Positions 1 to 29,739 of a stretch of DNA of 29,739 bases are shown in pieces. Source of the stretch: a virus; IMG/VR virus record IMGVR_UViG_3300032093_007230, positions 1 to 29,739 of that record, one strand, 5' to 3'. Each line of letters begins with the position of its first letter. The first letter of the stretch is position 1. Both the position numbers and the translations under genes were made by a program. Under the pieces are notes generated by a model that worked only from the letters and a program-made list of their open reading frames with translations, did not search any database and was not told the DNA's origin.

Positions 1-161
1 GCGAGCGTCTCGCGATTGACCGAGAGATGGGATTCGAGCGAAGCGTAGGAGTTCCCGAAGTGAGGGTTCTTCTCGTCGAAGGGAGGGTTCTTGAGCCGTG
101 GAGAGACGGCGACGAATGCGGCCGCGAGGTTCGCAATCGAGCCGGACATAGTGACGGACAT
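1..161 (-). CDS. ERF-family single-strand annealing protein, N-terminal part (cut by window edge)
   Basis: Partial gene; only about the first 53 codons are inside the window and the rest lies beyond base 1. The start MSVTMSGSIANLAAAF, followed by NPPFDEKNPHFGNSYASLES, matches the opening of phage ERF recombinases, in which a helix of the ELAxALxxA type is followed by KNPxFxSKYAxLE. These proteins anneal single strands during phage recombination. I chose the ATG at 161 because it follows an AACCC-repeat leader (169-186) and lies directly after the stop of the upstream gene (165-163). An in-frame ATG at 194 would place the repeat inside the protein. The nearby nuclease and RusA genes fit a recombination module. 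The family call is fairly secure although only the N-terminus is seen. Confidence 0.72.
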   Translation of the reverse strand, partial: MSVTMSGSIANLAAAFVAVSPRLKNPPFDEKNPHFGNSYASLESHLSVNRETL

Positions 162-162
162 A

Positions 163-447
163 TTATTCGGGTTGGGTTGGGTTGGGTTGTTCATCTTGGG
201 TGTTGGGTTGGGTTGGTAAATAGTGACGATGTTCGGGAAGGTTTATCCGGTGAGGGTTGTAGTCGGCGAGCGCGTTCCTAGTGTTATTCACAAGCCGGGA
301 GAGAGCGTCAACAGCCGAAACGAGTTTAGCCGGGTTTGAGGATAAGTCGGAAAGTTTCCCCGCGTCGAAGAGAACCCTCGCGATATGATGCTCGAGGTAT
401 TCGACCCGGAGACGGAGGAGCGCGGTCTCGTCTAGTTCTTCGTTCAT
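163..447 (-). CDS. Small hypothetical protein with Pro/Gln-rich tail
   Basis: A 94-residue protein that I do not recognise. The first 60 residues are charged and helical (MNEELDETALLRLRVEYLEHH) with leucine spacing that suggests a short coiled coil. The last 25 or so residues are rich in Pro, Asn, Thr and Gln and are encoded by the AACCC repeat that also serves as leader of the next gene, so this tail may be a by-product of a regulatory sequence. The start overlaps the stop of the upstream nuclease gene in an ATGA junction (447-444), which implies translational coupling. Likely part of the recombination operon; role unknown. Confidence 0.6.
   Translation of the reverse strand: MNEELDETALLRLRVEYLEHHIARVLFDAGKLSDLSSNPAKLVSAVDALSRLVNNTRNALADYNPHRINLPEHRHYLPTQPNTQDEQPNPTQPE
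169..186 (-). promoter_or_regulatory. AACCC-repeat leader of the ERF gene
   Basis: Four GGG runs separated by TT on the plus strand (169-171, 174-176, 179-181, 184-186) read as tandem AACCC in the mRNA just before the ERF start. The same repeat lies before many other starts in this window. It also forms the last codons of the upstream gene (Pro, Thr, Gln and Asn rich). A second cluster of the repeat lies at 198-215. Confidence 0.55.
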
Positions 448-905
448 ATTTTGAAGGGGTTAGATTCGCTAGGGTGACGGAACGCGGCTCGGGGAATATG
501 CGCGACGACTGTCGCGTCGGCCGGGTCTCCCCGGTCGGCTCGACCGCCTATCCGGAAGTTTGGGACAACCTCAGCCCGGCTCGAGACCTCGAGGAACCTT
601 GCTCCGTCGGTAAAGCCGAAGAGGAGGATAGCGGGAAGCCCGGTAGCCGCGTTCAACTCTCGGAGACCCTGCCATTTGTCCAAGCCGACGAAGTAGGTCT
701 CGAAGGCTCCGGAGTGATACTCGCGGGACTTAACCTCTAGGAATCCGGCGACCTCGGTTCCGATGATGGGGACGAGAGCGAAGTCATAGGGGGCGAAGGG
801 GGGCATCTCGAAGGGCTGTCCGAGTCCCCATTGCTCAGCCGTCTTATCGGCGAGCCGGCGAGCCCGGTATCGGTCGCGCTCCGTCTCGTAGGTAGGCCGG
901 CTCAT
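444..905 (-). CDS. PD-(D/E)XK-type nuclease-like protein
   Basis: A 153-residue protein. Residues 40-62 (YDFALVP, then GFLEVKSR) show the Asp, then Glu-x-Lys pattern of the PD-(D/E)XK nuclease core: D41 and E57-V58-K59. The strand-like stretches around them and the following helix with LDKWQGLREL fit phage VRR-NUC or RecB-like single-domain nucleases, which cut branched or double-stranded DNA. It lies one gene upstream of the ERF annealing protein, so a recombination exonuclease partner role is reasonable, as with lambda exo and bet. The start overlaps the upstream stop (ATGA at 905-902). The fold call is moderate; the substrate is not known. Confidence 0.55.
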   Translation of the reverse strand: MSRPTYETERDRYRARRLADKTAEQWGLGQPFEMPPFAPYDFALVPIIGTEVAGFLEVKSREYHSGAFETYFVGLDKWQGLRELNAATGLPAILLFGFTDGARFLEVSSRAEVVPNFRIGGRADRGDPADATVVAHIPRAAFRHPSESNPFKI

Positions 906-1261
906 CGGATGCGGTCGAACTCCCTATCGGCCATCCTAGCGATTCTCTCGAGCGTCTCGACGAGAGCCGAGACATCCCCGGTCGCGCCGTGTCGGGCGAC
1001 ACCGGCTCGGGCGACCGCGACGATGTCGACGAGGGCTCGCTCAGTATCCGTCCGGGGTTCCTTATGCGGCTCGACCTCGGTCAAGAACTTGGGAGGCCGG
1101 CCGTAGCCGCTCCATCGGAAGGAGAGACCCTGCCGGTTAGCCGCATTCAACATTGCCCGGATGGAGTGTCCGAACTTATAGGCGGCTTCCTTCGAGGTTA
1201 GTCCCTCGGCTATCGCGAGACGAGCCGCGTCCCGGGAGCGAATGCGGTTAAGGTCGCTCAC
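902..1261 (-). CDS. Helix-turn-helix-type small DNA-binding protein (putative)
   Basis: A 119-residue protein read from a GTG at 1261 that overlaps the stop of the upstream gene in a GTGA junction. A purine-rich AAGGGGGT sits just upstream and serves as ribosome binding site. Residues 13-45 (ARLAIAEGLTSKEAAYKFG, then a second helix) have the spacing of a helix-turn-helix. The following SGYGRPPKF looks like a basic AT-hook-like arm. The C-terminal half is helical and charged. I infer DNA binding, possibly regulatory; the target is unknown. A longer reading that starts at a TTG at 1288 exists but would overlap the neighbour by 31 bases. Confidence 0.55.
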   Translation of the reverse strand: MSDLNRIRSRDAARLAIAEGLTSKEAAYKFGHSIRAMLNAANRQGLSFRWSGYGRPPKFLTEVEPHKEPRTDTERALVDIVAVARAGVARHGATGDVSALVETLERIARMADREFDRIR

Positions 1262-1860
1262 GGCTGAACCCCCTTGGCGGCTCGCCAATCGGCGATGTAT
1301 TGGTTGTTGATGTCCTCTTTTTCAAGTCCGGGAAGTTCCATAAGAATAACACGGAACAACTCATTTTCCATCGCATCACCAGCCTTGCGGAGCCGCTCGT
1401 TCTCGGCTTGGAGGATTATGCCATTGTTTTCAAAAACATTTGCCGCCATCTGCTGGTCAATCGCTTGTTCGTAAAGTCTGTCGCACTCCTTGTGATAACC
1501 AATCAACTCATCCTTCAAACGCTCGTTCTCGGCTTGGAGGGCGGCGAGGTGGTTTGGCTCAACAAGAGTCCAGCCAGCCTCACCTTGAAAAACCCGCCTG
1601 TATTTCTCGTTCTCGGCTTGGAGGGCGGCAACCTTGTCCTCAAGTTCAAGGCTCTTGCCGACATACTTGTTCACGCCCTCGCCTGTCGCCTTCCAGTATT
1701 TGCGGAGCCGCTCGTTCTCGGCTTGGAGGGCGGCGTAGTCGGCGTGCTTAACATACATACCGTGTTCCGTTTCGTAGACCCAAGGGCGTGTTTCGTGAAA
1801 ACCTGTTGTCGGACAACTTTCAACAGTCATACCAAAATCGTATCGCTTGGGCTGGCTCAC
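1258..1860 (-). CDS. Coiled-coil protein with LQAENERLR repeats
   Basis: A 200-residue protein from a GTG at 1860 (GTGA overlap with the upstream stop, AAGGGGGT upstream). It carries four copies of LQAENERLR-type leucine-zipper units, each encoded by an almost identical 19-bp DNA repeat (1396, 1522, 1606, 1711). The copies are 42, 28 and 35 codons apart, all multiples of seven, so heptad phase is kept. It ends in AAKGVQP like its two paralogues upstream. Codon and base use differ from the rest: it lacks CTAG and has motifs such as CTGG that are rare elsewhere. This suggests recent acquisition. Function unknown; probably an oligomerising scaffold. Confidence 0.65.
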   Translation of the reverse strand: MSQPKRYDFGMTVESCPTTGFHETRPWVYETEHGMYVKHADYAALQAENERLRKYWKATGEGVNKYVGKSLELEDKVAALQAENEKYRRVFQGEAGWTLVEPNHLAALQAENERLKDELIGYHKECDRLYEQAIDQQMAANVFENNGIILQAENERLRKAGDAMENELFRVILMELPGLEKEDINNQYIADWRAAKGVQP

Positions 1861-2219
1861 GGTTGCACCCCCTTGGCGGCGAGCCACGCCTTCATCGCTT
1901 TCTCAACTTGGTTTTGGGTGTAAGGATAGCCGTTGAAGTTTGCTTCGTGGGCAAGGTGCATCGCATCCCCCGCCTTGCGGAGACGCTCGTTCTCGGCTTG
2001 GAGGGCGGCAACCTGTTCCTTTAGACGATGGTTCTCAATCACCTTTTCAGCCGTGAAATTGTGATGGTCGCTCCCAAGGCTCACGGCTGCACCCCCTTGG
2101 CGGCGAGCCAATCAAATACTTGCCGAGGATAATCCTGTTTATCAGCAATGCTGTATCCTTTGATGTAATCAGCCATCGCATCCCCCGCCTTTCGGAGCCG
2201 CTCGTTCTCGGCTTGGAGG
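1396..2219 (-). repeat. Six copies of a 19-bp in-frame repeat encoding LQAENE
   Basis: The 19-mer ctcgttctcggcttggagg occurs at 1396, 1522, 1606, 1711, 1986 and 2201 (plus-strand coordinates), nearly always unchanged at the nucleotide level. All copies encode the same zipper peptide on the minus strand. Near-identity of DNA suggests recent amplification or gene conversion. Confidence 0.8.
1857..2084 (-). CDS. Short coiled-coil paralogue (LQAENERLRKAGDAM protein)
   Basis: A 75-residue protein starting at GTG 2084, overlapping the stop of the upstream paralogue (GTGA). One LQAENERLRKAGDAM unit sits in the middle and the C-terminus reads WLAAKGVQP, the same as the upstream paralogue. Function unknown. 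Together with 1258-1860 and 2081-2323 it forms a tandem family made by duplication of a gene-sized unit, including the junction that holds the ribosome binding site and start. An alternative TTG start at 2111 would extend into the neighbour and is less likely. Confidence 0.6.
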   Translation of the reverse strand: MSLGSDHHNFTAEKVIENHRLKEQVAALQAENERLRKAGDAMHLAHEANFNGYPYTQNQVEKAMKAWLAAKGVQP

Positions 2220-2323
2220 GCGGCGAAATCAAAGTAGCGGATAAAATCTCCATTCGGATTTTCTATTAAATCGAAATCATTCTCCGCATTAACAATCAAA
2301 GCAAATCGCTTTGGTTCACTCAT
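2081..2323 (-). CDS. Short coiled-coil paralogue (LQAENERLRKAGDAM protein)
   Basis: An 80-residue protein. The ATG at 2323 overlaps the stop of the transglycosylase gene (ATGA) and has GGGAGGG eight bases upstream. The N-terminus MSEPKRFALIVNAEND is variable among the three paralogues, the centre carries ALQAENERLRKAGDAM, and the end is WLAAKGVQP. This pattern of variable head, zipper and fixed tail suggests heads are exchanged on a constant oligomerisation module. Function unknown. A longer frame reaching 2452 has no ribosome binding site and overlaps the upstream gene, so I rejected it. Confidence 0.62.
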   Translation of the reverse strand: MSEPKRFALIVNAENDFDLIENPNGDFIRYFDFAALQAENERLRKAGDAMADYIKGYSIADKQDYPRQVFDWLAAKGVQP

Positions 2324-2781
2324 CGGAAGACCCTCCCTTCGCCAAGATGGAGACGGAGACGCTCGAGTCCTCGTCGGGTAGATGCCGGAGCCCGGTCGGA
2401 CTTGAAACCGATTCGGCGAGCCCCGGTAAATCCTAGGTTCCAAGCAAGCCAAGCCGTCTCGACATTGACCTCGACCCCTTCGTCGCGGAGCCGCGAGAAA
2501 AGAATCCGGAGATAAGTCTCCGCGTAAATCCGGGAGATGTCGGGGTCGAGCGCGAGCCGGTGAGGATGCTTCGGGAGTCCGTAGTAACCCCGGACTCGGT
2601 TAACATCCTCCCAAGCCGGAGAGGTCATTTGGAAGAGACCGAGGTCTCCGGACTTCCCCCGGGCTGAGGGGTTGTTTCGGCTCTCGGTTACAGCGAGCGC
2701 GTGAAGGAACTCGGGAGCCGGCTCCGCGAATGCCATTCCGCATATTAGGGAGACGGTTAGGGCTAGGGTTGCGTTTTTCAT
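2320..2781 (-). CDS. Secreted lytic transglycosylase (SLT-like domain)
   Basis: A 153-residue protein with a signal peptide (residues 1-19, MKNATLALTV to MAFA). The mature part opens with the SLT/lysozyme-like core: VTESRNNPSA with E33 as the presumed catalytic acid, then SGDLGLFQMTSPAW (44-57), and an AWLAWNLG motif near residue 110. These enzymes cleave the MurNAc-GlcNAc bond of peptidoglycan in the periplasm. It sits inside the replication operon, not in the lysis region at 6.4-8.4 kb. It could be the endolysin exported by the Sec system, or an enzyme that helps particle entry or exit. The start overlaps the upstream stop (ATGA). Confidence 0.78.
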   Translation of the reverse strand: MKNATLALTVSLICGMAFAEPAPEFLHALAVTESRNNPSARGKSGDLGLFQMTSPAWEDVNRVRGYYGLPKHPHRLALDPDISRIYAETYLRILFSRLRDEGVEVNVETAWLAWNLGFTGARRIGFKSDRAPASTRRGLERLRLHLGEGRVFR

Positions 2782-3050
2782 CGGGAAGGTTCGGCCGGGG
2801 TAGAGGAGCGAATCTCCTCGAGGATGAGTTGGAGCATTGCGTCCCGGGCGGCGTGAATATGCTTACACCGGGTCGAGTTGCCCGGGCTCGCGCCCTTGCG
2901 AAGCATCGGCTCCCGGCGAACCGTGAAGTCGGGACAATCGCAACGGCCGTTTAGCCGGTAGGCGAGGAGGTCGACGAGGTGAACCTCGCCGGCTCGAGAC
3001 CGGGAGGGGACTAGGTATCGTCCCGGGGAGTCGTAAGGCTTGGGGCTCAT
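2778..3050 (-). CDS. SWIM-type zinc-finger protein
   Basis: A 90-residue protein. Residues 37-39 (CDC), then C62-K-H64 after a 22-residue insertion, give the CxC-xn-CxH pattern of SWIM zinc domains, which bind DNA or proteins. The N-terminal YLVPSRSRAGEVHLVDL is the short beta segment that usually precedes the motif. ATGA overlaps join it to the DnaC-like gene upstream and to the transglycosylase downstream. The role in replication is inferred from position only. Confidence 0.62.
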   Translation of the reverse strand: MSPKPYDSPGRYLVPSRSRAGEVHLVDLLAYRLNGRCDCPDFTVRREPMLRKGASPGNSTRCKHIHAARDAMLQLILEEIRSSTPAEPSR

Positions 3051-3748
3051 CGTGAGGGGGCGAAGACAGTAACGAAGAACTCCCGGAGCCGGGCGACTAG
3101 CGCGGCCGCGAGTTCCGCGTCGGAGTGAGAGAGCCTAGCCTCGAGCGCGTCTCCGTTAAGGTTCGTCGTTATGACAGTCGGGCGGCGGTTGCTCGTCCGG
3201 TCGTCGATGAGGGCGAAGAGGTCGGAGGCTATCCGGTCGGTTAGTTTCTCCTTACCGAAGTCGTCGAGGATGAGGAGGGGAGCCCGGCAAAGTCCGTCGA
3301 GGACTTCATCGTGCCTTTTGTCGCGGAAGGACTTCATAATCGCGGCCTCGAATGTCCGCATCGAATGGAAGACCGGGGACTTCCCGGTCGCCTCGGCGAA
3401 CTTCCGGGCGAGAAGGAACGAAGCCCGGCTCTTCCCGGTTCTCGTCGCGCCGAAGATGATAACCGAGCGACGCTCGCTAGGGTTCCAAGCCTCGACAGCC
3501 TCGACGAGTTGGAAGGGAAGAAGTTTCGCGTCGGTCTCCCGGATGACCTCGGGGAAGGAATCGAGAGAGGCGACGGCCTCGACCTTCTCCTCGGCTCGAC
3601 CGGAGAGACGGAGCCGGACTGCCTCCTCCCGGTTTAGTCTCTCGCGTTTGCATATCCCGCATTCGCTCCCGACCGGATACTCCCGGCCGTGTTGATGGCA
3701 TCGGAGCGTCCCTTCGCTCGCGTGTTCCTTCTCGAGTTGCTCGTTCAT
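3047..3748 (-). CDS. DnaC-like replicative helicase loader (AAA+ ATPase)
   Basis: A 233-residue protein with Walker A GATRTGKS (100-107), Walker B LLILDDFG (158-165), and a sensor-1-like TVITTN (191-196). This is the layout of DnaC/IstB-type AAA+ loaders, which place the replicative helicase on origin DNA. The N-terminus has a Cys/His set (C17, H20, C30, C33) that may bind zinc and contact the helicase. The gene follows the initiator gene that holds the iteron cluster, as lambda P follows O. The start ATG at 3748 lies 13 bases after the initiator stop. Confidence 0.82.
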   Translation of the reverse strand: MNEQLEKEHASEGTLRCHQHGREYPVGSECGICKRERLNREEAVRLRLSGRAEEKVEAVASLDSFPEVIRETDAKLLPFQLVEAVEAWNPSERRSVIIFGATRTGKSRASFLLARKFAEATGKSPVFHSMRTFEAAIMKSFRDKRHDEVLDGLCRAPLLILDDFGKEKLTDRIASDLFALIDDRTSNRRPTVITTNLNGDALEARLSHSDAELAAALVARLREFFVTVFAPSR

Positions 3749-3761
3749 CGGTTACGAGTGT

Positions 3762-4274
3762 TTAAAATCCCCCCTTGTAATCAATCCTCTTTTTCCCCGG
3801 TCGCTTCGATGAGGGAGAGGGGTTAGGGGTAAGGGAGTTATCTTCTTTTCTATCCCCTTTTATATATGGGTGAACTCGAGTTCGTCCCCCCCGCGAACTC
3901 GAGTTCGTCCCCCCGCGAACCGGAGTTCGTCCCCCCTCGCCGTGATAGGCGACCGAGTTCTCCATCGTCGACCGGGTAGCGATGAACCTCCGGCCTCCCT
4001 CGAGTTCCGTAGTCCAAAGGTAGCCGAGCGACTTAAGCCGGGCTAGGGACTTTTGAATACCCCGAGGAGTAAGACGGAGAACTTTCGAGAGGTAGAGGTT
4101 GGAGCCGAAGAAGCCGCGCTCGCTCCTCGCCATTCCGTCGACGAGTCCGAAGAGGATTCGGTCGGTAGGCGAGAGCCTCGCGTCCTCGAGGACGAATCGC
4201 GGGACGAAGATTCCGGAAAACCTAGGCTCGCCGCAATCGGTAAAGCCGGGCTCGGGTTGGGTAGTGTTGTTCAT
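3762..4274 (-). CDS. Lambda-O-like replication initiator, winged-helix type
   Basis: A 170-residue protein. Residues 20-95 (FVPRFVLEDARLSPTDRILFGL, then LYLSKVLRLTPRGIQKSLARLKSLGYL) form the winged helix-turn-helix typical of phage replication initiators of the O/DnaD kind. The second half is a low-complexity linker with Gly, Arg, Ser and Thr, ending in a basic tail (KRPGKKRIDYKGGF). The linker is encoded by the iteron repeats described at 3872-3928, which are read in more than one frame, so their sequence is kept for DNA reasons. Its position just upstream of the DnaC-like loader supports the role. The start ATG 4274 follows an AACCC leader. Confidence 0.72.
   Translation of the reverse strand: MNNTTQPEPGFTDCGEPRFSGIFVPRFVLEDARLSPTDRILFGLVDGMARSERGFFGSNLYLSKVLRLTPRGIQKSLARLKSLGYLWTTELEGGRRFIATRSTMENSVAYHGEGGRTPVRGGTNSSSRGGRTRVHPYIKGDRKEDNSLTPNPSPSSKRPGKKRIDYKGGF
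3765..3940 (-). other. Candidate replication origin: three iterons plus AT-rich stretch
   Basis: Three copies of GAACTCGAGTTC or GAACCGGAGTTC followed by GTCCCCCC start at 3872, 3895 and 3917, with spacings of 23 and 22 bp (about two helical turns). The 12-bp cores are palindromic or nearly so. Next to them, at about 3765-3871, lies the most AT-rich stretch of the area (TTTTATATATG and TTATCTTCTTTTC), a likely unwinding element. The arrangement inside the initiator gene matches lambda ori within O. Confidence 0.62.
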
Positions 4275-4275
4275 C

Positions 4276-4294
4276 GGTTGGGTTCGGTTGGGTT
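4276..4294 (-). promoter_or_regulatory. AACCC-repeat leader of the initiator gene
   Basis: In the mRNA two or three AACCC-type units precede the CCGATG start of the initiator. There is no Shine-Dalgarno sequence. The leader overlaps the stop codon of the upstream gene (4295-4293). Confidence 0.5.
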
Positions 4295-4538
4295 ACTTGG
4301 GTGAGATGATGTCACGGACGGCTTCGAGTTCCTTTCGCCGGGCGAGGATAGCCGACGCGCCGGCGAGGAAGACCTTCCGGATAGCGACGGCTCGAGAGGA
4401 GCCGAGGAGCGAGCGAATCTCCTCGAGCGTCTCGAGTTCCTCGAGCCGGAGCCGGACGCTCGTTTGAAACTCGCGGGAGGCGGGGAGGGTTTGCCCGGTC
4501 TCGTCGGAGACGGCGGGAGGGATTGGGTTGTCTTTCAT
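4293..4538 (-). CDS. Small hypothetical helical protein
   Basis: An 81-residue protein, not recognised. After a Pro-rich opening it has a segment REFQTSVRLRLEELETLEEIRSLLG then SRAVAIRKVFLAGASAILARR, which resembles a beta strand followed by two helices as in ribbon-helix-helix or Arc-like DNA binders. That resemblance is weak. It lies between the RusA resolvase and the initiator. The start ATG 4538 is preceded by an AACCC-type leader (4543-4556) and no Shine-Dalgarno. Confidence 0.6.
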   Translation of the reverse strand: MKDNPIPPAVSDETGQTLPASREFQTSVRLRLEELETLEEIRSLLGSSRAVAIRKVFLAGASAILARRKELEAVRDIISPK

Positions 4539-4542
4539 TTTA

Positions 4543-4556
4543 TGGGTTGGGTTTGG
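4543..4556 (-). promoter_or_regulatory. AACCC-repeat leader
   Basis: The plus-strand run gggttgggtttgg gives AAACCCAACCC in the mRNA four bases upstream of the ATG at 4538. No Shine-Dalgarno site is present. Confidence 0.5.
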
Positions 4557-5075
4557 TTAAGACTGTTTTACGATTGGGTCGATTTTGGTTAAAGGTAACT
4601 CGTCGGACTCGACGAGGACGCGGAGCCCGGGGGACGGAGAGTTGAACTTCCGGAGGACTAGAGTCGAGACTAAGTTATCGTCGGCGATAACCCCGGCGCG
4701 GACGACCGCGTCGAGCGTCGACTTCGCTAGGTTGTCGAGGTCGGGTCGGCGAGTCCGGAGGACGACTAGGGAGGTCTCGGACTTCCGGGCTCCGGAGGGG
4801 TGCGGGAAGGAGAACTCTAGGGTCACGCGGACAGGCTCCTCGGAGCCGGGCTTAGGGTCGCCCCCTAGCCCTACCCTACCCCTAGGGGTCGGAGAGCCTA
4901 GGACAGCCCTTCTCGCCATCCTTTCGAGCCTTCCTAGGAAGTCCTCGGTCGGCTTATGCTTAATCTTCCCGAGGAAGACCCGGCCGGCTCGGGACTTGAA
5001 GACCCTAAGCCGGGCTTGCGCCGTCCGGGGGGGCTCCCCCTCGACGAAGATATCGAGCAAGGTTCGCCGGCTCAT
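4557..5075 (-). CDS. rusA: RusA-like Holliday junction resolvase
   Basis: A 172-residue protein with the RusA signature RRPDLDNLAKSTLDAVVRAG (109-128) followed by ADDNLVSTLVLRK (131-143). The acidic residues D112, D114, D122 and D132/D133, with K118, match the metal-binding and catalytic set of the family, which cuts four-way junctions as a dimer. A linker of about 25 residues between 55 and 80, with a repeated PxPRGxxGLGGD character, is longer than usual. The start overlaps the stop of the upstream gene (ATGA at 5075-5072). It likely resolves branched replication or recombination products before packaging. Confidence 0.85.
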   Translation of the reverse strand: MSRRTLLDIFVEGEPPRTAQARLRVFKSRAGRVFLGKIKHKPTEDFLGRLERMARRAVLGSPTPRGRVGLGGDPKPGSEEPVRVTLEFSFPHPSGARKSETSLVVLRTRRPDLDNLAKSTLDAVVRAGVIADDNLVSTLVLRKFNSPSPGLRVLVESDELPLTKIDPIVKQS

Positions 5076-5416
5076 CGGGCGAGGATGGCGGCGACCTTGC
5101 CTCCGAATATAGACCGGGCTTGCGTCGGCTCGTCGAGGACGAGGAACCGGAGGTCGGGGAATGCGTCCTCGCTCCCCGGGAGGGTAGTTAGTATCTCCCC
5201 GGATAGCGTGTCAAAGAACACCGGGGAGACGGCGACCCGATGCCAAACCTCCCGGAGCCCGGAGAGGTCGACCTCCGGGAGAGGCTCGCCGGCTCGCTCG
5301 GAGTAGAGGCAAACGAGCGCGGTCTCGACGAGGGCTAGTTCCTCGACCGACCGGGAGCCGTAGAACCGGAAGAGCGCGGAGGCGATGGGTCGCCCGGTAG
5401 GTAGGCCGGTCTTCAT
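5072..5416 (-). CDS. Hypothetical protein
   Basis: A 114-residue protein that I do not recognise. It is mostly helical, with SVEELALVETALVCLYSERAGEPLPEVDLSGLREVW as the central part and a C-terminal LRFLVLDEPTQARSIFGGKVAAIL. No nucleotide-binding or metal motif is visible. The ATG at 5416 overlaps the stop of the small membrane protein upstream (ATGA), and its own end overlaps the rusA start. A longer frame to 5464 would run through the upstream gene and was not used. Confidence 0.55.
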   Translation of the reverse strand: MKTGLPTGRPIASALFRFYGSRSVEELALVETALVCLYSERAGEPLPEVDLSGLREVWHRVAVSPVFFDTLSGEILTTLPGSEDAFPDLRFLVLDEPTQARSIFGGKVAAILAR

Positions 5417-5538
5417 TTGCGGCCGAGCCCCATAAGGGCGGCGAGGATGAAAGCCCCGAGGCAAAGCCCGAGGGAGACGAGGAAGGTCTCGCTCGAGGAG
5501 AGTGAGGAGCCGGGCTCGACGAATAGGAGGAGGTTCAT
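5413..5538 (-). CDS. Small single-pass membrane protein
   Basis: A 41-residue protein, MNLLLFVEPGSSL at its start and one hydrophobic helix (about residues 18-37, TFLVSLGLCLGAFILAALMG) ending in a short basic tail (GLGRK). This suggests an N-out, single-pass inner membrane protein. It has an AACCC-type leader at 5543-5553 and an ATGA overlap with the gene downstream. Role unknown. Confidence 0.6.
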   Translation of the reverse strand: MNLLLFVEPGSSLSSSETFLVSLGLCLGAFILAALMGLGRK

Positions 5539-5542
5539 TCTA

Positions 5543-5554
5543 GGGGTTGGGTTA
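5543..5554 (-). promoter_or_regulatory. AACCC-type leader of small membrane gene
   Basis: The plus-strand ggggttgggtta gives TAACCCAACCCC in the mRNA shortly before the ATG at 5538. It belongs to the same class as the other pentamer leaders. No Shine-Dalgarno site is seen. Confidence 0.45.
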
Positions 5555-5568
5555 GAAGGTTTTTGGGA

Positions 5569-6159
5569 TTAGGACTGAACCCGGTTCTCGATTTCGTCCC
5601 AAGTCGCCGCGTTCTTCTTATTCCGGCGACCGGTGTCCGAGAGCATCTTCGCGACGAAGAAGGCTTGCCGGGGAGAGAGGGGACGCTCGACGAGTTGATT
5701 CGCGAGAGACTCGGCGAAGGTTTCGCGGTTAGGGTTGTAGGTGTCGCGGTCGGCGACGGCGCGGTCGGCGAGGCCGGCGAGGATGTCGGCGAACTTCTCG
5801 CGGCGACCGGCGACCCGGGCTTCGCGCTCGGCGACCTCGGCGCGATGCTCGGCGGCGAGGGCTTCCTGCCTAGCGTCGCGACGCTCGCGCTCCTCGGAGG
5901 TAATCCCGGCGCGGACGGCGCGAGGGTCGGCTCCGATGCGCTCGGCGCATTGCGTCCCGATGCAAACCTCCGCGCCCTCGGGAGTCTTGCAGATGACATT
6001 ATGAATGATGCCCATCCCGCAATGCGCGCAAGTCCCGGCGTTAGGATACTGAGCGAAGATGCTCGAGACCGCGCCTTGGTAGGCTTCGGGGTTGGATTCT
6101 TGAAGTTCCCGGGAGGGGAACGAGACGAAGGCGATAACTCGGAGGTTGCGGAGGTTCAT
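5569..6159 (-). CDS. Zinc-binding phage protein with Cys cluster and charged helix
   Basis: A 196-residue protein. Residues 44-71 hold C44-x2-C47, H53, C57, C66 and C71 (GTCAHCG, then VICKTPEG, VCIGTQCAERIG), a zinc-ribbon pattern seen in many phage early proteins of unknown role. Residues 85-130 are a long charged helix rich in Arg, Glu and Ala, likely a coiled coil. The C-terminus (LSPRQAFFVAKML) resembles a short helical hairpin. It is the first gene behind the promoter at 6185-6213 and so is probably the first early gene of the replication region. Function not known. Confidence 0.65.
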   Translation of the reverse strand: MNLRNLRVIAFVSFPSRELQESNPEAYQGAVSSIFAQYPNAGTCAHCGMGIIHNVICKTPEGAEVCIGTQCAERIGADPRAVRAGITSEERERRDARQEALAAEHRAEVAEREARVAGRREKFADILAGLADRAVADRDTYNPNRETFAESLANQLVERPLSPRQAFFVAKMLSDTGRRNKKNAATWDEIENRVQS

Positions 6160-6160
6160 C

Positions 6161-6240
6161 GGTAGGGAGTTGGGTTACTTGGACAGTAGAACCCAACCGA
6201 ACCCGCGAGGCAAGTCGAAAGAACACTTTTTTTAAGGGGG
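6161..6240 (-). promoter_or_regulatory. Promoter region P1 of the replication operon
   Basis: Read on the minus strand: an A-tract (TTAAAAAAAG, about 6226-6235), then TTGCCT (6213-6208), a 17-bp spacer with GGTTCGGTTGGGT, then TCTACT (6190-6185), then an AACCC-type leader up to the ATG at 6159. Spacer length and sequence match promoter P4 at 26.4 kb closely. The -10 box is not TATAAT, so the host consensus may differ. Activity is inferred. Confidence 0.5.
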
Positions 6241-6255
6241 GTGGACAGCCGTTCA

Positions 6256-6386
6256 CTAGTCCCCGGGGAACCCTGTATTTACCTAGGGTCTATCCCGGCC
6301 GGGCATAGGAAGCCCCGGGAGGGCAACACTCCCCCCGGGGCTTTGCTAGTTAGGGGACTAGCAACTCCCGCCGATGAAATCGGGAG
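6256..6386. other. Strongly structured non-coding region with nested hairpins
   Basis: A 9-bp perfect stem (CTAGTCCCC 6256-6264 with GGGGACTAG 6353-6361) closes a domain holding a short hairpin (about 6290-6307, CTATCCCGG with CCGGGCATAG) and a strong GC hairpin (6311-6323 with 6331-6342). A further hairpin, CTCCCG with CGGGAG, lies at 6365-6386. The GC hairpins probably end late-gene transcription after the holin-like gene, although no long T-run follows. The multi-branch layout could also be a structured RNA. Confidence 0.5.
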
Positions 6387-6422
6387 CCCTTACGCGATAC
6401 CCAACCGAATATCCCGGTCGGG

Positions 6423-6794
6423 TCAACCGCGTGTTTTCCTCGGGCTTTTCCTCGCTCCCTTTCGCCGGGGCTTCTCGACCTTCTCGACCTCCCGGGAGAG
6501 CCGGGCTCGAATCCATCGAGTCCCCGCGTCGAGAATCTCGGAGCCGAAGAGACAGATAACCCCGACGACGGAACCCCGGAGACCGGGGCTAGTGATATAG
6601 CCCGAGCCCTCGAGACCTATCGAGACGAAGAATCCTAGAATCGAGGCGAAGAGAACTCGTCGGACAATCCAACCGGGCGAGACCTTCTCCGGGTCGAGTA
6701 GAATCCGGGCGAAGCCGGCGAGACCTCCGAGCCCGGAGGCGACGACTCCCTCGCGGAGATAGTCGGTAGAGGAGCCGGCGTCGAATGCGCTCAT
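6423..6794 (-). CDS. Holin-like membrane protein
   Basis: A 123-residue protein from ATG 6794 (ATGA overlap with the metallopeptidase stop, AAGGA upstream). Two hydrophobic segments (about residues 44-66, WIVRRVLFASILGFFVSIGL, and 73-92, LRGSVVGVICLFGSEILDAG) are followed by a strongly basic C-terminus (KPRRKGARKSPRKTRG). That layout is usual for small phage holins, which form lesions in the inner membrane at lysis. Neighbours include a spanin-like lipoprotein and other small membrane proteins, so this is the lysis region. It could also be another small membrane protein. Confidence 0.55.
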   Translation of the reverse strand: MSAFDAGSSTDYLREGVVASGLGGLAGFARILLDPEKVSPGWIVRRVLFASILGFFVSIGLEGSGYITSPGLRGSVVGVICLFGSEILDAGTRWIRARLSREVEKVEKPRRKGARKSPRKTRG

Positions 6795-7063
6795 CGGCCA
6801 TCCTTCCTCCGGTAGCCGTCTCGCCATAAGACCCGGGCTATCTTCGTCGAGACCGAGCGAACCTCCCTCTCGGTCAACTTCCACCGGGCGAGGTGCGCGG
6901 CCTCGTGAGCGAGATAGAGGAGCCGGCGATAACCCTTAAGCGAACTGTTGAGGACGATTGTTCCGTCGACGACCGCCTCGCCCCATTTCGTCCGAAGCCT
7001 TTTGCTAACTATCTCCTTAACCGGGATAGTCAGCGGCTCGGCTTTCGCTTTTCGCTTTTGCAT
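6791..7063 (-). CDS. HExxH zinc metallopeptidase-like protein
   Basis: A 90-residue protein with LLYLAHEAAHLARWKLTERE: H53, E54 and H57 form the HExxH zinc site on a helix, followed by a third possible ligand in the Glu-rich turn (E64/E66). Short single-domain HExxH proteins of this sort occur in many phages. Some are related to SprT or IrrE/ImmA-type peptidases, but their substrates are mostly unknown. It overlaps the end of the spanin-like gene by 34 bases and shares an ATGA with the holin-like gene. Confidence 0.62.
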   Translation of the reverse strand: MQKRKAKAEPLTIPVKEIVSKRLRTKWGEAVVDGTIVLNSSLKGYRRLLYLAHEAAHLARWKLTEREVRSVSTKIARVLWRDGYRRKDGR

Positions 7064-7818
7064 TTCGGGGAGGATGAGAACTTAGAGAGGACAAACCGCC
7101 AGCCGGCGAAGGCGACCGCGAGCCCGAGCAAGCCGAGAGGGGGAGCGACGACCCAAATAAACCAATCGGCCGAGACGACGAGGGTAACGAGGACAGCGGC
7201 CGCGCCGCCGGCCGCGACGATAGCCCCGACCTTCCGGCCTCCGGGAATGAGAGAGCCGAGGGCGGCGAGGACTACCCCGAGGGCGAAGAGCCCGGCTCCG
7301 AAGAGGGCGAGGAGGTAGTTCCGACGCTCGGCCTCGGCCACCTTAACAGCCGCGAGAGCCGCGCTCGCGACTCCCTTCTCGCGCTCGTAGGATTCCCAAG
7401 CCGCATCCCTCTCCCTTTGTAGTCGGTCGGCCTCGTTAGCCGCCTTGCGATAAGCCTCCTCGAGACGCTCGCCGGCGAGAACCTTAGAGACCCGGTTCTC
7501 GGCCTCGAGCCGGTCGGCCTCGGTAGGCTTCGAGAGGAAGGAGGAGGCGACCCCTAGTTCGAGGGAGACGGCTTCCTTGGGAGTCCCTCCGGGGTTGTCC
7601 TTATTCGCCCGGCTCGCGGCTAGGACGGCGGCGGCGGCTTTGCTCTCCGATGCGTCGGACTTATCCGCGTAGATGTCTGCCCGGGTAGCCGAGTCCGGGT
7701 TCCCGGCGACGACGGCCGGGGCTACCGTAACCGTCGGCTTAGGGAGTTCCGGAGTCCTCCAAAGGAAACAGCCCGACAGCGGGAGGACTAGCGAGAGACC
7801 TATCGCCCGGGAGAGCAT
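7030..7818 (-). CDS. Lipoprotein with coiled coil and C-terminal membrane helices (unimolecular-spanin candidate)
   Basis: A 262-residue protein. It has a lipoprotein signal with lipobox LSGC (residues 14-17, C17 lipidated), then a Pro-rich stretch, then a periplasmic region with a predicted coiled coil (about 100-165, ADRLEAENRVSKVLAGE and on). Three hydrophobic segments follow (about 167-191, 197-215, 217-242), and the end is basic. An outer-membrane lipid anchor at one end and inner-membrane helices at the other, joined by a helical rod, is the layout of unimolecular spanins such as T1 gp11, which fuse the two membranes at lysis. Those have one C-terminal helix, so three is unusual. It lies between two small membrane genes. 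Confidence 0.55.
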   Translation of the reverse strand: MLSRAIGLSLVLPLSGCFLWRTPELPKPTVTVAPAVVAGNPDSATRADIYADKSDASESKAAAAVLAASRANKDNPGGTPKEAVSLELGVASSFLSKPTEADRLEAENRVSKVLAGERLEEAYRKAANEADRLQRERDAAWESYEREKGVASAALAAVKVAEAERRNYLLALFGAGLFALGVVLAALGSLIPGGRKVGAIVAAGGAAAVLVTLVVSADWFIWVVAPPLGLLGLAVAFAGWRFVLSKFSSSPKCKSEKRKPSR

Positions 7819-7830
7819 AAGCCGGAGGAC

Positions 7831-7965
7831 TTACTTACCCTTTTTGACGGAGTCGAGGAACTCGCGGGAAGCCGCGACCTTCTTCGAGTTCGCGTTCTTG
7901 ATGCCGGCGACGAAGCCGACCGCGAAACCGATGACGAGAACGACGATAGCGGGGAGAATGTCCAT
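7831..7965 (-). CDS. Small membrane protein (44 residues)
   Basis: MDILPAIVVLVIGFAVGFVAG is a hydrophobic N-terminal helix followed by a charged tail (IKNANSKKVAASREFLDSVKKGK). The start at 7965 is well supported by GGGAGG upstream (CCCGGGAGGTTAAACCTATG). It could be a holin accessory, an antiholin or a phage-typical small membrane peptide. No family recognised. Confidence 0.62.
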   Translation of the reverse strand: MDILPAIVVLVIGFAVGFVAGIKNANSKKVAASREFLDSVKKGK

Positions 7966-7992
7966 AGGTTTAACCTCCCGGGAAGGTATAGA

Positions 7993-8370
7993 TTAAGAGG
8001 TCTTCCTCTTAGTCGTAATCGAGTCCTCGCCCTTAGTGACCGTCACTCGCTCGCCCTCGACAGTTACTGACATAGGCTCGGGGTTCCGGTCGAGCCGGTG
8101 GACAAGGTCGGAGATAATGGCGACCTCGGGCTTGTCCTGCTTATCTTGAGTCCCGGTGATTCCTTGCAACATTCCGATTAGCGCGGTCGCGGCTCCGGCG
8201 ATTAGGCCGATAACCGGAGCGTGACTCTCGGCCGGCAGGAACGCGAGGGAGCCTACACCGATAAGGACGAGCCCGACTAGGTAGGCTAGCCCCGAGCGTC
8301 CGATATGGCGACAAGCCGCGTCCTTAGCGGACTCCTTCGGCGAGGGCTTGGGTTCGTTAGGGTTAGCCAT
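7993..8370 (-). CDS. Two-helix membrane protein, putative holin
   Basis: A 125-residue protein from ATG 8370. A polar N-terminus is followed by two hydrophobic helices (about residues 28-46, GLAYLVGLVLIGVGSLAFL, and 53-72, PVIGLIAGAATALIGMLQG), then a charged cytoplasmic tail (DLVHRLDRNPEPMSVTVEGERV). Size and layout fit class II holins, but many phage membrane proteins look alike. A second holin-like gene is at 6423-6794, so one may be an antiholin. It overlaps the upstream gene by 8 bases. The longer TTG reading from 8388 is less likely. Confidence 0.5.
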   Translation of the reverse strand: MANPNEPKPSPKESAKDAACRHIGRSGLAYLVGLVLIGVGSLAFLPAESHAPVIGLIAGAATALIGMLQGITGTQDKQDKPEVAIISDLVHRLDRNPEPMSVTVEGERVTVTKGEDSITTKRKTS

Positions 8371-8572
8371 TCGAGGGAAGTTCTTCAACTTTTACGAGAA
8401 GACCGAGGTTAATAGGGCTAGGCGCATCGGCCGGAACATCGACGAGGATTTCGGATTCGGAAGCATAAACAGCCCATCCGGAAAAAGACGGCCATAAGAC
8501 ATAAACTATCTTCGGAGGACACTCGGAGCAATCTACCTTAGCCCCGAGGAATGTTATTCTAAATCTTTTCAT
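8363..8572 (-). CDS. Small hypothetical protein downstream of the fibre gene
   Basis: A 69-residue protein, MKRFRITFLGAKVDCSEC at its start, with mixed strand character and no known motif. The ATG at 8572 shares a TAATG junction with the stop of the fibre gene, so the two are co-translated. Small genes placed right after a tail fibre are often fibre-assembly chaperones or fibre caps. That is only a positional suggestion. Confidence 0.55.
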   Translation of the reverse strand: MKRFRITFLGAKVDCSECPPKIVYVLWPSFSGWAVYASESEILVDVPADAPSPINLGLLVKVEELPSNG

Positions 8573-10548
8573 TAGTAGGAAATGCTGAGGAAGCCAGCGA
8601 GGAACCGCCATCTTGAGGAGGTAACGGAAACGCTCTCATTCCTAGCCGAGAAGTCGAAGGACATAGCATTCGCTCCGCTAATGCCGGTCGGCCCCGCCGA
8701 AGATGTCGCTATCTGAAACCAACCCGGCGCGGCTTCCGTCCGATGGAATAGGGTAACGGTTCCATTCTCGGAGATAATCAAAAAGTCCGAAGTTGTCGCG
8801 GTTGTAGACTTGGGTTGAGTAAATGTCGAGTTAACATAAGACAAGGAAGTCCCATTATGAACCGCTAACTGAAGAGGATTCTCTCCGCTTATACGGATTC
8901 CGAAACCCTTTCTCGCTAGGGCTCCTCCGTTATCAGTCCCGAGCAAAGTCCCATAGTTGGCATTAATGACGCTATCATTTGAAACCGTCCCGGCCGTCGA
9001 GACAAGGAGGGGCGCGATTCTGAATGAAACGATAATGCGACTCGAGAAGTTGATAATCCCCCAATCCCTAGCCCCCAAGGAGCCGACCTGTCCGTTATTC
9101 GCTTGGAACCTTCGGGTCGCGTATCCGACGACTCCGGGGTCGGGGCTGAGAACGGTAACTCCAAACATCGAAGAGTTAGAAGCCGCGCCCACGCCGGATA
9201 CCAACCCGATAGAAGACGCTCCCGGAAGTAATCCAAACCCCGGGGTCGCCCTGTTGATGATGACATTAAAAGGACTCGCCGCCCTAGTCGCGTCAACTCC
9301 GATAGAAGCCTCTCCGATATTAGCCAACTCGACGAGCCCGGCTGTCGAGTCCGTAGCCGTGACTATTCCGAGGTTCGCCCTCGCGGTCGGAGCGTCGCCG
9401 ATTCCATCGAGGTTCCCGGCTTTTGACAGATAGAGCGCGGCCGCTTCGTCCTTTCCGAGAGGAACATCGAACTCGATGGGGCTCGCGGGAGTTTGCTCGA
9501 AGAGGTCGTTCCTAACCGTCGCGTTAGTTTGAAGGACAGTCGTTTCCTCGCCGGCCTTTTCGAGCGAGACCTCGAGGGTAGCCGGTGTCGAGGTCTCGCC
9601 GGAGAGCATCTCCTCGACCTCGACCGTAGCGAGGGAGATGTTACCGGAGTAGCCCGGAACCTTAATCGCCGGGGTTGAGTTGACGACGAATCCGTTAACT
9701 CCGGTCGAGCCGTGATTATGCTCGACCGTGATATCGAAAGTCCGGAAGCCGACTTGAGAAACCGAGACGAGGTTAGTCAGATTGTCGAAGGTCGAGACGA
9801 TAGCCTCGAGCCCGGCGGCTGAGATATTGTAAGGGACGGCGGCTGAGTAGGAGCCGGAGCCGTGTTTATACCAAGTCAGAATAAAGGAGCCGCCTAGGAC
9901 ATTGAGGAACTTAACCCGGGTAATGGAACGGTGGCCGTCCCAAGCGTAGATTGACGAGACCGAGGAGGTCGCGGCCGGGAGAGCCGAGAAGGATGTCGCG
10001 AGCGCGGCCGGGCTCCGGGTGAACCGGATAAGTTGAGACGAGCGAGTCGTCGCGTCTCCGGTTACGGCCTCGATTGCAACGGTAGCCGACCGGGGGAATA
10101 GGTTGTCCGCGTCGGCCGTAATCTGAGAACGAGCCCCATTGAAGTTAAAGGTTATTAGGAACGACGCGCCGGGCTGTCCGTCCGTTCCGGCGACGACCTC
10201 GACGGTTACATTCCCGGCGGCGTTAATCGTCCCTAGGGAGTTGAGGTTATCCCTAATCTGCTCGGCTGTCGCATTAACCGGAAGGGGAGGGGTCGCTTGT
10301 CCCGCGTATGAAAGGCGAAAGGTTCCGGTTATGGGCTTCTCCTCGAGTTGGCCGATGGCGACCCGGGCTAGCCAACCGGACGCGCCATAGTCGACAGCCT
10401 CTAAGCCCCCACCGGAGCCGGAGCCCCGGACTAGGACAATCTCGAGAGGCTCGGTATCCCCTTGCCTAAAGTCCGGGGAGACCGTCCCGGTCAAACCGAA
10501 GGCGAATGGCAATAGTTCCCGGCGGTCGGTGTCGATGATGAGACGCAT
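8572..10548 (-). CDS. Tail fibre / receptor-binding-type protein
   Basis: A 658-residue protein. Its first 45 residues (MRLIIDTDRRELLPFAFGLTG, then GDTEPLEIVLVRG) are homologous to the start of the protein encoded just upstream at 10548-11618, so both likely share an attachment domain. The middle is strand-rich and Ser/Thr/Gly-rich. Residues about 381-395 contain GNLDGIGDAPTARANLGI, the fibre motif also seen in T4-like and lambda-like tail fibres. The C-terminus (FLISENGTVTLFHR, then WRFLAGFLSISY) is the probable receptor-binding part. It would bind the host surface. TAATG junctions join it to both neighbours. Confidence 0.65.
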   Translation of the reverse strand: MRLIIDTDRRELLPFAFGLTGTVSPDFRQGDTEPLEIVLVRGSGSGGGLEAVDYGASGWLARVAIGQLEEKPITGTFRLSYAGQATPPLPVNATAEQIRDNLNSLGTINAAGNVTVEVVAGTDGQPGASFLITFNFNGARSQITADADNLFPRSATVAIEAVTGDATTRSSQLIRFTRSPAALATSFSALPAATSSVSSIYAWDGHRSITRVKFLNVLGGSFILTWYKHGSGSYSAAVPYNISAAGLEAIVSTFDNLTNLVSVSQVGFRTFDITVEHNHGSTGVNGFVVNSTPAIKVPGYSGNISLATVEVEEMLSGETSTPATLEVSLEKAGEETTVLQTNATVRNDLFEQTPASPIEFDVPLGKDEAAALYLSKAGNLDGIGDAPTARANLGIVTATDSTAGLVELANIGEASIGVDATRAASPFNVIINRATPGFGLLPGASSIGLVSGVGAASNSSMFGVTVLSPDPGVVGYATRRFQANNGQVGSLGARDWGIINFSSRIIVSFRIAPLLVSTAGTVSNDSVINANYGTLLGTDNGGALARKGFGIRISGENPLQLAVHNGTSLSYVNSTFTQPKSTTATTSDFLIISENGTVTLFHRTEAAPGWFQIATSSAGPTGISGANAMSFDFSARNESVSVTSSRWRFLAGFLSISY

Positions 10549-11618
10549 TATTGGACAAGTCGGGAGATGAGTTGGGTCGGGACGGCCGCGAGAGTCCGGC
10601 TATTTCCCGAGCCGTCGGTTAGCCTAACCTCGAGAGCCGCGACGACGGACTTCTCGCCGGCTAGGTTCTCCTCTACATCAACCGAGGTAAGGTCTAGAGT
10701 CCCGGTGTTCCTCTCGTATCCGACGAGATTGTTCTCGGTCGCCCACCCATCATTGACGGCGAGGGCTTGAGGCTCGTAGGTCGAGGTTATCCGGTAGACA
10801 CCGGCTCGGATTGTCTCGACCCGGACGAGGGAGCCGGTCGCTCCGGTGAAGCCGGCTCGGATGGCCGAGGTTACGGACTGAGCCGAGGAGCCGGCGAAGA
10901 CTTGCGCCGAGTAGGTCGCCGGGTTTCCGTCTCCGTCGAGCCCGGAGAAGACTAGGTTGACGAATCCGGACGCGGCTCCGCTAGTGTCGACCTCGACGAC
11001 CGCCGGGACACCGGCTGAGACCCAAGCGACGACCGGGGTAGCCGAGCCGGTCGGAGTCGTAGTCGAGTTGGTTAGCGTAGCCGACGCGACGGCTTGCCTC
11101 TTGAACCTCAACAGCCAAACCGGGAAGGTCGTCGGGCTCGATGCTACCGCGTCGAGGAAAGCCCCGGCTGAGTTAGGGACGAGTTCCGAGTCGTCGACAT
11201 TTAGGACGAGCGTCGAGTTATTGAGTTGATGGGTTACGAGGAACCCGGAGCCGAAAGCCTCGACGAGCAAGGGGGCTCCGGATGAGACTACATCTCCGAG
11301 GGTGTTCATCTCCTCGAGTTGGGTCGCGGTCGCGTCGAAAGGGAATGTCAGCGCGTTCCCCGAGCCGTCGGTAATCGTGAAGGTTCCTCCGGACGGAGTG
11401 TTTGACTCGACTCCGGTAAGGACTGAGACCTCCTCGCCGGCCTCGAGCGCGACCGGCTCGAATGGCAAGTCGGATAGGCTAGTCCCCCGGACGAGCGAGA
11501 CCTCGAGGTCTATCGAGTCCCCGGAATGGAAGGTCGGCGACTGAATCCCCGCGAGCAATCCTGCCCGGGCGAGGAGGGTCTTCTTCTCAATGTCGACGAT
11601 GAGCCGGAGGGAGGGCAT
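10548..11618 (-). CDS. Fibre-related tail protein, shorter paralogue
   Basis: A 356-residue protein from ATG 11618 with an excellent GGGGGGAGG upstream. The N-terminus (MPSLRLIVDIEKKTLLARAGLLAG, then GDSIDLEVSLVRG) is shared with the large fibre protein downstream. The rest is strand-rich with repeats such as PTGSATPVVAWVSAG and YSAQVFAGSSAQSVTSAI, and the end VDVEENLAGEKSVVAALEVRLTD recurs in the middle of the larger protein (VEVEEMLSGETSTPATLEVSLEK). The two genes probably arose by duplication. A structural tail-tip or fibre-base role is likely. Confidence 0.55.
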   Translation of the reverse strand: MPSLRLIVDIEKKTLLARAGLLAGIQSPTFHSGDSIDLEVSLVRGTSLSDLPFEPVALEAGEEVSVLTGVESNTPSGGTFTITDGSGNALTFPFDATATQLEEMNTLGDVVSSGAPLLVEAFGSGFLVTHQLNNSTLVLNVDDSELVPNSAGAFLDAVASSPTTFPVWLLRFKRQAVASATLTNSTTTPTGSATPVVAWVSAGVPAVVEVDTSGAASGFVNLVFSGLDGDGNPATYSAQVFAGSSAQSVTSAIRAGFTGATGSLVRVETIRAGVYRITSTYEPQALAVNDGWATENNLVGYERNTGTLDLTSVDVEENLAGEKSVVAALEVRLTDGSGNSRTLAAVPTQLISRLVQ

Positions 11619-12336
11619 CAAACCTCCCCCCTAGGTCAAACCTCCTTGCCAACCCTAGCGAGTGAGCGTCTCGGCTCATCGCCTCGAGCGACATCCTAAG
11701 AATGTCTCCGTCGTCCCTAGCCCCGGCGAGCCGGGCTCCTCGCCTCCATCGGTAATGCCCGACGACTTGAGCCGGGCTCGCGGCTCGACCGTCGTATCGC
11801 TCCCAATAGAGCCGGGCTGTCGAGAGCCGGGAGTCTATCCCGGACAAGGCTAGGACAGCCGGGCAGATTGACTCGTCCTCACCTCCGGGATTGTAGCCCT
11901 TGGCAACCCAACCCCGGAGGACATCCGGGAGAAGCCGGGCGACCTCGGCCGGCATCGAGTAGGCGAGTCCTAGCGCGGCTCCGGCTCGCGAGTGATGGAC
12001 TATCCCGGCGAAGCCTCCGACCTCTAGGAAGCCGGGCTCTATCAAAAGGGAGTCCGCGTCGAACTTGACGACCCGGGACGCTCCCTCGCCGGCTGAGGCT
12101 AGTTCCCGGGCTACCCCTAGGACTGCCTCCGAGCCGTGAAGCGACTTCCCCCGGGCGAAGTCCGAGACCCTCAGTTCCTCCGGCCTCAGCCATTCGCAAC
12201 TTGCGAAGGAGGCTAGGTCTCTCGACTCGACGACGAGCCGGAGTTCCCATTCCCGGGGAATCGAGGCGACCGCGAGCCGAGCCAACTCTAGGTCGGAGCC
12301 CCGGGCGAAGACGACGACCCGGGTAGGGGACATCAT
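11587..12336 (-). CDS. Glycosyltransferase-like protein with DxD motif
   Basis: A 249-residue protein. VKFDADSLLIEPGF (90-103) contains D93-x-D95, the metal- and sugar-nucleotide-binding motif of GT-A glycosyltransferases, preceded by an N-terminal Rossmann-like strand (RVVVFARGSDLELARLAV) and followed by NPGGEDESICPAV (149-161), which may hold the catalytic acid. It overlaps the upstream gene (ATGATG) and runs 31 bases into the fibre paralogue gene, so it is co-expressed with tail genes. It could modify a tail protein, a host surface sugar, or the phage DNA. Acceptor unknown. The family is inferred from the motif only. Confidence 0.5.
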   Translation of the reverse strand: MMSPTRVVVFARGSDLELARLAVASIPREWELRLVVESRDLASFASCEWLRPEELRVSDFARGKSLHGSEAVLGVARELASAGEGASRVVKFDADSLLIEPGFLEVGGFAGIVHHSRAGAALGLAYSMPAEVARLLPDVLRGWVAKGYNPGGEDESICPAVLALSGIDSRLSTARLYWERYDGRAASPAQVVGHYRWRRGARLAGARDDGDILRMSLEAMSRDAHSLGLARRFDLGGRFDALPPAHRRH

Positions 12337-13223
12337 TCGGGGGGCTCCGTATCGCTACCTTCCAAATCAGTCACCCCGGTATCGATATAGCGGAAGACAA
12401 TCTTCGCGGCGTAGGGGAAGAAGATGTCGGAACGGAGAACTTGAAAGACCTTGTAATCCCCGAGGTCGTCCTTCCGGACAAAGGCAATAGGGATAAGAGC
12501 CGAACCGACGAAAGCCGAATAAGCCTCGAAGAGTTTCGCCCCTTGGGTTAGGACTATCGAAGTCCCGAATAGAACCGGAGCCTCGAGAGTAGATGGGAAG
12601 CCGTGAGAACTCGCGCCGAGGTCTACCTCCCCCATCGACTCGCAAGTTATAGGGTCGACCGCCGACTCGCTCTCCGCGTCCTCTCTCGACTTAACCTTTA
12701 ACTTTACGCTCCAAGGAGCCGCGCCGCTAGACCGGCTAATCGCGATAAAAATAACCGTATCCTGCCCGGCCGCGATATTAGCCTCGAAGGTGTAGTTATT
12801 CCGGTTGTCGAGGACATTAGGAATCGGGACGGAGGCGAGTTCGCTTATCGGGGTAACTGTCGAGTCGAACCCTACCCGGTAGGATTCCTCGTTAACCGAG
12901 AACGGCTGAAGCGTCGACCCTCCGGATGATTGAGCCGCCCCGAAGACCCTCCCCTCCTCGAGCCTAAACCAAATCTTTCCATTCCGGAAGGCGAGCGCGT
13001 CGACGCGGAAAGGAGTTAGCGTCTCCGAGGAATCGTAGACCTCGACGCTCGAGCCTCCCGGGGTCTCGCGAATGTAGGTCGAGGAACTCGAGACTAGCCG
13101 GGCTCGGTCGATTGCTCTTCCGAGACCTTGGAACATCGACCCCGAGAACTTCTTCGCCGAGCGCGAGACCGGGCGAATCCCGGAGCGATTGGGAGCCGAG
13201 GAGTCGAAGTTCGAGGACTTCAT
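12333..13223 (-). CDS. Tail-module structural protein (hypothetical)
   Basis: A 296-residue protein, not recognised. After a basic, Ser-rich opening it is strand-rich with a Ser/Thr-heavy composition (WSVKLKVKSREDAESE, VIFIAISRSSGAAP), as usual for tail-tip or baseplate proteins. TAATG junction with the upstream gene and ATGATG with the downstream one place it in the same translational unit. It may belong to the distal tail between the tape measure and the fibres. Confidence 0.55.
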   Translation of the reverse strand: MKSSNFDSSAPNRSGIRPVSRSAKKFSGSMFQGLGRAIDRARLVSSSSTYIRETPGGSSVEVYDSSETLTPFRVDALAFRNGKIWFRLEEGRVFGAAQSSGGSTLQPFSVNEESYRVGFDSTVTPISELASVPIPNVLDNRNNYTFEANIAAGQDTVIFIAISRSSGAAPWSVKLKVKSREDAESESAVDPITCESMGEVDLGASSHGFPSTLEAPVLFGTSIVLTQGAKLFEAYSAFVGSALIPIAFVRKDDLGDYKVFQVLRSDIFFPYAAKIVFRYIDTGVTDLEGSDTEPPE

Positions 13224-14098
13224 TAGACGACCTCCGTCTCCTCCTTGTAGATTTTAGGATGCCAACCGAAGACACCGGAGAGGATGCATTCGAAGGAGAC
13301 CTTAATAATCCTACCCTTCGCGTATCGCTCGAAGTTGAGCGACGAGAGTAGCCAACTCCTCTCGACCGTTCCCTCGGCCTCGAAGGTTTCCTCGTTAGGA
13401 TAGGAGTTAACAAACTGCTCGGGGACGAGTTGAATCTCCCCGAACTTTCCGTCCTTCGAGTAAGTCGTTACCTTCTTCGCTATCGCCAACTCTTCCCCCT
13501 CGTCGTTCTGCTCGAAGTAATGACCCCGGACAACGACTTGAGGGGAGTAGAATGATTTCACCCCGACGAGATTCCCAACCCGGCCGAGGTCGGTTAGTTT
13601 TGCCTTTCCGTCGGCTACCTCCTTCGCGGTCGGGTCGACGAAACAGGCGAAGGAGTTATCCTTCGGATTCCACCGGGAGCCGTTAAGAGGGTCTTTATAG
13701 GAGCCGGCTATCTCAGAAAATGCCGGGTGAGTCTGAATGGGCTCGGTCGATAGCGTCGCGGCTCCCTCGACTACAACCTCGGAGCGTTTATTCTGACTCT
13801 CCGGGTTGTCGATTGAGACGAGTTCGACAGTCGTCGTCTCCATCTTCCCCTTAGTGTAGACCCGGGATAACTTATGAACCCAAGCGCCCCGATGAAACTC
13901 TCCCGGCTTGGGGAGAGGAGTAGCCATCAACTCAGTTATGGTTCCATCCTCTCCCCGGTCGTCGTTCCGGACTAGGGTTAGAGTCGTAGTAACGAAGCCG
14001 TAACCGTCGGAGTCGGTTCGCATTCCGACTTGTAAAAGAGGGGTATAGAGCGCGTCGCCGTGATACTCTCTAGAATGGGGAAGGGCTACTTCGGACAT
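13223..14098 (-). CDS. Distal tail structural protein (putative)
   Basis: A 291-residue protein from ATG 14098, with GGGGAGG seven bases upstream. Strand-rich throughout (GFVTTTLTLVRNDDRGEDGTITELMATPLP, VVVEGAATLSTEPIQ), without a recognised motif. It is the first gene after the terminator at 14123-14147 and starts a block of four overlapping tail genes. By position, downstream of the tape measure, it could be the distal tail or tail-hub protein. The alternative TTG start at 14101 adds one residue. Confidence 0.5.
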   Translation of the reverse strand: MSEVALPHSREYHGDALYTPLLQVGMRTDSDGYGFVTTTLTLVRNDDRGEDGTITELMATPLPKPGEFHRGAWVHKLSRVYTKGKMETTTVELVSIDNPESQNKRSEVVVEGAATLSTEPIQTHPAFSEIAGSYKDPLNGSRWNPKDNSFACFVDPTAKEVADGKAKLTDLGRVGNLVGVKSFYSPQVVVRGHYFEQNDEGEELAIAKKVTTYSKDGKFGEIQLVPEQFVNSYPNEETFEAEGTVERSWLLSSLNFERYAKGRIIKVSFECILSGVFGWHPKIYKEETEVV

Positions 14099-14122
14099 CA
14101 AACCTCCCCTCGCGGGAAAGGA

Positions 14123-14147
14123 AAAGCCCCGGGGTCTCCGGGGCTTT
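14123..14147 (-). terminator. Rho-independent terminator, cassette 3
   Basis: Perfect 10-bp stem AAAGCCCCGG / CCGGGGCTTT with a 5-base loop, and the minus-strand run CTTTTCC after it. The core is the same as in the terminators at 17131 and 25620. It closes the 15.0-14.1 kb cassette. Confidence 0.8.
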
Positions 14148-14172
14148 AGATTAGTCGGGCTTAGACTTTAAA

Positions 14173-14412
14173 TCAGACAACCTCGCCGGCGAGTCGCTCG
14201 AGGAACCGGAGCCGGGCGGCGGCGAGCGAGGCGAGCCGGGAGTCGAAGACGCGACCGACGCTATCGACCGAGCCGGCCTTAGCCGCGCTCGCGAGCATCT
14301 TAGCCGTCGACCGAGCCGTCGAGAGAGTTTTCGCCCTCCATTCCGGGGAGAGGTTAGAGAACTCGGCTCGGAGCCGGCATTTCTCGGTTTCGGTTAGGCG
14401 AATGTTTTTCAT
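14173..14412 (-). CDS. Small hypothetical helical protein, cassette 3
   Basis: A 79-residue, basic, Ala-rich protein (MKNIRLTETEKCRLRAEFSNL, then SAAKAGSVDSVGRVFDSRLASLAAARLRFLERL), wholly helical in appearance with no known motif. It is the last gene of the cassette and is preceded by five GGG/TT repeats (14414-14439), the longest AACCC leader in the window. DNA or protein binding is possible but not shown. Confidence 0.6.
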   Translation of the reverse strand: MKNIRLTETEKCRLRAEFSNLSPEWRAKTLSTARSTAKMLASAAKAGSVDSVGRVFDSRLASLAAARLRFLERLAGEVV

Positions 14413-14413
14413 C

Positions 14414-14439
14414 GGGTGGGTTGGGTTGGGTTGGGTTGG
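14414..14439 (-). promoter_or_regulatory. AACCC-repeat leader, longest copy
   Basis: Five GGG runs on the plus strand (14414, 14418, 14423, 14428, 14433) make a strong G-quadruplex candidate on the template strand. The mRNA carries CCAACCCAACCCAACCCACCCG directly before the ATG at 14412, without a Shine-Dalgarno site. Confidence 0.6.
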
Positions 14440-14442
14440 AGA

Positions 14443-14916
14443 TTAGTTCGAGGCGACGCGAGCGTCGTAAGCCTTAAGAAGACCGGAGCAATCTCCGGCG
14501 AAGTATGCGGCTCGGTTATAAGCCCCGGCTCCGCGCCGGCTCTTCTCGAGGGACTTCATCGAGATTTCCGAGGCAATCATCCGAGCCCGAATAACGGCTC
14601 GGGCGACCGGGCGAAGGTGGGATTGCCAAGGGGTTTCGAGGAGGTCTCCCATCGACTTCTTGAACTTCGTTCCGTGGCAAGTTATCCGGCTACGGCGAAT
14701 CTTCGGGGAGAAGTCGTAGAATGTCGCGGACTTGAGGACTGACATAGCCTTTCGGAGTTCGGGGCTCTTCGAGAGTTCGACGAGCATTTCCCCGGATTCG
14801 TTCCGGGTGTAGGTTCGGCCATCGGCTAGTGATGCCGCGTGAATGTCGGTCAATCGCTCGAGCGCGGAGGCGACGGCGGCGAGGACTTCCGGGGAGTATG
14901 TTTTTCGGGTGTTCAT
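14443..14916 (-). CDS. Hypothetical protein, first gene of cassette 3
   Basis: A 157-residue, basic, mostly helical protein that I do not recognise. It opens with a Lys/Thr-rich segment and helices (VLAAVASALERLTDIHAASL), and a central basic patch (FSPKIRRSRITCHGTKFKKS) could bind nucleic acid. It is the first gene behind promoter P2 and starts with the conserved ACCCGATG leader. By its promoter it is grouped with the first genes of the other two cassettes rather than with the tail genes around it. Confidence 0.6.
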   Translation of the reverse strand: MNTRKTYSPEVLAAVASALERLTDIHAASLADGRTYTRNESGEMLVELSKSPELRKAMSVLKSATFYDFSPKIRRSRITCHGTKFKKSMGDLLETPWQSHLRPVARAVIRARMIASEISMKSLEKSRRGAGAYNRAAYFAGDCSGLLKAYDARVASN

Positions 14917-15000
14917 CGGGTTAGTTATTGGGTTGCGGGTTCAAGATGAACCCTACTCGAAACTAGGTCAACTCTTTAAAGCATCTTTTTTTATAACCCG
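14917..15000 (-). promoter_or_regulatory. Promoter region P2 with palindromic operator
   Basis: Read on the minus strand: TATAAAAAAAG tract (about 14984-14994), TTGACC (14971-14966), a 17-bp spacer, CATCTT (14948-14943), then a leader ending in AACCCGATG. The -10-like box sits inside a perfect inverted repeat GGGTTCA-N3-TGAACCC (14937-14953), placed where a repressor would block polymerase. Promoter P3 repeats this leader almost base for base. Confidence 0.62.
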
Positions 15001-15115
15001 GTAGGGTCATTTATACCCCTTAGAAATGCCCTAGGAAGCCGGCTTCTCCCCCTACCCCTAGTCCTACCCCGACCCGGGAGCCCGGCTAGCCTAGCGACCC
15101 GGCTAGGCCGGTTCC
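15001..15115. terminator. Non-coding stretch with GC-rich hairpin after the tape measure gene
   Basis: A stem-loop forms from CCGGCTAGCC (about 15081-15090) with GGCTAGGCCGG (15101-15111), with one bulge. It lies just after the tape measure stop and may end its transcript, although no clear T-run follows on the minus strand. The rest holds short C-rich repeats (CCCCTACCCCTAG) and an ATTTATACCCC element like those near the other promoters. Confidence 0.4.
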
Positions 15116-16489
15116 TCAGTAGTCCCCGGGCTCGACCCCGGAACCCTCGGCTCCACCTGCCCGGAGCCTCTCGGCCGTCTCCTCGGTCGCGTCCGCAATC
15201 CGGGTAAGGGTCGAGAGGGTGACATCCGGGGCGAAGGCGAAGCCGCCTCCCCCGACAGTTTGTATCGCTTGCGCGACGATGCCCGAGGTCGACGCGGTCG
15301 GGAGCGTAGTCCCGGGAGTCGTCCCGCCGGCGGCGGCGGCGTCGGCTCGAGCCTTAGTCGCTTGCCTAGCGGCCTCGGCGATACTCTCCGGGGTAATCAA
15401 CTCGATACCCTTAACAACCCCTCCCAATCCGGAAAGTCCTTTAAGCCTGTTGATTTGCTCGGCTAGTTGCTCCGGTGTCTTCTCAGCCATTCCGAGAACG
15501 CTCTCGGCCGAGATTCCGGACTTCTTCATCGCGGCGAGGAACTGCTCGGATTGAACCTTCCGGAAGAACTCGATAGCCTCCGGGCTCGCGTTAGCGAAAG
15601 CCCCGGAAACTCCGGTTCGCTGAAGTCTAGCCTCGGCCGTCGGGAAAAGCCTTCGCCCGAAAGTCCGTCCGTAGAAGTCGCCATAGGTTAGGAGAGCCTC
15701 TCCGCGAGGAGAGAGAGCCCGGGTGACTCCGGTAAAGCCGGCTTCTTCGCCTCGTCGGAACTGCTCATCAAGTCGGGCTTGCTCGTTCTCATTAAGTTCG
15801 TCGGTTCCGAATGTGCCGCCGAATGAACCGACGACCCCGGCCTTTATGTTATTCCATCGACGCTCCATCCTCTCGAGAATCTCATCCATCCGTTGCAACT
15901 TCGCGACCTCGATATCCGAGAGGATTGGAGCGTCGGCCATATTTCTCTTGAGACCGTCGAGGTCTTGAAAGAGGGTCATCGCGTCGACGGCGGCTCGGTT
16001 CCCGAAGATTTCCCGGAGAGCCGCGACGCGCTGAGGAGTCGTCAAATCCTTTAGTCCGTTTGCCATCTGCTCGAATGCCCGACCCGGGTCGTTCTGAGCG
16101 ATAACCTCGGCGGTCACTCCTACCGCCTTCATAGTCTCAGCGAGTTTCGTGTCGCGCCCGGCGCGGCTCATCGCGAGCCGGAGTTTGTCGAGGAGACCTC
16201 CGGCCTTCTCGGAGGTAATGCCAACCTCGTTAGCGGCGAACTCTATTTTCTGAAGGTCGGAGGTAGAGACCCCGAACCGGGCGGCTCGGTCGGCGACATC
16301 GCCGAACTTCTTCGCCGCCTCCCTCATCATCGAGTAACCCTTTACAACCCCGGCGGCGGCGGCGGCGAATCCGAGATAGCGGGTCGCGAGCGAGCCGGCG
16401 AACTCGGAAGCCTTGCCTCGGAGGGAGTCGAGTCCGCGCTTAACCTCCGAGCCGTCGAAGGAGGCTTTAACTTTGATTTCCGCACCCAT
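15116..16489 (-). CDS. Tail tape measure protein (short)
   Basis: A 457-residue protein. It opens with the usual tape-measure start (MGAEIKVKASFDGSEVKRGLDSLRG), followed by a hydrophobic Ala-rich helix (about 36-52, TRYLGFAAAAAGVVKGY) and long helices with LQKIEFAANEVGITSEKAGGLLDKLRLAMS, typical of the lambda H family. Tape measures span the tail lumen and set its length. At about 0.15 nm per residue this implies a tail of roughly 70 nm, short for a siphovirus. It directly follows the putative chaperone gene (TAAATG junction) with AAGG as ribosome binding site. Confidence 0.78.
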   Translation of the reverse strand: MGAEIKVKASFDGSEVKRGLDSLRGKASEFAGSLATRYLGFAAAAAGVVKGYSMMREAAKKFGDVADRAARFGVSTSDLQKIEFAANEVGITSEKAGGLLDKLRLAMSRAGRDTKLAETMKAVGVTAEVIAQNDPGRAFEQMANGLKDLTTPQRVAALREIFGNRAAVDAMTLFQDLDGLKRNMADAPILSDIEVAKLQRMDEILERMERRWNNIKAGVVGSFGGTFGTDELNENEQARLDEQFRRGEEAGFTGVTRALSPRGEALLTYGDFYGRTFGRRLFPTAEARLQRTGVSGAFANASPEAIEFFRKVQSEQFLAAMKKSGISAESVLGMAEKTPEQLAEQINRLKGLSGLGGVVKGIELITPESIAEAARQATKARADAAAAGGTTPGTTLPTASTSGIVAQAIQTVGGGGFAFAPDVTLSTLTRIADATEETAERLRAGGAEGSGVEPGDY

Positions 16490-17104
16490 TTACCTTCCCG
16501 GCTTGGTAGCGGCTCGGGGCTTCCTCATCGTCGCCGCGACCTTAGCCTCGGCCTCCCGGATGGCCGCGTCGACCTCGGGCAACTCGTCTTCCCTCTCGGT
16601 AGTAAGAACCTCCATCTCGGCTCCCTTGCGAATCGAGCCGGCGACATAATACCAAACCGCGAGTCCCTCCGGCATAGTCCAAACCCTCTCTTCGTCGAAG
16701 CCGGCCTCGATGAGCGCGGTCGCGACGGTAAGAGTCCAATGGACTCCTTTCCCTCCTCCCCCCTTCGGCTCGAAGAAGAGCGACGGAGGAGTCGAGAACT
16801 CCTCGACATAGTCCGCGAATGCGGCCGAGTGAAACTCGAGGAGACCGGGACGGCGACGCATCTTGACCCCGGCGAACCAATCGGAGAACGACGAGCCGGA
16901 GACAGCCTCGAGAGGGTCGTCGAGCGAGCATATGCGAACCGCGAGGATGAGGTCGACGGCTGTCGCCCGGCTACCGGGATTGACGAAGGGCGAGCCGATA
17001 GCCTCGAGCGCGAGCCGGTGACGCATCGAGAAGGGCTTTAGCAACCGGCCGAGGACTCGGCGCGGCCGGGCGAAGAACACTCCGAGGAAACGGTCGTCTC
17101 TCAT
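16490..17104 (-). CDS. Putative tail assembly chaperone or minor tail protein
   Basis: A 204-residue protein from ATG 17104 (GGGAGCGATA upstream). It contains RHRLALEAIGSPFVNPGSRATAVDLILAVRICS near the start and GLAVWYYVAGS near residue 165, features I associate with phage proteins encoded just before the tape measure. Chaperones at that place usually bind the tape measure and direct tube assembly. No frameshift site of the lambda G/GT kind was identified. The gene is complete. Family uncertain; the call rests mostly on position. Confidence 0.45.
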   Translation of the reverse strand: MRDDRFLGVFFARPRRVLGRLLKPFSMRHRLALEAIGSPFVNPGSRATAVDLILAVRICSLDDPLEAVSGSSFSDWFAGVKMRRRPGLLEFHSAAFADYVEEFSTPPSLFFEPKGGGGKGVHWTLTVATALIEAGFDEERVWTMPEGLAVWYYVAGSIRKGAEMEVLTTEREDELPEVDAAIREAEAKVAATMRKPRAATKPGR

Positions 17105-17130
17105 TATCGCTCCCGGGTTGGGAAACAAAA

Positions 17131-17151
17131 AGCCCCGGGGTCTCCGGGGCT
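17131..17151 (-). terminator. Rho-independent terminator, cassette 2
   Basis: Stem AGCCCCGG / CCGGGGCT with a 5-base loop, then TTTTTGTTT on the minus strand. The core is the same as in the terminators at 14123 and 25620. It lies after the LexA-like gene and ends the 18.5-17.1 kb cassette. Confidence 0.85.
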
Positions 17152-17160
17152 AGTCGCCGG

Positions 17161-17487
17161 CTACCGGGAGAAGTCCGGCGGCTCGAGACCTAGGAACTCC
17201 CAAGCCCGGGGAGTTAGCCGGAAGGAGCGAGCCCGGCGACCGGGCTTAGCCGGGAAGAGGTTCGGCTTCCGAGCCGGGGTCTCCGGGACAGGACTCTTAG
17301 CGACGAACCCCTTCTCCTCTAGTTCGGCCGCGTGAGTGAAGACGGCCGAGGGGGATATCCCTCCCATCGCGTCGGCGATATCCCGGAAGGTCGGGGGCAT
17401 ACCGAGTTCCGACATCGTCGAGACATAGGCTCGGAGGAACTCGACTTGCCTCTCGGTCGGCTCCGGGTTGTAGGCTCGAGGGCTCAT
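17161..17487 (-). CDS. LexA-type winged-helix repressor without protease domain
   Basis: A 108-residue protein. Residues 10-64 (PTERQVEFLRAYVSTMSELGM, then PPTFRDIADAMGGISPSAVFTHAAELEEKGFV) follow the LexA N-terminal DNA-binding domain closely: the TxRQ start, the GMPPT turn, the recognition helix with SPSAV, and LEEKGF. The C-terminal 45 residues are basic and do not contain the Ala-Gly cleavage site or the Ser/Lys protease residues, so it should not self-cleave. It is the last gene of the cassette behind promoter P3, whose operator palindrome may be its target, giving autoregulation. ATGA overlap with the upstream gene. Confidence 0.72.
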   Translation of the reverse strand: MSPRAYNPEPTERQVEFLRAYVSTMSELGMPPTFRDIADAMGGISPSAVFTHAAELEEKGFVAKSPVPETPARKPNLFPAKPGRRARSFRLTPRAWEFLGLEPPDFSR

Positions 17488-17795
17488 TCGGCCGGGAGCG
17501 CGTCGCGCTCGTCTATCGTCTCGACGAACCGGGCGAGGTTGGTAAGGTCTTGAGCCGAGGCGACAAGTCCGTCGGCGAGGTCTTCGCCGGCGAACCTATC
17601 GAGGAGGCATACGAGCCTCCTCCGTCGGCCGATGGCGGCGATTGGGGAGCCGGCCTCGAGGACGAGGTCGCGGAGAGAGGACATTGCCTTGATGCGGTCG
17701 GCTCGGTTAGCCGGGCGAACCCGGTAAGTTATAGCCTCGACCTTGGCGCGGAGCCCGAGAGGTCGGGCTTTCTTATTTTGGTTTTTGGTTTTCAT
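17484..17795 (-). CDS. Small basic hypothetical protein, cassette 2
   Basis: A 103-residue protein with a very basic start (MKTKNQNKKARPLGLRAKVEA) and a helical remainder (ADRIKAMSSLRDLVLEAGS, then LVASAQDLTNLARFVETIDER). No known motif. It lies between the histone-fold gene and the LexA-like gene, with an AACCC leader upstream (17797-17813) and an ATGA overlap downstream. The basic N-terminus suggests nucleic-acid contact. Confidence 0.6.
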   Translation of the reverse strand: MKTKNQNKKARPLGLRAKVEAITYRVRPANRADRIKAMSSLRDLVLEAGSPIAAIGRRRRLVCLLDRFAGEDLADGLVASAQDLTNLARFVETIDERDALPAE

Positions 17796-17796
17796 C

Positions 17797-17813
17797 GGTT
17801 GGGTTGGGTTGGG
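17797..17813 (-). promoter_or_regulatory. AACCC-repeat leader
   Basis: Four G runs (GGTTGGGTTGGGTTGGG on the plus strand) give CCCAACCCAACCCAACC in the mRNA, directly followed by GATG. No Shine-Dalgarno site is present. Confidence 0.6.
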
Positions 17814-17816
17814 AAG

Positions 17817-18008
17817 TTAGCGTCCGAAGATGTAGCCGAAGACGGCCGCGTCGAGAGTCTTCCTCCCGCCGTTATGCTCCTCGAGGGCTTGCTCGACCTT
17901 GCGCTCGAGGTGGCCGTCGAGGGCGGCGAGGAAGTCCTTTCCGATTCGCTTCCCCCTTTGCTTCGCGAGTCGCTTGATTGCGGCCGGCTTGATAAACTGA
18001 GTCTTCAT
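17817..18008 (-). CDS. Histone-fold protein (63 residues)
   Basis: MKTQFIKPAAIKRLAKQRG, then RIGKDFLAALDGHLERKVEQA, then GGRKTLDAAVFGYIFGR. The pattern is a short helix, a long central helix, then the Arg-Lys-Thr loop and a last helix. It matches the minimal histone fold of archaeal and bacterial histones, where RKT closes loop 2. Single-fold bacterial histones of the Bdellovibrio type pair as dimers and bind or bend DNA. The start ATG 18008 follows an AACCC leader (18010-18026). A longer reading to 18380 exists, but its added part overlaps the upstream gene and lacks this leader. A role in phage or host DNA packaging or regulation is inferred. Confidence 0.7.
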   Translation of the reverse strand: MKTQFIKPAAIKRLAKQRGKRIGKDFLAALDGHLERKVEQALEEHNGGRKTLDAAVFGYIFGR

Positions 18009-18009
18009 C

Positions 18010-18026
18010 GGTTGGGTTGGGTTGGG
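18010..18026 (-). promoter_or_regulatory. AACCC-repeat leader of the histone-fold gene
   Basis: Identical to the leader at 17797-17813 (17 bp, four G runs on the plus strand), directly followed by GATG. The identity between two neighbouring genes of unrelated sequence shows that the element, not the coding region, is conserved. Confidence 0.62.
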
Positions 18027-18027
18027 A

Positions 18028-18462
18028 TTAGAGATTCGCCTCGAGGGTCTCAGCGACGACCTCGTCGAGCGAGAGGTCTTCCCGGGCTTCCCGGATTTGA
18101 TTCTTAGCCCGGTCAATCGCGAGGGGGCAGACGAAGCCGTCCTCGCCGGGCTTGGCATCGGCGAGAGCGAGGGCGAGGAGCGCGGTCTCGGTATCGAACT
18201 CGGTTCGCTCAATCTTCGCCTCGACTTGAGCGAGCCGGGAGCGATTGCAGTTAGCGAAGGTCGCGCAAGCGTCGAGGTAGTCCGAGAGCGACCTCTCGGC
18301 GATTCGGGCGAGGCAAGCCTTAGCCTCGAACCGGGAGGGCTTCGAGCCGGCTTCGCGGAGGAGAACCTCGAGCCGGGCATAGAACTTGAACTCGTCCCGG
18401 TCGAGGTAGGGGTTTCCTTCGACGATGCCGGAGAGGTTGAGTTGAGGGAGGGACTTTTTCAT
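18028..18462 (-). CDS. Hypothetical protein, first gene of cassette 2
   Basis: A 144-residue protein, not recognised. Helical and charged (YLDRDEFKFYARLEVLLREAG, SDYLDACATFANCNRSRLAQVEAKIER), with four cysteines (C50, C67, C73, C112) that are too dispersed to call a zinc site. First gene behind promoter P3, with a leader almost identical to that of 14443-14916, although the proteins are unrelated. Probably early expressed. Confidence 0.6.
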   Translation of the reverse strand: MKKSLPQLNLSGIVEGNPYLDRDEFKFYARLEVLLREAGSKPSRFEAKACLARIAERSLSDYLDACATFANCNRSRLAQVEAKIERTEFDTETALLALALADAKPGEDGFVCPLAIDRAKNQIREAREDLSLDEVVAETLEANL

Positions 18463-18545
18463 CGGGTTAGTTATTGGGTTGCGGGTTCAAGATGAACTCC
18501 CCGGTGAATAGGTCAATACCTTATCTCGTCTTTTTTTTATAAATC
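18463..18545 (-). promoter_or_regulatory. Promoter region P3 with palindromic operator
   Basis: Read on the minus strand: TTTATAAAAAAAAG (18529-18542), TTGACC (18516-18511), a 16-bp spacer, CATCTT (18494-18489), and the operator GTTCA-N3-TGAAC (18485-18497), then CCGCAACCCAATAACTAACCCG up to ATG 18462. The last 36 bases are the same as in P2. The cassette behind it encodes a LexA-type protein. Confidence 0.65.
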
Positions 18546-18548
18546 GGA

Positions 18549-18583
18549 GGGGGGATTTATACAGGCCGGGAACCCTGTATCTA
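18549..18583. promoter_or_regulatory. Inverted TACAGG / CCTGTA element
   Basis: TATACAGG and CCCTGTATCTA face each other across seven bases. GGAACCCTGTATCTA (18569-18583) recurs at 6267-6281 with one change, and related TACAGGG elements lie at 26441 and 22030. Possible binding site for a phage or host regulator. Confidence 0.4.
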
Positions 18584-18605
18584 TCGGGCTTCCTAGCCTA
18601 ACGAA

Positions 18606-18628
18606 GAGCCCGGCTCGCGGCCGGGCTC
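18606..18628 (-). terminator. Terminator-like hairpin after the tube-like gene
   Basis: Stem GAGCCCGGC (18606-18614) / GCCGGGCTC (18620-18628) with a 5-base loop. The T-run after it on the minus strand is weak (TTCGTT). It lies between the structural genes to the right and cassette 2 to the left. Confidence 0.6.
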
Positions 18629-18651
18629 CCTTAACCTCTCCGGTCTCCCGG

Positions 18652-19020
18652 TTAGGAAATCGACTCGTAAGCCGTCCCGCGAATCGAGACCGACCGCCAG
18701 CCCTTTTGCTGGCCGCGAACCGTGACGGAATCGACGAGGATATTCGACAGGTTGCCGGCAACCTCGCCGCAATCGTAGGAGATTTTAGAGCCGGGCTGAA
18801 GAGCCGAGAAGCCGGTCTCCTTAATCAGTCCGTTAATCGTGACCCCGACAGTCCCGGAGGAATAGCGGACGGTCTTCGTAACGCCGTCCTCGTCGGCGGC
18901 GGTGTCCTTGTTCTCGAAGCCGGATTCCGCGTCGAAGTCGGTAACATAGAGACCGGCATAGGTATTCGTTCCGTAGACGATTGCTACGCCGTGAGACTGA
19001 GGGGAGGACGGAGTCGCCAT
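18652..19020 (-). CDS. Putative tail tube-type or small structural protein
   Basis: A 122-residue, strand-rich protein (VAIVYGTNTYAGLYVTDFDAESG, TVRYSSGTVGVTINGLIKE, VRGQQKGWRSVSIRGTAYE) with AGGA eight bases before ATG 19020. It follows the tail terminator-like gene, where a tube protein is expected, but it is short for a major tube protein and I recognise no family. A terminator-like hairpin follows. Confidence 0.45.
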   Translation of the reverse strand: MATPSSPQSHGVAIVYGTNTYAGLYVTDFDAESGFENKDTAADEDGVTKTVRYSSGTVGVTINGLIKETGFSALQPGSKISYDCGEVAGNLSNILVDSVTVRGQQKGWRSVSIRGTAYESIS

Positions 19021-19044
19021 TTCCTATCCCGACCGCGTCAACTT

Positions 19045-19476
19045 TTAGTCGAGGGGAATGTCGAGGCAGACGAGAGCCGAGAGAGTGAGCGTGTTCCCGA
19101 ACTTGCGCTCCTCGCGACCCTCCTCGTCCCCGACGAGGTTAAGGTCGTAGAGGATGGAGTCCTCGGGCATAAACTCTTCCACTAAGTCAGCGTCGACGAT
19201 TGCGTCCCGGACGGCCGAGACGGTATCCCGGTGAGAGCCGAGCGCGTCCTCGCCGTCGGCTAGGCTGAGGACTTGAACCTCTATCGTTACCTCGTAGTTA
19301 CCCGAGAAGGGGTCGAGGTCGTCCGGAGTCCTAGCCCCGGAAGCGTAGACGATGGCGGCGGGGACTGTCCGGTCGTCGGAGGTTTGGCCGTTATGAACGA
19401 CGAGCCCGGCTACCGAGGCCGAGAGGACGGCTGAGATTGCGTCCTCCATAACGGAGCGAGGGTTAGAGGCCGGCAT
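19045..19476 (-). CDS. Tail terminator / minor tail protein U-like
   Basis: A 143-residue protein: helix first (MEDAISAVLSASVAGLVVHNG), then alternating strands (TVPAAIVYASGARTPDD, NYEVTIEVQVLSLADGE), a second helix (DTVSAVRDAIVDADLVEEF) and a final strand (LTLSALVCLDIPLD). This order fits tail-terminator proteins (lambda gpU fold), which cap the tail at the head end. GGGGGGAG precedes ATG 19476. Position after the completion protein and before the tube supports it. Similarity is by fold pattern only. Confidence 0.5.
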   Translation of the reverse strand: MPASNPRSVMEDAISAVLSASVAGLVVHNGQTSDDRTVPAAIVYASGARTPDDLDPFSGNYEVTIEVQVLSLADGEDALGSHRDTVSAVRDAIVDADLVEEFMPEDSILYDLNLVGDEEGREERKFGNTLTLSALVCLDIPLD

Positions 19477-19492
19477 AATGCTCCCCCCGGGG

Positions 19493-20680
19493 TCAACCGT
19501 CGCGGCCGTATATGGCCTCGAACTGACTAGCCCCGGTCTTCGAGCCGAGTCGCTTTTTCATAACCGCCTCGATAACCTTCCGCATTGCCCGAGTTCGGTT
19601 CTTAATCGCCCGGTCGGTATAGCGAAGCCGGCTGTCGATGTTCCCCGCGTTGCCTATTGAGTTTTGAAGGGTAATGGCGAAATCGAGGTTCATAGGACTT
19701 GACGCGTTCCATTCGGTCGAGCGTCCGTTCCCTTTCTTTCCGCTAATCCAACTGTCAATCTGAGGCTCGCTAGTCCCGCCGGGCTTGGGAATCCGGAAGC
19801 CGGCATCAATCCAACCGCCCTTAACTTTGCCAATCCGGGAGATGAGCGACTTCCCTACCGAGTTGATTAGCGACCGGGTATCCTTCCGACCCTCTAGGAC
19901 GATGAGTTGCCGGAAGCCTTGCTTCCGCGAGTAGGAATCCAACTCCTCCCGGTAGGGAGTCCCGCCGACTCCCCGGACGACCCGGAGGCTACTCGGCCGA
20001 ACCCGGCCACCGGCGACACCGGCGAAGGTAGTTCCCCCCCCGCTACTCCTCGACTGAATAGAGGATTCTCCGTCGGGCTTAATGAACCTCTTAAGATTGT
20101 AGAGAGCCTTAGCCGGGTCGACGAGCGCGGCTCGCATAATGCGGAAGATGACCGAGCCGAAGTTCTCCTCCCGGTATTCGCCGGACTTAGTCTTTATCCG
20201 GGTAGACCTAACCTTCCCGCCGTCGCTAAGAGCCTCGATAGCCTGTCTCTCGACATCGGCTAGGGAGGTCGGGGTCTTCGTCCCTCCGAAGAAGTTCGAC
20301 AACTTCGTTTGCTTCGTCGCCTCGCGTCTCCATTTACCGAGGAAGTCCCGGGCGAGGATGTTAAGGATAATCGGATTATCTAGGTAGGAAGCCTCGCGGA
20401 GAGAGAGACTCCCGGCCGAGCGATGGATTTTATGAAGGTCTTTAAAGATTCGCTTCTCCATCGTCTTTCGAGCCTTCGACTTTAGTCCGTTCTTCCCCCA
20501 TAGGGCTCCCGCGTTGGGGAGCGCGAGGCCGGCTAGTTCGATTGCAAGCCGGCGGGACTCGGCTCGGAGAGCGTCCCGGACGGACTTCCCGGTCTCCCGG
20601 GCTATCCCGGACAAGGCTTGCCCGAACCCCTTAGCGTCGACCGAGTAGGACAGCCCGGAGGGGAGGGCAGATTGCCTCAT
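19493..20680 (-). CDS. Putative tail completion protein (gpZ / HK97 gp10 region), enlarged
   Basis: A 395-residue protein from ATG 20680 (TAATG junction with the upstream gene). It opens with LSYSVDAKGFGQALSGIARETGKSVRDALRAESRRLA, a helical start like minor tail Z or gp10-like proteins, which act at the head-tail junction. Those are usually 120-200 residues, so this one is enlarged. Its middle is basic (KRIFKDLHKIHRSAG) and its end is helical (NRTRAMRKVIEAVMKKRLG). The frame open to 20716 uses a non-ATG start and was not taken. Function by position; moderate to low certainty. Confidence 0.5.
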   Translation of the reverse strand: MRQSALPSGLSYSVDAKGFGQALSGIARETGKSVRDALRAESRRLAIELAGLALPNAGALWGKNGLKSKARKTMEKRIFKDLHKIHRSAGSLSLREASYLDNPIILNILARDFLGKWRREATKQTKLSNFFGGTKTPTSLADVERQAIEALSDGGKVRSTRIKTKSGEYREENFGSVIFRIMRAALVDPAKALYNLKRFIKPDGESSIQSRSSGGGTTFAGVAGGRVRPSSLRVVRGVGGTPYREELDSYSRKQGFRQLIVLEGRKDTRSLINSVGKSLISRIGKVKGGWIDAGFRIPKPGGTSEPQIDSWISGKKGNGRSTEWNASSPMNLDFAITLQNSIGNAGNIDSRLRYTDRAIKNRTRAMRKVIEAVMKKRLGSKTGASQFEAIYGRDG

Positions 20681-21003
20681 TAGAAATCCCGGGGTTCGAC
20701 ATCGACGCGAACCCAAGCCGCGAAAGCCCGGCTCGAGACCGCGTTAATCGTGAACTCCCGCCCCTCGATAATGACGACCTCCCCGGTCTCCGGTAGCCCG
20801 GAGAAGGGAGCCGCGAGCAAGGTTGAACGGACGAACTTAACCGAGTAACTAGTCGAGTCCTTAAAGCCGCCGGCCATAAGGGACTCCCCGACTTGAGGCT
20901 CGGAGACGATAGCGGAGACCGGGTTCCCCCGGAAGGTAACAGTCCTCCCAATCTCCGAGACAATCTCGGAAGCGTCGGCCGCGAACTCGTCGAAGATACT
21001 CAT
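20680..21003 (-). CDS. Head-tail joining protein (lambda gpFII-like)
   Basis: A 107-residue protein: IGRTVTFRGNPVSAIVSEP near the start, ETGEVVIIEGREFTINAVSSRAFAAWVRVDVEPRDF at the end. The short strand-rich barrel with VxIxGxxYxI-type strands is usual for gpFII or head-tail stopper proteins, which bind the neck and the tail. It is the first gene after the capsid terminator, the expected site. The ATG at 21003 has no strong Shine-Dalgarno site. Confidence 0.6.
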   Translation of the reverse strand: MSIFDEFAADASEIVSEIGRTVTFRGNPVSAIVSEPQVGESLMAGGFKDSTSYSVKFVRSTLLAAPFSGLPETGEVVIIEGREFTINAVSSRAFAAWVRVDVEPRDF

Positions 21004-21054
21004 CGGGTCAAGAGGTCAACTCTCCCTCGGGAGTCAATCGTCCCGGGAAAAGAA

Positions 21055-21080
21055 AAGGGCTCCCGGTTAGGGGAGCCCTT
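21055..21080 (-). terminator. Strong terminator after the major capsid gene
   Basis: Perfect 10-bp stem AAGGGCTCCC / GGGAGCCCTT with a 6-base loop, then TTCTTTTCCC on the minus strand. It would set a high capsid-to-tail transcript ratio. Confidence 0.8.
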
Positions 21081-21099
21081 CGGCTAATCGGCTAGGCGA

Positions 21100-22023
21100 T
21101 TAGTTACCGGGGTGGATAACAGGGACAATCGTGTTCTTGTTACCGAGGGCAACGCCGGTAAGCCACTCGAGCCGGAGGAAATGCTTGCCCGAGACCGGGT
21201 CGAAGAACTTCATAACGGCGAAGGAGAAGCCGGAGTCGGGGTCGGTCGCGACGGCGAAGTCGGCATAGGTAGCGGCCGAGACAGCGGGAGCGCGGTTGAC
21301 GACGATAAACGAGGACTTGTTCCCGGCGATGCCGCCGAGGTCGGAGACGCCGGATTCGTAGGCGAAACTAGTCCCGCCGAGGAGCGAGGTCTCGTAGACA
21401 TCGAGGCCGTGAATGCGGCCGACATTATTGTTCCGCATCACCTCGGAACCGCCGAGGGAGAAGACTTGAGCGACGGTGTTATCCGAGACGAGACCGCCGT
21501 AGTTGGCGACCGAGAGCATAAGGCTACGACCCTCGGGGGCGACATTCTTCGAGGAGAGTTGGGTCGCAATCGCGATGATATCGCTTCGGTCGAAGTCGCC
21601 GTCGCTGGCGAGCGAAACAGGGGTCGCGCCGGTGAGGTTGGTCGAGGTCACGAGACCGAAAGCCTTGTCGAAGATGCTCTTGACGACGGCATTAGCGGCC
21701 GGCTCGAGGAAGGTGTCGACGATGCGGTCGAAGGAGTAGGTCGCGGCTTCCTTCGGCTTAACCTCGATTTGGACATAGTCGGGTTCGCCGAGGGTGACGG
21801 AGCGAGCCTCGGAGACGGCATTCGAGGAAGCGTAGGAACCGGCATAGGTCGAGGCCGTGAAGGGCGACGCGATGCGGGTTACGACGGTCTCGCCGGACTG
21901 AGCGACATCGGCCGAGAAGTCCGTCGAGAGGACTTGGAGGCCGGCCAACTTGGGGAGGAGGGTCTTAAGACCGGCTTGCGCGATGATATCGGCAGAAAGA
22001 CCGGCAAAGTTATTGGTGGACAT
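21100..22023 (-). CDS. Major capsid protein
   Basis: A 307-residue protein directly after the scaffold gene. The N-terminus (MSTNNFAGLSADIIAQAGLKTLLPKLAGLQVLSTDFSADV) and the GETVVTRIASPFTASTYAG motif, followed by VQIEVKPKEAATYSFDRIVDTFL, resemble P22-type coat proteins of the HK97 fold. It ends with HFLRLEWLTGVALGNKNTIVPVIHPGN. No N-terminal delta domain is present, which fits the presence of a separate scaffold protein. The ATG at 22023 has no Shine-Dalgarno site despite the high expression expected; it has an ATTTACAGGG element upstream. Confidence 0.82.
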   Translation of the reverse strand: MSTNNFAGLSADIIAQAGLKTLLPKLAGLQVLSTDFSADVAQSGETVVTRIASPFTASTYAGSYASSNAVSEARSVTLGEPDYVQIEVKPKEAATYSFDRIVDTFLEPAANAVVKSIFDKAFGLVTSTNLTGATPVSLASDGDFDRSDIIAIATQLSSKNVAPEGRSLMLSVANYGGLVSDNTVAQVFSLGGSEVMRNNNVGRIHGLDVYETSLLGGTSFAYESGVSDLGGIAGNKSSFIVVNRAPAVSAATYADFAVATDPDSGFSFAVMKFFDPVSGKHFLRLEWLTGVALGNKNTIVPVIHPGN

Positions 22024-22049
22024 AGTAGTTATTTACAGGGTGAAAGGGA

Positions 22050-22457
22050 TTAGCGACCGACGAGGATTCGCTCGAATCGGTTATAGAACTCGGCCTTAGC
22101 CTTCGGGTCGTCGATAGAACGGAACTCGGCGAGAAGTTCGTCGCGGGAGCGAGGAGCCTCGACAGCGGCGGCGGGAGTCGCGGCGACCGGGGCAGGGAGC
22201 CCGGCGGCGGCGACAATCTTCGCGGCTTGCTCGTTAGCGTCGACCTTCGCGGTCTCGAGTTCGGCGACCTTGGCGGCGAGCGTGTCGCGCTCGGCGACGG
22301 CGGCGGCGAGGTTAGCGGAGGTCTCTTCGAGGGAAGCCTTCGACTTCTCGAGGGAAGCGACAGCCTCGGCGAGCGCGGATTCGGCGGCGACGGCCTTAGC
22401 CTCGGACGCGATGGCGCGGTCTTCGGGGCTGAGGGTTTCGGAATGTTCCGGGTTCAT
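22050..22457 (-). CDS. Scaffolding protein (coiled coil)
   Basis: A 135-residue protein that is mostly one long coiled coil (about residues 12-80, alternating Ala, Glu and Leu: ALAEAVASLEKSKASLEETS and on), then an Ala/Pro-rich linker, then a helix-turn-helix end (RDELLAEFRSIDDPKAKAEF) of the kind by which scaffold proteins bind coat protein. It lies between the protease and the capsid genes, as lambda Nu3 and similar scaffolds do. It has GGGGAAAG seven bases before the ATG. Confidence 0.72.
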   Translation of the reverse strand: MNPEHSETLSPEDRAIASEAKAVAAESALAEAVASLEKSKASLEETSANLAAAVAERDTLAAKVAELETAKVDANEQAAKIVAAAGLPAPVAATPAAAVEAPRSRDELLAEFRSIDDPKAKAEFYNRFERILVGR

Positions 22458-22487
22458 TATCTTTCCCCAAACGGTAAAGTTTTTATC

Positions 22488-23318
22488 TCAGCGGGAGACC
22501 TTCTCGAACTTCGAGAGAAGGGCATTAAGGGAGTTGGCCGTCCCGGTCGCGAGACCCTTAGCGACAGCCTCCCGGCCGGTGAAGACTTGACCCTCCATCG
22601 ACTCGGCCGCGACACCCTTGCGGACGGACTTAACAGCCGTCTTGAATCGGGAATGAACCTCATTGATGGCGGCTTGCATAATCTCCTTCTCCTCGTCGGA
22701 GACAGTCGTCCCGGGGACGAAGCCGGCCTTATGCTTACCGGCTCGTAGGACTTCGACTCTTAACCCAAGTTGCTCGAGTTGCTTAGTCCGGTCGACCCAA
22801 CTCACGAGAGCCCCGATGGAGCCGACCTTCGCGCTCGGAGCGACGACGACCTCGGTCGCTTGTGAGGCAACCCAATAAGCCGCCGAAGCCGCCATCCTGC
22901 CCGGGGCGACATAGGAGATGACCTTCTTCTCCTTCGCGAGATTGCGGACAACCTCGGCGGCTTCCTCGACTCCCCCGACAGTCCCGCCGGGCGAGTTGAA
23001 ATCGAGGACGACCCTCTTAATCCCGGGAGCCGAAGCCCGGCTCTCGAGCGTGTCGGCGAACTCGTTAACATCGAAGCCTCCGAGCATCTTCTCGAGGGGG
23101 GAGAAGTCCGAGCCGACGACCCCGACAAAGGGGACGACTAGGGTAGAGCCTCGGACATACGGCTCGACGGAGCCGGCCGAGAGGAGTTCGGCAACGGACG
23201 CGGCCTCGCTAGCCGGGCGAGACGCGACCGAGGTAACTCGCTCGATGAACTCGACCGCCTCGACCTCGCGGATAAGGAGGGGCTCGAGATTGAGCAATCC
23301 GAGAGCGAGGTCTTTCAT
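22488..23318 (-). CDS. Prohead protease, S49 (SppA/lambda C) family
   Basis: A 276-residue serine protease. VVLDFNSPGGTVGG (103-116) is the oxyanion and strand motif; S145 in RMAASAAYWVAS is the nucleophile; K195 or K197 in AGKHKAGFVPG is the likely general base. This matches the ClpP-fold S49 peptidases that process scaffold and coat proteins in maturing heads. The nested scaffold of lambda C is not present in frame; scaffold is a separate gene. The ATG at 23318 was chosen; an in-frame TTG at 23339 overlapping the portal stop would add seven residues. Confidence 0.88.
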   Translation of the reverse strand: MKDLALGLLNLEPLLIREVEAVEFIERVTSVASRPASEAASVAELLSAGSVEPYVRGSTLVVPFVGVVGSDFSPLEKMLGGFDVNEFADTLESRASAPGIKRVVLDFNSPGGTVGGVEEAAEVVRNLAKEKKVISYVAPGRMAASAAYWVASQATEVVVAPSAKVGSIGALVSWVDRTKQLEQLGLRVEVLRAGKHKAGFVPGTTVSDEEKEIMQAAINEVHSRFKTAVKSVRKGVAAESMEGQVFTGREAVAKGLATGTANSLNALLSKFEKVSR

Positions 23319-23335
23319 TTCAAATCCCGGGCTCG

Positions 23336-25330
23336 TCAAGTTTCCCGGCTGTCGAGCGCGGCGAGTTTCTTATCTGCCCATTCAGCCGCCCGGAGAGAGC
23401 CGTCCGCGTCTCCCGCCCATAGTAGCCAAGCGACGAGTCCGGCTCCGGGATAACCGGGAGCCTTCGGGTTCCGGTTCTTCGGAGCGCGGAGGTCGGACTT
23501 GTGCCTCTTTAGCCAAGCCGACAGCCGGCGAAGTTTCTCGACAGTAACCTTCCCGGTCGACGCAATCTCCCGGGCTTCGTTAATCGTCTGCCTCTTGAGT
23601 CCGTCACCGGCGAAACCCTTCTCGACATAGGCGAGACCCTTACGGCAGTTGGAGCGATAGAACGCGGGGACGGAGACGGTCTCCGAGTCCGGGGCTTGCG
23701 CTCGCTCGGTAAGCCCGGCGAACTTAGCCTCCGAGGTCTCGACGAGTTCGTCGTCCTCCTCGTCGACCGGCTCGGTCGAGTCGTCGTCTTCCCCCTCGGA
23801 GTCATCCTCGACGGAGGGGTCTTCGGGTTCGCCGTCCTCGACACCGGGAGCCGGACTAGCCTCGGCCGTTCCCTTCTTAGTCGAGGGAGAGAAAGCCGGA
23901 GTCAGCCAAGCGAAGCCGGGCTTAAAGAAGAACTCGAGGGGGACTCCGGTCTCCTTCGAGACGCGCATAATCTCCGCGAAGTCTTGAGCGCGGCCGCGAA
24001 CCTCCTTCGAGAAGTTGAGACCTCGCTCGGCGAAGTCGTCCTTAAGTCGCTTAAGTCCGAACTCGATGTCGCTCCGATTCGCGTTGGACTCGCGGCCGGC
24101 ATCGACCGAGATTCGCCGGGGATAGACAAAGGCGAAGGACTTCTCCCACCCATCGACGGCGGGGAGTTTGCCCTTCTCGATAGCGTCGGCGATAACGAAG
24201 GCAGTCCATCGGCGAAGGAACTTCTCGATAGCGTTTTGCCGGAGACGGACGCGACGCTCGACCCGGGCGACGACGAGACGGACGACGGCTCCTCCCATCT
24301 TATTCGGGTCGATGAGCCAATCGGAAGGAAGCCCGGTCGCGACGAGGGAGTCGCGGTTAAGATGGTCGACGAAGCCGGTAAAGGTCGACGAGGGGCGGGA
24401 CGAGGAGAAGGACTCGAGACGCTCTCCGGGAGAGATGGCGACGGTCACGCCGCCGGCGCGTCGGTCGATATCGTCGGGGTCGGTTCCCTGCCCGGCTGAG
24501 TTAGTCCCGAGAATCCCCGCGTCGTTCTCGTCGAACTCGCCGGCTTGTGTAGTTAGCGTCCTAGCGATTCGGCTATTTTCCTTAACCGCGACTTTCTCGG
24601 CCGCGAGTATTTCCTTAAGGTCTCGGAGCGTCGGGATAGCCGCGACAAGCGGAGAGATACCCCTCGCGCCGGAGTAGTGTTCCGGTTCGTAAATATGAGA
24701 GACAGCCGACGCGGGAATCTCCCGGGTTCGTCCGTCGTCCTCGATAACGCGATAGGCAACCGGGCGACCGACGGAATCAAACTTGATGCCATCAACCCAA
24801 CCGGGCTCGGAGTTCGAGGGTGAATACTGCCCACCCATCCCGACCCGGTGAGCCTCGAGGAGTTGGACTTTCGGATTCCCCATCTCGTCCCGGACGAAGA
24901 CGGCCATAATATCTCCGTCGACATCAATAGCCCGGCAGATGAGATGCTCCATCTCGACGAGCGTAAAGCGTCCGCAAATCGTCGGGGCGATATTGGCATC
25001 CTCGACGATTGCCTCGGCCTTAGTCCGGTAGTCGTCGTCCGGGTGCTGAATCTCCGGAGTTATGCCGGTATCCCCGACCGCGTAGGTCGCGACCTCGGAG
25101 ACATAGGCTCGGACTACGCCGGAGGACTTCTCGAGCGACCGGAGGAGCCGCATCAACTCGATGCGGTCGGCCGAGGTCATCTCCTTACGGAAGTCGGCCG
25201 GGGCTGTATGGTTAACCCGGGCGCGAGCGTAGGACTCCCGGACGCTATCGAAGTTCGACGCTCGGGGAGCGAGGAGCCCGGCTAGGTAGGCTCGGGCTCG
25301 GGTGATTAGGGAGGCTCGGGGTCGGGGCAT
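23336..25330 (-). CDS. Portal protein (lambda B family) with C-terminal extension
   Basis: A 664-residue protein. Residues 1-500 follow the lambda portal pattern: RESYARARVNHTAPADFRKEM, RGISPLVAAIPTLRDLKEI (clip and stem region), ESFSSSRPSSTFTGFVDH and GAVVRLVVARVERRV. It forms the twelve-fold channel at one head vertex. Residues about 500-550 are an acidic linker of Glu, Asp and Ser. Residues about 555-660 (RKGLAYVEKGFAGDGL, RLSAWLKRHKSDL, PGYPGAGLVAWLLWAGDA) form a second domain which I have seen attached to various phage head proteins. Its role is unknown. TAATG junction with the upstream gene. Confidence 0.88.
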   Translation of the reverse strand: MPRPRASLITRARAYLAGLLAPRASNFDSVRESYARARVNHTAPADFRKEMTSADRIELMRLLRSLEKSSGVVRAYVSEVATYAVGDTGITPEIQHPDDDYRTKAEAIVEDANIAPTICGRFTLVEMEHLICRAIDVDGDIMAVFVRDEMGNPKVQLLEAHRVGMGGQYSPSNSEPGWVDGIKFDSVGRPVAYRVIEDDGRTREIPASAVSHIYEPEHYSGARGISPLVAAIPTLRDLKEILAAEKVAVKENSRIARTLTTQAGEFDENDAGILGTNSAGQGTDPDDIDRRAGGVTVAISPGERLESFSSSRPSSTFTGFVDHLNRDSLVATGLPSDWLIDPNKMGGAVVRLVVARVERRVRLRQNAIEKFLRRWTAFVIADAIEKGKLPAVDGWEKSFAFVYPRRISVDAGRESNANRSDIEFGLKRLKDDFAERGLNFSKEVRGRAQDFAEIMRVSKETGVPLEFFFKPGFAWLTPAFSPSTKKGTAEASPAPGVEDGEPEDPSVEDDSEGEDDDSTEPVDEEDDELVETSEAKFAGLTERAQAPDSETVSVPAFYRSNCRKGLAYVEKGFAGDGLKRQTINEAREIASTGKVTVEKLRRLSAWLKRHKSDLRAPKNRNPKAPGYPGAGLVAWLLWAGDADGSLRAAEWADKKLAALDSRET

Positions 25331-25593
25331 TAGGAGAAGTCTTTACCTCGGAGGTCGGAGATTAGGAATCTACGGCGACGACCCCAAACCTCGGGGTTCA
25401 GTTTCCTCAGCGCGAACTTAACTTCGTCGAGGACTACATCGACCGGGAGTGTAAAGGCTTTCCCGACCGAGGTTCCCGAGTCGGAATAATTAAGGACGAC
25501 GAGACCCTTCGAGATTGCCTCGCGAGCCTTGTCGCGAATCGAAAGAAGTTCGGCTTCGGTAAAGCCGATGTCCGCTAGGATGCCTCGAGCCAT
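25330..25593 (-). CDS. gpW-like head-completion protein
   Basis: An 87-residue protein with TEAELLSIRDKAREAISKG, then a strand turn (VVLNYSDSGTSVGKAFT) and a final helix (LDEVKFALRKLNPE) with basic residues (GRRRRF). This helix, hairpin, helix order and the place between terminase and portal genes match lambda gpW, which binds the portal after packaging and joins it to the tail connector. GAGG upstream of ATG 25593. Confidence 0.65.
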   Translation of the reverse strand: MARGILADIGFTEAELLSIRDKAREAISKGLVVLNYSDSGTSVGKAFTLPVDVVLDEVKFALRKLNPEVWGRRRRFLISDLRGKDFS

Positions 25594-25619
25594 TTAACCT
25601 CCCGGCTCGGGAAAAGAAA

Positions 25620-25642
25620 GAGCCCCGGGGTCTCCGGGGCTC
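25620..25642 (-). terminator. Rho-independent terminator, cassette 1
   Basis: Stem GAGCCCCGG / CCGGGGCTC with a 5-base GGTCT loop, then CTTTCTTTT on the minus strand. The core is the same as the terminators at 14123 and 17131. It closes the 26.4-25.6 kb cassette. Confidence 0.82.
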
Positions 25643-25663
25643 GTGGCCGGCGAGGTTCGGGGC

Positions 25664-25900
25664 TTAGGCTCCCCGGTCGCGGACGACGGCGAGGAGGGCG
25701 AGGAGGGTCTCGTCCGGGACGCGAGCCCCGGTGGGGATTCCGAGGAGGCTCTTCGCCCCCCTCCTCCAATCGGCTTGGAAGCCCGGCGCGGACTTCGACT
25801 TGTAAGGTCGGAAGGTCGCGAGGGCGGTTCGGGCTTGTGCGGCGGCGGCGAAGCAATCGAGATTGCGGAGCCGGGCTTCGACGAGTTCGAGGTAGTTCAT
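25664..25900 (-). CDS. Small hypothetical protein, cassette 1
   Basis: A 78-residue protein: MNYLELVEARLRNLDCFAAAAQARTALATFRPY, then SAPGFQADWRRGAKSLLGIPTGARV, then PDETLLALLAVVRDRGA. Three helices with a basic middle; no known family. Last gene of the cassette, with an AACCC leader upstream (25902-25916) and a terminator 20 bases downstream of its stop. Confidence 0.6.
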   Translation of the reverse strand: MNYLELVEARLRNLDCFAAAAQARTALATFRPYKSKSAPGFQADWRRGAKSLLGIPTGARVPDETLLALLAVVRDRGA

Positions 25901-25901
25901 C

Positions 25902-25916
25902 GGTTGGGTTGGGTTA
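25902..25916 (-). promoter_or_regulatory. AACCC-repeat leader
   Basis: The plus-strand ggttgggttgggtta gives TAACCCAACCCAACC followed by GATG. It belongs to the same class as the leaders at 17797 and 18010. No Shine-Dalgarno site. Confidence 0.58.
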
Positions 25917-25920
25917 GGAG

Positions 25921-26082
25921 TTAGGCGACCTCCGGCACAAGCCGGACACCGGCCGCAATCGCGGCGGCTCGGGCGCGGAAGAACTTAATCCGGTTCTTCC
26001 GGTTCGGGGTGTTCTCGAGCCGGAGTTCCGCGACGCGGAGGTCTTCGGCGGCGATTTGCTTCTTCTTGTCTTGGGTGTTCAT
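25921..26082 (-). CDS. Small basic hypothetical protein (53 residues), cassette 1
   Basis: MNTQDKKKQIAAEDLRVAEL, then RLENTPNRKNRIKFFRARAA, ending AIAAGVRLVPEVA. Basic and helical, with a possible nucleic-acid-binding patch NRKNRIKFFRAR. The frame, the AACCC leader (26084-26100) and the ATG directly behind it support it as real although short. Not recognised. Confidence 0.58.
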   Translation of the reverse strand: MNTQDKKKQIAAEDLRVAELRLENTPNRKNRIKFFRARAAAIAAGVRLVPEVA

Positions 26083-26083
26083 C

Positions 26084-26100
26084 GGGTGGGTTGGGTTGGG
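26084..26100 (-). promoter_or_regulatory. AACCC-repeat leader
   Basis: Four G runs on the plus strand (GGGTGGGTTGGGTTGGG) read in the mRNA as CCCAACCCAACCCACCC, followed by GATG. Same class and same spacing as the copy at 14414. Confidence 0.6.
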
Positions 26101-26104
26101 GAGA

Positions 26105-26350
26105 TTAGCGGACTTCGCCCTCGTAGGTCGGGACTTCGAGTTCCCGGGCGAGTTGATGGAGCCGGGACTGAGCGAGGCAAGTCGTCGTCGAGTCGAGACC
26201 GACCCGGGCGAGGGTGAGGTTCGCGACGCGGAAGGCAGATAGAGCCTTCTTGCTTCCGGCCTCGGCGACGAGGGCGGCTAGGAGGGCTCGGGTAGCGGAC
26301 TCCTCGATTTCGAGGGCGGCGGCGAGCGGGGACTTGGTAGGGTTGTTCAT
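26105..26350 (-). CDS. Small hypothetical helical protein, first gene of cassette 1
   Basis: An 81-residue protein (MNNPTKSPLAAALEIEESATRALLAALVAEAG, then SAFRVANLTLARVGLDSTTTCLAQSRLHQLARELE) made of Ala/Leu helices, without a known motif. It lies directly behind promoter P4, with the conserved CAATAACTAACCCGATG leader that also precedes the genes at 14916 and 18462. Its place between terminase and portal genes, with its own promoter and terminator, marks it as a regulatory or accessory gene rather than a structural one. Confidence 0.6.
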   Translation of the reverse strand: MNNPTKSPLAAALEIEESATRALLAALVAEAGSKKALSAFRVANLTLARVGLDSTTTCLAQSRLHQLARELEVPTYEGEVR

Positions 26351-26455
26351 CGGGTTAGTTATTGGGTTGCCCGGATAGTTGAACCCAACCGAACCCCATC
26401 GTCAACACCCAAATAAAGAAAGTCCCGGAACCCGCATAAATACAGGGAAAGAAAC
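26351..26455 (-). promoter_or_regulatory. Promoter region P4 of cassette 1
   Basis: Read on the minus strand: TTGACG (26405-26400), a 17-bp spacer with GGTTCGGTTGGGT, TCAACT (26382-26377), then the leader to ATG 26350. The spacer matches P1. Only one half (TGAACCC) of the P2/P3 operator is kept. A TACAGGG element lies upstream at 26441-26447. This stretch also separates the terminase stop from the cassette. Confidence 0.5.
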
Positions 26456-28312
26456 TTATTCCGAGGTCTCGTCCCCGGTGTCTTCCTCCTCGACCGGAGG
26501 GGTCTCCCCGGCCGGCTTCGGCTTCGCGTCCTTGCCTATCAAACCGAAGGCGAGAGCCGGGAGGATTTGAATAACCTCACAGTCGAAGAGGTGATTCGCT
26601 CTCTTGCTTTGAACCTTCCAAATCGGTCGACCCGATGCGTCGAGGACGCGACGCTCGGAAGTCATTTGCGCGGAATACTCGTCGCCGGCATCGTGAGGGT
26701 AAGTATGACGACCGGAGCGACGGAGCCGGTAGAGGATATCCTTAAACGGAAGATTCCCGAAATAGTAGACGCGACAACTCATCTTGCCCGACTCGACGAC
26801 TCGCGGCCGGGCATAGGGTCGGAACTTCGTAATGATTTTCCCGGAGGCTGTCTTGACGCGCCAAGGGAACTCGTTTCGCCGGTCGCCGCGTGTCGCGTTC
26901 CAACCGAACCGGGAGGCTTGTCGGGTGACTGTGTCGGTTTGGTCTCCGGAGTCGACGAAGACGAATGGGGAGATAATCCCGAACTTCCTCCGATATTCGT
27001 CGACCTCGTCGAAGGTCGTTAGGAATGTCCAATCGAGGAGCCGGCTCCGGCCATCCTCGCTCCAACTCCGGACGAGCGCGAAGAAGCCGTTCCTCTGAAC
27101 ATCGACCGAGAGGAACCGGAGTCGGACGATATCCTTCGAGCCCTCCGAGTAGGACGGCTCGACCTTCCGGGTTCGGAGATTGTAGCCGCCCTCGTCCGGC
27201 CAATCCTCGCCGCGCTTGTAGTTCCCGGCCGGAATCTCCGTAGCCGAGTCGATGCTCGACGGAGACCAAGCGACCGCCTCCTCCTTCTGTTTGAATATCC
27301 TCATAGGTTCCTCATCCCCCGCGTTAAGGGCTAGCCGGGCTCGCCCCCATTCGCTAGCAATCTCCCCCCAAGGGCGAGCGACGAGCGAGGTATAATGGAA
27401 GCCGCGAAGCCGGGGACTCGCGTTCATATTCTGAGCGACATACTCCGAGCGCGAGTTGAGTAGAGCCCGGGTCGAGGGCTTGTCCTCGAAGAGCGAGCCG
27501 CAACCGCAACAGGCTAGCCGCGTCGACGACTCGAGGAGACGGAAGTCGAAGCCCTCCGGGGTAACGGCTCCGTCGGCGAACTTGAGATTTCGCATCTCCC
27601 AAGGCTGAACCCGTCCGCAATCCGGGCAGGCGAAAGACCATTCCCGGCGGTCGGTCGTCGCGAAGATTGAATCCCAATCGTCCCCGACGATGCCGGCTTG
27701 ACTCTCGAGAATATGCTTTCCCGCCCATTCAAAAGCCTTCGTTCTCTTGAGAGCCTCCGCGAGACGGCCTTTCTTCCAAAGGTAGATTTCCGTTCCTAGG
27801 ACATACTTCGTCGTTATGGATTGGAGATTCTTGATATTGTCCGCGCCTCGGATAAAGAAGTGAGCCCGGTCGACCGGGAAGGAGTCCCATTGAAACTCCT
27901 TCTTCGGCGGGAGGAGCCGGGCTGTCGAGGCGCAGTTCTCGAGCAAAGGACGGAGCCGGGTCTCGGCTAGGAGTTTAGCCTTCGAGTCGGTCGGAGCGTA
28001 GACGACGGCGGCGGCGGGAGCCCGGCTCGCGATATACGGAACGCAACTCTCGAGGACTAGCGAGCCGCCTGTCTGAATCGGCTTCATTAGGGCGACGAGT
28101 TGAACGAGGGGGTCGAAGCAACTCTCTAGGGGTTCCCTCAGCCAAGGGGTCGTCACTAGGGAGAACCTCCCGCGCTTAGGGCTGTAAGGAATGTCGAGGA
28201 TTCCCTCGCGGCTCGACAGCCAATCGACAACCCCTAGCCGGGACTCCGGACGGAAGACGCTCCGAAGGTCTCTCTCGAACTCGGCCGCGACATCCTCGGG
28301 AGTCTGAATCAT
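26456..28312 (-). CDS. Terminase large subunit (lambda GpA family)
   Basis: A 618-residue protein. The ATPase half has PIQTGGSLVLES (78-89, Walker A-like region), AVVYAPTDSKAKLLAETRL (102-120) and QSITTKYVLGTEIYLWKKG (164-182, Walker B region, with E175 as the acidic residue). A zinc-knuckle pair follows (C229-x2-C232 and C268, C269, C271). The C-terminal nuclease domain begins at VRLRFLSVDVQRNGFF with the metal-binding Asp. GpA-type enzymes cut the DNA at cos or similar sites and pump it into the prohead. The P-loop region lacks a classic GKS, as is usual in GpA. ATGA overlap with the small subunit. Confidence 0.9.
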   Translation of the reverse strand: MIQTPEDVAAEFERDLRSVFRPESRLGVVDWLSSREGILDIPYSPKRGRFSLVTTPWLREPLESCFDPLVQLVALMKPIQTGGSLVLESCVPYIASRAPAAAVVYAPTDSKAKLLAETRLRPLLENCASTARLLPPKKEFQWDSFPVDRAHFFIRGADNIKNLQSITTKYVLGTEIYLWKKGRLAEALKRTKAFEWAGKHILESQAGIVGDDWDSIFATTDRREWSFACPDCGRVQPWEMRNLKFADGAVTPEGFDFRLLESSTRLACCGCGSLFEDKPSTRALLNSRSEYVAQNMNASPRLRGFHYTSLVARPWGEIASEWGRARLALNAGDEEPMRIFKQKEEAVAWSPSSIDSATEIPAGNYKRGEDWPDEGGYNLRTRKVEPSYSEGSKDIVRLRFLSVDVQRNGFFALVRSWSEDGRSRLLDWTFLTTFDEVDEYRRKFGIISPFVFVDSGDQTDTVTRQASRFGWNATRGDRRNEFPWRVKTASGKIITKFRPYARPRVVESGKMSCRVYYFGNLPFKDILYRLRRSGRHTYPHDAGDEYSAQMTSERRVLDASGRPIWKVQSKRANHLFDCEVIQILPALAFGLIGKDAKPKPAGETPPVEEEDTGDETSE

Positions 28313-29073
28313 TCCAAGCCGGGAGCCTCCCCCTCCTCCTCCTCGGGTAGCGGAGCCGGCTCGTCCTGTTTCTCCGGCTCATCGGACTTCTCGGGAGCGT
28401 CTCCCAAGTCCTCGCCGAAGAGCGACTCCGTCGCGTCCTTAGCCTCGGAATAAAGCCGGGCTAGGACTGTCGCCCGGAAATCGCGGAAAGCCTTTAGCGC
28501 GAGAGCCGGGTCGTTAGGGTTCGCCTTCGGAGCGAACTCGAACTCCGCGTTCTCTAACTCCGACCGGACTCCCCCTAGAACCTTGCGGAACCTCTCGAGC
28601 GAGGTCGCCCGGGTTATCAACTGCCGGGAGGCGAGAGCCCTAGCCGTCGCCTCCTTCTCGATTCGGAGTAGCATCGAGAGAGACTTATCGTAAGCCGTGA
28701 ATCGCTTCGACGAGTCGGGAGCCGGAGGGTTAGACCTAAGCGACCTCAGCCACTCCGACCGGGTGAAGTCCACCAATCGCCTTTGCTTCTCTAGAGCGTC
28801 CGCGATTGCGTCCGCGTTCTTGACCGGGAGCCGAGGGGCATCCTCCGCGCCGACTGTCCCGGTCGCCCCGGGCTCGGACGATACCTCGCCGGCTCCGGCG
28901 ACGGCTTGCTCCTCGAGCCTCCGGTTGAGGTTCCCTACGGCTCCCGCCCGGCTCGCTCGCCAAGCCTCCGCGTCCTCGACCGAGGACAAGGGCATTCCGG
29001 CCGCGACCATTGCATTGATGCGAGCCCGGGCGAGCCCCCATCTATTCGCAAGGTCTATCTGCCGGACAGCCAT
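28309..29073 (-). CDS. Terminase small subunit (putative)
   Basis: A 254-residue protein from ATG 29073 with GAGGG eight bases upstream. The N-terminus (VRQIDLANRWGLARARINAMVAAG) is a helix-turn-helix as in lambda Nu1, which recognises the packaging site. The middle (DALEKQRRLVDFTRSEWLRSL, and SSKRFTAYDKSLSMLLRIEKE) is helical and may form the oligomer ring, and the tail is very acidic (EKSDEPEKQDEPAPLPEEEE). Its end overlaps the start of the large subunit. A TTG start at 29079 would add two residues. Confidence 0.72.
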   Translation of the reverse strand: MAVRQIDLANRWGLARARINAMVAAGMPLSSVEDAEAWRASRAGAVGNLNRRLEEQAVAGAGEVSSEPGATGTVGAEDAPRLPVKNADAIADALEKQRRLVDFTRSEWLRSLRSNPPAPDSSKRFTAYDKSLSMLLRIEKEATARALASRQLITRATSLERFRKVLGGVRSELENAEFEFAPKANPNDPALALKAFRDFRATVLARLYSEAKDATESLFGEDLGDAPEKSDEPEKQDEPAPLPEEEEGEAPGLE

Positions 29074-29075
29074 TA

Positions 29076-29612
29076 TCAACCCTCGCTCAAGTCGAACTTA
29101 TGATTGCACCGGGGACACCGGACGGACGAGTCCGGAGCCTCGCCCCCATCTCCGGCCGGCGGGATATCCTCGTCGCTCTCCGGGTTAAGGATTGCCTCGA
29201 CCTCGTCCGAGTTGAACCCGGCCGCACCCAAAAGTGAGTCGTCGAGCGCGGCGACCTCGGCCGAGAGGAGAGCATCGTCCCACCCTGCCAAGTCCGCGAG
29301 CCGGTTATCGGCGAGGCAGTAAGCCCGAGCCTCGTCCCGGGAGAACCCGGTTAGGACGACGACCGGGACGCGGTCTAGCCCGGCTAGGCGAGCCGCCGTC
29401 GTCCGGCCGTGGCCGGCTACGAGTTCTCCGTCCTCGAGGACGATAGCCGGCGAGACGAAACCGAACCGGGAGATAGAATCCCGGAGCCTCTCGAGTTGCT
29501 CCGGCGAGTGAGTCCTCGCGTTACCGGGGTAGGGCTTGAGGTCGTCTAGCGACCGGAACTCGAACCGGACGCGGCTCGGGACGGAAGAGTCTTCGCGTTC
29601 TTCGCGTTTCAT
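29076..29612 (-). CDS. ParB-like domain protein with C-terminal zinc ribbon
   Basis: A 178-residue protein. The N-terminal domain has LKPYPGNARTHS (25-36), FGFVSPAIVLEDGELVAGHGR (50-70, with the GHGR motif) and TTAARLAGLDRVPVVVL, the ParB/Srx fold found in partition proteins and in many phage proteins next to terminase genes. Some such proteins are nucleases or CTPases. The C-terminus has C166-x2-C169, half of a zinc ribbon (SVRCPRCNHKFDLSEG). It may act on DNA before or at packaging. Its start at 29612 opens the structural gene run. Confidence 0.75.
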   Translation of the reverse strand: MKREEREDSSVPSRVRFEFRSLDDLKPYPGNARTHSPEQLERLRDSISRFGFVSPAIVLEDGELVAGHGRTTAARLAGLDRVPVVVLTGFSRDEARAYCLADNRLADLAGWDDALLSAEVAALDDSLLGAAGFNSDEVEAILNPESDEDIPPAGDGGEAPDSSVRCPRCNHKFDLSEG

Positions 29613-29739
29613 TTAGACGAAGGTTTTTGGGGGTTAATGAGTTGAGTCATTTTGTCCGAGTTCGCAAAAAGTCGATTAGAGGGCATAAAATCGCGAGTAT
29701 TTACACATAAAAAAGGGGGGTTTGGTCGTTCGCCCGACC
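29613..29739 (-). promoter_or_regulatory. AT-rich non-coding region upstream of the packaging genes
   Basis: At 29724-29739 a hairpin GGTCG / CGACC is followed on the minus strand by CCCCCC and TTTTTTATG, which resembles a terminator for a gene beyond the window. Then come AT-rich stretches (GTAAATACTCG, GATTTTATG, CGACTTTTTG) that probably hold the late promoter. I see no clear -35/-10 pair and no gene. Confidence 0.45.

Follow-up and report, generated by a model that had tools for sequence, protein, structure and literature searches.

Three candidate moron-like operons in the late region of a putative Verrucomicrobiota phage share expression signals with its replication operon

Why should three groups of short genes, each framed by control elements of one repeated design, interrupt the virion genes of a virus? 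The question is raised by a 29.7-kb virus fragment from IMG/VR (29,739 nucleotides, analyzed as a whole and called here the window), in which all recognisable genes lie on the minus strand. The window encodes TerL, portal, head protease, major head protein and tape measure protein. Because the portal is ~40-46% identical to portals of prophages in Verrucomicrobiota genomes, the host phylum is probably Verrucomicrobiota, and the window probably represents a tailed phage of this group. Named relatives are distant (TerL is 24% identical to that of Verrucomicrobia phage P8625), and IMG/VR yielded just one close relative, a 10.4-kb contig with two SNPs (L006/L008). The C-terminal part of the portal (gene 25330-23336, residues ~552-660) corresponds at 47% identity to a separate 263-aa protein in a Verrucomicrobiota contig (L165, reversed 5086-5877, downstream of the protease gene), and by this match is a gene fusion or split.

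The three cassettes (A, B and C; Table 1) had been proposed, in a sequence-only reading, to follow one shared design, and the elements of this design were all found: a promoter-like block, the leader CAATAACTAACCCGATG, small genes spaced by AACCC, and a common terminator core. The 17-nucleotide leader occurs in three exact copies, all on the minus strand, where 0.02 would be expected by chance. Each copy ends with the ATG start codon of the gene that opens its cassette, and no further copy occurs in the window at up to three mismatches.

Table 1. Positions of the cassettes, their parts, and the early operon in the window
Feature	Position	Strand	Remarks
Cassette A	26455-25620	-	In late operon; 3 genes
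A promoter/leader block	26351-26455	-	-35-like TTGACG 26405-26400; leader 17-mer 26364-26348; ATG at 26350
A block elements	26396-26381; 26388-26362	-	GGGTTCGGTTGGGTTC; inverted repeat TTGGGTT-N13-AACCCAA
A1	26105-26350	-	81 aa; no Pfam, PHROG or PADLOC match
A2	25921-26082	-	53 aa; AACCC leader
A3	25664-25900	-	78 aa; AACCC leader
A terminator	25620-25642	-	GAGCCCCGGAGACCCCGGGGCTC + TTTCTTTT; core 25640-25622
Cassette B	18545-17131	-	In late operon; 4 genes
B promoter/leader block	18463-18571	-	TATAAAT + A-tract; -35-like TTGACC 18516-18511; leader 17-mer 18476-18460; ATG at 18462
B dyad	18499-18483	-	GAGTTCA-TCT-TGAACCC; dyad only at B and C
B1	18028-18462	-	144 aa
B2	17817-18008	-	63 aa; AACCC leader
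B3	17484-17795	-	103 aa; AACCC leader
B4	17161-17487	-	108 aa; LexA-type winged-helix DNA-binding domain; overlaps B3 end; without AACCC leader
B terminator	17131-17151	-	AGCCCCGGAGACCCCGGGGCT + TTTTTGTTT; core 17150-17132
Cassette C	15000-14123	-	In late operon; 2 genes
C promoter/leader block	14917-15025	-	TATAAAT + A-tract; -35-like TTGACC 14971-14966; leader 17-mer 14930-14914; ATG at 14916
C dyad	14953-14937	-	GGGTTCA-TCT-TGAACCC; dyad only at B and C
C1	14443-14916	-	157 aa
C2	14173-14412	-	79 aa; AACCC leader; weak endonuclease PHROG match, E 0.009
C terminator	14125-14145	-	AGCCCCGGAGACCCCGGGGCT + TTTTCCTTT; core 14144-14126
P1, early/replication operon head	6160-6230	-	Related promoter/leader
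P1 elements	6204-6189; 6196-6170	-	GGGTTCGGTTGGGTTC; inverted repeat TTGGGTT-N13-AACCCAA; common to cassette A
Early operon	2320-6159	-	AACCC start signal in common with cassettes
RusA	5075-4557	-	Early operon
RHH-like protein	4538-4293	-	Early operon
Replication initiator	4274-3762	-	Early operon
DnaC-like loader	3748-3047	-	Early operon
SLT-domain protein	2781-2320	-	Early operon

The -35-like hexamers lie ~54-55 nucleotides upstream of the ATG, a spacing consistent with a promoter followed by a short leader. No cassette has a canonical sigma-70 promoter (at least 9/12) or a canonical -10 box. The promoter blocks originally described are therefore present as TTGACN hexamers with a repeated leader, and we infer that they are promoters. 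The upstream regions of cassettes B and C are homologous, with ~104 nucleotides alignable and at least the final 36 identical, and GTTCATCTTGAAC is restricted to these two. The cassette A block has its core in common with the promoter region at ~6.2 kb that precedes the early operon (P1), and GGGTTCGGTTGGGTTC is found in exactly two copies, one in each. Since B resembles C and A resembles P1, two promoter subtypes can be distinguished. A GGGTT/AACCC inverted repeat of 7 bp is perfect in P1 and in the A and C blocks and imperfect in the B block; because it overlaps the expected -10 region, it is as likely to act as an operator as to form a leader RNA hairpin.

Each cassette ends in its own intrinsic terminator, a stem-loop with a T-rich tail. 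The core GCCCCGG-N5-CCGGGGC occurs exactly three times, and its full sequence, GCCCCGG-agacc-CCGGGGC, is the same at all three cassettes. Another strong terminator, whose core is unlike these, lies at 21081-21054 behind the major head protein gene, so late transcription must read past it or restart.

The proteins between these parts are unrelated, as had been proposed, with no significant mutual similarity detected by BLASTP or phmmer. Searches of Pfam, PHROG and PADLOC gave a recognisable function for almost none of them, PADLOC gave no match of weight, and Rfam gave none. A fold search from single-sequence models was abandoned because the models were too poor (pLDDT 41 for B1 and 61 for C1). 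The GC content of cassette genes (0.59-0.68) is close to that of late genes (0.54-0.67) and their GC3 is likewise typical of the phage, which argues that the cassettes are not recent foreign arrivals.

The exception to this lack of recognisable function is B4, which matches PF01726 with 46.7 bits (cut-off 23.7) and thus contains a LexA winged-helix DNA-binding domain. It differs from the LexA repressor in that the C-terminal S24 self-cleaving peptidase domain has no Pfam match in its 108 amino acids, and LexA structures in the PDB match only residues 9-79. From its domain, B4 is a possible controller of the cassettes, a role that had been suggested for all three, but the dyads of the B and C blocks differ from those of the A block and P1, in keeping with the two subtypes.

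Translation start signals associate the cassettes with the early operon. All 18 coding-strand copies of tandem AACCCAACC are located at gene starts. Among genes preceded by an intergenic gap, 13 of the 14 early or cassette genes have an AACCC-type leader, compared with 1 of 11 late genes, and this sole late gene is the one directly behind the cassette B terminator. Sites resembling a Shine-Dalgarno (SD) sequence show the opposite distribution, being present in none of these 14 genes and in 7 of the 11 late genes. The predicted structure of the start region has a median minimum free energy near 0 for AACCC genes and of -8.5 kcal/mol for late genes. The P values for these three comparisons (3.5e-5 by Fisher's test, 7e-4 and 5e-5, respectively) are descriptive, because the leaders come from one genome and are related by descent, so that independence is overstated. 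Only one of six overlapping genes has an AACCC leader, and these genes are probably translationally coupled. The AACCC spacing first noticed between cassette genes is thus real (A2, A3, B2, B3 and C2 have it, and B4 does not), although it is a general start signal of early genes rather than a property of cassettes.

If the cassettes were ordinary late genes, co-transcribed with the virion genes and without separate regulation, the repeats would be a by-product of duplication. The location of every gene on one strand and promoter-like blocks that lack a canonical -10 box are consistent with this view. However, we consider it very improbable, given how sharply start signals and start-region structure separate the gene classes, the three terminators with the same core, and the empty sites in a relative described below.

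The AACCC leaders might allow SD-independent translation via an accessible start region. Some Verrucomicrobia have been described as SD-scarce (PMC10783764), which makes SD-free leaders plausible. Alternatively, the repeats could be sites for an RNA- or DNA-binding regulator of the phage, with early and cassette genes forming one regulon. Their conservation is well above the needs of an unstructured spacer, they occur in tandem, and copies of GGTTGGGTT are inverted to them in P1 and the A block. We nonetheless regard regulator sites as an unlikely explanation, because genes overlapping their predecessor mostly lack AACCC, as expected of a translation signal, and because AC-rich leaders are also enriched in a related host, if only mildly (AACCC/CAACC upstream of genes in sampled DNA).

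A speculative extension of the ribosome-access reading, to which we give little weight at present, is that two translation-initiation codes serve as a temporal address. Tandem AACCC leaders, SD-free and unstructured, would mark early and accessory genes, and structured, often SD-bearing leaders would mark late genes. An AACCC address would then assign a gene to the early regulon wherever it resides, and accessory operons in the late region would not be expressed late. Independently of this extension, if expression data confirm the early-type signals of the cassettes, the two classes of start signal divide the genome into early/accessory and late sets, and accessory genes can be recognised by their start signals alone, whatever their position, which would offer a straightforward way to detect accessory genes that are otherwise hidden in phages of Verrucomicrobiota.

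Two further sequence features were observed. TTGACA followed by ~13-14 nucleotides and a start codon recurs before structural genes of Verrucomicrobiota prophages (L074-L092 and L149-L168; for example, at 8874 and 11595 in L164, reversed, and 12926 in L085) and in the window (19020, 19476 and 11618). TTGAC was found 31 times at -25 to -16, compared with ~1 per 5-bp bin elsewhere. Host genes have TTGAC at -40 to -36 instead, and the prophage motif is too near the start for a usual -35 box. Also, a run of small genes at 1258-2330 in the window has visibly lower GC than the rest of the early operon, and carries six copies of a 24-50 nucleotide repeat that encodes LQAENERLRKAGDAM-like coiled-coil segments.

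Relatives of the phage suggest that the cassettes occupy insertion sites. The late genes of L165, a contig from a Verrucomicrobiota genome, have the same order as those in the window: terS, terL, hj, portal, protease, head protein, ..., mtp, 17104 homologue, tape measure and 14098 homologue (the tape measure was assigned by position and length, and the other named genes by sequence match). All three sites are empty in L165, where gaps of 99, 132 and 5 bp correspond to 862, 1547 and 1017 bp between the same neighbors in the window (A, B and C, respectively), and the cassette genes are therefore extra genes between genes that are adjacent in this relative. Because TerL of L165 is only ~35% identical to that of the window, the empty sites could also reflect loss.

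Elsewhere these sites hold other genes. The interval from terL to hj (or portal) ranges from ~10 to ~6000 bp over 28 prophage contigs, and contains, depending on the relative, ParB-methylase, M15 peptidase, ankyrin-repeat or ABC/GNAT-type genes, or, in P8625, a gene for a 213-aa protein with no Pfam match. Site C is occupied in L166 by a Gp49-like (RelE-type) and Cro/C1-type HTH pair (reversed 16203-16845), which sits between the tape measure gene and the 14098 homologue, and in L085 by one gene of no assigned function. Since the cargo of sites A and C differs among relatives, the slots are, by these comparisons, variable. The positions after terL, before the tape-measure pair, and after the tape measure gene are insertion slots to mine for cargo.

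It had also been proposed that cargo is exchanged between fixed parts. Under this model, promoter, leader and terminator are recombination-competent ends between which cargo is swapped among phages, like T4 cassettes. The long identical leaders and near-identical terminator regions around unrelated cargo are suggestive of such a system, as are slots that carry other cargo in relatives. However, neither of two exact IMG/VR scans nor a search of 388 Verrucomicrobiota genomes detected the control parts in any phage other than the two-SNP contig, the occupied slots of relatives have other ends, and the composition of the cargo is that of the rest of the phage. What relatives have in common is the slots, which persist, and not the control parts. 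Cargo may be exchanged between fixed ends, but we doubt that this explains the cassettes; the repeated ends look as if they had been duplicated within the phage itself, with B and C forming one pair and A and the early promoter the other. Among other candidates from these searches, leader matches in L004, L005 and L007 (IMG/VR) are chance matches, L010, retrieved with CCCAACCCAACC(N)GATGA, is an unrelated phage contig with its match inside a coding region, and L061, the single match in the 388-genome pattern scan, sits at a host gene start. Searches with single proteins (TerL, MCP and B1) returned the near-identical contig or nothing.

The signals in common with the replication operon and the empty sites in L165 make it likely, in our judgment, that the cassettes are moron-like accessory operons that occupy three late-operon slots and bear the phage's own early expression grammar. 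This grammar comprises a GGTTC-based dyad within a promoter-like block, an AACCC leader that is short, unstructured and free of an SD site, AACCC signals ahead of the following genes, and a strong terminator. Expression of the cassette genes would then not depend on the late operon and would take place at an early stage of infection or during lysogeny, and the terminator would stop their transcription short of the virion genes. The earlier idea of early genes inside a late operon is thus supported as far as expression signals are concerned, and it is from these signals that the timing is deduced.

A somewhat stronger competitor than those above, though still on the unlikely side, is that the cassettes are lysogenic-conversion morons, expressed mainly from the prophage under a repressor, and that their early-like signals are just those of expression by host sigma-70. 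Morons classically form independent transcription units among late genes, the pair at site C of L166 is of the toxin-antitoxin type, and B4 is a LexA-type DNA-binding protein. On the other hand, no integrase was found among the genes scanned, which are part of the gene set of a possibly incomplete record, and the replication operon, usually silent in lysogens, has the same signals.

The closest precedents for moron-like operons with early signals are morons, the start-associated sequences that cluster K mycobacteriophages carry, and the promoter-stem-loop cassettes of T4-type phages. The original description of morons comes from HK97 and HK022 (Juhala et al. 2000, cited in PMC7067206). Like the cassettes, morons are accessory genes located between conserved late genes and missing from that place in a relative, and they have a promoter-like block and a terminator of their own. 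Foreign base composition is frequent in morons but not essential, and is not seen in the cassettes. The cassettes also differ in that one genome holds its set of control parts in triplicate, and in that these parts are common to the phage's replication operon. The cluster K sequences (SAS/ESAS) are likewise short repeats just upstream of non-structural gene starts with a real intergenic gap, have inverted repeats upstream of some copies, and are missing from nearly all other phages (PMC3203893). However, they comprise a single 13-bp GGGATAGGAGCCC with the SD core AGGAG, whereas the window has tandem AACCC, no SD-like site in 14 genes, and repeats also on genes inside the structural operon. T4-type cassettes (Arbiol 2010; Comeau 2014), as summarized in PMC4503421, provide a precedent for shuffling, in which repeated early promoter and terminator elements around accessory genes are the proposed mediators. 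By comparison with that summary, promoter and terminator here flank operons of two to four genes, the TerL, portal and TMP families are not T4-like, and no shuffled relative was found. P8625 and the Verrucomicrobiota prophages (L074-L093 and L149-L168) have related TerL, portal (up to 46% identity) and head genes, a partly common late gene order, and variable occupation of sites A and C, but none was seen to share the cassette ends, and no tandem AACCC leaders were seen at the occupied sites inspected. New here are the related promoter/leader on the replication operon, the split between early and late start signals, the different cargo of other relatives at sites A and C, and the empty sites in L165.
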